From a virus, in the IMG/VR virus record IMGVR_UViG_3300032132_000754, positions 121,178-185,177 of that record: DNA of 64,000 nt. One strand, 5' to 3'. The translations under genes were made by a program, and so were the position numbers. The first letter of the stretch is position 1. The number at the start of each line of letters is the position of its first letter. The notes below the pieces were generated by a model. That model did no database searches. It had not been told where the DNA came from and saw only the letters and a program-made list of their open reading frames with translations. Below are positions 1 to 64,000 of this stretch, in pieces.

Positions 1-483
1 AACATCATTTAAGTAGATAATTACAGCCAATTCTCTATTGCTTGAGCCGATGGAATTGCGGTCAACGTGTGGCTTAAAACCATCTTGGCCATTATTTAAG
101 TAATACTGTATCTGAAAACCCGTGTTTTCGAGTCCAGAATCTGCGCATACGTAGTAAAGCGGCACAACATGTTGAACATAAAGAGGTCCAGTTTTACCAA
201 TAGCTTCTTTAAATGCTGTAGCTATTTTAATCCATCTAGGATCTTTGGCTACTTCACTACAAACATCCAGGTCTAGCGATGACTTTGAACCTTTGTTTAC
301 AGAGCCTGTTGCGTAGTTTGTTCCAGTCATTCCTTCGAATTTGTTTGGAGAATCCATAAATAAAGCATATGCTTCTCTACATATTTCTTCAGAAACAACA
401 TTGCGGTATTCTTTAATAAAAGTTTCGCCCACAGTTGGCCAATCCATAGTTGGCTCTGGAATTGTATAATTTACAACGCCCAT
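1..483 (-). CDS. 2OG-Fe(II) oxygenase, prolyl-4-hydroxylase-like (partial, cut by left edge)
   Basis: The frame is open from an ATG at 481-483 to the window edge, giving 161 residues with no stop. A metal-binding H-x-D pair is visible at H139/D141 (GFKPHVDRN), followed by a strand LAVIIYLND that closely matches LTVLIYLND in the prolyl-4-hydroxylase-like gene at 26862-27425. The distal His and the 2-oxoglutarate-binding basic residue would lie beyond the edge. The start overlaps the stop of the upstream gene (TAATG), suggesting translational coupling. The family hydroxylates protein or small-molecule substrates using Fe(II), O2 and 2-oxoglutarate; the substrate here is unknown. This is one of three such enzymes in the window. 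Confidence 0.72.
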   Translation of the reverse strand, partial: MGVVNYTIPEPTMDWPTVGETFIKEYRNVVSEEICREAYALFMDSPNKFEGMTGTNYATGSVNKGSKSSLDLDVCSEVAKDPRWIKIATAFKEAIGKTGPLYVQHVVPLYYVCADSGLENTGFQIQYYLNNGQDGFKPHVDRNSIGSSNRELAVIIYLNDV

Positions 484-1049
484 TAAGTTCCCCTAATACA
501 AACTAACGCTACATGGGCTATAGGGATCATGACGCAAATACGACCTTTTAATCCCATGACTGGAACAGTCAAATTAATTTGCTCGGTTTCTCCAGAAGTG
601 AAAGTCAACGTTCTTGGCGAAGGTGTGTCCAACATCGGAGCACCATCGTAGTCTTGCAATTCTACTTCTAAACCGTCTGGTGCCTCAGCACAAGTCAATT
701 TATATGTCACTGTTGCGTCAGCAGTTTTATCTAAATCAGCCATATGTGGAACAGGGGTTCCATCGACAACAGCTGTTAAGACATATTTTAATTGCAATCC
801 TGTTCCTGACCAGAAATAGTCTTCGATATGTAGTACAGCACAATCACAAGTATAGTCGTAAGCAAGACAATCACAGTCATATGGAATACATTCCACAAAC
901 CCGTCGTCATTTATAAAAGCATCGCGCAATTCTTGCATGCTTTGATCTGGCACGTCTGGGTCGGACAAATCTTTACCAATCCAAGCACCAGGGTGGTCTA
1001 AAGAAGCTCCAAGCCTACCCGTTAGATCATACCAAATGTAATGTCTCAT
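483..1049 (-). CDS. Hypothetical protein with Cys-rich segment
   Basis: Not recognised. The protein has 188 residues; the N-terminal third carries a Cys cluster (IPYDCDCLAYDYTCDC, about residues 55-70) that could bind metal or form disulphides, and the rest alternates like beta structure. AGGA lies just upstream of the ATG. It sits between collagen-like fibre genes and an oxygenase on the same strand, so a virion role is possible but only inferred from position. Confidence 0.7.
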   Translation of the reverse strand: MRHYIWYDLTGRLGASLDHPGAWIGKDLSDPDVPDQSMQELRDAFINDDGFVECIPYDCDCLAYDYTCDCAVLHIEDYFWSGTGLQLKYVLTAVVDGTPVPHMADLDKTADATVTYKLTCAEAPDGLEVELQDYDGAPMLDTPSPRTLTFTSGETEQINLTVPVMGLKGRICVMIPIAHVALVCIRGT

Positions 1050-1051
1050 AT

Positions 1052-1543
1052 TTATCCTGCAGCTTCAAAGCTTACACCAGCTTGGCCATTTACCGCACCG
1101 CCCCAGTAAACAACTCTCACAGTCACTGTATTACTACCTACGCCCTGCACATTGTTCACACTTGTTCCGGCAGTATCAGGCTGTGTATTACGTTGACTCG
1201 ATGCTCCAGCGGCCATTCTCCAAACAAAACCTGGACCAAAATTGAATGAAACAACATTAGGCCCGCCAGTATTAATAGTACCAGTGGCACTGCCAGCATT
1301 AAATGAATTAAATCCTGCCCCTTGCGCGCCTGTATTGCCCTGGTTGCCTTGATTGCCTTGGCCACCTTGTGCTCCCTGTGGACCTTGTGCTCCCTGTGGG
1401 CCTACAGCGGAAACTGTAACCTGGCCAGGAGCAGTTTGAGACACACCGCCAGACGGAAACTCTAAAGATCTTAAATTAGTAGTGTTCTGAGGAACACCAC
1501 CGATGGTGATTTGTCCAATACTTGGTGGGAATGATCTTGGCAT
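1052..1543 (-). CDS. Small collagen-like virion protein, copy 2
   Basis: The 163-residue protein starts with a conserved 45-residue segment (MPRSFPPSIGQITIGGVPQN), followed by about ten G-x-y collagen triplets (GPQGAQGPQGAQ, roughly residues 49-78) and a beta-rich C-terminal domain of about 85 residues. Collagen triplets in phages usually form trimeric fibre stalks with a globular tip, so a fibre or decoration role is likely. It is a tandem paralogue of the gene at 1559-2050. Both are preceded by the same GTACAAAAATAAG context directly before ATG, without a clear Shine-Dalgarno. The prolines fall in the X position of the triplets. Confidence 0.8.
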   Translation of the reverse strand: MPRSFPPSIGQITIGGVPQNTTNLRSLEFPSGGVSQTAPGQVTVSAVGPQGAQGPQGAQGGQGNQGNQGNTGAQGAGFNSFNAGSATGTINTGGPNVVSFNFGPGFVWRMAAGASSQRNTQPDTAGTSVNNVQGVGSNTVTVRVVYWGGAVNGQAGVSFEAAG

Positions 1544-1558
1544 AACTTATTTTTGTAC

Positions 1559-2050
1559 TTATCCTGAAGCTTCGAAATTTACACCAGCTTGGCCATTTAC
1601 AAAACCACCAAGGTAAACAACTCTAACAGTTACTGTGCTAGTACCAACGCCCTGGACATTTTGCACGCTTGTTCCGGCAGTATCAGGCTGTGTATTGCGC
1701 TGGCTGGATGCGCCATGTGCCATCCTCCATATAAAACCTGTACCGAAGTTGAATGAAACAATATTAGGGCCGCCAGTATTAATTGTGCCAACGCCACTGC
1801 CAGCTGTAAATGATGAGTATCCTGCACCGACTAATCCTGTATTGCCTGCATTTCCTTGGTTGCCTTGGTTGCCTTGTGCTCCCTGTGGTCCCTGTGCCCC
1901 TTGAGCACCTGGAACTGAAACAGTAACCTGACCAGGAGCAGTTTGAGACACACCGCCAGACGGAAACTCTAAAGATCTAATGTTAGTATTGTTCTGTGGA
2001 ACACCACCGATAGTTATTTGTCCAATACTTGGTGGGAATGATCTTGGCAT
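1559..2050 (-). CDS. Small collagen-like virion protein, copy 1
   Basis: This is the 163-residue tandem paralogue of the 1052-1543 product. The N-terminal 45 residues and the C-terminal domain are near identical (shared RNTQPDTAGTSV and VNGQAGV blocks), while the collagen triplets have drifted (GAQGAQGPQGAQGNQGNQGN). Equal length and a 15-nt spacer indicate a recent tandem duplication. It is divergent from the NucS-like gene with only 30 bp between starts, so promoters for both directions must overlap neighbouring coding sequence or be very compact. Confidence 0.8.
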   Translation of the reverse strand: MPRSFPPSIGQITIGGVPQNNTNIRSLEFPSGGVSQTAPGQVTVSVPGAQGAQGPQGAQGNQGNQGNAGNTGLVGAGYSSFTAGSGVGTINTGGPNIVSFNFGTGFIWRMAHGASSQRNTQPDTAGTSVQNVQGVGTSTVTVRVVYLGGFVNGQAGVNFEASG

Positions 2051-2080
2051 AGCTTATTTTTGTACTAGTAGATATTCCAA

Positions 2081-2719
2081 ATGAATATTAGAGTCGAACA
2101 ATCTTTTGTCTTATATGCTCATTGTGAAGTGCACTATGAAGGTCGTGCTAGGTCTTACTTAAACCCAGGAAATTACTTGATCACTCATAAGAATGACGGA
2201 ACTCTGAAAATAGATGGTGGGTCGTTGTGTAATCCGTTAAACTATCAACCGCCTGGAGCAATCCTATATAAGCAAGGCAATCACTTGCTATCGATTAGAA
2301 AAGGCGAGAAGATCCTAATAAAGATTTTCGACATTCATTATTATCAAGAACTTAAAGAATGGTCTACTAACAAAATCGAGATTACTAAAACCGAAGCACA
2401 ATTAAGAGACAAATTGATGGAAAATGTCGAAGACGTTCTTGGCATTAAAGCTAGAGAAATTTTCAAAGAGTTCAAGACACCAGTCGGGCTAGTCGATCTT
2501 CTTGTGATCGACGAATACGACACTTATCATGTCATTGAAGTTAAACGCGGGAAAGCCAACCTAGCAACTTGTAGTCAATTAGAACGTTACGCTTATTACT
2601 TCATCTCAATTATGAAAAATGTTAGAGACTACATAGCTAGTCCAGATATTAGCGATAACGCACTCAGATTTTCTAAAGAAAACTTCCAAAGTTATCTAAA
2701 AGTCGAACATGTGTCGTAG
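2081..2719 (+). CDS. nucS: NucS/EndoMS-like mismatch endonuclease
   Basis: The 212-residue product has the NucS two-part layout. The N-terminal beta domain (VEQSFVLYAHCEVHYEGRA, then LCNPLNYQPPGAI) resembles the DNA-binding and dimerisation domain. The C-terminal RecB-like nuclease domain carries GLVDLLVID (D139), VIEVKRG (E153, K155) and QLERY (Q166-Y170), the usual D-ExK-Q order of the active site. NucS/EndoMS cleaves both strands at mismatches and is known from archaea and actinobacteria. The length is slightly below the usual 220-250. It starts a short plus-strand operon with 2728-3030 and 3043-3537. Function is inferred from motif order only. Confidence 0.82.
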   Translation: MNIRVEQSFVLYAHCEVHYEGRARSYLNPGNYLITHKNDGTLKIDGGSLCNPLNYQPPGAILYKQGNHLLSIRKGEKILIKIFDIHYYQELKEWSTNKIEITKTEAQLRDKLMENVEDVLGIKAREIFKEFKTPVGLVDLLVIDEYDTYHVIEVKRGKANLATCSQLERYAYYFISIMKNVRDYIASPDISDNALRFSKENFQSYLKVEHVS

Positions 2720-2727
2720 GAAACAAA

Positions 2728-3030
2728 ATGAACGAAAAAATTAAACAATTACTAACGCAATATGACGATGAACTTTCAAAAATGAGAGTTAAACCAAGAA
2801 TCGTTAAAGATTATTGCGGCGATATTGGCGTTAAAGGTCTTCAAGACGACATGAATCAGATGGCGCATCTTCGTTATATGATGTCTCAAATGTTAGATGA
2901 TGAAGAAACTGAATGGAGCGATACAAAGACTAATCGTTGGCTCGGATTTGTTCAAGGCGTGCTCTGGTGCAACAAATTAAGAGGAATCTTAGAATTACGC
3001 GATGAAAGCCGTAATCTTTACGAAGAATAG
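2728..3030 (+). CDS. Conserved phage-type hypothetical protein
   Basis: The 100-residue, helix-rich protein contains KTNRWLGFVQGVLW (about residues 71-84) followed by LRGILELRDESR. That pattern is familiar to me from many small phage proteins of unknown function. AGGAAACAAAATG gives a good Shine-Dalgarno. It is 8 nt downstream of the NucS-like gene and probably co-transcribed with it. No biochemical function can be assigned. Confidence 0.75.
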   Translation: MNEKIKQLLTQYDDELSKMRVKPRIVKDYCGDIGVKGLQDDMNQMAHLRYMMSQMLDDEETEWSDTKTNRWLGFVQGVLWCNKLRGILELRDESRNLYEE

Positions 3031-3042
3031 TATTTAAACGTT

Positions 3043-3537
3043 ATGAACAAGCCAAAGTACCGTAAATGCCCAAAATGTGGCAAGAAGATGGCCCTACGAA
3101 AGTCCCACACTAAAGGGACCAAATTCTGGGGCTGCATGGCATTCCGAGATGACGGATGCGATGGTACCGCTCCATATCACGGCACAGGAGCCAGAGCAGG
3201 GCTGGACTTAGATATTCGAGAGATTGAAAACGGATATATCGTAACCCCGTCTCGAAAATATTGCGACAATGTTGAGGATGAAGAATCCCCAGAAAGTTAT
3301 TGTGGCACCAAAGAAGAACTGCAAGTTTTTCTAGAGACTTTCCTTAAAGACCAGATCAGTTCGCTTCTTGAACAGATTGAAACTTCTACAGAATTTGTAG
3401 ATGAAATTGATGAGCAAATCGTCAAAGACGTTAAGGTAAAAGTGAAACGCCAGGGAACAGCCAAAGGCGATGTCAGCGCATTGTTAGCGAAGATGGCAGC
3501 AGCCAAAAAGAAAGCTGAAGCTGGGCAAGAAGCTTAA
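3043..3537 (+). CDS. Topoisomerase-type zinc finger protein
   Basis: The N-terminus is a four-cysteine finger of the type found at the C-terminus of topoisomerase I: CPKCGKKM (C9, C12), then WGCMAFRDDGCDGT (C31, C39). The remaining 110 residues are acidic then lysine-rich and helical (residues 85-160), possibly a coiled coil. There is no topoisomerase catalytic domain. A single-stranded nucleic-acid-binding role is likely from the finger. Its stop overlaps the convergent gene at 3534 by 4 nt. Confidence 0.75.
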   Translation: MNKPKYRKCPKCGKKMALRKSHTKGTKFWGCMAFRDDGCDGTAPYHGTGARAGLDLDIREIENGYIVTPSRKYCDNVEDEESPESYCGTKEELQVFLETFLKDQISSLLEQIETSTEFVDEIDEQIVKDVKVKVKRQGTAKGDVSALLAKMAAAKKKAEAGQEA

Positions 3538-4115
3538 GCCAATCGAACCCAAACATCCGCATGACAGATAGGAGATTCACTTCCAGTAGCGCTAATATAT
3601 CGGAACCCAATCAAATTTCCAGCCGAAAATGCTACTGGTGGACTTATAGTAAACGGACTGGTAAGAGGGAACCCGGCACTGTCGACCGCTAATGGTGCAC
3701 CAATAACAGTGCCGTTCACAGTAACTTCATAAGTAGTAACACCGATTGCGCCGTCGTTGTTTATAATGACAAATTCAATTTGCCCATCTACTGGAACAGT
3801 ATATCCCAGTGTTGGGAATGTACCTAGAGGGATAGCTGGCAAAATATCTATAGGCCCAGGGCCTGAAATACTAGTATCTGAAAAAGTAAGTTTAGTTAAA
3901 CCGCTGGTTCCTGTGATTCCTAAATGGTCTTCTGAGCTATGGGCTGTCGCGTCGAATGCTTCTGCTGCAGGCACCCCTGTAAATCCAGCATGGTCTATTC
4001 CAGAGTGAGCCGCCGTCGTAAGATCGCCAACGCCGGGAATCCCAGTGTGGCTAACTCCAGAGTGAGCATTAGTATTAAATGGGTTTCGTCCTTGATACAT
4101 TAGAAGATTCTCCAT
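3534..4115 (-). CDS. Virion/fibre protein with AHSG-H-G repeats
   Basis: The 193-residue protein begins with three copies of a 12-residue repeat: AHSGVSHTGIPG, AHSGIDHAGFTG and AHSSEDHLGITG (about residues 17-72). Short His/Gly repeats of this type are common in phage tail-fibre shafts, where they may bind metal. A beta-sandwich-like C-terminal domain follows (about residues 75-193). The start overlaps the end of the large collagen-like gene upstream (4100-6625) by 16 nt; GGAG lies upstream of the ATG. Confidence 0.75.
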   Translation of the reverse strand: MENLLMYQGRNPFNTNAHSGVSHTGIPGVGDLTTAAHSGIDHAGFTGVPAAEAFDATAHSSEDHLGITGTSGLTKLTFSDTSISGPGPIDILPAIPLGTFPTLGYTVPVDGQIEFVIINNDGAIGVTTYEVTVNGTVIGAPLAVDSAGFPLTSPFTISPPVAFSAGNLIGFRYISATGSESPICHADVWVRLA

Positions 4116-6625
4116 CCGCCAAACGCGAACATTAACACAAAAGCTTGTTCATCGATATTTACGACAAATTGACTAGTAATGTCCCCATCAATCGCATTGC
4201 CGTTACCATCGACCATAACATTATTTGTCGAAGCGTTCATGTCTTCGTCTTTAAACCAAATACGATCCCCTTCAACCGGGGTTGGAGGCAATGTCACAGT
4301 AAAGCTTGGGTTAGAAGTTTGTAATCCCACATAACGATCAGTGGTTTGTGCCAAAGTCGTATTAGAAGAAACTTGTGTTAATAACGGCGAACTACTAATT
4401 CCAGTTTGACCAGTAGCTCCATCTGGACCAGTAGCTCCATCTGGACCAGTAGGTCCGGTTAAGACTCCGCCGCCTGGGCCGATAGTGCTTGGATTGAACC
4501 CAAAAACATAAACGTCAAAATCAGCAACAGATCCAACCAATAACTCCTGAGCAACATCTAGAGTTAAATTGTCAGCACAGATACTCTTGTCTTTTAAGGT
4601 TAGAGAGAAAACGTCCCCGGTTGTGAAAAATCCAGGCAGTGTTTTAGTAAAAACAATATTGTCTAATCCAGTATCATCGCTGGTTCCTAGACTAATAGAC
4701 ATTGGTGCGCCGCTGGCATCGCCGTTTGTCATTTTCAAAACAACCCTAGCGATTATGTGGTCATTGCCGGAATCTAAGAAAACTTGTGTAGAGCCGGGAG
4801 TTAAACCATCAAGGCCAACTGCGCTACTCAACATAGTTTCGGCACTATTAACTAAAGATATGCCAGTTAAACCAGTTGCTCCGATTGGGCCGGTGGGTCC
4901 TGTAGCCCCTGGAGCTACAGATGAACCACTTGTGATTTCATCCGGATCAAATCCGAAAATATAAACATCAAAAGTGCCAGGGTCAGTACCGCCGAAAGCT
5001 TCGTCGATTTCCAGGATTAAATTATCTGTGACGCAAACGCTCTTGTCTTGCAAGACTAATTGATAAACGTCGTCTGTGTTTTTAAAACCGGAAAGTACTT
5101 GATTTGTTACAACGTTATCGAGCCCGGTATCGCCAAGCACGCCGATATTAATTTTTAGAGACGAAGCTCCGATATCAACACTGCCACTAGTCATCTTGAA
5201 AAGAAGGCGAGTAACAACTTTAGCCCCACTTGTTCCAATGCTTAGGATCGAATTGACCCCACCTATTGTTCCATCAATAGAAATCGGAGGCGTTAGTAAA
5301 ATATCAGAGTTTGCTAACCCTGTGCCAACGTCGCCGGTTGGACCAACGTCGCCTGTGGGGCCAGTTGAGCCAATGTCGCCGGTCGGGCCAGTAGAACCAG
5401 TAACGCCGTCAGGGCCAGTCGGGCCGGTAGCTCCAATTGTAGAATCACTATCAATAGCGAATACAGCGATTAATTCGTCGTCGGCCATCAGCGGAGCAGC
5501 AGAGCCCGTTCCTGTAGGACCTGTTGGTTGCCAAATGATTTGTTGGAAATTCGGCCCGGTTAGTTGATAATCTCGGCCAACACCCTGAACCTGGAACATC
5601 TTGTTTTGGAACAATCGGACAGCAGTAGGATTGTTGATTTGAGCTGTAATTGTATCGCTAAGAATCGTATCACCGTCTGATAGAGTGACTTCTTCAGGAA
5701 CAAGTTCTTGTTGGATTGGAACGATCGGCAAAATGGCTGAATCTTCGATATAAACCGCGACAAGCTTGTCTTCTGGATCTAATTCTACGCCATGGTTATC
5801 GATCAACCAAACGATTTGATTGTTTTCTGGGCCAGTTAGCGAATAATCTACACCCTGCTCTAAGAACAATCTGTTCAAGAACAAACGGAAAGCTTGTGGG
5901 TTGGCTACTTGGAAGGTAACCGACCCAATATTTGTATTTCCGTCACTAGGGCCGACTCCACCAGTTGGGATAGCGACTTGCTCTTGATGAGGAATGGTGA
6001 AAAGATCGCCAGACGGACCAGTAGGCCCGTCAACGCCCGTTAGACCAGTGGCCCCAGTGGCCCCAGTCATGCCATTTGGTCCGGTTGGCCCAGTATTTCC
6101 TAGAGCACCGAATGTGCCAATGTAACGGTAGACGGTGATTTTGAGAGGAGTTAATAGACCTAGATCGGATGGTGTAAAACCTTCATCGAACCTAACAATG
6201 CCGTTCTTACTATCAACTTGATAGCGTCCATCTGTTAGGTTGATTACAGTGTTATCGTTTTCGAACAGCGTAAAGAAGTAACCAGCACCGAAAATCTGTG
6301 GAGTAATCCATTCTCGTAGTTGCGGGGTAGTTGGGTTTCCTGGAGTCTGATAAAGAGTCCAAGCTTGCCCGTTAGATAGCGGAACTTCAGTTAGGACTGA
6401 CAGGGTTAGTTTGTCTACTACTGGGTCTGTAGCGGCTGCTGCGGCATCGGCTGCTCCTGGCGTTGCAGCGGCTGGGACTGGCTCGGCATAAATATCAGTT
6501 AGACGAACCGTAGGCAGCCACGGTAAGCCTTCCTCGAAGTAATTCTTGTTTGTATTGGTAGATGCTACACCTAGAGATAGCTTATTTGCAATATCTAGTG
6601 TTGCTTCGTCGCCAAGCTTAGCCAT
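4100..6625 (-). CDS. Large collagen-like fibre protein with duplicated modules
   Basis: The 841-residue protein has four G-x-y stretches, rich in GPTG and GATG, at about 175-206, 397-436, 573-588 and 722-742. Module A occurs twice (about 235-295 and 325-392; core LF.N..F..QGV..DY.LTGP) and recurs at the C-terminus of the 46013-51868 protein. Module B occurs twice (about 439-560 and 592-712; core TGLDN.V and FDVY.FGF.P). The last 90 residues resemble the beta-structured tip of receptor-binding fibres (DGNGNAIDGD, FGGWRIF). It is most likely a trimeric fibre. GGGTG precedes the ATG. Thr in the Y position of GPT triplets could be O-glycosylated, as known for Bacillus BclA. Confidence 0.82.
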   Translation of the reverse strand: MAKLGDEATLDIANKLSLGVASTNTNKNYFEEGLPWLPTVRLTDIYAEPVPAAATPGAADAAAAATDPVVDKLTLSVLTEVPLSNGQAWTLYQTPGNPTTPQLREWITPQIFGAGYFFTLFENDNTVINLTDGRYQVDSKNGIVRFDEGFTPSDLGLLTPLKITVYRYIGTFGALGNTGPTGPNGMTGATGATGLTGVDGPTGPSGDLFTIPHQEQVAIPTGGVGPSDGNTNIGSVTFQVANPQAFRLFLNRLFLEQGVDYSLTGPENNQIVWLIDNHGVELDPEDKLVAVYIEDSAILPIVPIQQELVPEEVTLSDGDTILSDTITAQINNPTAVRLFQNKMFQVQGVGRDYQLTGPNFQQIIWQPTGPTGTGSAAPLMADDELIAVFAIDSDSTIGATGPTGPDGVTGSTGPTGDIGSTGPTGDVGPTGDVGTGLANSDILLTPPISIDGTIGGVNSILSIGTSGAKVVTRLLFKMTSGSVDIGASSLKINIGVLGDTGLDNVVTNQVLSGFKNTDDVYQLVLQDKSVCVTDNLILEIDEAFGGTDPGTFDVYIFGFDPDEITSGSSVAPGATGPTGPIGATGLTGISLVNSAETMLSSAVGLDGLTPGSTQVFLDSGNDHIIARVVLKMTNGDASGAPMSISLGTSDDTGLDNIVFTKTLPGFFTTGDVFSLTLKDKSICADNLTLDVAQELLVGSVADFDVYVFGFNPSTIGPGGGVLTGPTGPDGATGPDGATGQTGISSSPLLTQVSSNTTLAQTTDRYVGLQTSNPSFTVTLPPTPVEGDRIWFKDEDMNASTNNVMVDGNGNAIDGDITSQFVVNIDEQAFVLMFAFGGWRIF

Positions 6626-6628
6626 ATG

Positions 6629-6898
6629 TTATACACCCATCAACTGAATTCGAAGTTCGACTAGTTTTCGTTCATTAACGTAATAAACTTGTGAACAGCG
6701 ATCAGAGACCTGAAGTTTCAGTTTGAAAGTTCCACCACTTCTAGATATATGTTCGTTGTCAGACCCATCTAGAGCTGCTTCGACACAGCTAAGCAGATCA
6801 GCGCACTCTGAAGCAGATAATTGATGCACAGACTCACCTCGGCTGTCTCCAGCTTTCAGAAAAATCTCGTTACCTTGTCGTTCTGCTACAAATTTCAT
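6629..6898 (-). CDS. Hypothetical small protein
   Basis: The 89-residue protein is not recognised. It looks like two beta hairpins around a central helix (SASECADLLSCVEAAL). It is embedded between two large fibre genes with 3-nt spacings, so it is co-transcribed and may be an assembly factor or minor virion component. Confidence 0.65.
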   Translation of the reverse strand: MKFVAERQGNEIFLKAGDSRGESVHQLSASECADLLSCVEAALDGSDNEHISRSGGTFKLKLQVSDRCSQVYYVNERKLVELRIQLMGV

Positions 6899-6901
6899 AT
6901 T

Positions 6902-9145
6902 TTACCAGTTTATTGACAATCCTGACCCTGTGCCTACAATTTCCGTAGCCGCCGCATCAGCATACGTAATTTCGACAATGATTTGAAAATCAGATCCCGC
7001 ATCAGTACCAATAGCGCCGAGACTAAATTCAATAGCACCATTAATACTAGGACTATTAACACCAGAATTGATCCGACAACCTTCACCATCAGCGCCACCA
7101 ATCAGAGGAGCACCTGTAGGGAAAGTGCCAGCACTAAAAGCAATTAAAGCGTCTAACCACACCGTCTTTCCAGGAACCTTAAGGCGAATAGAAACATCAC
7201 CCGGACCCAAATCAGCGTCAGCAAGACCAGGCAAAGTAATAATTCCATTAGTTTGTGATCCAGTCCCAGATCTGAAAACTCGATAATAAGTCCTGTTACC
7301 AGGGCTCAAACCAGAATAATCCGGGTTTGGCTGTGGTTCAAAAGCAGACGTATAATCTGTTTGAGGATAAGCTAAACGATTAGATGGAACGACTTCGGCG
7401 CGATATACCTGAAGACTGCCCCCAGCTGCCGTGCCAGTAAGGTCATCGGCAGAATTCCAAAGGCTAGGATTTAACGCACCAGGGAGAGCTGTTCCGGCGA
7501 TCGGAGTGTCGAAATCGGTTGAATCAGGTAGACGATAACGTTCGTCCACGAATCTATCTAATGTATCTGTGCTATTTGGGCTTACACTCATAATGGCGAA
7601 ATTACCGCTTGCAGTTGCTAAAGTATAGTTACCATATGGATCTCGTGGAGTAATATCAGCATCTGGTTGGAAAATTTGTACCCCACCGCCTGCCGCAACA
7701 CTAAACGCAGTTACGGCCATCGTTTCACCACGATCTGGTGGAGTCGAAACACCAGCGACTGCTGGGTCTGTAATTGCGATTCCAGTTGTTGCATCTCCAA
7801 AATCGGAAACATCTAAAACATCAGGTATGTTAGTCTGGTGATAAACATTGTTAAATGGGCGTAGCAATGAAAAATCTAGATCGAACGTCGATCCGGCGTC
7901 GTAGTAGGTAATACCGCTTAATTGTTTTGTTACTGGAGTGTTTTCGACAATGGTTTGCCCAGAAACTGCAGGGTTTGTTGGAACCGTAGGCAGGTCGGCA
8001 TCATAAAACCATTCCAACAAGTTACTAGTATTAGTAATACCGGTAACGTGACGCAGTTGTGCTGAATTGTATCCGTCTACCATCCCAGCAGTGTTTAGAG
8101 TGATCCTAGACATGCCTTGTTGGAAAATATCGATTGAAACGACACCTGACGGCGCGACAGTTAGAATTTCCAGGGTACCGCCTACAAAAGTGACGACTCC
8201 GGAAACCATAGGATCACCAGCGCCCGTAGTGTTATAATCAGCGGCTACGTTTTGTCCGGCTACACGGTTTAGTTCTACGAAGTTGGCAGCCAAGTCTAAT
8301 GTGGCTACGTCAACACCGTTAATAGCTAGGATTAAAACTCCTAAACTTGCAGAACCAAATTGAGCTGCATTAGTGTTGAAGATATAAGATGTGTTTTGTG
8401 TGATGTTGTTATATAGGTCGCCTGCGACGGTAGCTGGTGGATAAACTGCAGCGTTCTGTGAAAGACGGCCAGCGACGAGGGCTGGGAGGCCAGCGATGAG
8501 GCTCAAAGCGGGTGGTGGGGCTCCCGCACCTATATACACTACTCCAGGTGCTACTTCGGTAGCTACGTGGTCTTGTCCGACCCCTGAATCAGAAATGAAT
8601 CTAAGCTCTGTGACTTCCGTAGCGATCTGTTCGTTGCCGCCACCTGGAGTATCAGACGCGACAGTGATGCTAGTTAATTCTGGGCTCCATTCGCCGCTAC
8701 GGAAGACAAGTCCTTGCCCGTCCACGGCTCCAGTAGTATCGACATCTAATAGATCGCCAAGATTGGCGGCTACTGCGGCAGGACCCCAAATGGTGCCATC
8801 GAAAGTAAGAACATCTCCAGCGTCTGGAGTTTGTGTACCGTCTGTATCGACATCTGTTAATGCGTTGAGGGTTAGGTCTCCAGGTACCCAATCTGGCCCT
8901 GAGAATTGTAGAACTTGTCCAATGGATGGAGCTGGAGCTACGACATCTCCTAAGTCATTGAGATCATTGTTGGTCTCAATGATTGTTAAACGTTCTTCTA
9001 CTGACCCGCCTGTGAAGTCGTAATTGCCAATTGCGTCCGTTAGACACTCAAGTTGGGTTTCCTGCTTGTTGTGGTCCGCTGCAGGGATGACTTCGCCATT
9101 TTCGCGAATAGTCTTAGAATATGGGAATTGTAGATTGCTGGCCAT
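6902..9145 (-). CDS. Large tail-fibre-like virion protein
   Basis: The 747-residue protein opens with SKTIRENGEVIPAADHNKQE, a fibre-type N-terminus. Three degenerate repeats of about 35 residues follow (LNDLGDV..GQVLQFSG..W, LNALTDVDTDG..DVLTFDG..W, LGDLLDVDT..GQGLVFRSG.W; about 59-155). This L-x-D-V...G-x-L-x-F...W pattern is widespread in phage fibres. The remainder is a long beta-rich region with no enzymatic motif. It is transcribed with the other minus-strand fibre genes. Confidence 0.75.
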   Translation of the reverse strand: MASNLQFPYSKTIRENGEVIPAADHNKQETQLECLTDAIGNYDFTGGSVEERLTIIETNNDLNDLGDVVAPAPSIGQVLQFSGPDWVPGDLTLNALTDVDTDGTQTPDAGDVLTFDGTIWGPAAVAANLGDLLDVDTTGAVDGQGLVFRSGEWSPELTSITVASDTPGGGNEQIATEVTELRFISDSGVGQDHVATEVAPGVVYIGAGAPPPALSLIAGLPALVAGRLSQNAAVYPPATVAGDLYNNITQNTSYIFNTNAAQFGSASLGVLILAINGVDVATLDLAANFVELNRVAGQNVAADYNTTGAGDPMVSGVVTFVGGTLEILTVAPSGVVSIDIFQQGMSRITLNTAGMVDGYNSAQLRHVTGITNTSNLLEWFYDADLPTVPTNPAVSGQTIVENTPVTKQLSGITYYDAGSTFDLDFSLLRPFNNVYHQTNIPDVLDVSDFGDATTGIAITDPAVAGVSTPPDRGETMAVTAFSVAAGGGVQIFQPDADITPRDPYGNYTLATASGNFAIMSVSPNSTDTLDRFVDERYRLPDSTDFDTPIAGTALPGALNPSLWNSADDLTGTAAGGSLQVYRAEVVPSNRLAYPQTDYTSAFEPQPNPDYSGLSPGNRTYYRVFRSGTGSQTNGIITLPGLADADLGPGDVSIRLKVPGKTVWLDALIAFSAGTFPTGAPLIGGADGEGCRINSGVNSPSINGAIEFSLGAIGTDAGSDFQIIVEITYADAAATEIVGTGSGLSINW

Positions 9146-9165
9146 TTATACTACCCGTTTTATAT

Positions 9166-9309
9166 TTAACCAGCATTCTGTTCAGCTAAAGTTTCCCCTT
9201 TATAGAACGAATCAGGACGAAAGGCGAGCGGTACTGACTCTACAGGCTCATCTATAGCTGTGCCAAATTTAGTTGTTATAAATTTAGGTTGAACGGTTTG
9301 GGTGCCCAT
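9166..9309 (-). CDS. Possible 47-residue protein overlapping the upstream gene
   Basis: An ATG at 9307-9309 opens a 47-codon frame that runs past the stop of the 9276-10067 gene and fills the otherwise empty gap before the 6902-9145 gene. The peptide (ending FYKGETLAEQNAG) is balanced in composition. It overlaps the upstream gene by 34 nt in the -1 frame. GAG about 10 nt upstream is a weak Shine-Dalgarno. It could instead be a -1 frameshift extension of the upstream protein, but no clean slippery heptamer is present in frame. Confidence 0.45.
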   Translation of the reverse strand: MGTQTVQPKFITTKFGTAIDEPVESVPLAFRPDSFYKGETLAEQNAG

Positions 9310-10067
9310 GTGCCATCTCGCATTTCGGTTAATGTTTTAATTCGATTGGCACATCCTTCGATCATTATCTCTAGTTGTGCAGAAATAGCTTCATTATCAG
9401 TGCTTTCCATAGCATCTAGATAACCTCTTACCGCTTCCTTTTCAAGTTCGATGCAATCATCGACTTTTTGCGGTAGTTCTTCTGTGTCGTTGGCCTCTGA
9501 TTCAACACCATTTCGTGTGAATAAGATATCTGGCTCTTTAAAGCTTAAGTCCATCATCTCTTGAATAGAACTGTCAAGCCTATTTTGGAACGTTCCTTCC
9601 TCGAAGGTATCGTTTTCTTTCTTCTTTTTCTTTTTCTTTTTCTTCTTACCACCCTCGCCGTCACCTTCATAGGTAAAAGCAGTCTTGTTACGTCTAAAAG
9701 AACTAGGGTGTTGGGACTGGGATCTGGCCAACTTATTGGTTGGGCCTTTAAATTGGTCTTCTTGCATTTCTTCCTCTTCTTGGATGGACAAAATAGTAAA
9801 CTTGAACAAAGGATTATAAGTAGAGACGTTAAAATCATTCTCTTTTAAATCATTATAATTTACTGAGCTACCGTTATAGCTTAATTCGACTTGTCTATCC
9901 TTTACAAAGTTGCTCATATGGCGCAAAGTGTTTACAATGTCTTTGCTATCTAAAAGTCGATATCCTTGTACGTTGTAATAATCTGCATCGATACTGTAAT
10001 CAATATTATTGATACGACAATGCTGGTCAAATTCGTCATAGACTTCTTTTAACCGATCATGAATCAT
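9276..10067 (-). CDS. Hypothetical protein with ten-lysine run
   Basis: The 263-residue protein is not recognised. The N-terminal half (about 1-95) looks globular and mixed alpha/beta. The centre is disordered and contains a run of ten lysines (about residues 141-150) after GDGEGG. The C-terminal 80 residues are helical and acidic. The lysine run uses alternating AAA and AAG codons, which limits slippage. A polybasic patch could bind DNA or acidic proteins. The stop is followed by the small frame at 9166-9309, and the start overlaps the preceding gene by 4 nt. Confidence 0.7.
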   Translation of the reverse strand: MIHDRLKEVYDEFDQHCRINNIDYSIDADYYNVQGYRLLDSKDIVNTLRHMSNFVKDRQVELSYNGSSVNYNDLKENDFNVSTYNPLFKFTILSIQEEEEMQEDQFKGPTNKLARSQSQHPSSFRRNKTAFTYEGDGEGGKKKKKKKKKKENDTFEEGTFQNRLDSSIQEMMDLSFKEPDILFTRNGVESEANDTEELPQKVDDCIELEKEAVRGYLDAMESTDNEAISAQLEIMIEGCANRIKTLTEMRDGTWAPKPFNLNL

Positions 10068-10495
10068 CTTAAAGACTTATACCTACTAAAATATTTTACC
10101 ATAGCGTCAACTAAAGGATCGACTTGATTGCTAAGATTTAGAGCGTGACCATTATTTCGCATGAAACGGCGTCCGTGTTGGTTGCCGTCGAAGACCCACA
10201 TAGCTTTTTCTAAATCTGGTTTGCAACTCAAGTTCGTTGAACGATAACCAGCCGACATTCTACCATCACCAAGATTAACCATTAACTGAGGCAAGCGCTT
10301 ACGCAGACCTTTAGCTAATTCAATGTTATACTCTTCAGTTGCATGACGAACATGCATCTCAAGTTCAGTGACTCGATCTTTAGCGTCTTGAAGCTCTTTG
10401 GAAAGTTCGATAATTAGATCGTACTTTCCTTTAGCATCGCCAGGACCATTGAAACTATCAAGTTGCTCGTTTAAAGCATCGCCAAATTCTTTCAT
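10064..10495 (-). CDS. Hypothetical coiled-coil protein
   Basis: The 143-residue protein has a predicted coiled coil at about residues 25-70 (ELSKELQDAKDRVTELEMHV), then a basic segment (GLRKRLPQLM) and a mixed C-terminal part. It is not recognised. Both ends overlap neighbours (4 nt downstream, 1 nt upstream), so it is part of the fibre operon and may help assembly. Confidence 0.68.
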   Translation of the reverse strand: MKEFGDALNEQLDSFNGPGDAKGKYDLIIELSKELQDAKDRVTELEMHVRHATEEYNIELAKGLRKRLPQLMVNLGDGRMSAGYRSTNLSCKPDLEKAMWVFDGNQHGRRFMRNNGHALNLSNQVDPLVDAMVKYFSRYKSLR

Positions 10496-13362
10496 TATGT
10501 TCCTACCGCGTTAAGCTGGAGCTGTCCATAGACGAACTCATTGAAGGTTATTAATTGATCGCGGACTTCAACGTCTCTAAGGATCGCCCCAGGCCATAGA
10601 CGGAATCCAACCTTGCCAACCTCAGTTAGAGGAGCGACAGGGAAATATGGGGTCGTGATTGTCTGAGGGCTCGGAAGGGCAGCCGAAAGTTGAGCATCAG
10701 GTGGTACTAACAACTTGTTCCACCATACCCAAAGTTGACCGTCTCGATACATGATCTCAAGTTCGTTCCATTGTTCTGTTTCCCCTTCAAGAGGAACAGG
10801 TAGGAAACCACCATCGACAACCTTAAACCCAAGCGGATCAACAGTCGGTGTTTCATTACCAGCAACGATGAACCCGCTCTGAGTCATGATTCGACTAACG
10901 GCCTTAGTACCAGGTAGGAAATCGCGGACGAAATCGTCTGAGAAATCATTTTCGATGTTTAACCCATACGGAGTTGACATGTCTAGGATGCCAGCTGAAG
11001 CCTGAAATTGGATCGCTTCGGCCCCAGTGTTATCATTGATTGAGAATTCTAGTCTCAATGCCGGTGCTGAGTAATCTTCGTGGATCACTTGAACAACAGT
11101 AGTCTCAGCAGGACTAGTAGTAGCAGCTGCGTTTTCCAGCTCTGTCAAGTTAGTAGCATCAGGACCAGTAAGATCAGTAGCTCCAGTACCTTGTAGTTCT
11201 GGAACGAAATCTTCATTCAATGGGAACGGGTCAGAAAAGCCAATTAGCATTACTGCACTATCGTCTAAGCGATCGAAAGCTGCTTTATATTGATAGCCCC
11301 AAGTTTGGTTTCTCCACTTGCCATTCATGATACGAAGCATGCCAGATGGAGGAAGTTGTTTCCATCCAATGCCAGCACCCTTTAGAACAACGAATGAGTT
11401 ACCTTGGAAGGCTCCAGTCTCAATTGTTCCACGACGCACAACCTTCAAATAGATGTCATCAAGACTATCGATCGGAGCACGTAGCAAAATGTCCAATGGA
11501 GGGAAACGACTTGCGTCCGGGCGGCCTACGAGAGCTTTAATGTAGACGTTACGGTGATTTACTCGGTGCCAGAGGAAGACAGGACGTTCCTGGTCCGACA
11601 TTGGCGGAGTTTCACTGACGATAAGCCCAGGAATTGATGGGTCTACATCAGCGACATATTGGTTATTGATTGCGATGCCTGATGGCTCGTCTGTAGTATC
11701 CTTAATGAAGACATCGAAAGTATCAGTTACCGCTAAATCTGCGACTCGCCCATCTGGGTCGAATAGGGTGATTTGGCTAGCGCTATTCTCAACTACTCTG
11801 AATTCTACATCGATCAATAAGCCGCTGCGGAATACAAGCACTCTATCGACCAGCTCGTTAACTCCAAAAGTGGCTCCGCCAAGAGCGGCTGTTGCTACGA
11901 TTTTGAAATTCGGAGTGGGGTTGTTGAAATCGGAAGCAGGGTCGATCGCCTGGACCGAATCAGACAGTATGATTTGTACGTCTGTGCCAGCGGCAACCTC
12001 ACCATCGTCAGCAAGATATAAACGATCTTCGAATCCAGTAATACCCCACTGGGTACGCTCAAATAGACGGATATCGCTAACTGAAGACTTGGCTGAAGTC
12101 AATTCGGTGGGAACGACCCCAGGAACTTCATCGCGAGCATGTAACAAGTCACCAAATCTGATACTGCCAGTAGCGGCCCACAGAGTGCCAGGATTTAACT
12201 TAGGCTCTTTGCTAAAGTAACGACGGACTTGGCGAGCACCATTAATTGTTCCAATCTGGAATTCCCAAATTTGTACTAATTGCCCGATTGGCAGAAGATT
12301 TCTAGTAGCGTCAAGGAGTAGAGTCCTAGGGGCTTGTAGATCAGTTGGAAGGTTCTCAGGGTTTTCATAGCTCCACACATTAGTGGCTGTAAATTCGTCA
12401 CCAATTGGAGCAGCGGTATCAACTGACCAAAATCTGAGATTATAACGGTTGTCTGTAAGAACAGTGGATGTTAATCCAGTTACTACAGCCATTTGGCGGG
12501 TAAGAGTGTGGCCTTTATAAAGTAGAGAACCAAGTAGGTTAGGTTCCCTCTCGATATTCATATCAAAACGGATTTGGTTTCCGTCATTGTCCAAGCCCAT
12601 AAACCAAACATTCTGAGGAATGCCGGTAGCACCAGGAGTGAAAGCCCAACCAATATTAGTGGTCTTGTTAGAATTACGAGCTAGAATGAGTTCAAATTCT
12701 GCTTGTCCTGGAGTGATAGTATCGTCGGCGCGTTTGAAAATTAAAGCTGGATAACTACCTTTCTGGTTTAGAGCAGCGGTTGGAGAAGATGGGTTTACGA
12801 TCGTGCTTTCTGGGAGCTGATAGACTTTAAGTTCTCCATAAACGTTGACGTCCGGTATTTTACCGCCGCATGATGGCGGGCGAATTGCGGAAATGTCAGT
12901 TTCGTCTTGAATCCAGAAAATTTGGGCGCATTCCTCACATCCACAGTTTAAGGGGATGGGGGCGTCTACGGTAAACCGTACTACGTTTCCAATTCTTTCA
13001 ATGCTTAGAAATTCACTGCCAGAAGCTAGGATGACATCACCTTGTAGATAACCGCCATCATCTGGGAATCCAGCCCCAGCGAAACCAAGAATGCCTAGTC
13101 TCAATTGAGTTATGGCGTCTAATTTGGCCTTATCATCGGCGGACATGTGACCTTGAGTGTCCGTGGTGGCGATGGGTACTGGATCTTCTGCGACGTGGGA
13201 TACGCCGTGAAATGGTGGGATGATGATGTCTGACTCTTTTGCATACAGTGTACGAGTCTGAGCGTCATATCGATAGCTTATAGTAAGGCCGTCAGGACCA
13301 GCGAGGTTTACAAACTGCTGATCTACTAACGTTGTGCTTGGTGGGATTTTCGAATTTGCCAC
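10495..13362 (-). CDS. Large tail-fibre-like virion protein (GTG start)
   Basis: The 955-residue protein starts at GTG with GGAG upstream (CGGCGGAGTTATTGTG). Near the N-terminus it carries TTDTQGHMSADDKAKLDAI (about residues 66-84), a motif typical of phage fibre proteins before the shaft. A Cys pair, NCGCEEC, follows at about 138-144. The C-terminal 180 residues resemble a concanavalin/laminin-G-like sandwich (WNELEIMYRDGQLWVWWN), a fold often used to bind sugars. It is the first gene of the long minus-strand fibre run. Confidence 0.75.
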   Translation of the reverse strand: MANSKIPPSTTLVDQQFVNLAGPDGLTISYRYDAQTRTLYAKESDIIIPPFHGVSHVAEDPVPIATTDTQGHMSADDKAKLDAITQLRLGILGFAGAGFPDDGGYLQGDVILASGSEFLSIERIGNVVRFTVDAPIPLNCGCEECAQIFWIQDETDISAIRPPSCGGKIPDVNVYGELKVYQLPESTIVNPSSPTAALNQKGSYPALIFKRADDTITPGQAEFELILARNSNKTTNIGWAFTPGATGIPQNVWFMGLDNDGNQIRFDMNIEREPNLLGSLLYKGHTLTRQMAVVTGLTSTVLTDNRYNLRFWSVDTAAPIGDEFTATNVWSYENPENLPTDLQAPRTLLLDATRNLLPIGQLVQIWEFQIGTINGARQVRRYFSKEPKLNPGTLWAATGSIRFGDLLHARDEVPGVVPTELTSAKSSVSDIRLFERTQWGITGFEDRLYLADDGEVAAGTDVQIILSDSVQAIDPASDFNNPTPNFKIVATAALGGATFGVNELVDRVLVFRSGLLIDVEFRVVENSASQITLFDPDGRVADLAVTDTFDVFIKDTTDEPSGIAINNQYVADVDPSIPGLIVSETPPMSDQERPVFLWHRVNHRNVYIKALVGRPDASRFPPLDILLRAPIDSLDDIYLKVVRRGTIETGAFQGNSFVVLKGAGIGWKQLPPSGMLRIMNGKWRNQTWGYQYKAAFDRLDDSAVMLIGFSDPFPLNEDFVPELQGTGATDLTGPDATNLTELENAAATTSPAETTVVQVIHEDYSAPALRLEFSINDNTGAEAIQFQASAGILDMSTPYGLNIENDFSDDFVRDFLPGTKAVSRIMTQSGFIVAGNETPTVDPLGFKVVDGGFLPVPLEGETEQWNELEIMYRDGQLWVWWNKLLVPPDAQLSAALPSPQTITTPYFPVAPLTEVGKVGFRLWPGAILRDVEVRDQLITFNEFVYGQLQLNAVGT

Positions 13363-13441
13363 AATAACTCCGCCGTATGTTTTGTCTATTTATCTTTGAG
13401 CCCTAAACATTATGGCATACCGTAGAAGAAGTAGCATATCG

Positions 13442-13450
13442 TATATAAAA
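13442..13450 (+). promoter_or_regulatory. Candidate TATATAAAA promoter element
   Basis: TATATAAAA lies 22 nt before the adenosine deaminase ATG. Similar TATATAAG boxes precede the genes at 40977 and 42670. The resemblance to a T4-type late promoter is suggestive only. Confidence 0.3.
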
Positions 13451-13471
13451 CACAACAGCCAGGGGCCACAA

Positions 13472-14458
13472 ATGTCAGACATCAAAAGCATTCCAAAGAT
13501 TGAATTGCATCAGCATACTGATGGATCAATACCTGTATCTACCACCTGGCAATTAATGGTAGAAAACAAGCTGGCACCTGTAGACACTATCGAAGAAATG
13601 GAAAAACTTCTAGTGGTTCAGCCAGAAGATGAAGGCAAGGGCCTATTAGAATATCTCAAGAAATTCCATTATCCGTTGTGGATCACACAATTCTATGATA
13701 ATTTGGAAAAAGTCACCTACGATATCGCCGCAGACGCTTATAACAATCATAATGTAAGACTGTTAGAATTGAGATATTCTCCAACGATCCATACGTTCGC
13801 GGGCTTGACCCCCAGACAAGCAGTTGGTTCAGTATTATCGGGATTGAATAATGCCAAAGAAGACTTCCCAGATTTAGAGACAGGCATGATCGTTATCGCG
13901 ATGCGTCATATGGGTGGCCATATCGCTAAAATCCTAGCACGGTTAGCTGTTTCTGAAAGTCAAGATTTGCATAGTCGATCTGGCGTTATCGGATTTGACA
14001 TTGCTGGGGCCGAAAGGGGTAATCCACCACGTTTGTTTAAGGAAGCATACCGCATAGCTGCACAAGGCGGATTAGGACTTACAGCGCATGCTGGGGAAGA
14101 TGATTCTTCTAAAGTGATCTGGGAAGCGATCGACGAATTAGGTTGTACCAGAATTGGTCATGGGTGTGCAGCGGTAGAAGATAAGGATTTATTGAGGCGA
14201 CTTGCAAGAGACCAGATTCTAATGGAAATCTGCCAAACTTCTAACTGGCAAACAGGTGCTTGGCCAAAAGACAAGAAGCACCCATTATACACTTTCTTAG
14301 ATTATGGCATCCCAATCGCCATTTGTACAGACAATACGACAGTTAGTAATACAAACCAAACCGTGGAAAATGACTTACTGGATTTAACGGTGGAAGAAAT
14401 CGAAAACATTCACTTCCGTGCGCAATCCCATTCATTTATTAAAACTGCACATGAATAA
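13472..14458 (+). CDS. add: Adenosine deaminase
   Basis: The 328-residue product converts adenosine or deoxyadenosine to inosine or deoxyinosine. The zinc and catalytic set is present in order: H13 and H15 (ELHQHTDGS), H206 and E209 (AHAGED), H230 (IGHG) and D287 (CTDN). The usual second Asp of the TDDP motif is N288, as in some ADA-like enzymes, so the substrate may be a variant. The ATG at 13472 is chosen because AGGGG lies 6 nt upstream and family homology begins there; an in-frame ATG at 13412 would add 20 unrelated residues. It overlaps the aminopeptidase start by 8 nt. Confidence 0.85.
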   Translation: MSDIKSIPKIELHQHTDGSIPVSTTWQLMVENKLAPVDTIEEMEKLLVVQPEDEGKGLLEYLKKFHYPLWITQFYDNLEKVTYDIAADAYNNHNVRLLELRYSPTIHTFAGLTPRQAVGSVLSGLNNAKEDFPDLETGMIVIAMRHMGGHIAKILARLAVSESQDLHSRSGVIGFDIAGAERGNPPRLFKEAYRIAAQGGLGLTAHAGEDDSSKVIWEAIDELGCTRIGHGCAAVEDKDLLRRLARDQILMEICQTSNWQTGAWPKDKKHPLYTFLDYGIPIAICTDNTTVSNTNQTVENDLLDLTVEEIENIHFRAQSHSFIKTAHE

Positions 14459-15365
14459 ACCAAGAAAACAAGAAGAAAAACTCAAAATCCAAATTCCTAA
14501 AAATGCTTCTAAGGAAGAAATCGAGGAATTTATCAGAGAGTTGCAAAACGCTAAAACACAAGCTCCTATCGTTGGAAAAACGAAAGAGATCATTATTACT
14601 GCAGAACATCAGGACAAAATGAGGGCTGCTTGTGCCTTTAATGCCGATCTTATGGATTATGTCAGACTTATGATGAATCCTGGTATGGTTTTAGAAGAAA
14701 TCGATTCTAGAATTGATTATTTCACCAGAGAACACGGGCATATCCCAGCTTGCAAAGGTTATTTAGGATATCCTAAATCTTCTTGCATTAGCGTTAACAA
14801 TGTCATCTGTCATGGAATCCCAGATTCGTATGTCCTTAAAGAGGGTGATATCGCAAATGTGGATTTGACTACTATCGTAGACGGTTGGCATGGAGATCAG
14901 TCTGAGACTTTTATCATTGGTGAAGTACCAGATTATGTTACAAAACTAGTTCAATGTGCTTTCGATTCAATGCATAATGCTATCGACAGTCTCTATCCCA
15001 AATGCAAGGTTAAGAGAATCGGAGCAGCAATTGAAAAAAGAACAAAAAAAGACGGTTTTTCAGTCGTAAAACATTTTCAAGGTCACGGAATCGGACAGAA
15101 ATTCCATCAAGAACCAAACATTCCGCATTTTGTTCATCCGCATTTTGGTGATTTTAAACTTAAGCCTGGTATGTGCTTCACTATCGAGCCGATGATTAAC
15201 GCTGGAAAATGGGAAGCAGTTATCGACAAAAAAGACAAATGGACTGCTAGAACTTTAGATGGTAGTCTTTCGGCTCAATTCGAACATACGATTCTGATGA
15301 CTAAAAGTGGCCCAGAAATTCTAACTATTACGAAGCACGGCCCGCAAAAAGGTCACAAATTTTAA
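14451..15365 (+). CDS. map: Methionine aminopeptidase type I
   Basis: The 304-residue product removes N-terminal methionine. All metal and catalytic residues are visible: H121 (CHGIPD), D138 (NVDLT), D149 (HGDQSETF), H212 (GHGIG), E246 (TIEPM) and E278 (FEHTI). A 50-60-residue charged N-terminal extension (KEEIEEFIRELQNAK) precedes the core. The ATG at 14451 overlaps the deaminase stop; the longer GTG start at 14418 lies deep inside the deaminase gene. A peptide deformylase at 35462-35926 would supply the preceding step. Confidence 0.9.
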   Translation: MNKPRKQEEKLKIQIPKNASKEEIEEFIRELQNAKTQAPIVGKTKEIIITAEHQDKMRAACAFNADLMDYVRLMMNPGMVLEEIDSRIDYFTREHGHIPACKGYLGYPKSSCISVNNVICHGIPDSYVLKEGDIANVDLTTIVDGWHGDQSETFIIGEVPDYVTKLVQCAFDSMHNAIDSLYPKCKVKRIGAAIEKRTKKDGFSVVKHFQGHGIGQKFHQEPNIPHFVHPHFGDFKLKPGMCFTIEPMINAGKWEAVIDKKDKWTARTLDGSLSAQFEHTILMTKSGPEILTITKHGPQKGHKF

Positions 15366-15658
15366 TGGCTAGAGCTACTGGATATTGCTTTACTTGCGGC
15401 AATAAAATCCCAGAAAACCCATCATATGTAGGAACTCCAGTGGCAGGAGCAGGGTTTTTCGGATCTATGGCTAAAAATCATTTTCACTGTTCAACAGAAT
15501 GCATGTCTAAGACTAGAGACAAACATCTTAAAAAAGATGATTGCTATCACGAAGACAGCTATTATCACGAAGATGATTACTATAAAGAAGACGATTACTA
15601 TAAAGAAGACGATTACTATAAAGAAGACGATTACTACAAAGAAAATGACTTCTTTTAG
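15365..15658 (+). CDS. Zinc-site protein with DYYKED repeat tail
   Basis: The 97-residue protein has an N-terminal CFTC ... HFHCSTEC arrangement (about residues 8-46) that looks like a small zinc site. The C-terminal 40 residues are almost only Asp, Glu, Tyr, Lys and His, built from DYYKED units. It starts on the aminopeptidase stop (TAATG) and is co-transcribed. The tail could chelate metal or bind protein. It is unlike any family I can name. Confidence 0.65.
   Translation: MARATGYCFTCGNKIPENPSYVGTPVAGAGFFGSMAKNHFHCSTECMSKTRDKHLKKDDCYHEDSYYHEDDYYKEDDYYKEDDYYKEDDYYKENDFF
15575..15646 (+). repeat. 18-nt tandem coding repeat (four units)
   Basis: GATTACTATAAAGAAGAC occurs three times exactly (15575, 15593, 15611), followed by a diverged fourth unit at 15629. 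Each unit encodes DYYKED. Perfect DNA identity of adjacent units suggests copy number can change by slippage. Confidence 0.85.
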
Positions 15659-16707
15659 CGGACTTGTTTCCAAACTGGCTTGGGTTTTGAATTTATTTTC
15701 TTGAACAGTTGATTGATCCGAGCATTATAGTAAAATTGATCTCTAAACGTTATTGGATCCGGCTCGTAATAAGATTCTGTAACAAATTTAGCGCCGACCA
15801 ACTCAGCATATCGTAACGGGTTTCCGCCACCTATTGGTTGTTCGTTACGTATTCCTATGGTTACAGGAATGAACTGCATCTTGCCATCTGGATAAATGAG
15901 AGAGAATAATTCCTCTTGTGTTTCATTTTGGATTCTGATAGTCCATAATTTCTGAAAAGCCGACATACCCCGTGGGACTGTCGCTTTAACCCATACGCCA
16001 ATGGCTGCGCCACCAGGAATTTCGATAGATTTTGGTGTGCTAGTATACGCTAATGGAGGAACGTCACCAGGACGCGTCACTCTATTTCTTGAAGTTGAAG
16101 CAGAATCGAAACTAGTATCGAAAGCGAATCCGACGCACCCATCCGGATCAGAGACTTCAGTCACCGTTATTGTTGTTGGTCCTGTAGAGACATTTCTAAT
16201 GAAGAATTTCTCATAATAAGTGATCGGAACAGTTGCCCTGCCGGTGACATCGGAGAATAAACCGATAGCTTCTAAATCTTCAGTACCAACGCCAGAATCC
16301 GAGGCATTTTCTAACCCGCCTAGAACACTAACGTCTGGTTGACGTATCACAAGTTCACCAACTAGCGTCGGGCCAGATTGTTTAGTAACGCTATTGATTC
16401 TAAACCATGACTTTTGTGTAGTAGCAAATTCTGGACCGTTAATCTCGACCACTTCGGTTTCAATATTTCTAGTCGATCCAATACCTTCAACGATATAAAC
16501 TTGGTCAATGTCGAAGAGGCTAGTACTACCAAGTTGAATTTGGCTTTCTAGCGTAAGGCCGTTTAATAACAACCTTTTTCTAAGGTCGATTGCCCCGCCT
16601 TGGGTATTTGTATCGTTTGCGGCATGGTTTTGCGCCCCATATAAGGCGATGAGTCCGGATAAAGATCCGAACCCTAGTCTACCAAATCCGCCAACGCCAA
16701 AGCTCAT
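15655..16707 (-). CDS. Virion-like hypothetical protein
   Basis: The 350-residue protein begins with a glycine-rich hydrophobic segment (MSFGVGGFGRLGFGSLSGL), then a beta-rich body with several Ig-like stretches (FFIRNVSTGPTTITVTEV, about 175-260). No enzymatic motif is visible. It converges on the preceding gene with a 4-nt overlap of stop codons. The nearest same-strand neighbour is the GDP-mannose dehydratase-like gene. Confidence 0.65.
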   Translation of the reverse strand: MSFGVGGFGRLGFGSLSGLIALYGAQNHAANDTNTQGGAIDLRKRLLLNGLTLESQIQLGSTSLFDIDQVYIVEGIGSTRNIETEVVEINGPEFATTQKSWFRINSVTKQSGPTLVGELVIRQPDVSVLGGLENASDSGVGTEDLEAIGLFSDVTGRATVPITYYEKFFIRNVSTGPTTITVTEVSDPDGCVGFAFDTSFDSASTSRNRVTRPGDVPPLAYTSTPKSIEIPGGAAIGVWVKATVPRGMSAFQKLWTIRIQNETQEELFSLIYPDGKMQFIPVTIGIRNEQPIGGGNPLRYAELVGAKFVTESYYEPDPITFRDQFYYNARINQLFKKINSKPKPVWKQVR

Positions 16708-16708
16708 T

Positions 16709-17707
16709 TCAATCGGCCCTTAATAGCTTGATCACCTCTACCTTTTTACGCCACGCGGCAAGGAGATCACTCATTGTTTGTTCTAACGTATGTTTAGGTG
16801 ACCACCCTGTTTGGTTGTTAAATTTACTTGAGTCTCCATATAAGAGCGTAACATCTGACGGACGTAGCCTATCGGGATCAACCCGCTTCTCAATAGTTCC
16901 GCTAAAAGTAGACACCCCAATAAGGAGGTCGAGAAGCTCCCCAATAGAAATACGCATATTTGAACAAATATTATAAGGCTCCCCAGGGCGACACACGTCC
17001 ATAGCGATCCAGTAAGCCGCTGCAACATCTCTCGCATCAGTATAATCCCTTACACTCTCTAGGTTGCCATGTTTAATGACAGGCTCTTGAAGACCAGCCT
17101 CGATCATAGCAACTTGTTTACAAAAGCTAGATTCAACAAATGCATCCCCACGACGAGGACCAGTATGATTGAAAGTTCTAGTAATAATTGAATGGAGCCC
17201 GTGGGATTCCCAATATTGATAAGCTAAATGTTCTTGTGCACATTTACTAACAGCATATGGCGAAATAGGGCGAAGTTCATTGTCTTCAGTAATAGGAACT
17301 TCGTGTGGAAGAACTTTACCGAACTGTTCTGAAGAGCAAGCTATCTGAACTTTGGCCTCCGGAGAATACAACACTAAAGATTCCATCAAATTGATTTGGG
17401 ATACGGTGTTGTTGACCATAATGTCGGCAGGTTGATCCCACGATGATCTGACAAAGCTTGTTGCCGCTAAATGGAAAACCTTATCTGGGCGAACCTTAGC
17501 GACTACTTTGCCGACATTGTGGGCGTCTCTCAGCTCACAGTCGTGCAATTTTACTCTTGGGTTGCCATAAAGATGGGAAATATTAGAAACGTCTGACCGA
17601 TATCGAATAGTGCCGTGGACGGTGGCGTCTGGGACATTTTCTAAAATATAGTCAGCTAGGTGTGATCCGGTTTGTCCGGAGATTCCTGTAATTAGAACTT
17701 GTGTCAT
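16709..17707 (-). CDS. gmd: GDP-mannose 4,6-dehydratase-like SDR enzyme
   Basis: This 332-residue extended short-chain dehydrogenase has the NAD(P)-binding GISGQTGSHL motif (8-17), the catalytic SSEQFG segment (about 125-130) and YAVSK (Y151, K155), plus NHTGP and DPDRLRPSDV. The last is characteristic of the GDP-mannose dehydratase and GDP-4-dehydro-6-deoxymannose reductase group. It probably converts GDP-mannose to GDP-4-keto-6-deoxymannose in the cytoplasm. The reductase alternative cannot be excluded. The GDP-fucose synthase at 36336-37265 would take the next step. Confidence 0.8.
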   Translation of the reverse strand: MTQVLITGISGQTGSHLADYILENVPDATVHGTIRYRSDVSNISHLYGNPRVKLHDCELRDAHNVGKVVAKVRPDKVFHLAATSFVRSSWDQPADIMVNNTVSQINLMESLVLYSPEAKVQIACSSEQFGKVLPHEVPITEDNELRPISPYAVSKCAQEHLAYQYWESHGLHSIITRTFNHTGPRRGDAFVESSFCKQVAMIEAGLQEPVIKHGNLESVRDYTDARDVAAAYWIAMDVCRPGEPYNICSNMRISIGELLDLLIGVSTFSGTIEKRVDPDRLRPSDVTLLYGDSSKFNNQTGWSPKHTLEQTMSDLLAAWRKKVEVIKLLRAD

Positions 17708-17719
17708 ATGCTCCTACAC

Positions 17720-18040
17720 TTATGCGGATGCAGCGGCGCGCAGAAGGCTGAACCAGTCTTCTGGTGGCCCAACTAGACGATCATGATTTGGCAATTTTAC
17801 AAAAAGCCGATTGTTTTGTCTAGAGGATCCACTAATAGATACCGCTGTAGGATCAAGAATCTGAATTTCTCCTACTGGAGAATCTGGGCTTAATCGCACA
17901 AGTGTAGAGCCAGGAATTAAGGCAAGCACATCGAGAGGAGTTAGCTTGGTGCGCATAGTCCGCGCCCCGTCTGGGATTTCAACAAACCCGTTAACAACTG
18001 CTAATTTTCTTTCAATTCCAATGTCAGTCGAAAACGCCAT
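17720..18040 (-). CDS. Hypothetical protein
   Basis: The 106-residue protein is beta-rich and not recognised (LTPLDVLALIPGSTLVRLSP, PPEDWFSLLRAAASA at the C-terminus). It is separated by 3 nt from the gene upstream and 12 nt from the dehydratase gene downstream, so it is probably in the same transcript. Confidence 0.6.
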   Translation of the reverse strand: MAFSTDIGIERKLAVVNGFVEIPDGARTMRTKLTPLDVLALIPGSTLVRLSPDSPVGEIQILDPTAVSISGSSRQNNRLFVKLPNHDRLVGPPEDWFSLLRAAASA

Positions 18041-18043
18041 AAC

Positions 18044-19156
18044 TCACCTCGGTATATTTTTGATCATTAGAATGTAGTTATCGTCTTTAGGGCTACCAAT
18101 ACTCCTCATCCTAAAAGAATGGTATGGCTCGAAACGATCTAAGCAATCCCTCCAATCATCCTGCCAAACAATCGCCATGACCGTCTCGCAGTTAGGATAA
18201 TTATCCAGAATCTGTCCTAACTCATCGGCATTCAAAGGAGACATAGGATCATTAGTGATGAGTAAATCAACTTCTTCTGCTTCATCAGATGCTGAACTCC
18301 CAAGAAATTCAGCCATTTCAGACATACCGTTGCTGTGTTCAGGGCTGATGTGCGGATGGATATATGATCCACCATCTATTAAAACCGCCAACCCAACAAA
18401 TCCCCAGTCTGGATTAAGATCGTAAACGTTTAACCCTTCTACGGGAAACCACTGCTTGAACAACGCGCGATAGAAATTTGGATGTCGGCTAGTATAGAGA
18501 AATCTGGCAATTTCATAAGCTATATCTTCTCTTATAAAATCCATATTCTTTTTATAAAGAGCATTTAGAGCTTTCCAAATATTATTAAAAGTCCAATGCA
18601 GTCCCAAATCATTAGGCATAAATTGAAAGATTAACCGCCTTCCTTCAGGTCGGTGACGCCTTAGTGTGGAAAATCTAATGACATTGGTCTGGAAATGCTC
18701 TAGCGGTGTAGACTTGACTTTTTCAATTTCATCCCATAAGATCGGCTTATCATATTGCGGATTTATCCATCCTTTTTCGAAAAGCTGAACTGCAAAGTCG
18801 TGAATAAAGAAACGCACGTCCACCCACCCCATTTTTTGTAAGTCCTTGTTCTTGACTATAAAATGGTTTTTAAGCAATTCATACTTTTCTGGATATAATT
18901 GTGCATTAATTTGAAATTGCTTGTGGATTGGTGGCAATGTTTCAGTGATTAGATTTTCAAAGTCTGGAGTAAAAAGATTTACAGTGCGTTTATTGTAAGC
19001 ATCTTCATTTAATGCCCAGTATTCAGTAATCCCGGTGTCGAATGTTACTCTGAGGAAGTAGTAGGTTCTTTCAACTCTTACTACGTGGGGATGTTCGTCG
19101 AGGTAATTTTCCAAATCTCTGAGCAAAAGTTTGGTCGCGATCCACTCTTTTCCCAT
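18044..19156 (-). CDS. Hypothetical protein, possibly split from the upstream HTH gene
   Basis: The 370-residue protein is not recognised. Its N-terminal 60 residues look like a small alpha/beta domain, the middle (about 80-250) is helical, and the C-terminal part (LLITNDPMSPLNADELGQIL, then VMAIVWQDDW) looks Rossmann-like. AGAGG sits 7 nt before the ATG, supporting an independent start. However, the gene overlaps the end of 19071-19841 by 86 nt. The overlap codes poorly in that frame, so the two could be one protein divided by a +1 shift near 19150. Confidence 0.65.
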   Translation of the reverse strand: MGKEWIATKLLLRDLENYLDEHPHVVRVERTYYFLRVTFDTGITEYWALNEDAYNKRTVNLFTPDFENLITETLPPIHKQFQINAQLYPEKYELLKNHFIVKNKDLQKMGWVDVRFFIHDFAVQLFEKGWINPQYDKPILWDEIEKVKSTPLEHFQTNVIRFSTLRRHRPEGRRLIFQFMPNDLGLHWTFNNIWKALNALYKKNMDFIREDIAYEIARFLYTSRHPNFYRALFKQWFPVEGLNVYDLNPDWGFVGLAVLIDGGSYIHPHISPEHSNGMSEMAEFLGSSASDEAEEVDLLITNDPMSPLNADELGQILDNYPNCETVMAIVWQDDWRDCLDRFEPYHSFRMRSIGSPKDDNYILMIKNIPR

Positions 19157-19841
19157 TAGAATACCTCTTACCCCTGATAATCATATTTATCGTTCCAGCC
19201 CTATATTGCTCATAGAATGAATCGCGGGCGGCACGAATTTCTTTAAGTGTAGCCTTCCTAGTGTTATAAATATTAGATTCTGCTAATCCGCGCGTTCTGA
19301 TTTGGAATAAAGCTAGCCAATTGGCGATCGTCTGATGAGAAACACCGGCTAACCCGGCGCATTGATGAAGAGTATACCCACACCCACCATCGTCATCAGA
19401 TTCGAACCCATTAGACTCGCACCATTTTAGATAATCTTTACGACGAGAATAATAGTATTGTAACCATCCTTCTTCGCAACACGGATTTTTGGAGTAAACA
19501 GATTCTTCATGTGTTCTTCTCCGGATCCCATGTCGTTTCAATCTTCTAGCGACTTTATCCCAATCATTAGGATGGCCAATTAAAGCTGCGATAGCTGTTA
19601 AACCCATGCCTTTCTGGACATAGTGTTCTTCGAAGAAAGCTTTATTATCCCATCCTACTACTGGAGTTGGCAACGGTTTTACTGGTTTAACATAGCCGTT
19701 AACAATAACGCCACAACGACGTTTCCATATAACAATAGTATCAACAGATCGATCAGCCAAGACAGCTAACTCAACATTGGTTAGCCCCTTATTGATGCTG
19801 AAAAAATCTCTAAGAGAATTGTTGTCTCGTGGGTTTGGCAT
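19071..19841 (-). CDS. Multi-helix-turn-helix DNA-binding protein
   Basis: The 256-residue protein contains three helix-turn-helix-like segments: LTNVELAVLADRSVDTIVIW (about 20-39), GLTAIAALIGHPNDWDKVAR (about 79-98) and TLHQCAGLAGVSHQTIANWL (about 157-176), each followed by basic residues (RRLKRHGIRRRTHEES, FQIRTRG). This suggests sequence-specific DNA binding, as a regulator or the targeting part of a larger protein. The C-terminal 25 residues (from about GKRVDRDQ) look unconstrained and lie within the overlap with 18044-19156. Confidence 0.68.
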   Translation of the reverse strand: MPNPRDNNSLRDFFSINKGLTNVELAVLADRSVDTIVIWKRRCGVIVNGYVKPVKPLPTPVVGWDNKAFFEEHYVQKGMGLTAIAALIGHPNDWDKVARRLKRHGIRRRTHEESVYSKNPCCEEGWLQYYYSRRKDYLKWCESNGFESDDDGGCGYTLHQCAGLAGVSHQTIANWLALFQIRTRGLAESNIYNTRKATLKEIRAARDSFYEQYRAGTINMIIRGKRYSNGKRVDRDQTFAQRFGKLPRRTSPRSKS

Positions 19842-20812
19842 TATTCTTCTGGAATAGCATCGATAGACTGACTCATGCTCTGAAGAGCTTTTCTGATTTG
19901 CTCTTTCTCATCATCAGAATGTCCAACTTTTACCTTCTGAGGAGTAGCCATGCTAGACTTGACACTCTGGATTGGCGATTGAACAGGTTCAGTCCTAGGA
20001 TGCTTCTTGACCTTAGGATGAATGACTGGTCTTGGAGCAGGTGCTTTAGGAGCTGGTGCTGGTTTAGTCGGTGTAGGCTCTGCCGCTGGCTCAGGTTCAT
20101 CAAAACCAGGGCCTAGATCCAGTGGTTCCATTTCAGCTTTTGGTTTCTTCGGAGGTTTAGGTGGAGCAGGTGGCTTCGGAGGTTTAGGTGGTTTTGGTTT
20201 ACTTAATTGTGGTTCAAGCTCAGGTTCCGGCAATTCCGGCTCCTCTTCAGCTTTCTTAACTGCTTTTTGTCGTTTAGCATCTTCAGACCCTCTAGACTGA
20301 ATCGCTTTATCTAACAATTCACTTTTAGTGTCTATATCGAGTTCATTCCAGTCTTTGTGTGGATAGTCTTTGGCGGCTAATCCTTCAGCTTCTTCTTTAT
20401 CGTCAGTTGTAGCTTTTAAAGCGTATAGTCTACCCCTTACCGGCCTGGTAGAAATCTTTGCCATATTATAAGTCCGATAAGCTCTGCGGAAAATATCTGG
20501 CAATAAAGTTTTCCCAATTCTATATCGAGACTTCATGTTGTTTACTTTAAGGATGTCTGGAAGAGCTTTTTGTACTGCAGCCAATTCTTCTTCATCAGCT
20601 AATACTGCTAAATTTAAACCACATAGAAATTTCTTTTTGACATCATGTCTATCGGTCATGCGCCAAGTTCCTAAATATAGGACAATCGGGCTCGGGTGAG
20701 ACATAACAGCTTGACCACGGCGAATCTTCTGATAATCGAAATATAGTTTTTCGCCATAATCGTCAGAATTTTCGAAGATTGTTTGTGGTTCAGCTATTTC
20801 TTCTAAAAACAT
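19841..20812 (-). CDS. Hypothetical protein with proline-rich linker
   Basis: The 323-residue protein has an N-terminal globular part (about 1-150; WRMTDRHDVKKKFLCGLNLA). A long linker of PKPPKPPAPPKPP type and other Pro/Ala/Glu repeats follows (about 190-290), and a short C-terminal helix ends the protein (EKEQIRKALQSMSQSID). It is not recognised. Such linkers separate domains in virion or DNA-bound proteins. The stop and start overlap both neighbours by 1 nt. Confidence 0.65.
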   Translation of the reverse strand: MFLEEIAEPQTIFENSDDYGEKLYFDYQKIRRGQAVMSHPSPIVLYLGTWRMTDRHDVKKKFLCGLNLAVLADEEELAAVQKALPDILKVNNMKSRYRIGKTLLPDIFRRAYRTYNMAKISTRPVRGRLYALKATTDDKEEAEGLAAKDYPHKDWNELDIDTKSELLDKAIQSRGSEDAKRQKAVKKAEEEPELPEPELEPQLSKPKPPKPPKPPAPPKPPKKPKAEMEPLDLGPGFDEPEPAAEPTPTKPAPAPKAPAPRPVIHPKVKKHPRTEPVQSPIQSVKSSMATPQKVKVGHSDDEKEQIRKALQSMSQSIDAIPEE

Positions 20813-21015
20813 TAGTTCAACTGCCCTGACATGCCGTTAATCTTCATCGTAATCTTTCCAAGCTGACGACATTCGGCTCTAATATCTCTTGAACCGTCAG
20901 GGCGTAATTGGAATGGTCCATATCCAACATCAATAGACTTGGGCATAATGATTGGTTGTAGTTTTTTGGCTACTGGTCGTCCTAAGACGCACTTTTTAGC
21001 ACGGATCTGATACAT
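20812..21015 (-). CDS. Hypothetical small protein
   Basis: The 67-residue protein is basic and not recognised (RAKKCVLGRPVAKKLQPIIM). It overlaps the upstream gene by 20 nt and the downstream gene by 1 nt, which supports it being translated as part of the operon. Confidence 0.55.
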   Translation of the reverse strand: MYQIRAKKCVLGRPVAKKLQPIIMPKSIDVGYGPFQLRPDGSRDIRAECRQLGKITMKINGMSGQLN

Positions 21016-21262
21016 TATTTCCCTTTTCTACTTTAATGAATTTGTCTTGGCCTTGCAAGACTCGATCAGAATAGTATTGAAATTCCCTGAAATTATTAAA
21101 ACGACGGATTAGGCGATCGCCATCCATCAATTTATATTGGCCAAGGGCTCGTTCAGATTCTTGGGTACGTAAAAGAGTTAACCTAGATAGGGATTCAGCT
21201 GGGACACCAGACTTGGAACCAAGTTTGGTACTATTCTTAGCCGTTACTACTTTCAGGTTCAT
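20996..21262 (-). CDS. Hypothetical small protein
   Basis: The 88-residue product (MNLKVVTAKNSTKLG start) is not recognised. The ATG at 21262 is preferred over an in-frame ATG at 21286 because it keeps the overlap with the preceding gene to 26 nt, an overlap size seen elsewhere in this genome. FREFQYYSDRVLQGQDKF is the most structured part. Confidence 0.55.
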   Translation of the reverse strand: MNLKVVTAKNSTKLGSKSGVPAESLSRLTLLRTQESERALGQYKLMDGDRLIRRFNNFREFQYYSDRVLQGQDKFIKVEKGNNVSDPC

Positions 21263-21692
21263 CTTTTTGGATCGACATCTTTCCATGCTGCATTAGAACT
21301 TCAACTTGGCGCTTACGCACACCAGTCAATTTATCTAACGCACTCTTTTTATTTTTGGATCCTGCCTTCTTTACAACACTAGGATTAGCTTCAGTTCCTG
21401 TGATGACACAAGTAAAATCTTCCTTAATAAAAAGACCTTCCTTCAAAAGTTCCAAAGCTCGACCAGGGTTAACCGGCCCAGGCCAGAATGCAACCTGCTT
21501 AGATAACGGTGAGAACCGGCCAGCAGAAAGGTAAGTCGAACGGTTCTCTAGATAACCGCCGCGACCAGGCACAGAAGGCAATTCGTTTCGATGCCGAACA
21601 ACAACCAACCTCTCATCTCGCAAGACGAAGAATTCTTTTGAATCGGGATCGTTTAATAGTGAATCGGGTGAAGTAATGTCAGTTTCGCTCAT
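21237..21692 (-). CDS. Hypothetical protein
   Basis: The 151-residue protein is not recognised. It has an early beta region (KEFFVLRDERLVVVRHRNEL), a middle Trp/Pro-rich segment and a lysine-rich C-terminal helix (SKNKKSALDKLTGVRKRQVE) that could bind nucleic acid. It is in a minus-strand run of unknown genes between the fibre region and the zinc-finger gene at 22156. Confidence 0.6.
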   Translation of the reverse strand: MSETDITSPDSLLNDPDSKEFFVLRDERLVVVRHRNELPSVPGRGGYLENRSTYLSAGRFSPLSKQVAFWPGPVNPGRALELLKEGLFIKEDFTCVITGTEANPSVVKKAGSKNKKSALDKLTGVRKRQVEVLMQHGKMSIQKDEPESSNG

Positions 21693-21716
21693 AGTTGCTC
21701 CTACGAGGTTATTTAC

Positions 21717-22112
21717 TTAGGACCCATCGCGCTCTGGTATAATGCGATGGCAGCTAGCAGTCTGAACAGCATGCTTAACATTTAAGCCCCTACGAATAAG
21801 CATGATCTCAGAATTGCGCAAAACAGGGTCGTCAAAACCGATGAGACGTCCGTTTTTATATGGCAGGTGAGTGCTAAAACTAGTGCTAGTCAGCCCAAAA
21901 GCTTGACGTACAGTTGAAACCCTAGATGGATTATAAGCTTGTTTTTGGATATTAGAACGTTGATGCGGTGTTCCAGTAGTGTCCCGATGAATAGTATTTA
22001 ATGCAGCTACGCCAATTGTCGATGCTACGTCGAAATGATTAGTTTGCTTTTTCTCTGAAGCAGCCAGGTTATTGACCACAGTAACTATAACGTAATCATT
22101 CAATCCAAACAT
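21717..22112 (-). CDS. Hypothetical protein
   Basis: The 131-residue protein starts with a hydrophobic strand (YVIVTVVNNLA), followed by a basic middle (SRVSTVRQAFG) and C-terminal EIMLIRRGLNVKHAVQ. It is not recognised. It is divergent from the gene at 22156, with 43 bp between starts. Confidence 0.6.
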   Translation of the reverse strand: MFGLNDYVIVTVVNNLAASEKKQTNHFDVASTIGVAALNTIHRDTTGTPHQRSNIQKQAYNPSRVSTVRQAFGLTSTSFSTHLPYKNGRLIGFDDPVLRNSEIMLIRRGLNVKHAVQTASCHRIIPERDGS

Positions 22113-22155
22113 GTTCTATCTTTGATGGCACAAAAATACGATACTGGAAAACCGC

Positions 22156-23238
22156 ATGGATTTAAACGAAGAGCTTCTAAAAGACATTATGGAACGCCAA
22201 GAGAGTAACTGGGCTAAACGGGACTCTAAAGACGGTAAAAAACAAGTAAGCCAGGAATACTCGGCCCATAAAAAACGGCGAAATGCAACTGGAGCCGCGC
22301 GAGAGCAGAACAAGCGAGTTCGAGGCACAGAAAAAGGCCACAAACAAGCCGCAGCCCGTGATAAAGTTCGCCGAGCTAAAGAACAAGGCGAGATTAAACA
22401 ACCTAAAACTTGTCCAAAATGCGGCACTGCTACTAGCGATATGATTTTCGACCACGATAAGAGCTATGAAAAATCAGATCAACTCGCTGGAAGATTCATG
22501 TGTAGGACGTGTCACAATAGAAAGGATAACAACAAACCAGGAGACAAATCCACTAAAGGAAAGCGTCGCCCTGGCATTATTGGCAAATCCAAAGGCGATA
22601 CTGAAATCGCTAAGACTAAAGCCGAGGCCGTCAGAAAAGAAATTTCACCAATCCAAGAAATTATCAACATTATGGATGATGGTTGGGACGTAATGAACGA
22701 AGGTTGGGACGAATTAGGAATTGAAGACCCCAATTTGCCAGGAGACGAGCCACAGGGCGCTGATTGCATGCGATTTAGAGAAGAATTCTTCAAAGAATGG
22801 GAAGAATGGGAAGGCCCAGACGCCGAATTCGAAGCCGAAGAATTTAGTGAAGAACACCATGAACGTTGTAAAGGCTGCCAGACATGGCTTGAAGTCGAAA
22901 TGAACCAAGTAGAAAAACCTTTTATGGATTGGTTATTCAATCGACTAACCGACGATCCAGAAGAGGTAAAGCGCCTAAAACAAAATGTCGAGCGATCCAG
23001 ACGACGGGAAGCGAAGTCTCAAAATAATAAAGCGCCTGCCGAGCCCCCAGCAGGTTGGCAAATGGATTGCAACGCCGCGAGAGACATCATCGATCAATTA
23101 GATCAAAACAATCCTAAAGAATGGCAGCAAATGGAGCAACATACTCGAACGTGCGAAAATTGCACACATTATCTGCATCAAACAGGGCCCTATGAAGGCA
23201 AGCTTGGATTCAATCCAGACGATTTAGATTACGATTGA
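22156..23238 (+). CDS. Endonuclease-VII-like zinc module fused to two anti-sigma-like zinc fingers
   Basis: The 360-residue protein has a basic N-terminus, then C86-x2-C89 ... FDHDKS (H100) ... C116-x2-C119, matching the treble-clef core of HNH and recombination endonuclease VII-like proteins. Two repeats follow that each match the zf-HC2/ZAS anti-sigma pattern: C204 ... H234-x3-C238-x2-C241, and C305 ... H329-x3-C333-x2-C336. ZAS domains bind sigma factors in known anti-sigma proteins. I infer a possible transcription-control or nuclease role; which one is unresolved. It is isolated on the plus strand and overlaps the convergent gene by 10 nt. Confidence 0.7.
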   Translation: MDLNEELLKDIMERQESNWAKRDSKDGKKQVSQEYSAHKKRRNATGAAREQNKRVRGTEKGHKQAAARDKVRRAKEQGEIKQPKTCPKCGTATSDMIFDHDKSYEKSDQLAGRFMCRTCHNRKDNNKPGDKSTKGKRRPGIIGKSKGDTEIAKTKAEAVRKEISPIQEIINIMDDGWDVMNEGWDELGIEDPNLPGDEPQGADCMRFREEFFKEWEEWEGPDAEFEAEEFSEEHHERCKGCQTWLEVEMNQVEKPFMDWLFNRLTDDPEEVKRLKQNVERSRRREAKSQNNKAPAEPPAGWQMDCNAARDIIDQLDQNNPKEWQQMEQHTRTCENCTHYLHQTGPYEGKLGFNPDDLDYD

Positions 23239-23582
23239 TGCAGATCGTATTTTCGGTACGTAACGATTGCACCATAAACACTATGGGTCAACACTGCGCC
23301 GAATTTTTCCCAGGACCATATCATATGGTTATAACAACTGGCAGCTCGTTCTAGTTTATCATCGACGGATTGTAGGCTACCAGGGCTTGTAACATCTATT
23401 ACTAAATCACTAGTAAAACGAGATTTAGCAGTCACTATAGTGTCTTCAAAAAAGAATTCCATAATTTCAAATGGACGCCCAGGGCGATTCATATGCATTA
23501 CAAAAACTTTATCGTTATTTCGAAAAACTCCGTTAATTTTATTCTTTAATAAATGCTCGTGAACAAGATCGATTGTATTCAT
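23229..23582 (-). CDS. DPxxF-family small protein (divergent)
   Basis: The 117-residue protein carries VIDVTSPGSLQSVDDKL at about 61-77, a divergent form of the DPxxF signature, after an N-terminal helix (IDLVHEHLLKNK) and a beta-rich middle. Unlike most members it has a 40-residue extension after the signature. Function unknown. Confidence 0.6.
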   Translation of the reverse strand: MNTIDLVHEHLLKNKINGVFRNNDKVFVMHMNRPGRPFEIMEFFFEDTIVTAKSRFTSDLVIDVTSPGSLQSVDDKLERAASCYNHMIWSWEKFGAVLTHSVYGAIVTYRKYDLHQS

Positions 23583-23601
23583 ACAATTTAAATACTAAAC
23601 T

Positions 23602-24453
23602 TTATCTAACGTCTGGCAGATCTAAATCTGGAGCGTCGTAGTCGTCGTCATCATCATAATCGGGATGGTTAGATGAAATATGCGTAGAGCGGTGCACTCT
23701 CTGAACCTCCGGAGAATCTGTTTTACGTACTCGACAGGTAGCACAAATGGTGTCAGTAGTAAGGTAGCTGCCTCCGCCTGCTTTAGCGATGGCTGACAAC
23801 ATTACAACATTTTGTTCTGCACTAACGCCAAAGCAGAAGATTCCGATTTTTCCTTTTTTACGATCTGTTCGTGCTTTCTGCAATTTATCGATTAGAATTT
23901 TAACTTCTGACGGTTTCTTACCTTGAAAACTTGGATAAGTATTGTTCCCATCAGAGAAAAGAATAATAGTTAAATCATCACGATGAATATTTAATTCAAA
24001 TGCTTTTTGGATAGCTGAGCCAATATCAGTATAACTAGTACATCTTACTTTATTTAGAAAATCGTTAGCCGATTTCACTGCATTTAAACTGGGAAGCTTT
24101 GCCCATCCGGTCGGCGGTGGTTTTGGATCGTCTTTTTCTTTAAGACCTGCCCAGAAACTCATCTCGTTTAATGTAGATTGAAATGTGAACATGCTAAACA
24201 TGGCTTCGTCTGTAGGCATATGTAGTATGCCATTTACTTCGCGCATCGCCACTTTAAAACGGTCATTTCTACCCATTGAAGTAGAACAATCAAATAAGAA
24301 AATAATGTTCTTTGTTACACGTTGTTTGGTTCTAACAACGTGTGTGATAATTGGTTTAGTTGGTGGTTTAGCCCCTTGCTTGGTATCTTGGCCACCACCT
24401 CCGGGGCAAGCAATACCAAATAACAAGGCTAATACTAGAAAAATCTTCTTCAT
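23602..24453 (-). CDS. VWA-domain lipoprotein
   Basis: The 283-residue protein starts with a lipoprotein-type signal, MKKIFLVLALLFGIAC, with the modified Cys at position 16. A von Willebrand factor A domain follows, with the MIDAS motif D55-x-S57-x-S59 (DCSTSMG) and later FSDGNN. The domain (about 48-235) would bind a divalent ion and protein ligands at the cell surface or in the periplasm. The C-terminal tail is strongly acidic (HPDYDDDDDYDAPDLDL). It is followed by three small genes, one of which is another lipoprotein (25103-25381). A host-envelope role such as exclusion of other phages is an inference. Confidence 0.8.
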   Translation of the reverse strand: MKKIFLVLALLFGIACPGGGGQDTKQGAKPPTKPIITHVVRTKQRVTKNIIFLFDCSTSMGRNDRFKVAMREVNGILHMPTDEAMFSMFTFQSTLNEMSFWAGLKEKDDPKPPPTGWAKLPSLNAVKSANDFLNKVRCTSYTDIGSAIQKAFELNIHRDDLTIILFSDGNNTYPSFQGKKPSEVKILIDKLQKARTDRKKGKIGIFCFGVSAEQNVVMLSAIAKAGGGSYLTTDTICATCRVRKTDSPEVQRVHRSTHISSNHPDYDDDDDYDAPDLDLPDVR

Positions 24454-24462
24454 ATTTGGCGT

Positions 24463-24663
24463 TTATAAAGACCTGTATACATGACCAATATCCTTAATAT
24501 GCTCAACTTGAACGTCATTATCGATTTCTTTATCTGATAAGAATTGAACGGTTAAGTTGAACCCGTTGCATTGAATGCTGGCTATGTTCGTACCTTCCGG
24601 TAAGTCAAGCCAATCCTCAAGTTGTGTAATCGGAATTGTGAACGAAGCCCGATTTAGTTCCAT
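24463..24663 (-). CDS. Hypothetical small protein
   Basis: The 66-residue protein is not recognised. It alternates hydrophobic and polar residues like a small beta domain (SFTIPITQLEDWLDLPEGTN, FNLTVQFLSDKEI). It overlaps its upstream neighbour by 1 nt and lies between two envelope-type genes. Confidence 0.6.
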   Translation of the reverse strand: MELNRASFTIPITQLEDWLDLPEGTNIASIQCNGFNLTVQFLSDKEIDNDVQVEHIKDIGHVYRSL

Positions 24664-25103
24664 TAAATGGCTGCTAATAGAAGAGGTAGAAGGAAACGGG
24701 CCCCAGCTGTCCCGATAGCTTTGGCAATTTCTAAAGCTTGTTCTTTTGCCTTTTCACGGTCTACTTCTTCTTGGGCAACATCGACCGCATCCCTAAGCAT
24801 ACCATCGATGAGGTCATCCGCCGAAGAAGCCCCAGATCTAATAAATTCTAACTGGGCTTCATGCGTATCGCCACGGGCTACGTGAGAAACGAATAATGTT
24901 AAACCTTTGCCGCCTAGCAACACTAGACTAGATTTATGGCTCTTTACAATATCTAGAGCTTGTGTTGCTCCTTGTTTAAGAAATTCGTCATCGGTTTTAT
25001 CAATTAATCTGCCTAACTCGCCAGCTAAGTCATCAAACCATTCATCGCTATTGTCGTCATATTGACCTTGCAATGCGTCAAGTGCTTGTCTAAATAATGA
25101 CAT
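24663..25103 (-). CDS. Hypothetical helical protein with hydrophobic C-terminus
   Basis: The 146-residue protein is almost entirely helical and acidic. It ends in a short hydrophobic segment (GTAGARFLLPLLLAAI, about 131-146) that may touch the membrane. A glycine-containing hydrophobic stretch (SSLVLLGGKGLTLFVSHVA) lies at about 58-76. It is not recognised. It sits directly after the lipoprotein gene at 25103-25381 with a 1-nt overlap. Confidence 0.6.
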   Translation of the reverse strand: MSLFRQALDALQGQYDDNSDEWFDDLAGELGRLIDKTDDEFLKQGATQALDIVKSHKSSLVLLGGKGLTLFVSHVARGDTHEAQLEFIRSGASSADDLIDGMLRDAVDVAQEEVDREKAKEQALEIAKAIGTAGARFLLPLLLAAI

Positions 25104-25381
25104 CAGTTACCCTCTGGATCTAGACCTAATTCTACTAGAACTAGTTTCACGTCAGCAGGCGGTTCATTACCATTGACATTCCATTCGAATGCCCAAAACG
25201 CGACTCGTGAAGCATGGATATACCTACGATCTTGCTCTGGAGTAGTTTCACCGCTCTCCATCAAGTTGACATATTGGTCGGCACGCGCGGCGTTGCGACT
25301 AGCAACATCTCTAACTTTTTGAGAGACACATCCGGTCGTAAAAACTAAAGCCAATAACGTTGTGTACAGTAATTTTTTCAT
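25103..25381 (-). CDS. Small lipoprotein
   Basis: The 92-residue protein has a classic signal and lipobox, MKKLLYTTLLALVFTTGC, with Cys18 as the probable lipidated residue, followed by a short helical domain. In a phage this size could suit an outer-membrane spanin or an exclusion protein, but the proline-rich character of many o-spanins is missing. It points to a host with lipoprotein sorting, probably Gram-negative. Confidence 0.72.
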   Translation of the reverse strand: MKKLLYTTLLALVFTTGCVSQKVRDVASRNAARADQYVNLMESGETTPEQDRRYIHASRVAFWAFEWNVNGNEPPADVKLVLVELGLDPEGN

Positions 25382-25383
25382 CT

Positions 25384-25677
25384 TTACTCCTTGTTGAGAG
25401 CGTAACGCCCTTTAGATGCATCAGCAATTACATCAATAAATACTGATAACAAATCATTTTCTATCCTAATTGAGTTTTGCTTTGCGATACCCAAAATAAC
25501 GTCCATCACAGCTTTCTTCTTTTCAGGACCACCCTCTACGTCATATGCTTTAGCTCTTACTTCAGCAGATTCCATAATTTGTGGCAGCAAGATGAATAAA
25601 TCGGTTGGGTCGCACAAATCATATAGCTTACTAAGCTTCTTTACCGTTTCTGCCAATTTTTCTGGTTTGTAGATCAT
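25384..25677 (-). CDS. Hypothetical helical protein
   Basis: The 97-residue protein is helical (MIYKPEKLAETVKKLSKLYD, then DLFILLPQIMES) and not recognised. The ATG at 25677 forms an ATGA overlap with the stop of the HAD phosphatase gene. The longer frame starting at 25734 lies inside that gene and is rejected. Confidence 0.65.
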   Translation of the reverse strand: MIYKPEKLAETVKKLSKLYDLCDPTDLFILLPQIMESAEVRAKAYDVEGGPEKKKAVMDVILGIAKQNSIRIENDLLSVFIDVIADASKGRYALNKE

Positions 25678-26411
25678 TTTGTGTGTAGCTTTACTTTCCA
25701 AACACAATCGATGTGATCGGCCACTGGAACGCACGGAACACCAGCCTTGTAGACTGCATGGTCGTTACCTCCTGGCTCTAAAGCATCGCCGAAAAATAAG
25801 ATATCTTCTCTTTTGCAATGAAGATATTTTTCGATCATCTCTACGGCGAACCCTTTGTCCATGCCCCTGCGAGTAACATCAATACTAGTGGTACCGCCTA
25901 ACCGGACATCGAAGTCAGGCAATAGAGGCCGCATGATATCAAGTATTTCATGGCGGCGGCTACGCGTAGGGTCCCAGCCCTTTTTTAATTCGTACGGAGC
26001 TTCTTGGCCTAGCGCACTAAAAGTGACTTGAGAACCTCGTTCTTCTAAGACATCTCCAAAGGTTGTAGGTTCGTAATAACCGGTTTGTACAAACGCTTCA
26101 TTAAAAACACGGAAAATGACGCTGACTTCATCGTCTTCTAAATCATTCTTATAGACATTTTTAAGGTCGCCGTTTTCACCAACAGTGTAATAAGATGTTC
26201 CACTAGTGGGGAATAAATGTAAGCGTTCGAACCCATCACAAGTTGGGATCAGAGGTCCAATTAGTTGTTCTTTAAATTGTTCAATCTTTCCGCCGCTGAT
26301 AACACAGACTCTGTTTGAGAACAATAGTTTAACAAGTAGAGATTTCATTTGTTCGTCGATTGGACTCTTGCTTTGGGCTAGCGTGCCATCTAAATCGAAT
26401 GCTAAAATCAT
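25674..26411 (-). CDS. HAD-superfamily phosphomannomutase-like enzyme
   Basis: The 245-residue protein has the HAD nucleophile motif D6-L-D8-G-T, ISGG (motif II), a C2-type cap and FFGDALEPGGND (motif IV). The segments GSQVTFSALGQEAP and GGTTSIDVTRRGMDKG resemble the HAD-IIB phosphomannomutase group. The likely reaction is mannose-6-phosphate to mannose-1-phosphate, which would feed GDP-mannose synthesis, though a sugar phosphatase activity is also possible. It overlaps the macro-domain gene by 4 nt upstream and the next gene by 4 nt. Confidence 0.78.
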   Translation of the reverse strand: MILAFDLDGTLAQSKSPIDEQMKSLLVKLLFSNRVCVISGGKIEQFKEQLIGPLIPTCDGFERLHLFPTSGTSYYTVGENGDLKNVYKNDLEDDEVSVIFRVFNEAFVQTGYYEPTTFGDVLEERGSQVTFSALGQEAPYELKKGWDPTRSRRHEILDIMRPLLPDFDVRLGGTTSIDVTRRGMDKGFAVEMIEKYLHCKREDILFFGDALEPGGNDHAVYKAGVPCVPVADHIDCVWKVKLHTK

Positions 26412-26869
26412 TTGGCTCCTTCTAGACGATAGACGGTGATATTCCCGTCTATTCTCTCAGAGAATGCTTTAATTTCTTTTAAATACCGAACCCAATCACC
26501 GCCAGCCGCCCCGCAACCGATACGCCACGGGAAAGCGAAGTCACCTTCAAGTTGTTCCAATTGTTCTAAACATTCTTGGAAATAATGAAGCCTAGCTTCG
26601 CCGCCATCTTTTCTAGAATTAGGAAATCGGCTAAAACCAGGGTAATATTGTCCGAACAAGGCAACAACCATGCGTTGGTCACCTGTTCCTGTAAGGCTTA
26701 CTGTACCAGGGACGTCATGAATTTTCCTATCCGTATAAACGTCAGAATACGGATACTTGTTAAAAACAGCTTTGGCTAAATGTGCCGACCTGGTCGTGAC
26801 ACAATTACACTGATGACATAAAAAAGTTTCCGTAGATTCGAAAAGATCGCCAGTAATAATTTTAAGCAT
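26408..26869 (-). CDS. Macro-domain (ADP-ribose-processing) protein
   Basis: The 153-residue protein begins MLKIITGDLFES, followed by LCHQCNCVTTRSAHLAKAVF, GQYYPGF and FPWRIGCGAAGGDW. These are the ligand-binding loops of macro domains that bind ADP-ribose or hydrolyse ADP-ribose-1''-phosphate. The ATG at 26869 overlaps the end of the upstream oxygenase by 8 nt and matches the family start; an in-frame ATG at 26884 adds 5 residues. A link to the NAMPT/NMNAT-Nudix pair at 52.5-54.9 kb is plausible. Confidence 0.82.
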   Translation of the reverse strand: MLKIITGDLFESTETFLCHQCNCVTTRSAHLAKAVFNKYPYSDVYTDRKIHDVPGTVSLTGTGDQRMVVALFGQYYPGFSRFPNSRKDGGEARLHYFQECLEQLEQLEGDFAFPWRIGCGAAGGDWVRYLKEIKAFSERIDGNITVYRLEGAK

Positions 26870-27425
26870 CGCAGTACATCGCATCCGTTCTTAGAACATA
26901 TTTAACACCCCAAAGCACCGGATCGCCTTGATGGAGGACAGGATGGTCGAAGATTAGCATCTTACCGGCTTTTGGTTTAACAATTTCGTCAATTTCATCG
27001 AACCTAGTCGCTCCGCCTTGAACGTCATCATTTAAGTAGATGAGAACAGTTAGATAACTCTGTTCTTGAGGGCTACGATGGTAAGCTCCATCGTAGTGCC
27101 ATTTGAAGTATTGGCCAGTAACATATTTGTAATATCGGAACCGCTCATTTAATCCACTGAATTTTCTGCCGCATCGTTCATTTGGAATATATTGTCTAAT
27201 TTTTTCTAATAATAAATCAGCGCGTTCTTTGTTGTCTTCGATTACTCTAGTGTTATTTCGAACATCTGAATTTTTTATCATCCCCTTTTTGGTGGTGATA
27301 GTGGCCTCTTTAGGCCCATTAGCTTCAATAAATTCAATGAGTTCTTCACACTCTTCAACAGTAAGAACGTTTTCGACAGTGTAAATCTGGACACCAATAG
27401 GGTCTTCGTAAATCATATGCTTCAT
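26862..27425 (-). CDS. Prolyl-4-hydroxylase-like 2OG-Fe(II) oxygenase
   Basis: The 187-residue protein is the size of a bare catalytic P4H domain. The Fe(II) ligands are H110-x-D112 (KWHYDGAY) and H165 (LHQGDPVLWGVKY), with K175 exactly ten residues after the distal His, the position of the 2-oxoglutarate-binding Lys in prolyl 4-hydroxylases. It is thus a probable peptidyl-prolyl hydroxylase rather than a generic family member. Collagen-like virion proteins in the same genome are candidate substrates, although their prolines sit in the X position. Confidence 0.82.
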   Translation of the reverse strand: MKHMIYEDPIGVQIYTVENVLTVEECEELIEFIEANGPKEATITTKKGMIKNSDVRNNTRVIEDNKERADLLLEKIRQYIPNERCGRKFSGLNERFRYYKYVTGQYFKWHYDGAYHRSPQEQSYLTVLIYLNDDVQGGATRFDEIDEIVKPKAGKMLIFDHPVLHQGDPVLWGVKYVLRTDAMYCDA

Positions 27426-27440
27426 AATAATATATACAGA

Positions 27441-27563
27441 TTATCGTTCTAACCACCAGCAATGAGGGCAACCGCGTTTAAAGAAAAAGTTGTGAAACCA
27501 CTGAGGAAGATATCCTCCTGGGCGCAATTTAAATATGCAGCAGTCGTAGTGCCCAACGTCCAT
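27441..27563 (-). CDS. 40-residue Cys-rich small protein
   Basis: A 40-codon frame starts at ATG 27561-27563 and ends at TAA 27441-27443, 15 nt before the P4H-like gene. The peptide carries DCC near residues 7-9 and RGCPHCWWLER at the end, so four cysteines could form a zinc knuckle. The composition (many aromatic residues, a CPHC motif) argues for a real protein. No Shine-Dalgarno is evident. It lies just after the 27580-27607 hairpin in the direction of transcription. Confidence 0.5.
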   Translation of the reverse strand: MDVGHYDCCIFKLRPGGYLPQWFHNFFFKRGCPHCWWLER

Positions 27564-27579
27564 AATGTTCAGATACGGC

Positions 27580-27607
27580 AATACCCACCTGGAGGAAGGT
27601 GGGTATT
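27580..27607. terminator. Strong inverted repeat, terminator-like
   Basis: AATACCCACCT and AGGTGGGTATT form a perfect 11-bp stem around a 6-nt loop, GGAGGA. It lies 20 nt beyond the stop of the minus-strand gene 27628-28227. There is no U tract on either strand, so it may stabilise the transcript end or attenuate rather than act as a classical terminator. Confidence 0.6.
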
Positions 27608-27627
27608 TGGGGCGAGAAGATTAGATA

Positions 27628-28227
27628 TTAGGGACGTGCAGCAGTAACACGGTAGGTGACGCGGAGAATATCGCCACCGCCAACTACTTGGTCTCCACCA
27701 GTGAACAAAGCATGAGCCCAAAGAAGCGGGGTAGCACTAGTGCTCCCCTTGAGATTAGCCTCGGTCGCACCGACAGAACCTGGAGCACCCAGGACACCCA
27801 TTACTAAGAAAGAACCGGCAACGGTACCAGCGCCAGAAATATCAAAGTCAAGGAGGGAAGGGTTAACAAGTTGTTGGGAAGCTGCAGGGCCTGGATCGAC
27901 AACGCCAGTACCAGCCGTGTTGCCAGTGTCAGACCAGATAGCACGTGTATCAGTTTGAGCATTGACAGCGTAAGAAGTGAATTCAGTCCAACCAGCATGC
28001 GAAGCATGAGTATCAGCATTGGCTAGAGTAGCAGGGCCAGTAACAAGACCGACGGCGGCTCCGGCGTGGTTTGTTCCAGCGCGGAAGTATTTATCCAGAA
28101 TATCATCGAGGCCGTCATCGACGACGGCGTTTTTTGCGGTGTCTTTCCATCGTAAACTGCCATCTGCGCGATAACATGAGAACTCGAAGACTCCAAATGG
28201 ATTGAAAGTGTTGTTAAGTTGATCCAT
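27628..28227 (-). CDS. Virion-associated protein
   Basis: The 199-residue protein begins with [20 protein letters not shown] and [19 protein letters not shown]. That C...DG-x-L-x-W...N-x-V-x-x-G-L pattern occurs at the N-terminus of many phage structural proteins. A beta-rich domain with Gly and Ala loops follows. The ATG at 28227 is chosen because AAGGA lies 8 nt upstream; a longer frame to 28494 would run into the divergent thyA gene. The 124-bp divergent gap to thyA should hold promoters for both. Confidence 0.72.
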
Positions 28228-28351
28228 GGTTTTGTTCCTTGCCGCCTTAATTAGGATGGCCGATGTCTCGACGCCCAATTTAAATTTGCTCTTCTTTTTA
28301 GCCACTATAAAGATCCTTGATACAATTATTTTTGATGTATGTAATGAACTA

Positions 28352-29179
28352 ATGAAAGCATATTTAGATCTGTTACGTAACGTAATGAATAATGGTGTCC
28401 AGCGTGGAGATCGTACAGGCACTGGAACCAAAAGCATCTTCGGATGCCAGATTAGGTTTAACCTAGAAGATGGGTTTCCATTAGTCACCACCAAGAAAGT
28501 TCACTTAAAATCGATCATCCACGAACTGTTATGGTTTATAGCTGGAGATACCAACGTCAAGTACCTCCAAGATAACGGAGTTAAAATCTGGAACGAATGG
28601 GCTGATGAAAATGGAGACTTAGGACCAGTATATGGGCATCAATGGCGAAACTTCGGAACAAACCGAATCTTTACATTCGTTGATCAGAGAAGTGAAAACG
28701 ACAACGGCGTGGATCAGATGGAACGCCTAATTGATGGACTTAAAAAGAATCCGAATAGCAGACGACATATCATGTCTGCTTGGAACCCAGTCGATATCGA
28801 TCGTATGGCTCTGCCACCATGCCACGTACTAACTCAATTTTATGTACATGAAGGGAAATTAAGTTGCCAACTTTATCAGCGATCGGCTGACCTCTTATTG
28901 GGTGTTCCGTTCAACATCGCAAGTTATGCACTATTGTTAACGATGATCGCTCAAGTATGTAACTTGAAACCACATGAGTTTATCCATACCTTCGGCGATG
29001 CTCACATCTATAGCAATCACGTGGATCAGGTAAACTTGCAATTAAGTCGAGAAACCAGAGAACTTCCGACTATGACAGTAAATCCAGATGTTAAATCGAT
29101 CTTCGACTTTAAATATGAAGATTTCAAATTAACTAATTATAAACCGCACCCTAGAATTAGAGCACCAATCGCTGTATGA
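28352..29179 (+). CDS. thyA: Thymidylate synthase
   Basis: The 275-residue product converts dUMP to dTMP with methylene-tetrahydrofolate. The key features are RTGTGT (21-26), catalytic C157 (LPPCHVL), [13 protein letters not shown] with N188, which marks thymidylate synthase rather than dCMP hydroxymethylase, and [12 protein letters not shown]. The ATG at 28352 matches the family N-terminus (MKAYLDLL); upstream in-frame codons are unrelated. It overlaps the DHFR gene by 4 nt (ATGA), forming a folate/dTMP operon. Confidence 0.95.
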
Positions 29180-29679
29180 ATTTAGAAGCTATCGCCGCCA
29201 TTTCCAAAAACCGTTGTATCGGAGTTGGTAACGAACTCCCCTGGCATTATAAGGAAGACATGAAACACTTCCGAAAGATCACCAGAAGTCGAGTAGTTAT
29301 TATGGGTCGAAAAACATTCGAATCCATTGGTAAACCTCTTCCGAAACGGATTAATCTTATCTTGACTCGCGATGAGGATTGGGAACCAACAAACGCCGAA
29401 GGCCATATGGGCACACACGTTGTCCATTCTAAAGAGGAAGCATTAGAACTTCTGCCAAAAATTCAAGACACCACTCTTAATCCAATGGTTATTGGTGGTG
29501 GAGAAGTTTACAAGCTTTTCCTACCAGAAACTAGCAAAATTCATCTAACATTGGTTAAGAAAGAATGCGAAGGCGATACGTTTTTCCCGGAATTGTCAGA
29601 AAACGAATGGGAAGTTGAGGAAGCGATAAATTCCCTTACTACACCAGAATTGCAATTTCAAACATGGGTCCGCAAATGA
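29176..29679 (+). CDS. folA: Dihydrofolate reductase
   Basis: The 167-residue product regenerates tetrahydrofolate consumed by the upstream thymidylate synthase. It shows the DHFR signature [18 protein letters not shown] with catalytic acid at about D28, [16 protein letters not shown], and [13 protein letters not shown]. The length is typical. Its start and stop overlap both neighbours by 4 nt, indicating translational coupling. Confidence 0.95.
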
Positions 29680-29909
29680 ACCTGAATAAGAAGCGTGGAT
29701 TTATTATACGCGGATTCGATTTTCATACTGGAGCAGAGACTGCTCCATTTTTCCGAGTTTATAACGAAGATAAGTCGTTCACCGATTATGATATCGCCAT
29801 CCATGATCTAGAAGTAGAGATCTGTGACCCAAACAATTTTTACACCATCCGTGAGCGAGAAGGAAAAAGGAAGTATTTAGACTATTCAGATAAGGTCCTC
29901 GGAAAATGA
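29676..29909 (+). CDS. DPxxF-family small protein (divergent)
   Basis: The 77-residue protein ([19 protein letters not shown] start) ends with [19 protein letters not shown], a divergent DPxxF signature. The ATG at 29676 overlaps the DHFR stop (ATGA) and is preferred over 29664. It lacks the usual N-terminal W/E helix. Confidence 0.6.
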
Positions 29910-30232
29910 GTGACGAGATGAATCTTGACGATGTCATAGAATTTGTTTGCGAGGATCTCGGATTAAAGTACGGCGGCAAGCATTCTAGGGGTTTCACTAG
30001 AACGATCGAGTCTGAGCATGGTTTAATTTATCTAAACATCTTTAAAACTTCGCTCGATATCACGAGTTTTAGTATGAAAATCCCTGGTTCTAATGTTAAA
30101 ACTAGGAAGATGGATATTTCTCCGAGTTGGCACGTCGATATTCACGACCCAACATCTCTTGAGAATGTTTCAGATGCCATTAAATCAATTGTGAAATTTT
30201 CAAAAGAACAACAACAAGAGCTAATAGTATGA
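29906..30232 (+). CDS. DPxxF-family small protein
   Basis: The 108-residue protein has an N-terminal helix (LDDVIEFVCEDLGLKY), a beta-rich middle and VDIHDPTSLENVSDAIKSIV near the end, then a short Gln-rich tail. It is sandwiched by 4-nt overlaps inside the thyA-folA-purB operon, so it is co-expressed with nucleotide metabolism genes. Function unknown. Confidence 0.65.
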   Translation: MSDEMNLDDVIEFVCEDLGLKYGGKHSRGFTRTIESEHGLIYLNIFKTSLDITSFSMKIPGSNVKTRKMDISPSWHVDIHDPTSLENVSDAIKSIVKFSKEQQQELIV

Positions 30233-31593
30233 ATGAAGTGTTGTCTGAGAGGTATGCGAGCCCAAAATTAAATAGGCTGTTAAGCAAAGAATCGCGATAT
30301 CGCGGTTGGCGAACAGTTTGGATCGTTCTTGCGGAAGCACAACACGAACTAGGTTTCCCGATCAACAAGCTTGACCTAGACGCTGCCAAAAGAACGGCAC
30401 ATATTATTGATTTCGATCGTGTAAAAGAAATCGAATCCCAGACTCGACACGATGTGATGGCTCACCTTCAACATTGGGCTGAGATCACCCCAGAAGCCGC
30501 CAGTTGTATCCATTTGGGTGCCACAAGCTGCTACGTAACTGATAACGCAGAAAATGTTATCAATCGGGAGGCTCTCCACATCATTGTCGGGTCAACCAAA
30601 GAACTCCTTAGGGAGTTAGCACCCGTTGCGCTAAAAACCGCTAGCCATGCGGTTAGAGGATATACTCATTTCCAAGTCGCCTCTCCAACCACCGTCGGGA
30701 AGAGAATCGCGATGTGGATGCAAGACATCACAGACGATGTGATTCAACTTGAGGAATTCCTCCAAAACATGGTTTGTAGAGGAGCGAAGGGTACCACCGG
30801 TACCCAAGCTTCCTACTTAGCACTAGCCGACGGCGATCACTTTAAAGTTGCAAAACTAGATGAATTGATCGCCGAAAAGTTAGAATTCAAGTCAACAATT
30901 GGATTATCTGGCCAAACTATTACGAGAAAACAGGACGCCAAAATCGCTGACCTGTTATCTCAATTAGCAATTTCTCTTAGTAAAATGGGAAATGATGTCA
31001 GATTGCTTTCACACACAGGCGATTTAAGAGAAGGTTTCAGCAAAGGGCAAGTCGGATCATCCGCTATGCCATATAAACGAAATCCTATGATGGCAGAACG
31101 GCTTTGCGCGTTGACTAGACTAGTTCCACAATACAGGAACATGCTGGCTCAAGTCGCAATGACACAATGGCTAGAACGATCATTAGATGATAGCGCCACT
31201 AGACGAGTAGCCATTCCGGATATGTTCCTAGCTATTGACGGCGCATTGAATACTGCGAAGAAATTAGCTAAACTTCTCACACCCGGCCCAGAAGTAGAAC
31301 ATTGGGAAGATTCTGTAATGCTTGGGTTTGAACAGATTTTAGCTCAAGTTATGGCCAATGGCCATAAAGAAGGTCGTAGAGTAGACCGGCAAGAAATTCA
31401 CGAGAAACTAAAATTATATGCCCATCAAGCCGACGACTTCGACGTCTTGCTACAATTATTGAATGATGATCCGACGTTTGAGGATTGTGTATTATGCCCT
31501 CTTCCGAATAAACTAATCGGAGCAGCACATCATCAGACTGTAAAATTTCTTAGGAACAACCAACAACACTGGTCTAAACGGAGCGGATCTTAG
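30229..31593 (+). CDS. purB: Adenylosuccinate lyase
   Basis: The 454-residue product cleaves adenylosuccinate to AMP and fumarate (and SAICAR to AICAR). It has the fumarase/aspartase superfamily signature GSSAMPYKRNPMMAERLCAL (about 275-294), the catalytic histidine regions RHDVMAHLQHW and GYTHFQVASPTTVGKR, and QWLERSLDDSATRR. The order and spacing resemble the group that includes animal ADSL more than E. coli PurB. It shares 4 nt with the gene upstream. With ThyA, DHFR and ADA it indicates reshaping of nucleotide pools. Confidence 0.92.
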   Translation: MNEVLSERYASPKLNRLLSKESRYRGWRTVWIVLAEAQHELGFPINKLDLDAAKRTAHIIDFDRVKEIESQTRHDVMAHLQHWAEITPEAASCIHLGATSCYVTDNAENVINREALHIIVGSTKELLRELAPVALKTASHAVRGYTHFQVASPTTVGKRIAMWMQDITDDVIQLEEFLQNMVCRGAKGTTGTQASYLALADGDHFKVAKLDELIAEKLEFKSTIGLSGQTITRKQDAKIADLLSQLAISLSKMGNDVRLLSHTGDLREGFSKGQVGSSAMPYKRNPMMAERLCALTRLVPQYRNMLAQVAMTQWLERSLDDSATRRVAIPDMFLAIDGALNTAKKLAKLLTPGPEVEHWEDSVMLGFEQILAQVMANGHKEGRRVDRQEIHEKLKLYAHQADDFDVLLQLLNDDPTFEDCVLCPLPNKLIGAAHHQTVKFLRNNQQHWSKRSGS

Positions 31594-31809
31594 ATGACTA
31601 ATGAACCAAAAGGTGGCTGGGATAAATACGCCAGAGAGAATCCATATGCACCACTATCCAAGGATGGTGCGGCGAGTTATCTAAACCATTTAATTGACGG
31701 CGGGAACGATAGAATTCGAGCCATTAATGAATATAAGAAGAATTTGGCTAAATGGGAAGCTAGATCTTGGTTTGGTCGTCTAATATTTCCACGACCGAGA
31801 TGCCCTTAG
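31594..31809 (+). CDS. Hypothetical small protein
   Basis: The 71-residue protein starts immediately after the purB stop (TAGATG). It is helical and basic towards the end (YKKNLAKWEARSWFGRLIFP), with an amphipathic or membrane-touching C-terminus. Not recognised. Confidence 0.6.
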   Translation: MTNEPKGGWDKYARENPYAPLSKDGAASYLNHLIDGGNDRIRAINEYKKNLAKWEARSWFGRLIFPRPRCP

Positions 31810-31827
31810 AACAATCAAAAGTAAAAT

Positions 31828-32529
31828 ATGAAACTTAATTTAATAAATGAAACAGATTTAGAATTAAGGCGTAACGAACGTGCTGCCCGAGCAGGGGGTG
31901 ACATCGAAGCTATGGGAAAAGCTTTACGGACACGCCAAAGAGTTGGCAGACAAACAGAATTTGAAGCAGATAAAGTAACACCACAAGTGGCAGGTTTGGA
32001 CAACTTGAATGACAAATGGTCATGGAAAGACACCTCAATACCATTGCCTAAAAATTGGGTCGTATATTGGATGTCTAATTATGATCTTGATGATGAAGAA
32101 GAACAGGAAGACGGATCACCATTAGCTAAACTCTCTTGGGCAACCTATCATAGAGTTGATTCTAACTGGGGCCATATGTGGTCATCGCCAAGCGTAAGAA
32201 TCAACGTATCGGGTGAAAACCCAGAAAGAACATATTCGATTTGGGTTCAAATTTCCTTGCCTGACGAAATAAATAATATAGGCTCGTTAGAACCATATGA
32301 AGGAATATGGCAAGACTATGACGAAAATCTTAGTAAAGATGATATGACAAGCATTGTGGAAATTGCTTTGTTTTGTCCGAGTCTAAAAAAAGCTGTCGAA
32401 GTAGGAATAAAGCATGCATTTGGCGGCACTTGTAATAAAGGAATTTTAACCGGAATAGATACTCAAATTGGTGATCATAGCGGTTGTTCTATCGATGATC
32501 ATTATGGTCACCAAATTGGTGAATTATAA
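31828..32529 (+). CDS. Hypothetical protein with MKLxLINExDLELRR N-terminus
   Basis: The 233-residue protein opens with MKLNLINETDLELRRNERAA then RAGGDIEAMGKALRTRQRVG (about 21-40). A related leader, LRALKRYAQSSGDWQALEKY, opens the 56757-57512 product. The body is acidic with conserved-looking Trp residues (NDKWSWKDTSIPLPKNWVVY) and a His/Gly C-terminus. Not recognised. Its 3' end overlaps the convergent oxygenase gene by 22 nt. Confidence 0.65.
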   Translation: MKLNLINETDLELRRNERAARAGGDIEAMGKALRTRQRVGRQTEFEADKVTPQVAGLDNLNDKWSWKDTSIPLPKNWVVYWMSNYDLDDEEEQEDGSPLAKLSWATYHRVDSNWGHMWSSPSVRINVSGENPERTYSIWVQISLPDEINNIGSLEPYEGIWQDYDENLSKDDMTSIVEIALFCPSLKKAVEVGIKHAFGGTCNKGILTGIDTQIGDHSGCSIDDHYGHQIGEL

Positions 32530-33065
32530 ACGAAGCGATATCCAACACTTATCCTAACGTCTTCAGCCCCAACACAATGCCATAATGGGTTTTCTTCATC
32601 GAAAGTGAAAATCCTAAAAACCCATTTTTTAGGTGTATCCCAGGAAGTTATAATTTCTTTAGATATTGGATCTTGGTAACGAAAGAATGACTTTCCTTCT
32701 GCCCAAGTTGCGTACAGACGTCCACCGTCTCTATCTGTGTGCCAGCCAAGGTATCCGTCTGATGGATACCAAGTTTTAGCAACACGAACGAACTCATAAT
32801 CTTTTATATTCGTTTCGTTTTCGTAGATCTTCCTGCAATAATGCTCTATTTTGGGGTGTTCATTACAATCTTTGTTAAACTTATATAAATAAGCACTGTT
32901 GTTTTTTGCATTTGTTTTGCGTTTTAAAAGTTGTTTTGACGATAGATCGTTTCTATCTGGCCTGCCAGACATGATTTTGGGAATGGACATAATCCATTCC
33001 CTCATTTCATTAAGTTCAGCTATAATGGGATGATCAGACAGTATGTCTAATTCTTTATAGATCAC
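32508..33065 (-). CDS. 2OG-Fe(II) oxygenase, AlkB/P4H-like
   Basis: The 185-residue protein has the Fe(II) ligands H109-x-D111 (LGWHTDRDGG) and H163 (NPLWHCVGAEDVRISVGYRF) with R171 or R177 for 2-oxoglutarate. The segment FFRYQDP...SWD.PKKWVFRIFTF forms the jelly-roll strands. The substrate (protein, nucleic acid or metabolite) cannot be told. It starts at GTG overlapping the stop of the upstream virion gene (GTGA). It differs clearly from the oxygenases at 1-483 and 26862-27425. Confidence 0.78.
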   Translation of the reverse strand: MIYKELDILSDHPIIAELNEMREWIMSIPKIMSGRPDRNDLSSKQLLKRKTNAKNNSAYLYKFNKDCNEHPKIEHYCRKIYENETNIKDYEFVRVAKTWYPSDGYLGWHTDRDGGRLYATWAEGKSFFRYQDPISKEIITSWDTPKKWVFRIFTFDEENPLWHCVGAEDVRISVGYRFVYNSPIW

Positions 33066-34153
33066 GGTCCAGCAATAACAACCGTTGGGACAGAAGAATA
33101 TCCTCCAGCAGTTGTAACAGCGATTGACGTGACAACATCGTCCGTTAACGTAGCTGTAGCTGCCGCGCCACCAATAGATGGTACAAATGTGACATCCGGA
33201 GCGCTTTCATAACCAGCTCCACCGTCAACAACTGTTATGGCTTCAACGCCCCAACCAACAATGAAGGTAGCACCAGTAGCGCTTCCAATAGCTGGTGTAG
33301 TTGCGACTGGATTACTTGGCGTAGCTGTGTATTCACCTTCTGCTGAAACTGTGGCTGCAAACACGCCTTGGTTATTAGTATCTTGTGTAAGCGAGAAACC
33401 GGAACCACCACCAGAGGTTGATGATTGTGTTAAGACAGCAAAGTTGGAATGTCCTGATGTGCTTGGAGTAGTAATTGTAAACTCAATTACATCTCCTGCT
33501 GTTCCTTCTGTAATAATGGTTACTACTGTGCCATCGCTTAGCGTAATGGTGTCTCCGCTAGCATACCCAGTACCAGGAACAAATGTTCCATTGAGTTCTC
33601 CACCGCCATAATCAGCTTCTGTTTGCGACAGAATAGTGCTAAAAGATGAAATGCTTAAAGTTGCTAATGTTAAAGAAGTTCCACCAACAATTGATAGTAA
33701 TCCTGAGGAAGAGGAATAACCGCTGCCACGGGCTGAAATTGTTGCTGCTAACGCTTTTACAGAAGCGGAGGCGGTAGCAGTCCCAGTTTCTAATTTATCA
33801 GAAACGTCTTCGTCTACCGTTGGGAATTTAGTTGCGTCATAGGTGGTGTTACCAGACCCGCCTGATCCGCCTGTGGCTTCGAATCCGCCAATGTGCAGTT
33901 TCCCGGTTTCATCTGACATTGCAGCCGACCAAGTAATGTCTCTAATATGAGCAACACTTACGGCAGCGGCGAGCGATAACCCAAGAGACTCCATAAAAGC
34001 ACGGAAATCTGGCCATGAGTAAAGTTCTGCCTCGACGACATCGACGTCTGCATTCGAGATGCGTTGACTTTGTCCGTCGTTGGCGCTAGTAAAATTAGCG
34101 ACACGGCCATCACTATAGGCAATTAACGCGTTGATTCTATGAATTGAAGCCAT
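33062..34153 (-). CDS. Virion protein with GxGYxSAPxV repeats
   Basis: The 363-residue protein has a 90-residue N-terminal domain (YSWPDFRAFMESLGLSLAAA). A Gly/Ser/Thr-rich beta region follows with several copies of a GYSS / GAGYESAPDVTFVPS / GGYSSVPTVVIAG motif. That repeat is common in surface-exposed beta-helical proteins and phage fibres. AGAGGGG upstream of the ATG gives a strong Shine-Dalgarno. Confidence 0.72.
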   Translation of the reverse strand: MASIHRINALIAYSDGRVANFTSANDGQSQRISNADVDVVEAELYSWPDFRAFMESLGLSLAAAVSVAHIRDITWSAAMSDETGKLHIGGFEATGGSGGSGNTTYDATKFPTVDEDVSDKLETGTATASASVKALAATISARGSGYSSSSGLLSIVGGTSLTLATLSISSFSTILSQTEADYGGGELNGTFVPGTGYASGDTITLSDGTVVTIITEGTAGDVIEFTITTPSTSGHSNFAVLTQSSTSGGGSGFSLTQDTNNQGVFAATVSAEGEYTATPSNPVATTPAIGSATGATFIVGWGVEAITVVDGGAGYESAPDVTFVPSIGGAAATATLTDDVVTSIAVTTAGGYSSVPTVVIAGP

Positions 34154-34179
34154 TGGGGTATCCCCTCTGGTAATATATT

Positions 34180-34629
34180 TTATCTAACTTGATCTCTAAC
34201 CATCATTAAAGCTTTAAGCAAGATTGATCTAACCATCTGGTCTTGAGAGGTTCCAGCGTGCTTGCTAATTTCTATAATCAACTCTTTAAAATAAGGATGG
34301 ATTGTACAAGTGACCTTTTTGCCACCTTCTGTCGGTTTCTTAATCAGAGTAACTGTAGCAAATGGGTTTTCTGGTTTAAACTCATAGGTAACAAAAGGTC
34401 CGTCTTCTCCTACCATATACTTTAAAGTCAAGCAGTAACCAGGCATAGCTCCTTTTTCAAACAACATCAACAAAGCTTTTTTAACGCCTGGTTCTTTTAC
34501 AGGATCGAAATAACCACCATTATCTTGGAGCATCATTTCAACTATCTCACGAATTTCAACAACATCAAACGACTGCCCAACAGACATTAGTTCTTTAATT
34601 GCAAATTGAATCTCGTGAGAGTAAATCAC
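34180..34629 (-). CDS. Possible ribbon-helix-helix regulator
   Basis: The 149-residue protein has a helical N-terminal domain and ends with KVTCTIHPYFKELIIEISKH then AGTSQDQMVRSILLKAL (about 104-140). The strand-helix-turn-helix layout resembles ribbon-helix-helix DNA-binding proteins. This is a weak assignment from pattern alone. It overlaps the zinc-ribbon gene by 4 nt. Confidence 0.55.
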   Translation of the reverse strand: MIYSHEIQFAIKELMSVGQSFDVVEIREIVEMMLQDNGGYFDPVKEPGVKKALLMLFEKGAMPGYCLTLKYMVGEDGPFVTYEFKPENPFATVTLIKKPTEGGKKVTCTIHPYFKELIIEISKHAGTSQDQMVRSILLKALMMVRDQVR

Positions 34630-34874
34630 TCAGATTCATCCTGTTTACGAGCCCTATAATTTCTATTGTTAATGGCGTTACGGCGGCGGTATTCTTGCAG
34701 ATTATTATCTCTAATCTGCTTTTTCTGAGCGGAATCGCACTCTTTACAAGACGCTCGCTTGCCATCTTTGCGACGACTGTCTGCGTTAAAACTGCTAAAA
34801 GGAAGTTCTAGCTCACACTTCGTGCAAGTTTTAACTTCTTCATTTTCCGGCTGGTCTGTTTCTAAATCCGACAT
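34626..34874 (-). CDS. Small zinc-ribbon protein
   Basis: The 82-residue protein has C-x2-C (CTKCELELPFSSF) and C-x2-C (ASCKECDSAQ), separated by about 25 residues, then a basic helix rich in Arg and Asn. This is the pattern of the zinc ribbon found next to HNH nucleases and as free small proteins in phages. The ATG at 34874 is chosen over a TTG at 34913. Confidence 0.7.
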   Translation of the reverse strand: MSDLETDQPENEEVKTCTKCELELPFSSFNADSRRKDGKRASCKECDSAQKKQIRDNNLQEYRRRNAINNRNYRARKQDESE

Positions 34875-35154
34875 GATATACCGTGTATTGTGATATGGTA
34901 TCTTTATTTCCAACCGTTATAATATTGAAATTCTGCTCTATTGCAATTATTTTGCCATATCGGAGAGCGCGGTTTACAGCGTCCATCTGAATTTGGATTT
35001 CTTTAGGAGTCATCGGATGTTCTAAACTAGATGACCCAACTATAAACCTTTCTACCCATTTTATTTCCGGTACGTCCCAATCTGTCATAGTGTATATTCT
35101 ACTCCTGCTAACAGGTGGTTTGGTCTGAACATGCCACCCACTAGCACGTGTCAC
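34840..35154 (-). CDS. Hypothetical protein
   Basis: The 104-residue frame starts at GTG 35154, overlapping the upstream stop (GTGA). An internal ATG at 35088 (MTDWDVPEIKWVERFIVG) has AGGAG upstream, but spaced 13 nt. The core contains PMTPKEIQIQMDAVNRAL and a beta hairpin (KIIAIEQNFNIITVG). Not recognised. Confidence 0.55.
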   Translation of the reverse strand: MTRASGWHVQTKPPVSRSRIYTMTDWDVPEIKWVERFIVGSSSLEHPMTPKEIQIQMDAVNRALRYGKIIAIEQNFNIITVGNKDTISQYTVYHVGFRNRPAGK

Positions 35155-35465
35155 AACCAGGCCGCAATCTTGTCTAAGCTATCCTCCTCATACAAGTTTA
35201 CACTGATATTATCGTGGTCTGCTATCTCCAGCTTGCGACGACCGCCACGGACAGCCGGGACAGTCGGATACGGCCTCCGCATCTTCTGTCGCGCTTTGTA
35301 AATCCGAAGACTACACGTCTTGTTTTCGAAAAATACGGAATAAGAGTTAAGTCCCTTCTTAAAGCGAATGAGACCATTCCATTTTCCTTTTTCATCAGGA
35401 GGATCAACTAAGAACAAGCCTTCTCCCTTTAAAAAATCGATAATTAGCTCTTCAGACGGTATCAC
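35151..35465 (-). CDS. DPxxF-family small protein (divergent)
   Basis: The 104-residue protein has an N-terminal helix (SEELIIDFLKGEGLFLV), a beta-rich middle and ends with ISVNLYEEDSLDKIAAWL, where the DP is replaced by EED. It starts at GTG overlapping the deformylase stop. Confidence 0.6.
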   Translation of the reverse strand: MIPSEELIIDFLKGEGLFLVDPPDEKGKWNGLIRFKKGLNSYSVFFENKTCSLRIYKARQKMRRPYPTVPAVRGGRRKLEIADHDNISVNLYEEDSLDKIAAWL

Positions 35466-35926
35466 GATTTAGGGGCCTCATATAACTTCTTGGCAACATC
35501 AATTAATAAAATCCCGTCAAGATGATCGATTTCATGCATAGCACACCTAGCTGCTAAAGCATCATCAATAAATGTGAATTCTTCCCCGTCGATATCAATA
35601 GCTTTAACAGTCACACCTTGAGGACGTTCAACTAAACCGACTAATCCAGGGAACGATAAACAGCCTTCTGGGTAATCAACCATATCACCATTATATTCAA
35701 CGATTTCGGGGTTGATAAAGACCAAATTGTCTTCTGGCTTCTGAGTAACATTCATAACAAAAACGCGAGCGTTCCAGCCTACTTGCGGGGCAGCTAACCC
35801 AATTCCTCCAAAAACTTGGAGCTGCTTTAACATTTTGTTAATTCTGTCTTTGCGTTTCTTAGATAGGTCGCCTAAATAACGACACTTTTTGCGCAAAATC
35901 TTGCTAGGGTGTTTTTCTAATCGCAT
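35462..35926 (-). CDS. def: Peptide deformylase
   Basis: The 154-residue product removes the formyl group from nascent proteins. All three motifs are intact: GIGLAAPQVG (41-50), EGCLSFPG with metal ligand C89, and HEIDH with H131, E132 and H135. It is slightly shorter than typical bacterial enzymes, like other phage versions. Together with the methionine aminopeptidase at 14451 it completes N-terminal methionine excision. It is followed by small genes linked by 4-nt overlaps. Confidence 0.93.
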   Translation of the reverse strand: MRLEKHPSKILRKKCRYLGDLSKKRKDRINKMLKQLQVFGGIGLAAPQVGWNARVFVMNVTQKPEDNLVFINPEIVEYNGDMVDYPEGCLSFPGLVGLVERPQGVTVKAIDIDGEEFTFIDDALAARCAMHEIDHLDGILLIDVAKKLYEAPKS

Positions 35927-35936
35927 GACTTATTTA

Positions 35937-36323
35937 CTAAGCCCAACTATGAGACATCCACTCAGGATTAAGTCCCAAATTCTTAAACGCTGACTTTGGA
36001 TCTCTATAATTTCTAACGTAACGGGCAGCCCTTTTAGCCATTAAATCGCGGGCCAAAGAATCTGGATCGGGATCCCTAGCCATATCCGGAGATTGCAACA
36101 ACGTTTGTTTATATCTCGTAAGGCGTCGTTGTATATCTTGGCGGTCTTTATCATCTAATTTCATCACCACTGATGATCTGACTACTGCATCAAACGCTTT
36201 CTCAACCGCGTTGCGAATCCTTTTAGTTTTAGGATTTTGTCTGCGCGATAATAATCCTCTAATTTTATCAGAAAAGCCTTCATTGAAGTCATGCTGTTCC
36301 GTATATAGTAGTGAAAGCTTCAT
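35937..36323 (-). CDS. Hypothetical basic helical protein
   Basis: The 128-residue protein is helical and very basic (KIRGLLSRRQNPKTKRIRNA, RRLTRYKQTLL, KRAARYVRNYRD). It begins MKLSLLYTE, similar to the MKLxLINE-type starts of other genes here. DNA or RNA binding is possible from charge alone. It is divergent from the GDP-fucose synthase gene, 12 bp apart. Confidence 0.6.
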   Translation of the reverse strand: MKLSLLYTEQHDFNEGFSDKIRGLLSRRQNPKTKRIRNAVEKAFDAVVRSSVVMKLDDKDRQDIQRRLTRYKQTLLQSPDMARDPDPDSLARDLMAKRAARYVRNYRDPKSAFKNLGLNPEWMSHSWA

Positions 36324-36335
36324 AAGTTATCTTTA

Positions 36336-37265
36336 ATGAAAAAAGACAGCAAAATATTAGTGTTAGGATCCGGAGGGCTGGTCGGCGGATCCGTCATTCG
36401 AAAATTGAAGACTGCAGGATACTCAAAAATCCTAACGCCTAAAAGGAAAGAACTTGACTTAATCATACAAAAAGATGTCCTTGATTATTTCGCCGCTAAT
36501 CAACCGGAATATGTATTTCTTGCCGCAGCTAAAGTCGGTGGAATCATGGCTAATGCCACGTACCCCGCCGACTTTATTTACCAGAACCTCATGGTACAAA
36601 ATAATGTAATTCACGTATCTGCGGTAACAAATGTCAAGAAATTATTATTCTTAGGAAGCTCCTGCATTTATCCAAGGGAGTGCCCCCAGCCAATTAAAGA
36701 AGAATATTTGCTAAGCGGACATTTAGAACAAACCAACAAAGCATATGCTATGGCTAAAATCGCTGGTCTAACAATGTGCGAAGCTTACAATAAGCAGTAT
36801 GGTTTAAACGCTATCTCTGTTATGCCATGCAATTTATATGGACCAGGTGACAATTTCGATCTTAATAACAGCCATGTATTGCCAGCGTTACTAAGGAAAT
36901 TTCACGAAGCTAAACCAGATGATCCGGTTACTGTATGGGGAACAGGTTCACCATTGCGTGAATTCCTTTATATTGAAGATCTAGCTGACGCTTTGCATTT
37001 CTTGATGTTGAATTACGACGATCCTAGCCCAATTAACGTTGGCTCCGGAATGGATTTAAAGATTAAGGATCTTGCTCTTCTCATACAAGAAGTGACTGGG
37101 CATTCCGGGGAAATATTTTGGGATACAAGCAAACCGAATGGGACCCCACGGAAAGTCTTAGACATTTCGAAAATTAAGTCTCTTGGATGGATGCCAGAGA
37201 TAAGTTTAAGAGAAGGCATTAGAAAAACATATGCCTGGTATCTTGCTAAACGATTATCACAATGA
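36336..37265 (+). CDS. fcl: GDP-L-fucose synthase-like epimerase/reductase
   Basis: The 309-residue extended SDR has GSGGLVGG (11-18), the family block AAAKVGGIMAN, catalytic S108 (LGSSCIYP) with C110, Y137-x3-K141 (YAMAK), and NLYGPGDNF followed by SHVLPALLRKF. These match GDP-4-keto-6-deoxymannose 3,5-epimerase/4-reductase closely. It would make GDP-L-fucose from the product of the GMD-like enzyme at 16709-17707. Confidence 0.88.
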   Translation: MKKDSKILVLGSGGLVGGSVIRKLKTAGYSKILTPKRKELDLIIQKDVLDYFAANQPEYVFLAAAKVGGIMANATYPADFIYQNLMVQNNVIHVSAVTNVKKLLFLGSSCIYPRECPQPIKEEYLLSGHLEQTNKAYAMAKIAGLTMCEAYNKQYGLNAISVMPCNLYGPGDNFDLNNSHVLPALLRKFHEAKPDDPVTVWGTGSPLREFLYIEDLADALHFLMLNYDDPSPINVGSGMDLKIKDLALLIQEVTGHSGEIFWDTSKPNGTPRKVLDISKIKSLGWMPEISLREGIRKTYAWYLAKRLSQ

Positions 37266-37704
37266 AACATACTTTGTGGTAAATCATAGCTCAGAACTTG
37301 AAAGTGCATGCAAACGCGGGATCTTAGAACTAATCATACCACAACTGCGCACCAAGTTTAAAAAATATATTCAAGTTACATGGCCGACAGAAGTAAGAGA
37401 AGAACATAACGATTACTCTTATGATTTCACTCATGCTCACATAGCAATAAAAAACCCAGAGCCCAAAGCCAAAGCCTTTTTCGCCGACGTGCGATTGCAT
37501 TTCGATGCCATGCCTGGCACCTTGACGGTTGAGCTATCAAACAATGAACACCGCTCGTTACGCGTTGGTACCCGGACAGTAGGGTACCCGCTACAATACC
37601 AGACGCAACACATATCATTGACAGATCCCGATTGCCACTTAAAAGCAATACGGTTGATCTCTGATAATATCATTCAATTTACCAGAAATGTGGAATCGCC
37701 ATGA
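37231..37704 (+). CDS. DPxxF-family small protein
   Basis: The frame gives up to 157 residues and carries HISLTDPDCHLKAIRLISD near the C-terminus. The first ATG (37231) lies inside the fucose synthase gene; a GTG at 37276 would start after its stop and is a plausible true start. The middle is beta-rich. The stop overlaps the protease start (ATGA). Confidence 0.58.
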   Translation: MPGILLNDYHNETYFVVNHSSELESACKRGILELIIPQLRTKFKKYIQVTWPTEVREEHNDYSYDFTHAHIAIKNPEPKAKAFFADVRLHFDAMPGTLTVELSNNEHRSLRVGTRTVGYPLQYQTQHISLTDPDCHLKAIRLISDNIIQFTRNVESP

Positions 37705-38615
37705 TTAAGAAAATCCTACTATGTATCGTGTTATGGACAATTTCACTTGGAGCATTCTATGTTTTGCCAACTCCCCAAAAACACCCTGAATTAAGCCAAG
37801 AATTTAGCTTTTACAGTTCTGTTTGCGAAATAAGCACAGGAACAAGAATGGGTAGTGGAGTATTATTAGAATCCGGCTACATCCTTACAGTTGCACACAA
37901 TATCGATATAAACTCCAACGGCGAATTAGACGATAATGAGAAATTAATAAATGCTCATTTCCATTCTACCAACTTCGAAGTTCAACTAGAGGTTCTTGCT
38001 ATTTCTGATTATACTGAAGATGGCGAAATGGACATAGCTATTTGCAAACCAGCCGAGCGCGTACCATTGGCGGGAATAAGATTATGCAGAAATAAAGAGT
38101 ACTGGTCAGACGTTAAAATCGGCACAGCGGTTCGTGTCATTGGGATGACCAATGGACAAACACCAGCCAACATTACAGATGGCAGGTTGATTACAAGATA
38201 TAGAACAGAAGATCTGCATAGGAATAGCGCAAACTCATATTTCGGCAATAGCGGAGGCGGTGTTTTTACAGAAGATGGGTTATTAATTGGTATTTCAGCT
38301 AGGGTAGCAGCAGGACAAATTCCGGTTGTCACCCCTGTCATTGATCCGCGTACCGGCGTACCAGTTGGAAGAGTTCGCACTTTTATCGCAGTGCCAATTG
38401 CTGGATCGTCATTGCATGTTTCGGCACCAGCAATAAACAATTTTGTAATTGATCAAGGATATCCCGAAGCTTTGGTACGAAGTGCAAAATGTCCACTCGG
38501 CCCCAAATGGATGTATTATTTGTCGTGGTCAGGCCATTTTGCAGCCTCGATGTTGTTCTTACTATCAATTATGATGTTGTTTAAAAAATCCAAGAAACGA
38601 TCCCGTCGAAGCTAA
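37701..38615 (+). CDS. Membrane-anchored trypsin-like serine protease with EF-hand loop
   Basis: The 304-residue protein has an N-terminal hydrophobic segment (about 5-21), a chymotrypsin-fold domain with H66 (LTVAHN), D111 (EMDIAIC) and S184 (GNSGGG), and a C-terminal hydrophobic segment (about 279-294) followed by a basic tail. Directly after the catalytic His is a complete EF-hand-type loop, DINSNGELDDNE (69-80), with ligands at positions 1, 3, 5, 9 and 12, implying Ca2+ dependence. The domain would face the periplasm. Targets could be phage envelope-stage proteins or host envelope proteins. Confidence 0.85.
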   Translation: MIKKILLCIVLWTISLGAFYVLPTPQKHPELSQEFSFYSSVCEISTGTRMGSGVLLESGYILTVAHNIDINSNGELDDNEKLINAHFHSTNFEVQLEVLAISDYTEDGEMDIAICKPAERVPLAGIRLCRNKEYWSDVKIGTAVRVIGMTNGQTPANITDGRLITRYRTEDLHRNSANSYFGNSGGGVFTEDGLLIGISARVAAGQIPVVTPVIDPRTGVPVGRVRTFIAVPIAGSSLHVSAPAINNFVIDQGYPEALVRSAKCPLGPKWMYYLSWSGHFAASMLFLLSIMMLFKKSKKRSRRS

Positions 38616-38637
38616 ATAGTACAGGTGAAAGTTTTAA

Positions 38638-38970
38638 ATGGACACTTCTCTACAACACCCAGAATTTATAGAGAGCGTACTCAGATCGTATCTGGGTAGG
38701 TATCAAAACCAATTCTACTTCAAAAAACTTTTAGACGACAGCATTGTTTTGATTACTGACCCGCCACCAAGGCTTGCTATTACACTGTCTTCTACCCAAA
38801 ATGGCGTGTTCATAGTCCTTGCTGAATGGGTAGTCGTAGACCAGATGTCCGAAATGGCTGGTGTATGTGAATTTGAAGCGTACGAGCTTGAAAGCATCCC
38901 TATTGAAGACCCTAACGGATTCTTCAAGATGGAGGAAAGGGTGGCTAAATCGTTACTTAGCCCAACATAA
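38638..38970 (+). CDS. DPxxF-family small protein
   Basis: The 110-residue protein has an N-terminal helix (PEFIESVLRSYLGRY), beta strands (LAITLSSTQNGVFIVLAEWV) and ESIPIEDPNGFFKMEERVA close to the end. Function unknown. It precedes another member at 38972. Confidence 0.65.
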   Translation: MDTSLQHPEFIESVLRSYLGRYQNQFYFKKLLDDSIVLITDPPPRLAITLSSTQNGVFIVLAEWVVVDQMSEMAGVCEFEAYELESIPIEDPNGFFKMEERVAKSLLSPT

Positions 38971-38971
38971 A

Positions 38972-39334
38972 ATGCGATTAATTGATAACTACCTACCAGA
39001 AGACGAGATATTAAAACTTTATATCGGTAGACATTTACCGCATTTTCAAAAACAAGTTGTAATGGCATCAAGCCCCACGGCCAGGGGCAGAGTCCAAATA
39101 ACAGTATATTATCACGTTTTTGACAAATTTAAGTACAGTATTAGCTATACCAGAACAAGATCAGCGGTTAGATTGGCTCTAAAAGAACAATTTGATGATC
39201 CAAATGCCGCGTATGCCAAGCCGCATTATTTAACAATGGAACACTGGCTTTACCCGATCCATGATCCAGAAGGGCCTATCAATCTTCAGAAGGAGATTTG
39301 TAAACACTCCGCCATCCTGCGCTCTTCGGTTTAA
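38972..39334 (+). CDS. DPxxF-family small protein
   Basis: The 120-residue protein starts MRLIDNYLPEDEILKLYI and contains HWLYPIHDPEGPINLQKEI near its C-terminus. The ATG at 38972 follows the previous stop by 1 nt. Its 3' end overlaps the convergent gene at 39279 by 56 nt. Confidence 0.6.
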   Translation: MRLIDNYLPEDEILKLYIGRHLPHFQKQVVMASSPTARGRVQITVYYHVFDKFKYSISYTRTRSAVRLALKEQFDDPNAAYAKPHYLTMEHWLYPIHDPEGPINLQKEICKHSAILRSSV

Positions 39335-39671
39335 ACAACGGATGTCTGTCCGGGGCCTTACGAGCAGACTTGCCTAACCATGGCGCTTTGCCAACATTGC
39401 AGTGTTTACAGCGATAATTCTTCTTGGTGTTATCCCAACCTTTATAGAGGTCTTTTCTACAAAACCATTGTTTTTTATAACAATGGGGGCATGTGACTTT
39501 AAACCCATATGGAATTAAACGGAGTTTAGTCTTCCATTCAATAGCAGTAGCTTTGGCGCGTTTTGTTCCTACTCTAACTTCAAATAGGTCCTTCATGTAC
39601 CACCCTATCCTAACCACTGGGTAGAGCAGGATGGATATCAATCCTGCTAATACTATATACTCAATGGTCAT
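39279..39671 (-). CDS. Membrane protein with zinc ribbon
   Basis: The 130-residue protein has an N-terminal membrane segment (MTIEYIVLAGLISILLYPVV), then CPHCYKKQWFC and YRCKHC, which form a four-Cys zinc ribbon, and a basic tail. The start at 39671 overlaps the stop of the upstream gene. The N-terminal anchor suggests the ribbon is cytoplasmic. Not assigned to a family. Confidence 0.65.
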   Translation of the reverse strand: MTIEYIVLAGLISILLYPVVRIGWYMKDLFEVRVGTKRAKATAIEWKTKLRLIPYGFKVTCPHCYKKQWFCRKDLYKGWDNTKKNYRCKHCNVGKAPWLGKSARKAPDRHPLFKPKSAGWRSVYKSPSED

Positions 39672-40092
39672 CTGGAGAGTAATAACTTCCACAAACAAAA
39701 CCGCCGCTTGGGTTAGCGTAGCCAGAGTTTATAGTCTTGTTTGGTTTTGAATTTAAATTTTGATAGCCATATTGGCTTGTGGTCTGAAGAGTAACGCTAT
39801 ATCCAGGCGATGCTTGGTAACCATAAAGCATCAGACTATCATCTTCGTAAAGAGTTGGGCTAATGAGGTATCCACGGATCTTATTGAGGCTTTTGGAGTC
39901 GTATAGGTCGACTTCAACGCGCTCTGGTCCTAGAAAGACTTTGGTCTCGTGGTCGAAGAAAAGGCGTTTCATGCCCTTTTCTTTCATCTGTACTATCATC
40001 GCGCCCTGCGTGTCCTTTGTGGCTTCACGCGTGGTCATGATGCGGTGTCCGGTATTAAACGCTAGGTCCTGTAAGACGTCTACTATGTCCAT
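39661..40092 (-). CDS. DPxxF-family small protein with C-terminal extension
   Basis: The 143-residue protein has VEVDLYDSKSLNKIRGYLIS at about 59-78, a variant of the signature, followed by about 65 extra residues rich in Tyr, Ser, Asn and Gly (YGYQASPGYSVTLQTTSQYG). The extension is unlike other members and looks disordered or fibre-like. Confidence 0.6.
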   Translation of the reverse strand: MDIVDVLQDLAFNTGHRIMTTREATKDTQGAMIVQMKEKGMKRLFFDHETKVFLGPERVEVDLYDSKSLNKIRGYLISPTLYEDDSLMLYGYQASPGYSVTLQTTSQYGYQNLNSKPNKTINSGYANPSGGFVCGSYYSPDDH

Positions 40093-40396
40093 TGATATCT
40101 AACTTCCCAATCCACTCTTTTAGTATATTTATCGATTGGGGGTCATGAAGATCAATCTCTGTACATTCTTCAATGTCAACAACGTCAGCATCTAAAGGAT
40201 CGGGCGTTGGGCCGTTAATTAGATAAACATTGAGGGTGGTGCCATCGACAGAGTAAATCGATATGATTTTACTTTCGTCTTTGTTTTCTAAAACAACGCT
40301 ATCGTTTTCAAAATAAGCATATTTAGCCAACCCAAGCTCACTAATTAAAGCAATGACGCATTTCGAGGCGTCATCAATATTAGTTAGACCGTCCAT
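40055..40396 (-). CDS. DPxxF-family small protein
   Basis: The 113-residue protein has TEIDLHDPQSINILKEWIGK near the C-terminus and an N-terminal helix (ASKCVIALISELGLAKY). It overlaps the downstream gene by 38 nt and the upstream gene by 17 nt. HDPQSIN is shared with the member at 55232-55570. Confidence 0.65.
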   Translation of the reverse strand: MDGLTNIDDASKCVIALISELGLAKYAYFENDSVVLENKDESKIISIYSVDGTTLNVYLINGPTPDPLDADVVDIEECTEIDLHDPQSINILKEWIGKLDINGHSRRLTGPSV

Positions 40397-40670
40397 TGCC
40401 GTTCTCCAATATCGTCTGAAATTTATCTAAACTAGCTGGGTCAGTAACGTCCATATCAGTAATGACATCGCCTTCTCCAACATATTTTATCTTAGTTTCA
40501 GATACAAAAAACATCCGTACACCACTTAAAACGGGGAATCCAGCTTTTATAAACATTACCGACTTTTTGGCGTTGGAGTCGGCGTAATGTTCTGGTGGAC
40601 GTATCGCCCCGCTACATTCAACAAAACCATGTTCAAGGGCAAGCTCAATGAGCAGTGACTTTAAGTCCAT
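40380..40670 (-). CDS. DPxxF-family small protein
   Basis: The 96-residue protein has the standard layout: helix MDLKSLLIELALEHGFVE, beta middle, and DMDVTDPASLDKFQTILENG at the end. It overlaps the upstream member by 26 nt. Confidence 0.7.
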   Translation of the reverse strand: MDLKSLLIELALEHGFVECSGAIRPPEHYADSNAKKSVMFIKAGFPVLSGVRMFFVSETKIKYVGEGDVITDMDVTDPASLDKFQTILENGNGRSN

Positions 40671-40947
40671 TTATGAAATTCTCAAGGGCTAAATTTATTT
40701 TATCAAAACATTGCGGGTCAGCTATGCGAGCAAGCTCTACCTTAGGACCTTTGTTTACATAGATATATACGAAGCTATCATCATGTGTCAATTGAATCGA
40801 TTGCTTAGGATTTTCCCAAATTGGACGATCAAAAGTCCTAATGATAATAGTTCTATCTCTTTTAACACGAACCAAATCATGTTTCTGGAGCCAGTAAGAC
40901 ATACCAAACTGTTTAAAGTGCTCTTCTAACAAATCAAGAAACGTCAC
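40645..40947 (-). CDS. DPxxF-family small protein
   Basis: From a GTG at 40947 the product is 100 residues: helix MTFLDLLEEHFKQFGMSYW, strands (RTIIIRTFDRP, FVYIYVNKG) and RIADPQCFDKINLALENFI. An upstream TTG at 40962 is possible, but the GTG fits the family N-terminus better. Confidence 0.65.
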   Translation of the reverse strand: MTFLDLLEEHFKQFGMSYWLQKHDLVRVKRDRTIIIRTFDRPIWENPKQSIQLTHDDSFVYIYVNKGPKVELARIADPQCFDKINLALENFINGLKVTAH

Positions 40948-40948
40948 G

Positions 40949-40956
40949 TATATAAG
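40949..40956 (+). promoter_or_regulatory. Candidate TATATAAG promoter element
   Basis: TATATAAG lies 21 nt before the ATG at 40977 in a short divergent gap. Related boxes occur before 13472 and 42670. No -35 match is claimed. Confidence 0.28.
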
Positions 40957-40976
40957 ATACAAGATAAAAATAATAT

Positions 40977-41408
40977 ATGAAACTCAACATGATTAACGAA
41001 GCAGGAAGTCTAGGGTCTATCACGCACGATAGGGCCGTTGTGGGGACTCCACTCTATACTAGTCCAGAAGCTGTCAGATTAGGCATGAAAGGGACTCCAA
41101 GGCCGCCGAGCAAGCTTGGTAGAAAACCACTTCCTCGATTTAAATATCTAGATCGAGATGAGTGGACTGAATGGACAGGAGACCCAGAAACTATGGTCCA
41201 TGGAGTCCTACAACATTTTGATACTAAAATGACGTGGATGCAAATTTGGCATAAGATTAAACCAGAACTTGTAAGAATGCAATCTAAAGATTCTCGTTTT
41301 GAAGTCCCATCATATAACCAAACGAAAAGTGCTTTAAAGCAACTAATACAGAGAAAAGTCATAAGATCAACAGCTATAGGCGACAAACTGGCTTTTGAGT
41401 TAATTTAA
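40977..41408 (+). CDS. Hypothetical protein with winged-helix-like C-terminus
   Basis: The 143-residue protein starts MKLNMINEAGS, a leader shared with other genes in the window. A Pro/basic linker follows (GTPRPPSKLGRKPLPRF). The C-terminal 60 residues (YNQTKSALKQLIQRKVIRST then GDKLAFELI) look like a winged-helix recognition segment. DNA binding is inferred weakly. Its stop overlaps the convergent gene by 4 nt. Confidence 0.58.
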   Translation: MKLNMINEAGSLGSITHDRAVVGTPLYTSPEAVRLGMKGTPRPPSKLGRKPLPRFKYLDRDEWTEWTGDPETMVHGVLQHFDTKMTWMQIWHKIKPELVRMQSKDSRFEVPSYNQTKSALKQLIQRKVIRSTAIGDKLAFELI

Positions 41409-41818
41409 AATCTCTTACCGGCTCCATCTATATCCCAATCGCCATCTAATTCAATTCGGCCAGTAACAAACCCTAGACAAAGTTCGCGTTCCTGACGCCG
41501 ACGGACATATCGGCTGTTGCTAAAATCCCAACGTGGACCACGCTGACGCGGCTGTCCTTTTTTAGACTTCCCTCGCCTCCCAAGAGTTTGGTGACAGCGA
41601 TGACGACCGATCATAGCTTCATTGGGGCCCCAGGCGCAATCCATCGTGCCAAGCTGCCAATTATACCATCCGATATCACATCTGGATAATAGCCTAGCGC
41701 CCCAAGCGAATTTGCCTTCATTAGGCTTTAATAAGTCGCGGTCTTCCCATTTACCTTGTTTTAATTTCAATCTCTTTTTAGCAACGAGATTCGCTTTTAT
41801 TAGCCGCTCCCCTCTCAT
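41405..41818 (-). CDS. Hypothetical basic protein
   Basis: The 137-residue protein is very basic and Trp-rich (GKFAWGARLLSRCDIGWYNW, RRGKSKKGQPRQRGPRWDFS). It is not recognised. The ATG at 41818 forms an ATGA overlap with the upstream stop. The high basic content suggests nucleic-acid contact. Confidence 0.6.
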   Translation of the reverse strand: MRGERLIKANLVAKKRLKLKQGKWEDRDLLKPNEGKFAWGARLLSRCDIGWYNWQLGTMDCAWGPNEAMIGRHRCHQTLGRRGKSKKGQPRQRGPRWDFSNSRYVRRRQERELCLGFVTGRIELDGDWDIDGAGKRF

Positions 41819-42225
41819 AATGAATCTCTCCAACGTTTGCCAGGTTTTTTCTTAGCAAATTCTTTAAACCATACTTCGACGTCATCGTAAAGAGTTGGAC
41901 TAGCTAAACCGAATTTCTTAATTGCTACGCCCCAACCTGGCGAATTGATATAAAACAGCCATTTATCTGACTTAATTGCCGGAATTTTTAGGCCACCCCA
42001 AATAAATCTCTTACTTGTTTTGTAGTAACGCCAAATTATCCCACCAGACATGGGCCTCTTGCGCGTGCGGGAAACACCATTTAACAGCCTATAGCCGATT
42101 TGCTCCTCATATTCTTGTTGAAAATGATGGTCTACAATGACTAATTTTTTGTCGGAAGACGGAGAGAAATGCTCAACGAAATCTTCAAATAGCATCTCGT
42201 TGAGTGCGTCGTCTAAGGCGGTCAT
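41815..42225 (-). CDS. DPxxF-family-like small protein
   Basis: The 136-residue protein has an N-terminal acidic helix (LDDALNEMLFEDFVEHF), a basic beta middle, and KFGLASPTLYDDVEVWFKEF near the end. That segment aligns with EFDMASPTFFNDLEVYLGRG of the member at 59965-60270, so I place it in the family with moderate certainty. Confidence 0.58.
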   Translation of the reverse strand: MTALDDALNEMLFEDFVEHFSPSSDKKLVIVDHHFQQEYEEQIGYRLLNGVSRTRKRPMSGGIIWRYYKTSKRFIWGGLKIPAIKSDKWLFYINSPGWGVAIKKFGLASPTLYDDVEVWFKEFAKKKPGKRWRDSL

Positions 42226-42232
42226 TATTATT

Positions 42233-42670
42233 CTACAACGTAAAAGGCTTAGTGTGTTCAGATTCGGATTTGATAAGAATAGCTGTTAGATTATCGAAAC
42301 TATCTGGTGCATGAAAATCAATTCTACAGCGCCCTAAGAGGTATTTCTCTTCATGAATCATGTTTTCGACGGTTAAGATTGAGTTATCATCATCCTTGAC
42401 GTTTTCTTGAAGATTTTTAAGCAGTTTTTTGGGGCCAGGCCATCTAGTATTTCTGTAGATGCTGTAGACATAATGTAAATGTTTTTCGTGGTCACGGTAT
42501 AATGAGAAATATCGATTAATATATCGACCCCATACTCTGCCGCTGTAATCTATTTGAAAAGACATTGGTTGGCCAAACTGATCTGACGAAGCGTATTTCG
42601 ACAATCGGGTTAAACCCATCTCGATGAAATACTCTGCCAACAACTCTTCGAATTCTTGCCTAGAGGACAT
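42233..42670 (-). CDS. DPxxF-family small protein
   Basis: The 145-residue protein has an N-terminal helix (RQEFEELLAEYFIEMGLTRL), strands, and CRIDFHAPDSFDNLTAILIK near the end, with HAPDSF in place of DPxxF. It is divergent from the SNase gene. Confidence 0.62.
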   Translation of the reverse strand: MSSRQEFEELLAEYFIEMGLTRLSKYASSDQFGQPMSFQIDYSGRVWGRYINRYFSLYRDHEKHLHYVYSIYRNTRWPGPKKLLKNLQENVKDDDNSILTVENMIHEEKYLLGRCRIDFHAPDSFDNLTAILIKSESEHTKPFTL

Positions 42671-42674
42671 AATT

Positions 42675-42682
42675 CTTATATA
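42675..42682 (-). promoter_or_regulatory. Candidate TATATAAG promoter element
   Basis: On the minus strand CTAGTATATAAG lies 5 nt before the ATG of the 42233-42670 gene, inside a 30-bp divergent gap. The same box type is seen at 40949 and 13442. It sits unusually close to the start if it is a -10 element. Confidence 0.25.
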
Positions 42683-42700
42683 CTAGACCAAATATAAAAT

Positions 42701-43039
42701 ATGTACGAGTATAAAGCAATAGTGACCCATATTGTAGACGGAGACACAATTGACGCCGACGTCGATCTCGGTTTCCATCTTACAGCCAAACTACGCCTGC
42801 GCTTCTCAAGGATCAACACTCCAGAGAGAGGAAAACCAGGCTTTACGGAAGCTACAGATAGAGTTAAAGAACTCATCCCTGTGGGGGCACTTATCCATAT
42901 CACTACTTCAAAAACTGGTGGATTTGGACGATGGCTAGCAGAAATTAATTACTTCAACGATCAAGCTCCTATCCTTCCAATCAATTTGAACAACCAATTA
43001 CTTCGTGAAGGCTACGCCGTTCCGTACGTGAGGAAATAA
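42701..43039 (+). CDS. Staphylococcal-nuclease-like nuclease
   Basis: The 112-residue SNase domain has IVDGDTIDADVDLGF (Ca2+-binding Asp residues near 14-22), RFSRINTPERG (R37, E42) and GRWLAEI (R77), the usual R-E-R catalytic set, and ends INLNNQLLREGYAVPY. It lacks a signal peptide, so it acts in the cytoplasm and may degrade host DNA or RNA. It is 3 nt upstream of the giant fibre gene. Confidence 0.88.
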   Translation: MYEYKAIVTHIVDGDTIDADVDLGFHLTAKLRLRFSRINTPERGKPGFTEATDRVKELIPVGALIHITTSKTGGFGRWLAEINYFNDQAPILPINLNNQLLREGYAVPYVRK

Positions 43040-43041
43040 AC

Positions 43042-46002
43042 ATGTCTTTAATATTAATCGCTAAAGATTCAATAACTGGACAACCTACTGAAGCCAGCGA
43101 TGATAATCCGATAACTATTCCATTAATTGGAGATGGTGGGGTTACTAAATTTGATGGAACGTTAGAAGCTATTAGCCCGATGACTATTCGTGGTCAGGCT
43201 GGCCAAGGAGCTAACAGCATCGGCGGTGTTATAAACGTAATTGGCGGCATCGGTACCGGAACAGCTACAGGCGGTGCCGTAAACATCTTAGCAGGTACTA
43301 CTGAATCAGGTCGTGGAGGGCAATTAGCTTTAGTAGGCGGCGACAGCGGCACCAACGATCATGCCGGTATTGTTATCATTCAGGGAGGCCAAGGTAATGC
43401 CGCAGGCTTCACTAGCGGCGGCGTACTTATCAATTCTGGTGTTGCGCATTCTGATGGTAGCTCTGGAAGTGTCCTTATTAGCACTAAGAGCGGAGGGGGC
43501 ACATCAGGAAACTCAGGCAACGTCACAATTGATATTGGAGCAGCCCCAGGCGGCACACGTGGAACCCTTATCATCGGGCAGACATTACCTAAAATCACTT
43601 TCACTGGCGGTATTGGTAGTTCAATCAGTGTACTTGGCGTTGGCGTTAATAGTGAAATGTTTGGCGCTGGTGCTACTGGAATTGGCGCTGGTGCTACTGT
43701 TGTTGGCAATGGTGCTACTGGAAATGGAGGAGGTGGGGTTGCAGTAGGCAATAATGCAGCGTCTCTAAGCCCTGGCGGTATCGCAATTGGTACTTTAGCA
43801 ACAACTGGTGGACAAAGCAGTATCTCTATTGGTGGTGGCGGTACATTATCAGGGCACGATTATTCAATTTGTATCGGTGACTTTGCCGCATCTTCAGCTG
43901 CAAACCAATTGATTATTGGCAGCAGTTTTCACAAAATCTTCCAAATGTTTATTGGGGCAGGCGTATCAGCGGCAACCACAGCCAATATGAGCATTAATTC
44001 TACTTCTGGAACCGGAGTTTTTGACGGCTCAGATTTAGAAATTGCAGCCGGAATCGCCCTAGGTTCTGGCGCAGATGGAGAACTAATTCTATCGGCCAGA
44101 GGCGGTTCAATCAATATAAATGAAGTTGGACAAGAGTCTCTCTCTACAACAGATTTTGGCGCTACTTCAATCATTGGTGCTCTAAATGAGTTGGCTTCAA
44201 TATCAATGGCTGGTGTTGGCACTCTTGCTGCCACTCTTGCTGTTGGAAACACTACTAACGGAACTAACATTGTTCTATCCGCGCTCGATAATATCTCATC
44301 GACAAATGGCACTAACCAGCTATCATTAACAGCTGGTGTCGTGAATGTTCATCGTGAAACTGTCGCCAGTAACAACGTCGCCATGCAAATAATCAAAACC
44401 GCTAACAATACTGTTAGCGGCGTTGTTAATGTTATACAAATCCAAGCCGCATCCTCTTCTGGTCTTCCTACTGCCGGGTTTGGATCTTCAATAGATTTCC
44501 TACTCGAAAGAGGATCTGGTGGTGGTAATAACCTTGCTGGTAGATTATCAGTTATTACAACTACTCCTCTAGGTGGTGGTAGCGCTGCATCCTATGTGGC
44601 TTTAAGTTCAATCGCTTCTGGTTCTGAGGTTGAATTTCTTAGAGCTGGTTATCTCGGAAATGTTTCCATTAGCGACGTGAATTTGGTTTGGGAAACGGAT
44701 AACACCGCCGACATTGGTGCTACTGGCGCAACACGACCGCGTACAATTTATGCTGGAACTAGTGTTGTGGTCCCTAGTGTTGTGGCCACAACTAGTGTTA
44801 CAATTGGCACTACTATAATCACACCAACTACTCTTACTAGCGTTTCAACATTTGCTATATTAGGAGGGCCTGGAACTGGCGGAGCCAGCCCTGGAGGCGA
44901 TGGTAAAGCTGTTTCTATTACTGGCGGTGCTGGCGGGCAATTAGGTGGTGCTGTTTCTCTTACGGGTGGTGCTGGTAATCAGAAGTCTGGCGGATCAGCA
45001 TTTGTCACAGCTGGTGCAAGTACAAACTTCATCGGTGGTCAAGCCAGACTTAAAGGTGGAATGGGTGCTACCTTTGGTGGCGCTGCTACTGTAGAAGGTG
45101 GAACTGGTGCCTCCAATGGTGGATCAGTACAAATGTCTGGTGGATCATGCCTTGGCACTGGCCCTGGTGGTAGCGCTGGAATGTTTGGCGGATCTGGCAG
45201 GCTTACCGGCGCTGGCGGATTAGTCCAAATCATTGCTGGAAATGGTGGTGCAAGCGGAAGTGATACTGGCGCAGGTGGTGCCGCAACTTTCAAAGCCGGA
45301 AACGGTGCAACAGGATCCGGCGCTGGCGGCGTTATGATGATTGCTTCTGGCAATGGATCTGTGGGCGGCGGTGCTGGAGGCGCTCTAAGCATTTTAGGTG
45401 GTGTTGCTGGTGGGTCTAATCAAGCCGGTGGAGCTATCACTGTCCAAGCTGGGCATTCAACTGGAACAGGTTTAGCAGGCGCAATTAGCATTCTAGGAGG
45501 AAACAACCAGAGCGGCACCGTAGCAGGTGGAACAGTCACTATTACTGGTGGCAACGCCTCATCCTCTTCAGCCGCAGCAGGTGGTGCAGTCGCTATCGCT
45601 GGTGGCGTTTCTGGTGATACCGATGCGAGTGTTGGTGGAGCAGTAACAATTTTTTCTGGTTCTAGTGCGGCTACTAACGGCGATAGTGGTGGTGTCACCA
45701 TTGACGCTGGCGCTCCTACAGGATCTGGAACTGCAGGCGATGTTGCTATCGCCGCCACAAATGCAGCGACTTTAGTTCTTGGTACAACTGGAACACTGAT
45801 GAGTTTCTTCGGAGTAACAGCAGTGTCACAACAAACTGATACTGTAGCGCTGACTGATAGTACAACAGGATCAGCAAACAATACCGTAGTGGACGTTGGA
45901 GCTAGCTTCAGCCAGGCTACACTAAATGATAACTTCGCGGACATAACCGCAAAGTATAACGCACTAAGAACAGTCCTCCGCAATCTAGGATTGATGGCTT
46001 AA
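43042..46002 (+). CDS. Glycine-rich fibre protein with YadA-like head repeats
   Basis: The 986-residue protein is built of Gly/Ala/Ser repeats. Residues about 193-295 resemble YadA-head repeats (GATGIGAGATVVGNGATGNG, GVAVGNNAASLSPGGIAIG), which form left-handed beta rolls. Residues about 610-930 are a GG-A-V-x-I-x-GG-x-G series. A middle segment, DNTADIGATGATRPRTIYAG, recurs in the next gene. The last 70 residues form the end module (NDNFADITAKYNALRTVLRN). It is most likely a long trimeric tail fibre. Confidence 0.78.
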   Translation: MSLILIAKDSITGQPTEASDDNPITIPLIGDGGVTKFDGTLEAISPMTIRGQAGQGANSIGGVINVIGGIGTGTATGGAVNILAGTTESGRGGQLALVGGDSGTNDHAGIVIIQGGQGNAAGFTSGGVLINSGVAHSDGSSGSVLISTKSGGGTSGNSGNVTIDIGAAPGGTRGTLIIGQTLPKITFTGGIGSSISVLGVGVNSEMFGAGATGIGAGATVVGNGATGNGGGGVAVGNNAASLSPGGIAIGTLATTGGQSSISIGGGGTLSGHDYSICIGDFAASSAANQLIIGSSFHKIFQMFIGAGVSAATTANMSINSTSGTGVFDGSDLEIAAGIALGSGADGELILSARGGSININEVGQESLSTTDFGATSIIGALNELASISMAGVGTLAATLAVGNTTNGTNIVLSALDNISSTNGTNQLSLTAGVVNVHRETVASNNVAMQIIKTANNTVSGVVNVIQIQAASSSGLPTAGFGSSIDFLLERGSGGGNNLAGRLSVITTTPLGGGSAASYVALSSIASGSEVEFLRAGYLGNVSISDVNLVWETDNTADIGATGATRPRTIYAGTSVVVPSVVATTSVTIGTTIITPTTLTSVSTFAILGGPGTGGASPGGDGKAVSITGGAGGQLGGAVSLTGGAGNQKSGGSAFVTAGASTNFIGGQARLKGGMGATFGGAATVEGGTGASNGGSVQMSGGSCLGTGPGGSAGMFGGSGRLTGAGGLVQIIAGNGGASGSDTGAGGAATFKAGNGATGSGAGGVMMIASGNGSVGGGAGGALSILGGVAGGSNQAGGAITVQAGHSTGTGLAGAISILGGNNQSGTVAGGTVTITGGNASSSSAAAGGAVAIAGGVSGDTDASVGGAVTIFSGSSAATNGDSGGVTIDAGAPTGSGTAGDVAIAATNAATLVLGTTGTLMSFFGVTAVSQQTDTVALTDSTTGSANNTVVDVGASFSQATLNDNFADITAKYNALRTVLRNLGLMA

Positions 46003-46012
46003 GGAATAAAAT

Positions 46013-49000
46013 ATGAGTATTGTCCCAGGTCTATACGACATAGAATTGATCTTCGAAACCCTAAACGGAGGTGGAGTATCAACTATCGGCGGCGGAGCCC
46101 CATTCAACATCGACGGAAGCCTAAATGTTGGTTTAACCACATCAGCAGTTGATACCGGCGATTTCGCAGCCAGTGACGGCACCAACTCAATGACCTACGA
46201 CGCCTCTGTCGGGTCACTTCAGGTCCTCCTAGGCGCGGGAGGTGTCAACGGGGCCATGCACTTCGGTGTTGCCGGTGTCCAGCCGTTGAAATTCAACGGT
46301 CCCAGCTTTGTAGAAGGCCCGACGCAGACGATCATTGAGGGCATCAACCTCGATGCCTTCGGAATCAACATCGGCGGTTGGATGGGCTTAGGAGGTAGGC
46401 ACACCGCTGGAGGAGTGACGAACTTCGGGTTCATCGGCGGCATCAAAGCTAACGCTACAGACGGCAACAATGCCGGGCACCTGGCATTCGCCACTAGACC
46501 GAACGCTTCAGTGCCGGTCACTCGCTGGCGCATGACCGATGCCGGACACTTCATCGGTGAAACAGACAACACCTATGATTTTGGAGCATCCGGAGCTACA
46601 CGCCCACGTTCTGGTTATTTTGGTACCGCACTAAATGTTGGAAATGGGATTACACCTAGCACAGACAACGGAGATATCGTCGCAGGTGACGGCACGCGCT
46701 CCATGGCCTGGGACGCGAGTGCTGGAAATTTACAACTCATCAACGGAGGAGATTCCACCAGCATTAATCCAGGTGGTGGTGTTCCCTTGTTTGTCGTCAA
46801 GGAGGTATCCGGGGTCGCGATTGCGAACATGGTCACTTGGCGTCTGGCTAATTCAGCCGGAGCAGGCGTAGCTGGAATGGTTAACCGGCTACAGTGGCAA
46901 GGTGAGACGACGGCCAGTGGGTTCACTACGATGGGGATCCTGGATATCTCGTGGCGTGACTCTCCGGTGCTCGGTTCCAACAATGCCCAAATGGATTTCC
47001 TACTACCTCGTGGGGGTTTCGCTACTACGCAATTAACCATCGGCAACTCCGTCACAGCTTCCGGGGCAACTCGTGTTGAGATTCCTTCAGGACTCATGGT
47101 CGGAGCACCTTCTTCGACTGTCATCGCCCCAGGAGACATATTCGCAGGGACGCCCACCAGCAACGCAATGGTCTGGGATCAGAGCGCTGGAACGCTGGTT
47201 ATCGGTGATCCCTCCGCAATTCCGTTTGTAAGCATTAACGCAGTAGGGGCGGTGGGGATCCAACGCTTAGGTGTTCCCGGTGCGGTAGTCGGTACGCTGT
47301 CTCTAGCGAACTGTGGCGGAGGCCCAGGTACCGCTGGTTCAGGTACCGGAATGGCGCTGATCGCTCCCAACAGCGCTGGTGAATGCAACACAGTTTCAAC
47401 CGTAAATGCGGTCCTCAGACAGGCGACGAACGGTGATACTTACGCCGATTATGTAGTCTCACTGGCTCTTGCGCAGGCGACCACCGAGCTAGTCGAAGCT
47501 TTCCGAGTTGGCAACAGTCAGTCGGCTGCTGGGATTCACCGTATCGAGGTTCCCGGTGGCGGCCTCATGGCTGGAACCATTGCGTCGATAACAGCTGCTG
47601 AAGCTGGTGACATCGTAGCCGGTGACGGAACGATGGAATTATTCTGGGATACTTCAACTGGTCTACTGTCGCTAACAGGAGCGGGGGCAGGACTCACTAC
47701 TGACGGAAGCGTCATTATTGGTGGTGATCTTACCGTCAATGGAACGACAACTACAGTCAACTCCGAGATTCAGACCGCCGATAATTACATCCTATTAAAT
47801 AGCGAGTATACTGCTGCCGCAGCACAAGCTTCAGGACTAATTCTAAATATTGATCCATTCGCAACTAGTTTTGGAATTAATGATATCGTAGACGGCACTG
47901 GCGGATCTGTAATCACAGTCACATCAGGTGATCCATCAGCCTCACTCAGCGTGGGCAACTTCATCCTGATCGAAAACCCTGCAACCGCAGGAAATGCTGG
48001 GATTTTCGAAGTCTCAGCTGTCAATTCAACTACAATCACTATCGAAGTTTCCCCAGCCGAGGCATTCTCTGGTACATCCCTAACAGACGACGCCACTGTT
48101 CAGGGGACAGTCGTCGGAGTCGAGCTTGCCGTATGGGAGTCCAGTGCTGATGGTACCTTCCAACGTGCTTTCGGATCAACAGCCCCTCTAACTCGGGACG
48201 TCAAGCTTGGCGCTGGGTTCGTAAACATCGGTGGTTCTACAACTAGCGCGACTAGCGCAGGAGACTTCGCCGCAGGTGACGGTACGCGCTCTCTCGTCTG
48301 GGACGCAAGTGCTAACGCTCTTGCTATAGGAGACTCTACTAACGCGTTAACATGGGCTACAACTCAGTTACAGGTTAGCGTAGATTCATCTACGTCAGCG
48401 ATCCTGACTACCAATACAGATTCGCTTGGATTCAACGGCATCGTCAGCGGGCTTAGAGCACAATACCTTCCATCTGGACGCGCCGGACTAGCAGGCGACG
48501 GTATCGCCTACTATATGGACTTAAAAGACAGCACAAGCGTTACTAGGATCGGTGCCGGTGTCTTGCAGACAAGATGGCTTAATGCCACTGCCGGGGCTCT
48601 AGATGTAGAAATTAGTCTTGAAGGTTACGTTGCCAACACATCCCTAAAGAAAATGTTGGTCCTTTCTGGTGGAGACCTTACCATTAATGACACCGATGGC
48701 ATGGCAGGAATCGGTGTCAACCGTACATGGCGCACCAGTGACGGCTGGATGGCTGTTGGCCGAAGCGCGAGCATAGCTGGCTTGGCTGATGGTGATATCG
48801 TCGCTGGTGATGGTACCCGTGAGATGTCCTGGGACGCTAGCGTCGGCAAGTTCACCATTTCAGGACTTGATGGAGTAGACCCGAGACCCATCGTTCTCAC
48901 TGGGGCCGCTGACGGCCCGATAATTCACGAGTTTGAAAACACAAGCTCACATGCAGACGCACGGGTCGAATACCGGCTTGTCGGAGACAACAGCATTGCG

Positions 49001-51868
49001 CAGATTTTGCAGCGCAGTTCGACGCACGCAGTCTGGCCAGATCAGTTTGGCATCCAGACCACAAACGGCGGCATTCGGATCGCGACAATCTCAACCGATT
49101 CGATCATTCTCGGAACGAGCAACCTGTCCCGGTGGACAGTAGAGGCGGCGGGGCACATCACCAGTGTGCTCGACAACACCTACGACGTCGGTGCGTCTGG
49201 AGCGACTCGGCCACGTAGAGTATATGTCGGGACTGAAGTAGTCATCGGTGATACTATCACAATTGATACTGATTCAATTCAAGCATCAGGCGACCTCGCA
49301 ATCGATGCTGATGGAACTGGTGGCGTTCTTAATTTAGGAACAGGGACAACCAAAGAGATTAATATCGGCACAGCCAGCGTCGGGCTTGATGTTCCAGGTT
49401 GGCTCAACGTTGGAGGAGCCACAGCAGCAGTAGCCACAGGTGACCTAGCTGCTGGTGACGGAACTCGTGAGCTGAACTGGGACGCCAGCGCTAACCACCT
49501 CAGTGCTGGTGCGGGCAACAATCTTCTCGATTGGAGCGGAAATAGGCTCCTTATCCGCTCTGAGTTCGCGACCACAACCACCACCTTCTTCAACGCGGAT
49601 CTCGCCAGATACAACTCCACTGGTTCGTCTGCTGTCGGCATGGGCGTCGGCATCCGTTTCAGGATGGAGGACAACGCTCCCGCCATCGAGTCCACCGGAA
49701 CGATTGAGACTGTTTGGGCCGATGTCACGCTTGGCGCTGAGAACACGAACATGCTTCTCAGGGCCTTCGACCAGACCGGCGGCGATCCATCAACCCACCT
49801 GTTGACCGTCGCTACCCTACGCGGCGTTGATGCTTCGATGCGGATCGAGGGTGGCCTTGAAGTTGGAACAAGCGCTGGGTCGATTACAGGCCCTGGAGAC
49901 ATCATTGCCGGTGACGGTACCAATACTTGGTATTACGACGCGTCTACAGGCAGGCATCACGCCATTGTCGTTGAAGCGGCCAACACAACCACCAACATCC
50001 TCACCTTCACCAGAAAGCACGCTACCCCGGCAAGCGCTGCTGCTGGCCTCGGCCTCAGCTTCTCGTTATCTGGACACAGGACCGATGACACGCTGTCGTC
50101 GATGCTCCAATTAGAGGCTTCTTGGGAGAACACGCCGGTCGCCGGAACAGAGAACGCCCAGATCAAGTTCATCCAGAAACGCAGATCAGGTGGCTTTGTC
50201 AACCCCGCCTCGTTCTTGTTGGGCGACTCCTCCGCAGGAACAGATCTACGCGCTGAGTTCCGCGCCGATGACGGCGAAGGAACGGCGGCTACGATCCGAG
50301 CACTAATCAACATGACCGATGGCTACATGGCCGTTGGTGATGTCGCGTCGACTACGGCGGCAGCACTAGGTGATTTCTCCGCTGGTGATGGAACTCACGA
50401 ATTGTTTTGGGACACAAGTTCTAGGACACTTAATATTAACTCAACATCCGACGCGACATTATACGCCAATGGAAATAACCTAAACATACGTTCAACACAT
50501 GATCTTTACTTCTTGGCAGGAGATACAAATCGTTGGCAGATAACTTCTGATGGGCACCTATTAGCCTCAGACGATAATAACCACGATATCGGATCAGAGC
50601 CCGGAACAAACGCAGGAAACAACCGCCCGCGCCGAGTTTACGTTGGTACTGAAGTAGTGATCGGAGACACAATCACCATCGGTACAGATAGCATCGACGC
50701 TAATGGCGCTTTGTCAATCACATCCGGTTGGGTAGATCCAACCTCCGGCGATGGAAGCACTAGTGCGGTCACCATAACTTCTGGCGATGCTGCTGGGTCT
50801 TCTGGTGACGATGGTTCTGATGTTACAATTGGTACCGGAGCTGGCGACGGCGGCGGTACCCCAGGCGACATCTACCTAACTTATGCCGGTGCTGCCAGAT
50901 TTAAATTCTCCGATGATAGTTGGCTTCGTGGATACGACGGTGGCGGAACAGCCTCCATAAACGAACGTTTCAGAGTTCAATGTGAAACCGGAGAAATGAG
51001 GCTAGGACGTAACAACGTAACTGGCGGCGAAGGTGACATAGCTTGTGGTAACAACAATTTTGCTGGCGGCACTCAAACAGGTATTTTCTGTTTTGATGCC
51101 AGTGCAGCAGAAGCCGAAATTCGCAACGATAACGATCAATCAATAATTCAACTAGACGCTGCTAATGAAGAAATCGTTCTTCTGAGCGCCACTGGTTCAA
51201 CACCACGAGCCGGTGCTTTACAAGTTATTTCTGGCACTTCACTTCTATTAAAAGCAGAAGATGCTGCTAACCGCACTGGCACAGATTCAGTTTTGCCATT
51301 TACTATTCGTGGTGGAGATTCTGCCGCTGATGTTGTTGGCGGTTCACTAACACTTCGTGGTGGTAATGCTATCGGAGCCGGTGCTAGCGGTGGTATTACC
51401 CTAATTTCCGGCGCTAACTCAGGTACAGGAGATTCAGGCGACGTAAGTATCGACGTCGGCACAATAGCATCCCCGACATCAGGAACCGAAGGCACAATCA
51501 CCATTGGTGGTACAAGCGCAAGCGCCATCGCAATTGGCCGTTCTGGAATCACTACAGACTTCCTAAGTGGATCAACTGTCGACTTCACCGGAGTAACAGT
51601 TACCGGACTTACACCGTCTACTACGCCACAACAAGAGACTCTGACCGCAGAAAACATCAGCGGATCAGATACAGCATTAGGCGATACTCTAGCAGCCACA
51701 CCAACATCAAATGCATCAGTAATGCTATTCCACGAGGGTGTGTTCCAAGAGCAAGGCGTAGGCAAGGATTATACAATTAGCGGTTCAACGATTACGTGGT
51801 TACAATCAACAGGAACCGCCCTACCCATGACTGACACAGACACACTTGTTGCTGTATACTCGTCATAA
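46013..51868 (+). CDS. Giant repetitive fibre protein (1951 residues)
   Basis: The protein has nine copies of a unit of the form GD-h-x-A-GDGT-x-x-h-x-WD-x-S-x-x-x-L (for example GDIVAGDGTREMSWDAS, GDFAAGDGTRSLVWDAS), spaced 120-330 residues. DNTYDVGASGATRPRRVYVG linkers are interspersed and also occur in the preceding gene. The C-terminus is module A of the 4100-6625 fibre (FHEGVFQEQGVGKDYTISG). Base composition varies along the gene: stretches near 46200-47600 and 48800-50400 are visibly richer in G+C than the flanks, suggesting assembly from imported cassettes. It is probably a major adhesin fibre. Confidence 0.8.
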   Translation: MSIVPGLYDIELIFETLNGGGVSTIGGGAPFNIDGSLNVGLTTSAVDTGDFAASDGTNSMTYDASVGSLQVLLGAGGVNGAMHFGVAGVQPLKFNGPSFVEGPTQTIIEGINLDAFGINIGGWMGLGGRHTAGGVTNFGFIGGIKANATDGNNAGHLAFATRPNASVPVTRWRMTDAGHFIGETDNTYDFGASGATRPRSGYFGTALNVGNGITPSTDNGDIVAGDGTRSMAWDASAGNLQLINGGDSTSINPGGGVPLFVVKEVSGVAIANMVTWRLANSAGAGVAGMVNRLQWQGETTASGFTTMGILDISWRDSPVLGSNNAQMDFLLPRGGFATTQLTIGNSVTASGATRVEIPSGLMVGAPSSTVIAPGDIFAGTPTSNAMVWDQSAGTLVIGDPSAIPFVSINAVGAVGIQRLGVPGAVVGTLSLANCGGGPGTAGSGTGMALIAPNSAGECNTVSTVNAVLRQATNGDTYADYVVSLALAQATTELVEAFRVGNSQSAAGIHRIEVPGGGLMAGTIASITAAEAGDIVAGDGTMELFWDTSTGLLSLTGAGAGLTTDGSVIIGGDLTVNGTTTTVNSEIQTADNYILLNSEYTAAAAQASGLILNIDPFATSFGINDIVDGTGGSVITVTSGDPSASLSVGNFILIENPATAGNAGIFEVSAVNSTTITIEVSPAEAFSGTSLTDDATVQGTVVGVELAVWESSADGTFQRAFGSTAPLTRDVKLGAGFVNIGGSTTSATSAGDFAAGDGTRSLVWDASANALAIGDSTNALTWATTQLQVSVDSSTSAILTTNTDSLGFNGIVSGLRAQYLPSGRAGLAGDGIAYYMDLKDSTSVTRIGAGVLQTRWLNATAGALDVEISLEGYVANTSLKKMLVLSGGDLTINDTDGMAGIGVNRTWRTSDGWMAVGRSASIAGLADGDIVAGDGTREMSWDASVGKFTISGLDGVDPRPIVLTGAADGPIIHEFENTSSHADARVEYRLVGDNSIAQILQRSSTHAVWPDQFGIQTTNGGIRIATISTDSIILGTSNLSRWTVEAAGHITSVLDNTYDVGASGATRPRRVYVGTEVVIGDTITIDTDSIQASGDLAIDADGTGGVLNLGTGTTKEINIGTASVGLDVPGWLNVGGATAAVATGDLAAGDGTRELNWDASANHLSAGAGNNLLDWSGNRLLIRSEFATTTTTFFNADLARYNSTGSSAVGMGVGIRFRMEDNAPAIESTGTIETVWADVTLGAENTNMLLRAFDQTGGDPSTHLLTVATLRGVDASMRIEGGLEVGTSAGSITGPGDIIAGDGTNTWYYDASTGRHHAIVVEAANTTTNILTFTRKHATPASAAAGLGLSFSLSGHRTDDTLSSMLQLEASWENTPVAGTENAQIKFIQKRRSGGFVNPASFLLGDSSAGTDLRAEFRADDGEGTAATIRALINMTDGYMAVGDVASTTAAALGDFSAGDGTHELFWDTSSRTLNINSTSDATLYANGNNLNIRSTHDLYFLAGDTNRWQITSDGHLLASDDNNHDIGSEPGTNAGNNRPRRVYVGTEVVIGDTITIGTDSIDANGALSITSGWVDPTSGDGSTSAVTITSGDAAGSSGDDGSDVTIGTGAGDGGGTPGDIYLTYAGAARFKFSDDSWLRGYDGGGTASINERFRVQCETGEMRLGRNNVTGGEGDIACGNNNFAGGTQTGIFCFDASAAEAEIRNDNDQSIIQLDAANEEIVLLSATGSTPRAGALQVISGTSLLLKAEDAANRTGTDSVLPFTIRGGDSAADVVGGSLTLRGGNAIGAGASGGITLISGANSGTGDSGDVSIDVGTIASPTSGTEGTITIGGTSASAIAIGRSGITTDFLSGSTVDFTGVTVTGLTPSTTPQQETLTAENISGSDTALGDTLAATPTSNASVMLFHEGVFQEQGVGKDYTISGSTITWLQSTGTALPMTDTDTLVAVYSS

Positions 51869-51892
51869 TGCAAACTATACAAAGGAAATAAC

Positions 51893-52528
51893 ATGGCAGC
51901 TATCCCAGGACGATATATTGAAAGTCTTATTCCATTCGCGTCGGGATCTTCATATCTTGGTGTTGATACAGGCGTCTACGGCCCAGGAAACGTCACATAT
52001 AGCAACGGTGGAACGGACGTCTGTGACATGGACGTTGAAGAGGGGCCGTACGCCCTACCGTTCTTAGTCCACAAGACTGCAACATTCGATCGTATCGGAG
52101 TTGGAGTAGATAGCGCCGGAGTGTCTGGCAATATCCTATTATCAATCTACGATACAGGAACTGACGGATTACCAAACTCACGTCTATTTACCGAAGTCAC
52201 AATCGCCTGGACGACAGGAACTGGTGAGCAACTTGCTACAATCTCTCAAGAACTAACGCCAGGTCTATACTGGCTTGCTGTCGGGTCTAGCGTTGCGTCA
52301 AGTAGTGGACAGCCTGGGGCTCTAGATGGTTACGCACCTATAAACCTAGCTAACGGAAGCATCCTAGGGCGCACACAGATGGATGTTACAAACAATTCTG
52401 CCATGGCCCTAGGAGTTAAATTAACCACACCAGCAACCGCTTTACCAGCAACGTGGGGCGCATCCACGTTTGTAAATGGTAATGCTAGTGACGAGCGCGC
52501 CCCCGGTGTTGGATTGAGGGTGGCTTAA
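51893..52528 (+). CDS. Virion/fibre-associated protein
   Basis: The 211-residue protein is a beta-rich single domain (GNILLSIYDTGTDGLPNSRL, LTPGLYWLAVGSSVASSSGQ). It resembles the small C-terminal or accessory beta-sandwich proteins encoded after phage fibres. AAGGAAATAACATG gives a Shine-Dalgarno. It ends 12 nt before the convergent NAMPT gene. Confidence 0.68.
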   Translation: MAAIPGRYIESLIPFASGSSYLGVDTGVYGPGNVTYSNGGTDVCDMDVEEGPYALPFLVHKTATFDRIGVGVDSAGVSGNILLSIYDTGTDGLPNSRLFTEVTIAWTTGTGEQLATISQELTPGLYWLAVGSSVASSSGQPGALDGYAPINLANGSILGRTQMDVTNNSAMALGVKLTTPATALPATWGASTFVNGNASDERAPGVGLRVA

Positions 52529-52540
52529 TGGCTTATATGC

Positions 52541-53923
52541 CTAAGACCAAAGAAGGTCCCTAACACCCTTCAAATCCTGGTCTACCAGAACTTCCCCATC
52601 CCTAAAGACTTCCCTAAGAAGATCCTTTTCATCAGCACCCATCGTACGCTCCTTAATAGTATCGTACCCAAAAGAATCCTTAATTAAAGCCAAACGACCC
52701 CTCTTAGAATCCTTAGTCGGATCACTAGCAGGACGCTTAAACACATCCCGCTCCTGACCATCAACCACAACACTACTGCACTTGAAAGCGAACCTCTGAG
52801 TATCGCGGTTCAACCTCTGTAGCAAACCGCCACCCATACCAAATGCGATGTTATCCAAAGACCAACCAGTCCGAAGCATAGCATCAACTACCTTCTTAAT
52901 AGTATCAGGCGTGCAACCATCACCCTGGATCACACGAACATGATCATCCAAGACCTTATAGCCCTTCTTATTCGTATAAGTACCAAACGCCTCACCAAGA
53001 CGATTTAGCACATTTAATACCATAGGGACAATCTCACCACTATCAGGCCGAACAACCAAAGTGCCATCCCTATTAAGAATTTTACCCTTTAAGTGTTCAC
53101 CCCAAAGTTCAGTGCAAGCCCTATCGATATCGAATGAGTCACTAACGCAAGCCACCAATCCAGTAGGGTACTGATCAAGCATATTCCTAAATGCTTCAAC
53201 CTCTCCATGTTCACCCCAACTAGTAATAGTACTATGCTCCGAAGCCGGGATCGAGAAACCAGCCATCTCAGCATTATAGTATTTCTTGCCAGTCGTTAAC
53301 GCAGCAATAGTATCCGTACCCATGAAGTTGCAAAGATGAGCCAATCCACCAATTCCAGCAGATTCTACAGAGGTTGAACCCCTAAAACCGAAATCGTGAA
53401 GTTTAAAAGGAAGACCATCAAGAGTATCACAAGATGTCTCCATTCCCTTTGCAATTAAATTTCTGACATAATTAGAAATTGTAGCAACAGTCGAAGGGTA
53501 CCAAACCATCACGAGAAGTGTCTCAAGATAATTCGGCAACCAATAGCACTCAGGGTCAGTATTCTCGATAGTCATCATGACATTAGACTCAGGAACAGCC
53601 ATACCCTCAGGCACAGCCTTGATGCTCACAGGTAGCTTGCCACCATGCTTCTCAAGAATATGTCTCCATCCGGCCTCATTGAAAGCTCCACCGACGCCAC
53701 CCATATGGGCATCAGAAAACTCCTTGGCCTCCTGGATGAATTCCTCAGTGACTACTACACCTTCAAGGTACTTCTTTAAGAAATACTGCAATCCGAAGAA
53801 CACAGTGTCCGGGTATTCAGACCCAACACGAGATTCGAAGTAAGAATAGACCTTACTAGTCCCAGGCGGGTACTGCTTGTAGTGAGAAAGTTTATATGAA
53901 TCAGTTAACAAAAGAATAGACAT
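52541..53923 (-). CDS. nadV: Nicotinamide phosphoribosyltransferase
   Basis: The 460-residue product makes NMN from nicotinamide and PRPP. It shows LTDSYKLSHYKQYPPG at the N-terminus, FGFRGSTS (R181), SIPASEHSTITSWG with the autophosphorylated H230, SDS at 261-263, RPDSG (292-296), VIQGDG and FGMGGGLLQRLNRD. All substrate-binding motifs of NAMPT are intact. AAAGGGGATTAAAATG gives a good Shine-Dalgarno. It is followed in function by the NMN adenylyltransferase gene immediately upstream on the same strand. Confidence 0.95.
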   Translation of the reverse strand: MSILLLTDSYKLSHYKQYPPGTSKVYSYFESRVGSEYPDTVFFGLQYFLKKYLEGVVVTEEFIQEAKEFSDAHMGGVGGAFNEAGWRHILEKHGGKLPVSIKAVPEGMAVPESNVMMTIENTDPECYWLPNYLETLLVMVWYPSTVATISNYVRNLIAKGMETSCDTLDGLPFKLHDFGFRGSTSVESAGIGGLAHLCNFMGTDTIAALTTGKKYYNAEMAGFSIPASEHSTITSWGEHGEVEAFRNMLDQYPTGLVACVSDSFDIDRACTELWGEHLKGKILNRDGTLVVRPDSGEIVPMVLNVLNRLGEAFGTYTNKKGYKVLDDHVRVIQGDGCTPDTIKKVVDAMLRTGWSLDNIAFGMGGGLLQRLNRDTQRFAFKCSSVVVDGQERDVFKRPASDPTKDSKRGRLALIKDSFGYDTIKERTMGADEKDLLREVFRDGEVLVDQDLKGVRDLLWS

Positions 53924-53955
53924 TTTAATCCCCTTTCTGAGTAGATTAAATATTG

Positions 53956-54861
53956 TTAGATTTTAAGGTGTTCTTTTACCATCCTCAAAATAGGTAGATG
54001 CTGTTCTAACAGCAAATTTTCATTGAAATTATCCAAATTGAACCATTTCGCCTCGAACAAATCATCACCAGCATGCAGCTTGCCCCAAGCATACTTAGCA
54101 ACAAATACCGTTGACATTAGACCATCAACCTGGCCTCTATAACGCCAATCGTCAATTTTAGTAGACCCAACGTACTCCCAATCGTTCAACTCAATGTCGC
54201 CAAGCTCCTCACGAGCCTCACGCTGAGCTACCCGAAGGAGACTCTTGTCGCCGGGATCAGCGAACCCACCAGGGAAACGCCACTTATCCTTAGGATCATT
54301 CTTCTTACGACCCAAAGCAATACTATTGCCCTGTAACACAGCAACATCAACAACGCTGTAAACCGCAGGATACTTATTGAACGCCGCGTAAATCACCCCA
54401 CGACGGAACTCTTCGGAGAGTCTAACATCATTAGAGCATTCTTTACGAACTTTAGTACCGGAAATGCGGATCTTATTACTTAATTCAACCGTCTGATGTT
54501 TCCCTTTGTAATGAGGGATAAAACCATCGCGGGACCCATAAAGCAATGGGGTGCCAATAGAAAACGTTTCATTAATTTTCGTATCGACGACTCTAGACCA
54601 ATCCTTGTCGCTAGGCATATCATGCAGCGGCAACACATTAATGTCAGGATAGGCTTCCTTGATCATTAACATTCTAGTGTGGTAATCTAAGGGATCATGT
54701 CTGGTGACAAGAATGCCAGGCGTACTACCCATTAGGATTAGTACTTTATCGTGCCTAGATTTAACAAAATCGATGAGTTCGATATGCCCATCGTGAAGGG
54801 TCGGAACCTGAAAACGTCCGACGATTACACCAATTGCGGTGTCTGGTAGCTTAACTTCCAC
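53956..54861 (-). CDS. nadM: NMN adenylyltransferase-Nudix bifunctional protein
   Basis: The 301-residue fusion has a nucleotidyltransferase half with GRFQVPTLHDGH (15-26) and ISGTKVR (133-139), which makes NAD+ from NMN and ATP. The Nudix half has a box at about 199-221 (GFADPGDKSLLRVAQREARE then ELG), where Asp replaces the first Glu of the canonical box. Such fusions are known as NMNAT/ADP-ribose pyrophosphatases. It starts at GTG with AAGGAG 6 nt upstream and is 32 nt from nadV. The pair is a two-step NAD+ salvage module of the NARP2 type. Confidence 0.93.
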   Translation of the reverse strand: MEVKLPDTAIGVIVGRFQVPTLHDGHIELIDFVKSRHDKVLILMGSTPGILVTRHDPLDYHTRMLMIKEAYPDINVLPLHDMPSDKDWSRVVDTKINETFSIGTPLLYGSRDGFIPHYKGKHQTVELSNKIRISGTKVRKECSNDVRLSEEFRRGVIYAAFNKYPAVYSVVDVAVLQGNSIALGRKKNDPKDKWRFPGGFADPGDKSLLRVAQREAREELGDIELNDWEYVGSTKIDDWRYRGQVDGLMSTVFVAKYAWGKLHAGDDLFEAKWFNLDNFNENLLLEQHLPILRMVKEHLKI

Positions 54862-54923
54862 GCCAATCTCCTTTTTAAGGTGAGATGTCTGCTATATTTT
54901 TGGAGGGAAATCCCCTCATTACA

Positions 54924-55235
54924 TTAAATACGTCTGAGTAAATCCTCAAATTTTACAAAACACGTCGGATCAGCCAAGTCTACCTTATAATGCTTCACCA
55001 TCCCAGGATCAACAGGACAATAAATAGAAGCAACACGATTCATTAAACTGACAGATCTAATCAAGAGTTTAGCCTTCCAAAACTTAACATTGATAGAAAT
55101 GCCATCTTTAATATAGCGATATTCAAAACTAATATCACTTAAAAACCCGTTTTGGTTTTCCGCAGACCAACCGCATCTAATACAAGTTTCCTCGACATAA
55201 TCGCGAACGGCCATCATCCCGATATCAGGATTCAT
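54924..55235 (-). CDS. DPxxF-family small protein
   Basis: The 103-residue protein has YKVDLADPTCFVKFEDLLRR at its C-terminus. The N-terminal helix is AVRDYVEETCIRCGWSAE, with the G-W pair of the family. It overlaps the upstream member by 4 nt. It is the last gene of the operon before the NAD+ pair. Confidence 0.75.
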   Translation of the reverse strand: MNPDIGMMAVRDYVEETCIRCGWSAENQNGFLSDISFEYRYIKDGISINVKFWKAKLLIRSVSLMNRVASIYCPVDPGMVKHYKVDLADPTCFVKFEDLLRRI

Positions 55236-55570
55236 CTGCTAATTCCCATATAAAAATCAACGAATTTCTTCTTAGCATTGTTGATAGATTGAGGATCGTG
55301 TAAATCCTCTTCAAACACTATCTTCCTTGGAGGTAAATTTAAGGGACCCTCCGGACCAGCGTTAGTAAAATCTTCAATGCCGACCCACTCACACTTGAAA
55401 TTAGTGTGGCGAATGGTAAACTGATACCACGGTTTTTGATAATGCTTCTTAGTTCCAATTACACAATGATAAGTCTCACCGTCCATCTCGACTGAAAATT
55501 TGTTATCATCAAGTTCCAGATAAACAGGCCATTCGGTAAGAATTTGATTTAAAATTTTAGCATCAACCAT
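55232..55570 (-). CDS. DPxxF-family small protein
   Basis: The 112-residue protein has a helix AKILNQILTEWPVYLE, several Trp/Tyr-rich strands and EEDLHDPQSINNAKKKFVDF at the end. Its LTEW-type helix and HDPQSIN block pair it with the members at 55563 and 40055. It overlaps the upstream gene by 8 nt. Confidence 0.7.
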   Translation of the reverse strand: MVDAKILNQILTEWPVYLELDDNKFSVEMDGETYHCVIGTKKHYQKPWYQFTIRHTNFKCEWVGIEDFTNAGPEGPLNLPPRKIVFEEDLHDPQSINNAKKKFVDFYMGISR

Positions 55571-55883
55571 TAGATATCCTGTATGAACTCGACAAAAATG
55601 TATCTTTGGAGCTATTTATGCTTTCAGGATCCGTAAGATCAACTGAAAAAACATCAATTTGAAACGGAACAGACCAAGGATCAGTATGCTTATCAATCCA
55701 ACGACACCTAAAAGTAGTACCATGGATCACAAAAATGAATTTACCACTACTATATTTCAAGGTAGATTCAGCAAGACCAGGGCTATAAGGTTGTGTAACA
55801 ACACCCTGATGATCCACACCCCACTCCGTTAAAATCTCAAGGAGAATCGCACCAGAAGTGATTTTATCACTATTTGACGGCAT
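55563..55883 (-). CDS. DPxxF-family small protein
   Basis: From ATG 55883 the product is 106 residues, with ILLEILTEWGVDHQG then VFSVDLTDPESINSSKDTFL. A TTG at 55898 would add five residues. It overlaps the upstream member by 14 nt, a value repeated at four other junctions of this array. Confidence 0.7.
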   Translation of the reverse strand: MPSNSDKITSGAILLEILTEWGVDHQGVVTQPYSPGLAESTLKYSSGKFIFVIHGTTFRCRWIDKHTDPWSVPFQIDVFSVDLTDPESINSSKDTFLSSSYRISNG

Positions 55884-56304
55884 TCCAAATTTCTTCAAAA
55901 CAATCAGGAGAATAAGGATTAACTTTTAACTCATCCCATTCCCACTGCTCATATCCACGATAAGGAGGCTTACTGTCACCACGCCTAATATACTCACCAA
56001 GAAACACCTTCATACTAGTCTTAGATAAGTAAACCTGATAAACAATATCTTTAACTTTCCTAACATTAATATTAGTTTTATTGAAACCAAGTCTAACCCA
56101 ATTTAACGGATTGAAAGTAACCGCTTCCCGTTTCATAACAATGAAAGAACCCTCGTTGGAAACACCGAAAAAATGCGGAGGCCCTAATCTATCCTTGCAC
56201 CATTCGTACATCGCTCCACTAAACAAAACACACGGCATAATTGGTGAAAATCCTGGGTCTCTATAGACCGTCATATGGCGGTAAGGATGCGGAAGATTGT
56301 TCAT
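55870..56304 (-). CDS. DPxxF-family small protein (long N-terminus)
   Basis: The 144-residue protein has a longer N-terminal region (YRHMTVYRDPGFSPIMPCVL), then FSGAMYEWCKDRLGPPHFFG, and ends KVNPYSPDCFEEIWNAVK. Of the standard signature the P and the F remain. Function unknown. Confidence 0.68.
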   Translation of the reverse strand: MNNLPHPYRHMTVYRDPGFSPIMPCVLFSGAMYEWCKDRLGPPHFFGVSNEGSFIVMKREAVTFNPLNWVRLGFNKTNINVRKVKDIVYQVYLSKTSMKVFLGEYIRRGDSKPPYRGYEQWEWDELKVNPYSPDCFEEIWNAVK

Positions 56305-56313
56305 ACTTTACTT

Positions 56314-56502
56314 TTAACTCTCGCGAGATTGTTCCAAGTAAAGTTTTTTCTTTAAAACAATCTCCCCACTATAACACCACAAGCTGCGCGCTAGGCTAAA
56401 CCAAGGATCATGGTCCATGTTGTCTTCTGAACTTCTTAACCATATTTTAGTGTGAGTTCGGTTAGCTATTTTACTAATTGCGTTGATGGCCAATAGTTTC
56501 AT
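56314..56502 (-). CDS. Hypothetical small protein, possible family remnant
   Basis: The 62-residue frame from ATG 56502 contains MDHDPWFSLARSLWCYSGEI, which has a DP-x-F like signature followed by a basic helix. It may be a shortened DPxxF relative. It is divergent from the 56528 gene with 25 bp between starts. The longer frame to 56550 would overlap that gene. Confidence 0.5.
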   Translation of the reverse strand: MKLLAINAISKIANRTHTKIWLRSSEDNMDHDPWFSLARSLWCYSGEIVLKKKLYLEQSRES

Positions 56503-56527
56503 AAAAATTAGATACCAAACATAAAGT

Positions 56528-56743
56528 ATGAAACATCTCGAAGAAGTCAACCTAACATACTGTCAACACCTAAAATGGGCCTTCTGTAGCAGCTGGAAAT
56601 TGCTATACGCTGGGGTTGCCTGTCTAGTACACTCCCTACTACCATTCCTATTCCAAAACACCGCAAGCGGAATAGTCTACGACATCTACGACGAACTAGA
56701 AGAACGAAGACTTAAACTAAAAGATACCAAAAATCCCTGGTAA
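56528..56743 (+). CDS. DUF6356-like small membrane protein
   Basis: The 71-residue protein starts MKHLEEVNLTYCQHLKWAFC, followed by a hydrophobic stretch (LLYAGVACLVHSLLPFLF) and TASGIVYDIYDELEERR. This order (H-L-x-E...T-Y-x-Q-H...A, then AG-x-A-x-x-VH-x-L-x-P-F-x-F..TAS) recalls the DUF6356 group of small membrane proteins found in bacteria. I assign it from memory of the pattern only. It may be captured from a host. Confidence 0.6.
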   Translation: MKHLEEVNLTYCQHLKWAFCSSWKLLYAGVACLVHSLLPFLFQNTASGIVYDIYDELEERRLKLKDTKNPW

Positions 56744-56756
56744 CAATAAATAAAAT

Positions 56757-57512
56757 ATGAAACTTAGAATTCTAGGCGAATCAGATGAAGATCTAAGAGC
56801 GTTAAAACGATATGCTCAATCATCTGGTGATTGGCAAGCATTAGAAAAATATTATCACCAGGCTAATCGAGCTGGAATCGTAGAAGGTGAAGCTTATTTA
56901 AGCCAAGTCCGTGCATTTTGTGTAACAAGCTCTTCAACCAACGAATATGTCGTTAACGTTTTTGCAAACAGACATGCTGTGCGCGGTGTTGTAATGAATC
57001 AGATCACAGGCATCCGAGATCGCGATTTACATATGTTCGATATGGAAAATGGATCTGGACAACCCGAGGGAGTCTGTTTTGTTGATCGTAAGAATAAAAT
57101 CCCAGATGGTGGAACAATTCTTAATCCAAGATTGAGCCAATACACTAGAAACAACATGACTCCAGAACAAATACAAGAATTTATGGAGTCATGGGACTTA
57201 AAAATGGTGCCAGCTAAAGCTTGGTTTCTAACCATCTACCATTTTAGCTCTGTAGATAATGCTCGCGAGCATTACGGCAAATTATATAGTGGTACGCAAG
57301 CAAGAATCGCTTATAAAAAATTGGATGCTGGCACAATCGGTTTACAAGATAAAAACCCGCCAAACTTCCCAAAGAAATCGAACGGTTTCCCATACAAAAG
57401 CAATAGAGCTGCCCTCAAATGGGCATCAGAATACCTACCACCAACAACAGTAGGTTCATTACAAGGGCCAGAAGTAAAAGTTAACCGCCAATTCCTATTC
57501 TGCGCTATCTAA
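56757..57512 (+). CDS. Hypothetical protein with LRALxRxAxxSGDxxAL leader
   Basis: The 251-residue protein opens MKLRILGESDEDLRALKRYA then QSSGDWQALEKYYHQANRAG, a two-helix leader shared in outline with the 31828-32529 product. The body (about 45-251) is mixed alpha/beta and not recognised, with FVDRKNKIPDGGTILNPRLS and a C-terminal basic region. It is the only long plus-strand gene inside the minus-strand array. Confidence 0.62.
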   Translation: MKLRILGESDEDLRALKRYAQSSGDWQALEKYYHQANRAGIVEGEAYLSQVRAFCVTSSSTNEYVVNVFANRHAVRGVVMNQITGIRDRDLHMFDMENGSGQPEGVCFVDRKNKIPDGGTILNPRLSQYTRNNMTPEQIQEFMESWDLKMVPAKAWFLTIYHFSSVDNAREHYGKLYSGTQARIAYKKLDAGTIGLQDKNPPNFPKKSNGFPYKSNRAALKWASEYLPPTTVGSLQGPEVKVNRQFLFCAI

Positions 57513-57887
57513 CTTCTTACGACCAGCACGCTCACGCTTAATGTAATCAGCAAATTTCTCAGAACCCATGTCTTCTTCTAGAGAAATACCGCAGTACATG
57601 CAAATGCGATCCTCAGGCCCGTAAGGCTCTGAGACCCACTTCCACGGGTGCTGCCGACAATCAGAACAGGATGGGCACTGATAACCCTCCTCGCTAACCC
57701 ACTGGTGTTGGCACGATACACACTCCCAACGTGCCTTACAATTAGGATGCAAAAACGTGTGGATGACCTTATGGCCCATATAAGCCATCCTTGGAATAAG
57801 ACGATTCATCGCATCGTCTTCACTTTCGCCGGATTTAACAGCCTTCTCGACTTCATCCATAATGTTTTTCATAGCGTCTGGGTGCAT
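57495..57887 (-). CDS. Multi-zinc-ribbon protein
   Basis: The 130-residue protein has CVSCQHQW, YQCPSCSDCRQHPWKW and ICMYCGISLEED, giving eight or more cysteines arranged as two probable zinc ribbons, then a basic C-terminus. It is a candidate nucleic-acid or protein adaptor. It shares 1 nt with the upstream DPxxF gene, so it is co-translated with that family. Confidence 0.68.
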   Translation of the reverse strand: MHPDAMKNIMDEVEKAVKSGESEDDAMNRLIPRMAYMGHKVIHTFLHPNCKARWECVSCQHQWVSEEGYQCPSCSDCRQHPWKWVSEPYGPEDRICMYCGISLEEDMGSEKFADYIKRERAGRKKLDSAE

Positions 57888-58162
57888 TAGTATTCCTCCA
57901 TAATTCTGCGGTGTTCTCTAATAGCTTTATGCAACTTATCGAAAAATTCAGGATCACACAAATCACCTGTAAAAGCTCCTAAACCTTTAAGAGCGAACAG
58001 GGAAGTATGGACCTTACTTCCTCTGACAGTGATTTTCTCTTGCCTCAAAGGTCCAAGATCAATGACGATAAGCTGTTCACGTTTTTGAACATCAATATGG
58101 CTGCGAACGATTGTGCAACCTATTTCTCTAAGCCAATCCTCTAAGATTTCTATAGCGAGCAT
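57887..58162 (-). CDS. DPxxF-family small protein
   Basis: The 91-residue protein has helix LAIEILEDWLREIGCTIV, strands (KREQLIVIDLGPLRQEKITV) and FTGDLCDPEFFDKLHKAIRE at the end. It is one of the clearest members. Its leader follows the repeat-bearing gap at 58163-58300. Confidence 0.78.
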   Translation of the reverse strand: MLAIEILEDWLREIGCTIVRSHIDVQKREQLIVIDLGPLRQEKITVRGSKVHTSLFALKGLGAFTGDLCDPEFFDKLHKAIREHRRIMEEY

Positions 58163-58300
58163 ACTTTTAATATACTGGTGAGATTAAACGCGATACCCTT
58201 CGGAATAGGGGTGATGAACGCGATTTACACGTCGCATGTTACCGCGCGAAGCGCCTTTCGGGTACCCCCCTCTACCCCTCTCATGATGAACGCGAGCGAA
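58163..58300. promoter_or_regulatory. Non-coding gap with 12-nt repeats, probable regulatory region
   Basis: This 138-bp gap is the only sizeable break in the 57495-62127 minus-strand array and is richer in G+C than its flanks. TGATGAACGCGA occurs at 58212-58223 and 58284-58295, and again at 62554-62565. TTAAACGCGATACC at 58184 matches TTAAACGAGATACC at 62511. A GCGC-GAA-GCGC inverted repeat lies near 58244. It probably holds the promoter of the 57495-58162 genes and the 3' end of the genes upstream. Confidence 0.6.
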
Positions 58301-58597
58301 TCAGAGACCATGAACTTTAAAAGCACTAACTAACATCCACTTTAACTTATCGAAAAACAAAGGATCCACCATATTAAGACCATAGAACTTACCATCAATC
58401 TCAACACTAGACCCAAACCTGACCTTACTATCCTCATAAACCACCAGCTTAATATTGAAAGCTAAATTATCAAAATCAACAGGCCGTTTAGGTCTGACCG
58501 CCACCATATCAGTATCACCATAAGACGGCGTCTTAACCACCCACGCAGACCAACCCTGCTCCTCACACCACTGAATTAAAACATCGGAGGCCGTCAT
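58301..58597 (-). CDS. DPxxF-family small protein
   Basis: The 98-residue protein has ASDVLIQWCEEQGWSAWVV at the N-terminus and YGLNMVDPLFFDKLKWMLVS near the end. It is a textbook example of the family layout, with an acidic-to-neutral middle of about 45 residues. It overlaps the upstream member by 4 nt. Confidence 0.8.
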   Translation of the reverse strand: MTASDVLIQWCEEQGWSAWVVKTPSYGDTDMVAVRPKRPVDFDNLAFNIKLVVYEDSKVRFGSSVEIDGKFYGLNMVDPLFFDKLKWMLVSAFKVHGL

Positions 58598-58890
58598 TCC
58601 TTACCCAAATCCGCCAATGTCATGGGACCCAGTTTAATAATCGTGTAGAGCCTGTCGAAAAACTCAGGGCTATGTATATCCATAGGTAGGTAGCCGCCTT
58701 TAACCCGGCCATCAAATATCCACCCGACGAAAATCGTCGTGGACGGCCAAGACTTACCACCGAGAGTAATCACGAAGCGGCTCCCAGGGTGTGCTGGAGC
58801 TTCAAAAAACATAGTATCGACGCCTAGCTCCAAACAAGGCTCCCAACCCATCCCTTTAAACCACTCCCCAATCAGATCAAGGGGACCCAT
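58594..58890 (-). CDS. DPxxF-family small protein
   Basis: From ATG 58890 the 98-residue product has PLDLIGEWFKGMGWEPC and PMDIHSPEFFDRLYTIIKLG. An in-frame earlier start at 58914 would lie within the upstream gene. The overlap with the upstream member is 14 nt. Confidence 0.78.
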   Translation of the reverse strand: MGPLDLIGEWFKGMGWEPCLELGVDTMFFEAPAHPGSRFVITLGGKSWPSTTIFVGWIFDGRVKGGYLPMDIHSPEFFDRLYTIIKLGPMTLADLGKE

Positions 58891-59176
58891 AAATGCCACG
58901 CTTATCCAACACAACCTTCAACTTATCAAAAGAATCAGGATCAGCCAAATCAATCTCATCAACAAAACCAATACTCAACGAACCATTCTTCATAGCAGGA
59001 GTATAAAGAATCTTAGTCCCCTCAATAGCAACTACAATATTCCGACCCTTAACAAAACCGGTGATTAACCACGTCTGATTCTGGACCTCCTCACCAGGCC
59101 CAAAATCCATAAACTTCAAACCATTCTCAACGCACCAAAAACGCAAAATATCAATTGTACGCAAGGAAGATCCCAT
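58877..59176 (-). CDS. DPxxF-family small protein
   Basis: The 99-residue protein has TIDILRFWCVENGLKFMDFG and DEIDLADPDSFDKLKVVLDK. A TTG at 59164 is an alternative start that would give a 14-nt instead of a 26-nt overlap with the upstream member. Confidence 0.77.
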   Translation of the reverse strand: MGSSLRTIDILRFWCVENGLKFMDFGPGEEVQNQTWLITGFVKGRNIVVAIEGTKILYTPAMKNGSLSIGFVDEIDLADPDSFDKLKVVLDKRGIYGSP

Positions 59177-59441
59177 TTAAAAACTGCCCTAACTTATTAA
59201 AACACTCAGGATCTGTCAGATACAGACAATCCACAGGCGTATTGCGATGATGAACTTCAACCCTAGTAGGATTACCAGGCCCACCCATACACAAAATCAC
59301 AGTCTGAAAATCATTGCTATGATTCCCATGCGTCTTAACCTCAATTCTACTAGGTCTAGAAGCCGGTCTAAAACGCCTCTGCATATGGCACTTCCAGCCA
59401 TTCTCACGCAACCACTCCAACATTAACTCATGTACTTCCAT
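59151..59441 (-). CDS. DPxxF-family small protein
   Basis: The 96-residue protein has VHELMLEWLRENGWKCHMQ then a basic stretch (RRFRPASRPSRIEVKTHG) and CLYLTDPECFNKLGQFLNGI. The basic middle distinguishes it from acidic members. Confidence 0.78.
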   Translation of the reverse strand: MEVHELMLEWLRENGWKCHMQRRFRPASRPSRIEVKTHGNHSNDFQTVILCMGGPGNPTRVEVHHRNTPVDCLYLTDPECFNKLGQFLNGIFLAYN

Positions 59442-59724
59442 CTAACAATCTCTTCAAAGCCACCTCTAGCTTAACAAAAAACTCCGGATCATAAACATTA
59501 AAATAATCCCACTTACGAAAACGCTTATCAATCTCATCAACCATAGTATCTTCCCTATTCGTAGCAGGAAGCTTAACCCTAGTCCTAAAAATACCAACTA
59601 CAGTATTATACCTAGAATTTTCCCTCTTAACACTAATCCCATACCACGCAATGCCGCCATCGATCTCATAAAGAGTCCAACCACGCTCCTCACACCACTC
59701 ATGCAGCAGACAGACTAAATCCAT
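59428..59724 (-). CDS. DPxxF-family small protein
   Basis: The 98-residue protein has LVCLLHEWCEERGWTLYEID and YFNVYDPEFFVKLEVALKRL. It overlaps its neighbours by 14 and 26 nt. Confidence 0.78.
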   Translation of the reverse strand: MDLVCLLHEWCEERGWTLYEIDGGIAWYGISVKRENSRYNTVVGIFRTRVKLPATNREDTMVDEIDKRFRKWDYFNVYDPEFFVKLEVALKRLLDGST

Positions 59725-59968
59725 AATTCAACAACGCCATCCTCAAATCATTAAAACACTTAGGGTCAGTAGCTTGAAATCTATGGCTGCGAACGTTTCC
59801 TTGACCCCACAACACTATTTCGTCCTTATAAACAGAAATAGCAACTCTATGCATGTCACAATGAAACTCCCCAGGGCGATGCTCCCCAGGGCCATCATCA
59901 AGTTCGTAGAAATGTTCATCCCAATCTTGCTCAATCAACCACTCTTTAAACAAATCATTTAAAGTCAT
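59699..59968 (-). CDS. DPxxF-family small protein
   Basis: The 89-residue protein has LNDLFKEWLIEQDWDEHFYE, an acidic/His linker and HRFQATDPKCFNDLRMALLN. It is one of the shortest full-layout members. Confidence 0.76.
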   Translation of the reverse strand: MTLNDLFKEWLIEQDWDEHFYELDDGPGEHRPGEFHCDMHRVAISVYKDEIVLWGQGNVRSHRFQATDPKCFNDLRMALLNYGFSLSAA

Positions 59969-60270
59969 CCACGGCCCAAGTATACCTCAAGGTCATTAAA
60001 AAACGTAGGACTAGCCATATCAAACTCATGGCCATCCACAGTAGCCTTAGACCCCATAATAAAAATCCTATGCGCCAAAGCCGCCTCTAAACACAACCCC
60101 ATCTGCTCCAAAATATTACCATTAGGATCAGCGTCAACCTTAGTTATCCTATCATAATTAAAAGTAATACGATGCATCAACCCCAGACCGAAACTAATAG
60201 ACTCCCTATGAATCTGAACGGGTTCATACTTATCCTTAATCCAATCATATAAAATATCAGCCCCGTTCAC
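59965..60270 (-). CDS. DPxxF-family small protein
   Basis: From GTG 60270 the product is 101 residues, starting NGADILYDWIKDKYEPV as expected for the family, and ending EFDMASPTFFNDLEVYLGRG. An ATG at 60303 would add 11 residues lying inside the upstream gene. A 14-nt overlap supports the GTG. Confidence 0.72.
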   Translation of the reverse strand: MNGADILYDWIKDKYEPVQIHRESISFGLGLMHRITFNYDRITKVDADPNGNILEQMGLCLEAALAHRIFIMGSKATVDGHEFDMASPTFFNDLEVYLGRG

Positions 60271-60595
60271 CCAACACCCGCTTAAGTAACCCATCAAGTT
60301 CAATAAAGAACCCAGGGTCCGTCAAGTTCAACACCTTAGACTTATGGTCGACAATATTCAGATTTAAATCCAAATCATACGTCTTAACCCTACGCGCCTT
60401 ATGGCCAATCTCCCACGTCACCAAAACAGAAGTAGGACTATTCTTACCAGCCTTAATAGTCACCTTAACCTTAGGGAAACCCCACCCCAAATTCTTAACA
60501 GTAATAAAACGATACCGACCCGGCTCAACAGGCGGCAAATGATGCTTCCACCCATTCTCCACCAACCACTCAGCTATCAAATTAATGCCAGTCAT
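60257..60595 (-). CDS. DPxxF-family small protein
   Basis: The 112-residue protein has INLIAEWLVENGWKHHLPP and VLNLTDPGFFIELDGLLKRV. The middle has long basic strands (RYRFITVKNLGWGFPKVKVT). It overlaps the upstream member by 4 nt. Confidence 0.77.
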   Translation of the reverse strand: MTGINLIAEWLVENGWKHHLPPVEPGRYRFITVKNLGWGFPKVKVTIKAGKNSPTSVLVTWEIGHKARRVKTYDLDLNLNIVDHKSKVLNLTDPGFFIELDGLLKRVLGERG

Positions 60596-60960
60596 AAAGC
60601 GCCTTTATCATAACTATAAATCTGATTCTTAAGAATGACATCCCACTCATACCGAATACGTTCCCCAAGCTTATCAAAAAAATGCGGTTCCGCCAAATTC
60701 CAGATAACCGGGATTTTCGTCTTAATTAAAACATCCAACGGCACTAATTTAGAACCATCATTAGAATCAAGCAACGGGTCCTCCCCAGTACCAAAAACCA
60801 CCAACCTAACCTGCTTACGACCAGAAGTTAACAACCCCTCAACAGACTTATCCCAAATTTCAATCCACATACCATGAGAACTAATATAGCTCTTATCCAT
60901 ACGACGAACCCCGAAACCCTGGTCTTCCGCCCATTGCATAATTAGATCAACTGGGGACAT
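60592..60960 (-). CDS. DPxxF-family small protein
   Basis: From ATG 60960 the product is 122 residues: SPVDLIMQWAEDQGFGVRRM and IWNLAEPHFFDKLGERIRYE, with AEP for DP and a 15-residue C-terminal extension. A GTG at 60969 is a weaker alternative start. Confidence 0.74.
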   Translation of the reverse strand: MSPVDLIMQWAEDQGFGVRRMDKSYISSHGMWIEIWDKSVEGLLTSGRKQVRLVVFGTGEDPLLDSNDGSKLVPLDVLIKTKIPVIWNLAEPHFFDKLGERIRYEWDVILKNQIYSYDKGAL

Positions 60961-60961
60961 A

Positions 60962-61207
60962 TTAACCACGCCAAGCCTCCACAGCTAAACCAAGGTCATC
61001 AAAAAACTTAGGGTCATACAAATTACCATTAAATTGAGTGCCATTATAAGCCCTAAAATTACTAAAAACATTTAAAGAAGAATCCGCCACGAAGTAGTAC
61101 TGCATATTCCCCAAATGCAACTCAACCGTATGGGACCCCTCCTTAACTACGTTACCGTCTCCGAAAACCTCACCCAAGTACTGAGCAACACCATCAATCG
61201 CTTCCAT
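60962..61207 (-). CDS. DPxxF-family small protein
   Basis: From ATG 61207 (GGAGG 6 nt upstream, the best Shine-Dalgarno in the array) the product is 81 residues, with AIDGVAQYLGEVFG at the start and FNGNLYDPKFFDDLGLAVEA at the end. The frame continues to 61225 but that region lies within the upstream gene. Confidence 0.75.
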   Translation of the reverse strand: MEAIDGVAQYLGEVFGDGNVVKEGSHTVELHLGNMQYYFVADSSLNVFSNFRAYNGTQFNGNLYDPKFFDDLGLAVEAWRG

Positions 61208-61430
61208 CTTTATCCTCCGGAACACACTTAGGACACTTACAATCCTTCAACGCCTCAACAACCTCAGCCATATGCTTAGCAACCCCATCAAACAAATCAG
61301 CAATATTCTTAGCCGACTCCTCAGGAGTCCCAACAAGATCAGCAGAAATCAACTTCTTAGCAGGCTTCCTAATTAAAGGCCAGACAAAACTCTTAAATTC
61401 CGGTATATCAGAATCTTTTGGCAAACTCAT
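61194..61430 (-). CDS. Hypothetical helical protein with CxCPKC tail
   Basis: The 78-residue protein is helical (AKNIADLFDGVAKHMAEVVE) and ends KDCKCPKCVPEDKDGSD with a possible partial zinc site. It is not a DPxxF member but is embedded in that array with 14-nt and 4-nt overlaps. Confidence 0.62.
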   Translation of the reverse strand: MSLPKDSDIPEFKSFVWPLIRKPAKKLISADLVGTPEESAKNIADLFDGVAKHMAEVVEALKDCKCPKCVPEDKDGSD

Positions 61431-61780
61431 ATATTCAACCCTTCCTCAATATGCGCATGGTACCAAGCGCCATTCCTACTCTTTTCCCCCCACACCCAAG
61501 AAAACAATTCATCGAAAAAGTCAGGAGACGTCATCCGCAAATCAATGACAGAACTACCCTGCAAATCATCGCTACGAACCCTAATTCTAACCCAATCCCC
61601 CTGAATATATAAAACCCGATGAGAATCCCCATCCGACTCACACCGCTTTAAAGCAATAACCCAACTAGTAAGCCTAGAACCACCACCAGGCCGAGAATTC
61701 ACAACAAACTTCCCCAACTTCATCTCATGAATCCACTCATGAATAATAGCCTGCGGCGTCAACCTCGCTTCAAGTGTCAT
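61427..61780 (-). CDS. DPxxF-family small protein
   Basis: The 117-residue protein has TPQAIIHEWIHEMKLGKFVV, basic strands, and SVIDLRMTSPDFFDELFSWV at about 78-97, followed by a 20-residue tail. TSPDFF replaces DPxFF. Confidence 0.74.
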   Translation of the reverse strand: MTLEARLTPQAIIHEWIHEMKLGKFVVNSRPGGGSRLTSWVIALKRCESDGDSHRVLYIQGDWVRIRVRSDDLQGSSVIDLRMTSPDFFDELFSWVWGEKSRNGAWYHAHIEEGLNI

Positions 61781-61789
61781 CCTATCTCC

Positions 61790-62056
61790 CTAATGCTTAA
61801 ATAAACTCTTTGGTGGAGATTTAATTGGCGGCAACGGTTTAGGCCAATTAGGTGGCATCTTCAAATGAGAAAAATCCGGGGGACCCAAACAACTCTCCCC
61901 GCACGACCAACCCTTATAAGTCTTCCTAAACCCATGTTTAGTAATAGCCGCCCAAAAATCATCCTCAACCCCATCCGCCCAATCCTCATCAGCCGCCCGA
62001 ACTGGACCATTGATCCTCTTCGAACACGAGCTACACTTAACCTGTAAAGCATACAT
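61790..62056 (-). CDS. Small Cys-rich protein with proline tail
   Basis: The 88-residue protein has VKCSSCSKR near the start and WSCGESCLGPPDF later, making a four-Cys zinc site around a central acidic helix (ADEDWADGVEDDFWAAITKH), and ends in a Pro/Lys-rich tail. It starts the array together with the 62056-62127 peptide (TGATG overlap). Not recognised. Confidence 0.62.
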   Translation of the reverse strand: MYALQVKCSSCSKRINGPVRAADEDWADGVEDDFWAAITKHGFRKTYKGWSCGESCLGPPDFSHLKMPPNWPKPLPPIKSPPKSLFKH

Positions 62057-62127
62057 CACTGACTATCCGCGAAAACCATCAGGACAATAAAAACAACGAA
62101 AAGTAGCAGGCAGAAGTCAGCAAACAT
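62056..62127 (-). CDS. Possible 23-residue membrane peptide
   Basis: An ATG at 62125-62127 opens a 23-codon frame whose product is almost wholly hydrophobic (FCLLLFVVFIVLMVFA core), consistent with one membrane span. Its stop overlaps the ATG of the Cys-rich gene (TGATG), typical of coupled genes here. It may be a leader or micro-membrane protein. Coding capacity is not proven. Confidence 0.4.
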   Translation of the reverse strand: MFADFCLLLFVVFIVLMVFADSQ

Positions 62128-62228
62128 GTGTTTCTCACTACCTCTAAAATACCCCGTGTCGTGAGACGTTAATTATATTTAGAGAAATAACCCAATAAGA
62201 AACATAATATCCATCGTATGTTAAGATA

Positions 62229-62486
62229 ATGGAAACTTGGAAATTGTTAGAAGAATGGGTTTTAGAAAAACGCCCTAAAACCACTTTAATCCATTATAGA
62301 AAGGCTCGCAACAGCGCAGAAGAAAACATTTTAGAGATAGGGAGATACGACGTCGTTATTGACAAAACCGCAGTAAAAATCGCCCTAAGAGTAGACCAAA
62401 ATTTCAGCAAAATAAAATGGGTAAATCTAGATCTCTGCGACCCTGACTTTTTTGCCAAATTCGGCAAAAGCTTAAATGTCCTATAA
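62229..62486 (+). CDS. DPxxF-family small protein on the plus strand
   Basis: The 85-residue protein has ETWKLLEEWVLEKRPKTTLI and VNLDLCDPDFFAKFGKSLNV, so it is a clear member, but on the strand opposite the array and divergent from it. The upstream gap of about 100 bp (62128-62228) is AT-rich, contains TTAATTATATTTAGAG, and likely holds promoters for both directions. Confidence 0.76.
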   Translation: METWKLLEEWVLEKRPKTTLIHYRKARNSAEENILEIGRYDVVIDKTAVKIALRVDQNFSKIKWVNLDLCDPDFFAKFGKSLNVL

Positions 62487-62684
62487 CGCGTCTTTCCACG
62501 TAAGAGCACCTTAAACGAGATACCTCTCCGGGCCATATTAGAATTTAACTGAGTGATGAACGCGACCATAGTGTTGGAATGAACCTCGATAGAGAGACTA
62601 GGTCGCTCGGGGACCCACATAGCCCAAATTCTCACATGGCCGTACTCCCCACATAGCCGTCCCGGAGCCCCCGGAGCGGGGGGG
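62487..62684. promoter_or_regulatory. Composition switch with repeat boxes upstream of the first cassette
   Basis: No gene is evident between 62487 and the promoter at 62685. TTAAACGAGATACC (62511) and TGATGAACGCGA (62554) repeat elements of the 58163-58300 gap. CCACATAGCC occurs at 62615 and 62649, with a variant TCACATGGCC at 62632. Base composition rises steeply from about 62600 onward. Confidence 0.6.
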
Positions 62685-62713
62685 TTGCGTCTGCGGCCAC
62701 CCGCTGATACAAT
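62685..62713 (+). promoter_or_regulatory. Sigma-70-type promoter of cassette 1
   Basis: TTGCGT at 62685-62690 and TACAAT at 62708-62713 are separated by exactly 17 bp and precede the 62809 gene. The same arrangement with the same surrounding sequence (GGGGTTGCG, TGCGGCCA) recurs at 63434-63462 before the paralogous gene. Confidence 0.72.
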
Positions 62714-62808
62714 GGGAGCGCCGGAGGGGGGCGCGGGCGCAACGGAGCGCGCGCAACCCACCCGAGGCGCAACCCCAACGGCCACAACCGAGTGGCACGG
62801 AGACCCCG

Positions 62809-63234
62809 ATGTTTGAGAAGCTAAACCTGACCGCAGCCCCGAAGACCTCTCGCGCGACCGCCTTCGCGTTCCCGCTCACGATCGCCTTCGTCCAGACGCT
62901 CACGGACGAGGGCTACCGCCTCTCGTACACGGCCTTGCGCAACGCGGCGCACGACCTGGGCGAGGACGCGAGCAACCAGAAGCCCGCACAGCGCGGAGCC
63001 TTCCTGGCGAAGAAGCTGCCGGGACACCTCCAGCCGAGCGTGTCGCGGAAGAACGGCACGTACCACGAGAAGGTCCTGACGGCCTGGACGGTCGACGTCG
63101 ACCGTGCGGAGCTGGCCACGCGACCGGTCGTCACGAAGGACGACCTCGACGGTTTCCTGAGCGTCTGGCAGGAGGCGACCGAGGCGGAGGCCGAGTGTGG
63201 CGAGGACGAGGACGAGACCGTCAGCGAGGGCTAG
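62809..63234 (+). CDS. GC-rich cassette protein, copy 1
   Basis: The 141-residue protein (MFEKLNLTAAPKTS start) is a paralogue of the 63555-63953 product. It has a helical core with YTALRNAAHDLGED and RGAFLAKKLPGHLQPSVSRK, the latter basic and possibly DNA-binding, then VVTKDDLDGFLSVWQEATEA and an acidic tail. GGAG lies 6 nt before the ATG. Codon use is strongly G/C at third positions, unlike the rest of the window. No family is recognised. Confidence 0.75.
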   Translation: MFEKLNLTAAPKTSRATAFAFPLTIAFVQTLTDEGYRLSYTALRNAAHDLGEDASNQKPAQRGAFLAKKLPGHLQPSVSRKNGTYHEKVLTAWTVDVDRAELATRPVVTKDDLDGFLSVWQEATEAEAECGEDEDETVSEG

Positions 63235-63246
63235 CCAGCCCGGCGA

Positions 63247-63293
63247 GCGGGGAGCCGGAAGGCTCCCCGCGAGCCACTCCCGCAAGGGGGTGG
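63247..63293 (+). terminator. Two consecutive GNRA-type hairpins after cassette 1
   Basis: GCGGGGAGCC-GGAA-GGCTCCCCGC (63247-63270) is a perfect 10-bp stem with a GGAA loop. CCACTCCC-GCAA-GGGGGTGG (63274-63293) is an 8-bp stem with one G-T pair and a GCAA loop. Neither is followed by a T run. They may end or stabilise the transcript. Confidence 0.65.
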
Positions 63294-63298
63294 CAAAG

Positions 63299-63420
63299 CC
63301 ACATAGCCGACCCACATAGCCGACGGGGAAACCACATAGCCGGTGCGAGGGGGAGCGGAACGCGGAGGGCGAGAGAGACCTTCCTATCTGAAGAGAACGT
63401 TGAAGAGTAACCACATAGCC
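63299..63420. repeat. CCACATAGCC iterated boxes (four copies)
   Basis: Exact CCACATAGCC(G) boxes lie at 63299, 63312, 63332 and 63411, just upstream of the second cassette promoter. Two exact copies and one variant occupy the corresponding place before cassette 1. They are candidate operators. The rest of the 63235-63433 gap (about 200 bp) holds only the two hairpins and no gene that I can support. Confidence 0.75.
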
Positions 63421-63433
63421 GGAGGTGGGGGGG

Positions 63434-63462
63434 TTGCGCGTGCGGCCATGCGCTGTTACAAT
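63434..63462 (+). promoter_or_regulatory. Sigma-70-type promoter of cassette 2
   Basis: TTGCGC at 63434-63439 and TACAAT at 63457-63462 with a 17-bp spacer repeat the cassette 1 promoter. A CCACATAGCC box ends 13 bp before the -35 element. Confidence 0.72.
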
Positions 63463-63554
63463 GGGGGTTCGGAGGGGGGGCGGACGCCGAGCGGCGCGAG
63501 CGACACCCTTCCGAGCAACCCCGAGTGGGCCGAGTGGCCCGAGGACCGATTACC

Positions 63555-63953
63555 ATGTTCGAAAAGATCAAGCTGACCGCGAAGACGACCGTGAAGACCT
63601 CCGACAAGGCCATGCCGAAGACGATCGCGTTCGTCCAGAAGCTCACCGAGGAGGGCTACCGGATCTCGTACACGGCGCTCCGGAACGCGGCGACGGAGCT
63701 GGGCGAGGACAACTCGCAGCAGAAGGCTCCGCAGAGGGGCGCGTACCTCGCCAACAAGCTGCCCGCCGACCTGCAGCCGAGTGTGACGCGGAAGAACGGC
63801 ACCTACCACGAGAAGGCGATCGCCAAGTGGACGGTGGAGGCTCCCGCCGACCTGGGCAGCCGACCGGTCGTGACGAAGGACTCCTTGGACGCCTTCCTGA
63901 GCGTCTGGCTGGAGGGCACCGCCGAGGCGAGCGACGAGGCGAGCGAGGGCTAG
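63555..63953 (+). CDS. GC-rich cassette protein, copy 2
   Basis: The 132-residue protein (MFEKIKLTAKTTVK start) is about two-thirds identical to copy 1, by eye, over most of its length: IAFVQKLTEEGYRISYTALR, LPADLQPSVTRKNGTYHEK and SRPVVTKDSLDAFLSVW. The acidic tail has diverged. The ATG at 63555 matches the copy 1 start; an in-frame ATG at 63525 is not conserved. Function unknown; conserved basic segments suggest nucleic-acid binding. Confidence 0.75.
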   Translation: MFEKIKLTAKTTVKTSDKAMPKTIAFVQKLTEEGYRISYTALRNAATELGEDNSQQKAPQRGAYLANKLPADLQPSVTRKNGTYHEKAIAKWTVEAPADLGSRPVVTKDSLDAFLSVWLEGTAEASDEASEG

Positions 63954-63965
63954 AGAACGGGGGGA

Positions 63966-63987
63966 GCGGGGGCCGAAAGGCCCCCGC
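63966..63987 (+). terminator. GAAA-loop hairpin after cassette 2
   Basis: GCGGGGGCC-GAAA-GGCCCCCGC forms a perfect 9-bp stem with a GNRA loop 13 nt after the stop codon, in the same position as the hairpin after cassette 1. Confidence 0.68.
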
Positions 63988-64000
63988 GACCTTCGGCTGA

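Follow-up and report, generated by a model that had tools for sequence, protein, structure and literature searches.

A large uncultivated phage carries, next to each other, a gene for nicotinamide phosphoribosyltransferase (NAMPT) and a gene for an NMN adenylyltransferase fused to a Nudix domain (NMNAT-Nudix). Going by the sequences, we favor the reading that the two form a working NAD+ salvage unit that keeps NAD+ up during infection, most plausibly against NADase defense. The pathway is known; new are the clade to which the NMNAT-Nudix protein belongs, the mainly uncultivated range of that clade, and the substrate loop of the protein. An earlier note on this DNA had read the locus as NARP2, which is said to be phage NAD+ reconstitution pathway 2 of Osterman et al. 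in 2024 and is reportedly related to the NAD+ salvage genes of KVP40.

Genomic locus and gene pair

The window analyzed here, to which positions refer, is the last 64 kb (64,000 nucleotides) of a 185,177-base virus record in IMG/VR (G000), probably a fragment. The pair and its features were as follows.

52541-53923, minus strand: NAMPT, 460 aa (Pfam, NCBIfam, and PDB matches; catalytic motifs)
52802-52834, minus strand: NAMPT residues 364-374, GGGLLQRLNRD, the counterpart of the selectivity-clamp helix of Namat, lacking the adenine-binding aromatics (compared with PMC12774641)
53956-54861, minus strand: NMNAT-Nudix fusion, 301 aa, of a divergent short clade (profiles, motifs, tree, model)
54427-54837, minus strand: NMNAT (HIGH nucleotidyltransferase) domain, residues about 9-145, with HDGH at 23-26 and SGTKVR at 134-139 (Pfam, motifs, alignment)
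53959-54369, minus strand: Nudix domain, residues about 165-301, with E215, E218, and E219 near-invariant in 88 relatives (Pfam, structure, alignment)
54199-54270, minus strand: Nudix box variant GGFADPGDKSLLRVAQREAREELG, with one extra residue and the first E changed to D (motif check, alignment)

Both open reading frames lie on the minus strand, and NAMPT follows 32 bp downstream of the NMNAT-Nudix gene. The frames are uninterrupted and each has a ribosome-binding site; the NMNAT-Nudix gene starts with GTG, ahead of which stands AAGGAG. Counts of promoters and terminators were not above those of shuffles. The reading frames, profile matches, and motif check thus bore out the earlier description of adjacent NAMPT and NMNAT-Nudix genes with intact catalytic motifs.

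NAMPT matched the Pfam families NAMPT_N (E 3.9e-40) and NAPRTase (E 1.1e-52), scored 618 bits against NCBIfam NF006629 (cut-off 405), and was matched over nearly its full length by human-type NAMPT structures (E about 1e-146 to 1e-149). The context of the catalytic histidine, IPASEHSTIT (EHSTIT), and VRPDSG were both present. A homologous enzyme, Namat of NARP1, uses ADP-ribose pyrophosphate and has a clamp, GSX-phi-X-phi-X-phi-TRD, whose aromatics stack on adenine (PMC12774641). The corresponding GGGLLQRLNRD carries the G of the clamp mutant F392G/Y396K and an R at the position of its K (PMC12774641). The lack of the Namat clamp argues that NAMPT should use PRPP, and a PRPP-type enzyme with the catalytic His and RPDSG but no adenine clamp would be NARP2-like rather than NARP1; we rejected a NARP1 identity on this motif.

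The NMNAT-Nudix protein matched NUDIX (3.2e-14) and CTP_transf_like (2.9e-6), both above the Pfam cut-offs, and scored 52.3 bits against the NCBIfam equivalog for bifunctional NadM (PRK05379), short of its cut-off of 397. The HxGH and SxTxxR motifs of NMN adenylyltransferases occurred as HDGH and SGTKVR. The Nudix REXXEE motif was intact as REAREE, confirming the Nudix domain that the earlier note had assigned to the NMNAT, and was preceded by a loop one residue longer than GX5EX7; this extra residue and the D for the first E were common among relatives. Among 88 non-identical members, E215 and E218 were each kept in 87 and E219 in all, as were R139, W88, and D81, with H26 kept in 86. Position 23 was H in 80 members and T in 8, while the glycine of HxGH (G25) was kept in only 51, with alanine in 30. 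The near-invariance of the glutamates argues that the Nudix half is under constraint as a hydrolase, and we consider this half probably active.

The AlphaFold model of the protein (pLDDT 94.9) had as its best full-length PDB matches 2r5w, 2qjt, and 2qjo, which are bifunctional NMNAT/ADP-ribose pyrophosphatases. The window protein shares with bifunctional NadM the fusion of NMNAT to Nudix and the overall fold; the large overall root mean square deviation from these three structures suggests that the domains of the model are oriented differently.

Distribution and phylogeny of the NMNAT-Nudix clade

A tblastn search of 50,697 phage records gave six matches, of which five belonged to the clade of the window protein and the sixth (L011) grouped with canonical NadM in the tree. 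Of the five, one is an isolate (Tunturi_5) and the others are genomes of uncultured huge phages; canonical NadM/NatV, by comparison, occurred in 453 phage records. IMG/VR contigs reversed this proportion, with at least 130 members of the window clade, about twice the canonical ones (at least 65); both counts came from pattern-limited scans, so that they are minimum figures and vary with the patterns chosen. Isolated phages rarely carry the NMNAT-Nudix branch, which is frequent among environmental phages. The cases of phage NAD+ salvage in the literature cited here are isolated phages, from which this clade is largely absent.

The clade also occurred in eight bacterial metagenome-assembled genomes (MAGs) from Kapaibacterium, Ignavibacteria, Thermochlorobacteriaceae, and Cytophagales. 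Of 395 genomes sampled from one phylum, 9 carried it, including some of these eight. In the phylogenetic tree, for which bacterial and phage copies were sampled by patterns, 88 window-clade proteins split from the canonical outgroup with support of 100/100, and the eight bacterial proteins formed one group within the phage diversity. A second small bacterial group, placed elsewhere in the phage-rich tree, appeared only in a quick tree with more genomes. The closest relative was a 395-kb record (G003), in which a CoaBC-like protein, assigned by eye, is encoded directly upstream of the NMNAT-Nudix gene (L158:1331-2656).

NAMPT accompanied the clade in 83 of 89 non-identical loci, leaving a few relatives without a recognizable NAMPT; 59 of the 83 NAMPT genes lay within -60 to +200 bp downstream of the NMNAT-Nudix gene, with a median gap of 20 bp. 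Distances among the NMNAT-Nudix proteins correlated with those among the NAMPTs (r 0.55, 74 loci), and none of 999 permutations exceeded 0.17. A pair that moves as a unit would produce such a correlation, although shared phage descent would also do so. Upstream of the pair, the bacterial loci encode a Nudix protein, and the one tested (L037) was NrtR by Pfam; an NrtR gene was also found in a huge-phage locus (L010), whereas the window has no NrtR or Nudix protein upstream of its pair. In a few relatives, a NADAR gene followed the pair, the one tested (L077) being NADAR by Pfam. In four loci (L083, L093, L104, and L122), NAMPT was split by what by eye was a homing endonuclease-like gene; the one tested had no Pfam match.

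Comparison with known systems

Phage salvage through NadV and NadM has been described as an answer to NADases (PMC9503650), and phage NAMPT with an NMNAT-Nudix protein is likewise on record (PMC7824862), so that pairs of NAMPT and NMNAT in other phages were, as the earlier note held, already established. NARP1 and NARP2 are presented as NADase counter-defense in PMC11984713, and PMC12028318 places NARP2 proteins in vibriophage particles.

The window shares with NARP2 a clamp-less NAMPT and an NMNAT gene in a phage, with identical predicted reactions, but its NMNAT-Nudix comes from a separate clade. In KVP40, no NMNAT is annotated beside nadV, whereas the two genes adjoin in the window. The bifunctional NadM/NatV proteins (2qjo, 2qjt, 2r5w, and LUCX_150 of LucasX) are likewise NMNAT-Nudix fusions and, in LucasX, are encoded just upstream of NAMPT. 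The window protein differs from them in its length (301 aa versus 341-363), a shorter linker, two extra residues before HxGH, another Nudix loop, and a score far below the NadM cut-offs. NARP1 (Adps and Namat) has an identical purpose and a NAMPT homologue in Namat, but the window NAMPT is without the clamp motif. The nrtR / NMNAT-Nudix / NAMPT loci of Bacteroidota and Ignavibacteriota MAGs share the clade and the downstream NAMPT; the Nudix protein that precedes them, identified as NrtR in L037, has no counterpart upstream of the window's pair.

Substrate of the Nudix domain

The loop after the Nudix box, YxGSxxIDDWRYRxExDxIxT, was conserved in the clade, and the canonical NadM motif RSxRGRTITH, present in LucasX and B23 within FDxxxRSxRGRTITH, was absent from it. 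No ADP-ribose or NADH marker reviewed in PMC5389931 was found in the Nudix half, which had neither a SQPWPFPQS-like motif nor a proline at the ADP-ribose position; none of the published downstream markers fit, and a substrate assignment from them was abandoned. Taken alone, the Nudix domain matched a range of Nudix structures with similar scores; NrtR with bound ADP-ribose (Z 17.0) tied with NudC with bound NAD (Z 16.8). The likeliest target of the Nudix half is a pyrophosphate of the ADP-ribose type; as the loop differs from that of canonical NadM, ADP-ribose itself is a candidate substrate.

These data also leave some room, albeit rather little, for a Nudix half that acts on another substrate, such as NAD(H), NAD-capped RNA, ApnA, or a cyclic or phosphorylated ADP-ribose signal, in which case the protein would rebuild NAD+ and also regulate NAD+ or destroy a signal. 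The replaced loop, the missing markers, and the tie between NrtR and NudC all speak for this; nevertheless, the sole full-length structural matches are NMNAT/ADP-ribose pyrophosphatases, and sequence is an unreliable guide to Nudix specificity. A bolder version, which we regard as improbable, would give the clade a novel Nudix specificity set by the YxGSxxIDDWRYR loop, so that the protein that rebuilds NAD+ would also cleave an immune signal of the ADP-ribose type or a product of NADases and serve as the main NAD+ counter-defense of environmental large phages. If the loop does change the substrate, it would provide a testable link between NAD+ rebuilding and the clearing of ADP-ribose products.

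Proposed function of the pair

In the salvage unit that we favor, family membership and motifs predict that NAMPT would convert nicotinamide and PRPP into NMN and that the NMNAT half would convert NMN and ATP into NAD+, while the Nudix half may split ADP-ribose released by NADases into AMP and ribose 5-phosphate. The NAD+ level would thereby be upheld in infection, most plausibly when host defense destroys NAD+. By analogy with NARP2 as reported elsewhere, the pair probably helps against NADase defenses.

A purely metabolic role, in which the pair feeds NAD+ to the heavy biosynthesis of the phage with no special part in anti-defense, is less likely; the same genes would fit it. The record holds many genes of purine and nucleotide metabolism (PurZ/PurA-like, PurB, adenosine deaminase, IMPDH-like, thymidylate synthase, and DHFR), and the neighborhoods of the bacterial relatives resemble regulated NAD salvage loci. 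Against a metabolic role alone stand the activity of NARP2 of other phages against NADases, as given in PMC11984713 and PMC12028318, and the frequency of NADAR (13) and Macro (7) among the 35 records with the pair, the only records counted; the two roles are, moreover, compatible with each other. A pathway left incomplete by an inactive NAMPT or NMNAT-Nudix gene is very improbable for this phage. Relatives do show altered NMNAT-Nudix motifs (HEGQ in L010, HDVH in L007, and RKFMDE in L009) and aberrant NAMPTs (L007, L054, and L073), but the motifs of the window are intact, its frames uninterrupted, and its ribosome-binding sites present.

The macro-domain protein that the earlier note had placed in this genome was not recovered: the profiles PF01661 (Macro, at E <= 0.001), PF08719, and PF10021 had no match in the 185-kb record, a probable fragment in which neither NADAR nor microbial PARG genes were found. 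The NARP2-type reading accordingly stands as to gene content, motifs, and the NARP2-like state of the clamp, and loses the macro-domain protein. Because the 395-kb relative contains Macro, NADAR, and PARG, a macro gene could sit in the missing part of the record.

Small-protein array upstream of the pair

The array of small proteins reported beside the pair proved to be a genuine family of diverged, mostly tandem paralogues. Seventeen of them, from 54924 to 62486, share a head, LxEWxxExGW, and a tail, LxDPxFFxKL; in leave-one-out comparisons, 16 of the 17 beat 200 shuffles of themselves, the exception being the one at 55232. Iterated search raised the family to 22 members across the record, including five dispersed ones. 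The members in the window are listed below.

54924-56304, minus strand: four paralogues adjoining the pair on its upstream side, 54924-55235, 55232-55570, 55563-55898, and 55870-56304 (leave-one-out, iterated search)
57887-61780, minus strand: twelve paralogues, 57887-58162, 58301-58597, 58594-58914, 58877-59176, 59151-59441, 59428-59724, 59699-59968, 59965-60303, 60257-60595, 60592-60969, 60962-61225, and 61427-61780 (leave-one-out, iterated search)
62229-62486, plus strand: one paralogue on the opposite strand (leave-one-out)
40055-40962, minus strand: three dispersed members, 40055-40396, 40380-40670, and 40645-40962 (iterated search)
29906-30232, plus strand: one dispersed member (iterated search)

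An AlphaFold model of an array protein (pLDDT 83) showed five strands with a helix at either end. Foldseek gave best E values of 0.11 (PDB) and 0.055 (viral models), and the best Z of a second look was 7.5; we assigned no fold because all structural matches were in the range of common arrangements. Two members searched against viral contigs had no relatives there, and clear members were absent from the 34 other records tested, with weak ones in the 395-kb relative (G003), so that the family is nearly private to this record among those tested. In G003, one diverged member lay about 7 kb from the NAD pair; at another locus (L003), the array was not near the pair. Position alone links the array to the NAD+ pair, and an anti-defense role is a guess from that position.

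Other features of the record

A PurZ/PurA-like protein (L032:5193-6296; about 44,793-45,896 of the record) scored 223 bits against NF038379, short of the cut-off of 300, and has GSCGKG in place of the PurA motif GDEGKG. It is accompanied by PurB (window 30229-31593), adenosine deaminase (window 13412-14458), and an IMPDH-like gene (L034:6213-7364), a set with which a 2-aminoadenine (Z) genome is possible; G003 has a PurZ-like gene too. Two further Nudix proteins are encoded in the record, at L032:2461-2997 and L035:17406-17813, the second assigned from the tally and its sequence. At 62530-64000 of the window, which runs to the contig end, G+C rises abruptly from 39% to 60-70%. This segment, possibly a chimeric contig end, holds two similar genes and repeats of CCACATAGCC that are absent from the rest of the record.

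What the first reader, a model, noticed from the sequence alone, without database searches (positions are those of the whole stretch)
62600..64000. Abrupt G+C-rich segment with repeated promoter-gene-hairpin cassettes
Within about 100 bp the sequence changes from AT-rich phage DNA to strongly G+C-rich DNA. Two cassettes follow, each with CCACATAGCC boxes, a -35/-10 pair with a 17-bp spacer, a leader, a paralogous gene (MFEK...), and a GNRA-loop hairpin. Single-gene transcription units contrast with the overlapping operons elsewhere. This could be an early-expressed, host-tuned gene array, a recent acquisition, or an assembly join.
Basis: partly seen in the sequence, partly recalled or inferred. 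Interest (0 to 1): 0.75.

Follow-up and report, generated by a model that had tools for sequence, protein, structure and literature searches.

The report
G+C-rich gene cassettes in huge phage
The last 1.4 kb of this record is the true start of an oppositely transcribed arm of a huge T4-related phage, opening with two small, extremely G+C-rich single-gene units; two relatives carry an equally extreme gene at the matching spot, so it is not an assembly error and may hold genes tuned for translation by the host early in infection.

Summary
At window 62600 G+C jumps from 42% to 68%, followed by two cassettes about 745 bp apart: CCACATAGCC boxes, TTGCGY-17-TACAAT, a G+C-rich leader, a paralogous gene (66% identity) and a GNRA hairpin. 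It is not an assembly join. The record is a 185-kb fragment, colinear over most of its length with a 370.8-kb relative (G001). G001 has its own G+C step at 345.5 kb, inside its contig, and that place is the single best match to the window's junction in all of G001 (score 64.5; next 31.5), sharing a CACATGGCCGTACTCC element. The step lies where transcription diverges, at G001's GC-skew minimum. A third genome (G002) has its skew minimum beside its highest-GC3 gene at a matching place. The first gene past the step is extreme in all three (GC3 0.92/0.96, 0.88, 0.97; medians 0.36, 0.46, 0.56), although the three first genes are unrelated. Third-position differences between the two window genes are mostly G-C swaps, so the bias was kept since they separated. 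Best reading: head of the rightward, probably early, gene arm with host-tuned, individually transcribed small genes. Timing and host tuning are inferred. No relatives of the proteins were found; their role is unknown.

The parts
62553..62588 (.). Conserved junction element: GTGATGAACGCG (62553-62564) and AATGAACCTCG (62578-62588)
   Evidence: Same two blocks, same order and nearly the same spacing at G001:345446-345480, the only such place in 20 related records
62600..62600 (.). G+C change-point, 42% to 68%
   Evidence: Maximum-likelihood change-point; G001 has its own at 345475, G002 at 90286
62615..62658 (+). Box array of cassette 1: CCACATAGCC at 62615-62624 and 62649-62658, degenerate copy at 62632-62641; contains CACATGGCCGTACTCC (62633-62648) shared with G001
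   Evidence: CCACATGGCC occurs on the + strand of G001 only twice, both at its junction
62685..62713 (+). Promoter-like site 1: TTGCGT-17-TACAAT
   Evidence: Read from sequence; 8 of 12 to the sigma-70 consensus; not called by the scanner
62715..62808 (+). G+C-rich leader 1 (transcript start inferred); purine-rich GGAG before the ATG
   Evidence: Fold z = -2.8
62809..63234 (+). Gene 1, 141-aa orphan protein P0001, GC3 0.92
   Evidence: no homologue found
63242..63275 (+). 3' hairpin 1, GGAA loop, no T-run
   Evidence: z = -4.3 for 63232-63290; inverted repeat I7
63299..63420 (+). Box array of cassette 2: CCACATAGCC at 63299, 63312, 63332 and 63411
63434..63462 (+). Promoter-like site 2: TTGCGC-17-TACAAT
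   Evidence: 74% identity to cassette 1 over 89 nt
63465..63554 (+). Leader 2
   Evidence: Stable but not beyond shuffles, z = -1.0
63555..63953 (+). Gene 2, 132-aa protein P0002, paralogue of gene 1, GC3 0.96
63959..63991 (+). 3' hairpin 2, GAAA loop, no T-run
   Evidence: z = -5.3 for 63951-64000

Best explanation
The segment is the head of the rightward arm of a huge (probably about 370-kb class) T4-related phage, at the point where the leftward and rightward gene arms diverge. It opens with small genes that each have their own regulatory unit: box array, sigma-70-like promoter, leader, gene, 3' hairpin. I infer that these units are read by the host RNA polymerase soon after infection, ended or stabilised at the hairpin, and translated with the host's own tRNAs before the phage's tRNAs and later programme take over; hence codon usage typical of a high-G+C host. 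The boxes would be sites for a shared regulator; because the same kind of box stands before unrelated first genes in two phages, the binder is probably not the cassette product. Shown: conserved junction, divergence point, GC3 extremes, repeated architecture. Inferred: early timing, host tuning, promoter and terminator activity, the box-binding factor, the function of the proteins.
For: Junction conserved with G001 (best match of the whole genome 64.5, next 31.5) at G001's own G+C step. Divergence of coding strands and global GC-skew minimum at the step in G001 (345805) and beside the matching gene in G002 (89637). First gene past the step GC3-extreme in three genomes; five G+C-rich genes in the first 10 kb of the G001 arm. 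Bias kept since the two window genes separated (41 of 54 third-position differences are G-C swaps). Small, individually bounded genes with 3' hairpins in G000, G001 and G002. 42 phage tRNA genes and a low-GC3 rest of the genome.
Against: No expression data and no known host. Non-coding parts are 68-71% G+C as well, so codon tuning alone cannot explain the composition. The promoter-like pairs are weak, and TTGCGY-17-TACAAT is not conserved in G001. The hairpins lack T-runs. The junction was not found by sequence in G002, G003 or G004. Skew minima also follow coding-strand switches.
Confidence: 0.6

Rival explanations
1. The divergence point is mainly a replication origin, and the local G+C extreme reflects replication- or recombination-linked biased mutation or structured origin DNA rather than translation tuning; the small genes are bystanders.
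For: Global GC-skew minimum at the step in G001 and next to the gene in G002; non-coding DNA as G+C-rich as the genes; conserved direct repeats ATGAACGCG and ATGAACCTCG.
Against: No DnaA-box matches near the junction in any of the three genomes; in G001 the skew follows coding strand over other long stretches too; G+C-rich genes in G001 are separated by ordinary DNA and spread over 10 kb.
Confidence: 0.2
2. The cassettes are recently acquired DNA from a high-G+C host or phage, inserted at a tolerant site (moron-like) and tandemly duplicated before or after entry.
For: Composition far outside the genome's range; each genome has a different first gene; no homologues of P0001/P0002 in the compared phages.
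Against: The flanking junction and box element are shared with G001; three genomes have the same kind of extreme gene at the matching place; no donor found in GTDB genome contigs, plasmids or phages.
Confidence: 0.15
3. Assembly chimera: the G+C-rich piece belongs to another organism.
For: The step is abrupt, lies 1.4 kb from the record's end, and both record ends coincide with ORF stops, as if trimmed from a longer contig.
Against: The same junction sequence and step lie inside an independent 370.8-kb contig.
Confidence: 0.02

Closest known systems
PeSL elements (promoter early stem-loops) of T4-type phages (Arbiol 2010; Comeau 2014; both seen here only as cited and described in PMC4503421)
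   Same: Short intercistronic unit of stem-loop plus early-type promoter flanking small novel genes in plastic regions of gp23-bearing phages
   Different: Here only two units are visible, they flank paralogues, the promoter is weak, a box array is added, and the unit is not repeated elsewhere in the record
SPO1 host-takeover module (PMC6873191)
   Same: Cluster of small genes with their own promoters, expressed early in SPO1
   Different: Unrelated phage; there in the terminal redundancy; here no expression or toxicity data, and an extreme composition step is the main sign
Huge phages IMGVR_UViG_3300030385_002649 (G001) and LR756511.1
   Same: Major capsid protein 89% identical to the former and 41% to the latter; G001 has the same junction
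   Different: The first gene of the arm in G001 is unrelated; these records carry no annotation here and I know of no description of the locus

Membership tests
T4-type (gp23-bearing) phages | gp23-like major capsid protein | tested here: met
   tblastn to phage records annotated gp23 or major capsid protein, 29-31% identity over more than 90% of the protein, E down to 4e-48
PeSL cassettes | Intercistronic stem-loop followed by an early, host-type promoter | tested here: inconclusive
   Stem-loop strong; promoter-like pair 8 of 12, not called by the scanner
PeSL cassettes | Many near-identical copies flanking unrelated genes | tested here: not met
   Two copies only, flanking paralogues; the promoter core occurs nowhere else in the record or in IMG/VR
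PeSL cassettes | Mediates gene shuffling | tested here: inconclusive
   The box type is shared by G000 and G001 before unrelated genes, which fits, but no recombination was shown
Host-takeover module (SPO1 type) | Cluster of small genes with own promoters | tested here: inconclusive
   Small genes met; promoters unproven
Host-takeover module (SPO1 type) | Early expression and interference with the host | not testable with these tools
   Needs infection time course and expression assays
Host-takeover module (SPO1 type) | Location in a terminal redundancy | not tested
   Genome ends are unknown; in G001 the locus is internal to the contig

The most novel reading that the evidence does not exclude
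In a clade of huge T4-related phages, the point where the two gene arms diverge carries a control region that launches a set of replaceable, G+C-extreme single-gene units. Their codon usage matches a high-G+C host and contrasts with the rest of the genome because they must be translated before the phage's own tRNA set is made: a two-phase codon strategy written into the genome map.
Probability: 0.35. Interest if true: 0.7.

Novelty: new variant of a known kind. Interest (0 to 1): 0.5.

Why it matters
It turns a suspected assembly fault into a mapped control point of uncultured huge phages: where transcription (and perhaps replication) starts, and which genes probably act first on the host. If the codon contrast is temporal, sequence alone would show which genes of such phages are expressed first and what composition the unknown host has. 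The orphan proteins at this place would be prime candidates for host-takeover factors.

Tried and rejected
No relative of P0001/P0002 was found in IMG/VR by single protein or alignment, in phages, plasmids (one insignificant hit), GTDB genome contigs or 11 related phage records. Nothing significant in PHROGs, Pfam, NCBIfam or PDB sequences. The AlphaFold model of P0001 is too poor to use (pLDDT 45) and its fold search gave nothing; a winged-helix guess was therefore dropped. The model of the G001 family is weak too (pLDDT 53). Box-pair scan of viral contigs: 13 hits, none with a relative of the cassette genes. The scan for CACATRGCCGTACTCC gave 12 hits, only G001 in the right context. The promoter-core scan had no hit. 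No Rfam family. A tetraloop-hairpin reading of the AGCCAAGTGG motif of G001 failed its control. No DnaA boxes at the junction. The junction was not found by sequence in G002, G003 or G004. The last viral scan, with the G001 gene family, found only G001 itself.

Full report
What the record is. The window is the last 64 kb of a 185,177-bp IMG/VR record. Its capsid protein is gp23-like and 89% identical to that of G001 (IMGVR_UViG_3300030385_002649, 370,804 bp) and 85% to that of G002 (IMGVR_UViG_3300032132_000001, 395,473 bp). Most of the record is colinear with G001 from 157 to 326 kb, so it is best read as a fragment of a huge phage. Both record ends coincide with ORF stops (capsid gene stop at base 1; an ORF in another frame than gene 2 stops at window base 64000), which suggests trimming at gene calls. 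The real DNA probably continues past 64000.

The observation. All parts of it are present: the G+C step at 62600, six exact boxes, two promoter-like pairs with 17-bp spacers, two paralogous genes, and two GNRA hairpins with z of -4.3 and -5.3. The promoter calls are modest: the -35 TTGCGY matches the consensus at 3 of 6 positions and the scanner did not report either site.

Is it a join artefact? No. G001 has a G+C step at 345475. The window's 160-bp junction aligns there with a score of 64.5, while the next best place in the whole of G001 scores 31.5 and the best of 1000 shuffled queries 37.5. The shared blocks are GTGATGAACGCG, AATGAACCTCG and CACATGGCCGTACTCC, in the same order, with a second box following the last block in both. 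CCACATAGCC occurs in G000 only in the cassettes, and CCACATGGCC in G001 only twice, both at the junction. The step in G001 lies 25 kb inside its contig.

Where it sits. In G001 the genes left of the step lie mainly on the minus strand and those right of it on the plus strand, and the cumulative GC skew has its global minimum at 345805. In G002, which is held in the opposite orientation, the global minimum is at 89637, and the gene beside it, 89736-90095, first of that arm, is the highest-GC3 ORF of the genome (0.97; median 0.555). It is a single unit with a G+C-rich structured leader and a hairpin terminator with a T-run. In G000 the minimum also falls in gene 1, but this is less informative because the record ends there.

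Composition. GC3 is 0.92 and 0.96 in the two window genes, against a median of 0.36 and 0.51 for the capsid gene. In G001 the first gene has 0.88, and five genes in the first 10 kb have 0.76-0.89, against a median of 0.46. The first genes of the three genomes are not related by sequence; the first G001 gene belongs to a family with three members in G001 and one G+C-rich member in the same arm of G002 (E = 6e-13). Of 54 third-position differences between the two window genes 41 are G-C exchanges, dS is about 0.6 and dN/dS about 0.47: both are real genes and the bias was kept since they separated. Non-coding parts are 68-71% G+C too, so translation tuning cannot be the whole explanation.

Mechanism proposed. 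The locus is the head of the rightward arm. Each unit has its own promoter-like site and hairpin, and a box array precedes it. Boxes are shared between phages with different first genes, so the binder is more likely a common phage or host factor than the cassette product. The phage carries 42 tRNA genes and is A+T-biased at third positions elsewhere; genes expressed before those tRNAs exist would gain from host-like codons. That chain from composition to timing is inference.

Comparison. The nearest concepts are PeSL units of T4-type phages (as described in PMC4503421; the original papers are not held) and the SPO1 host-takeover module (PMC6873191). The locus may work like either but is not filed as either: the many-copy feature of PeSLs was tested and not met, and the SPO1-type function is untested. 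A fourth relative, G004 (IMGVR_UViG_3300000976_000008), has another kind of array, 22 small genes each followed by a near-identical intercistronic hairpin, in the stretch where that genome's GC3 is highest. Hairpin-separated small-gene arrays may thus be common in this clade, but G004 does not share the junction.

Limits. No expression data, no host, one relative sharing the junction by sequence and a second by architecture only, unannotated records, ORFs called mechanically, and poor structure models.

Noticed in passing
G001 (loci L126-L144): 340.2 kb to contig end and 0-60.4 kb; G002 (L106-L110): 11.9-81.8 kb: Strand-polar 10-mers confined to this arm: AGCCAAGTGG 28 times on + and once on - in G001; AACATGCCAC 14 to 1 in G002, 12 of them in the arm. 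The motif differs between the phages and lies both in and between genes; shuffled G001 sequence reaches 7-8 copies of any non-homopolymer 10-mer. An RNA hairpin reading failed its control. Unexplained.
   Followed up: partly
G004 (L177), G004:C1:183700-193200: Array of 22 small minus-strand genes, each followed by a near-identical hairpin (TAACGGGAGTCTGC-TCTTCGCAACAGAAG-GGCAGACGATTCCC), in the GC3-richest stretch of that genome.
   Followed up: partly
window 54924-62486: At least 14 small ORFs share a C-terminal (D/S/E)P..F..L motif, mostly minus strand with short overlaps; the last (62229-62486) is on the + strand just before the junction. G001 has a different tandem Cys/His-rich small-gene family in the same place (339.6-344.1 kb).
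   Followed up: no
record G000:56-77 kb (L146, L147): 42 tRNA genes covering nearly all amino acids, among them one with a four-base anticodon call (gatg).
   Followed up: no
window 52541-54861: Nicotinamide phosphoribosyltransferase-like and NadM/Nudix-like genes side by side (my reading of the translations); both are adjacent in G002 too.
   Followed up: no
record G000 base 1 and window base 64000: The record starts at the stop codon of the capsid gene and ends at the stop of an ORF in another frame than gene 2, as if trimmed from a longer contig by gene calls.
   Followed up: partly
G001 345651-345690 (L143): The leader of the first G001 gene holds a terminator-like hairpin followed by TTTTT before the start codon, a possible attenuator or small-RNA end.
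   Followed up: no
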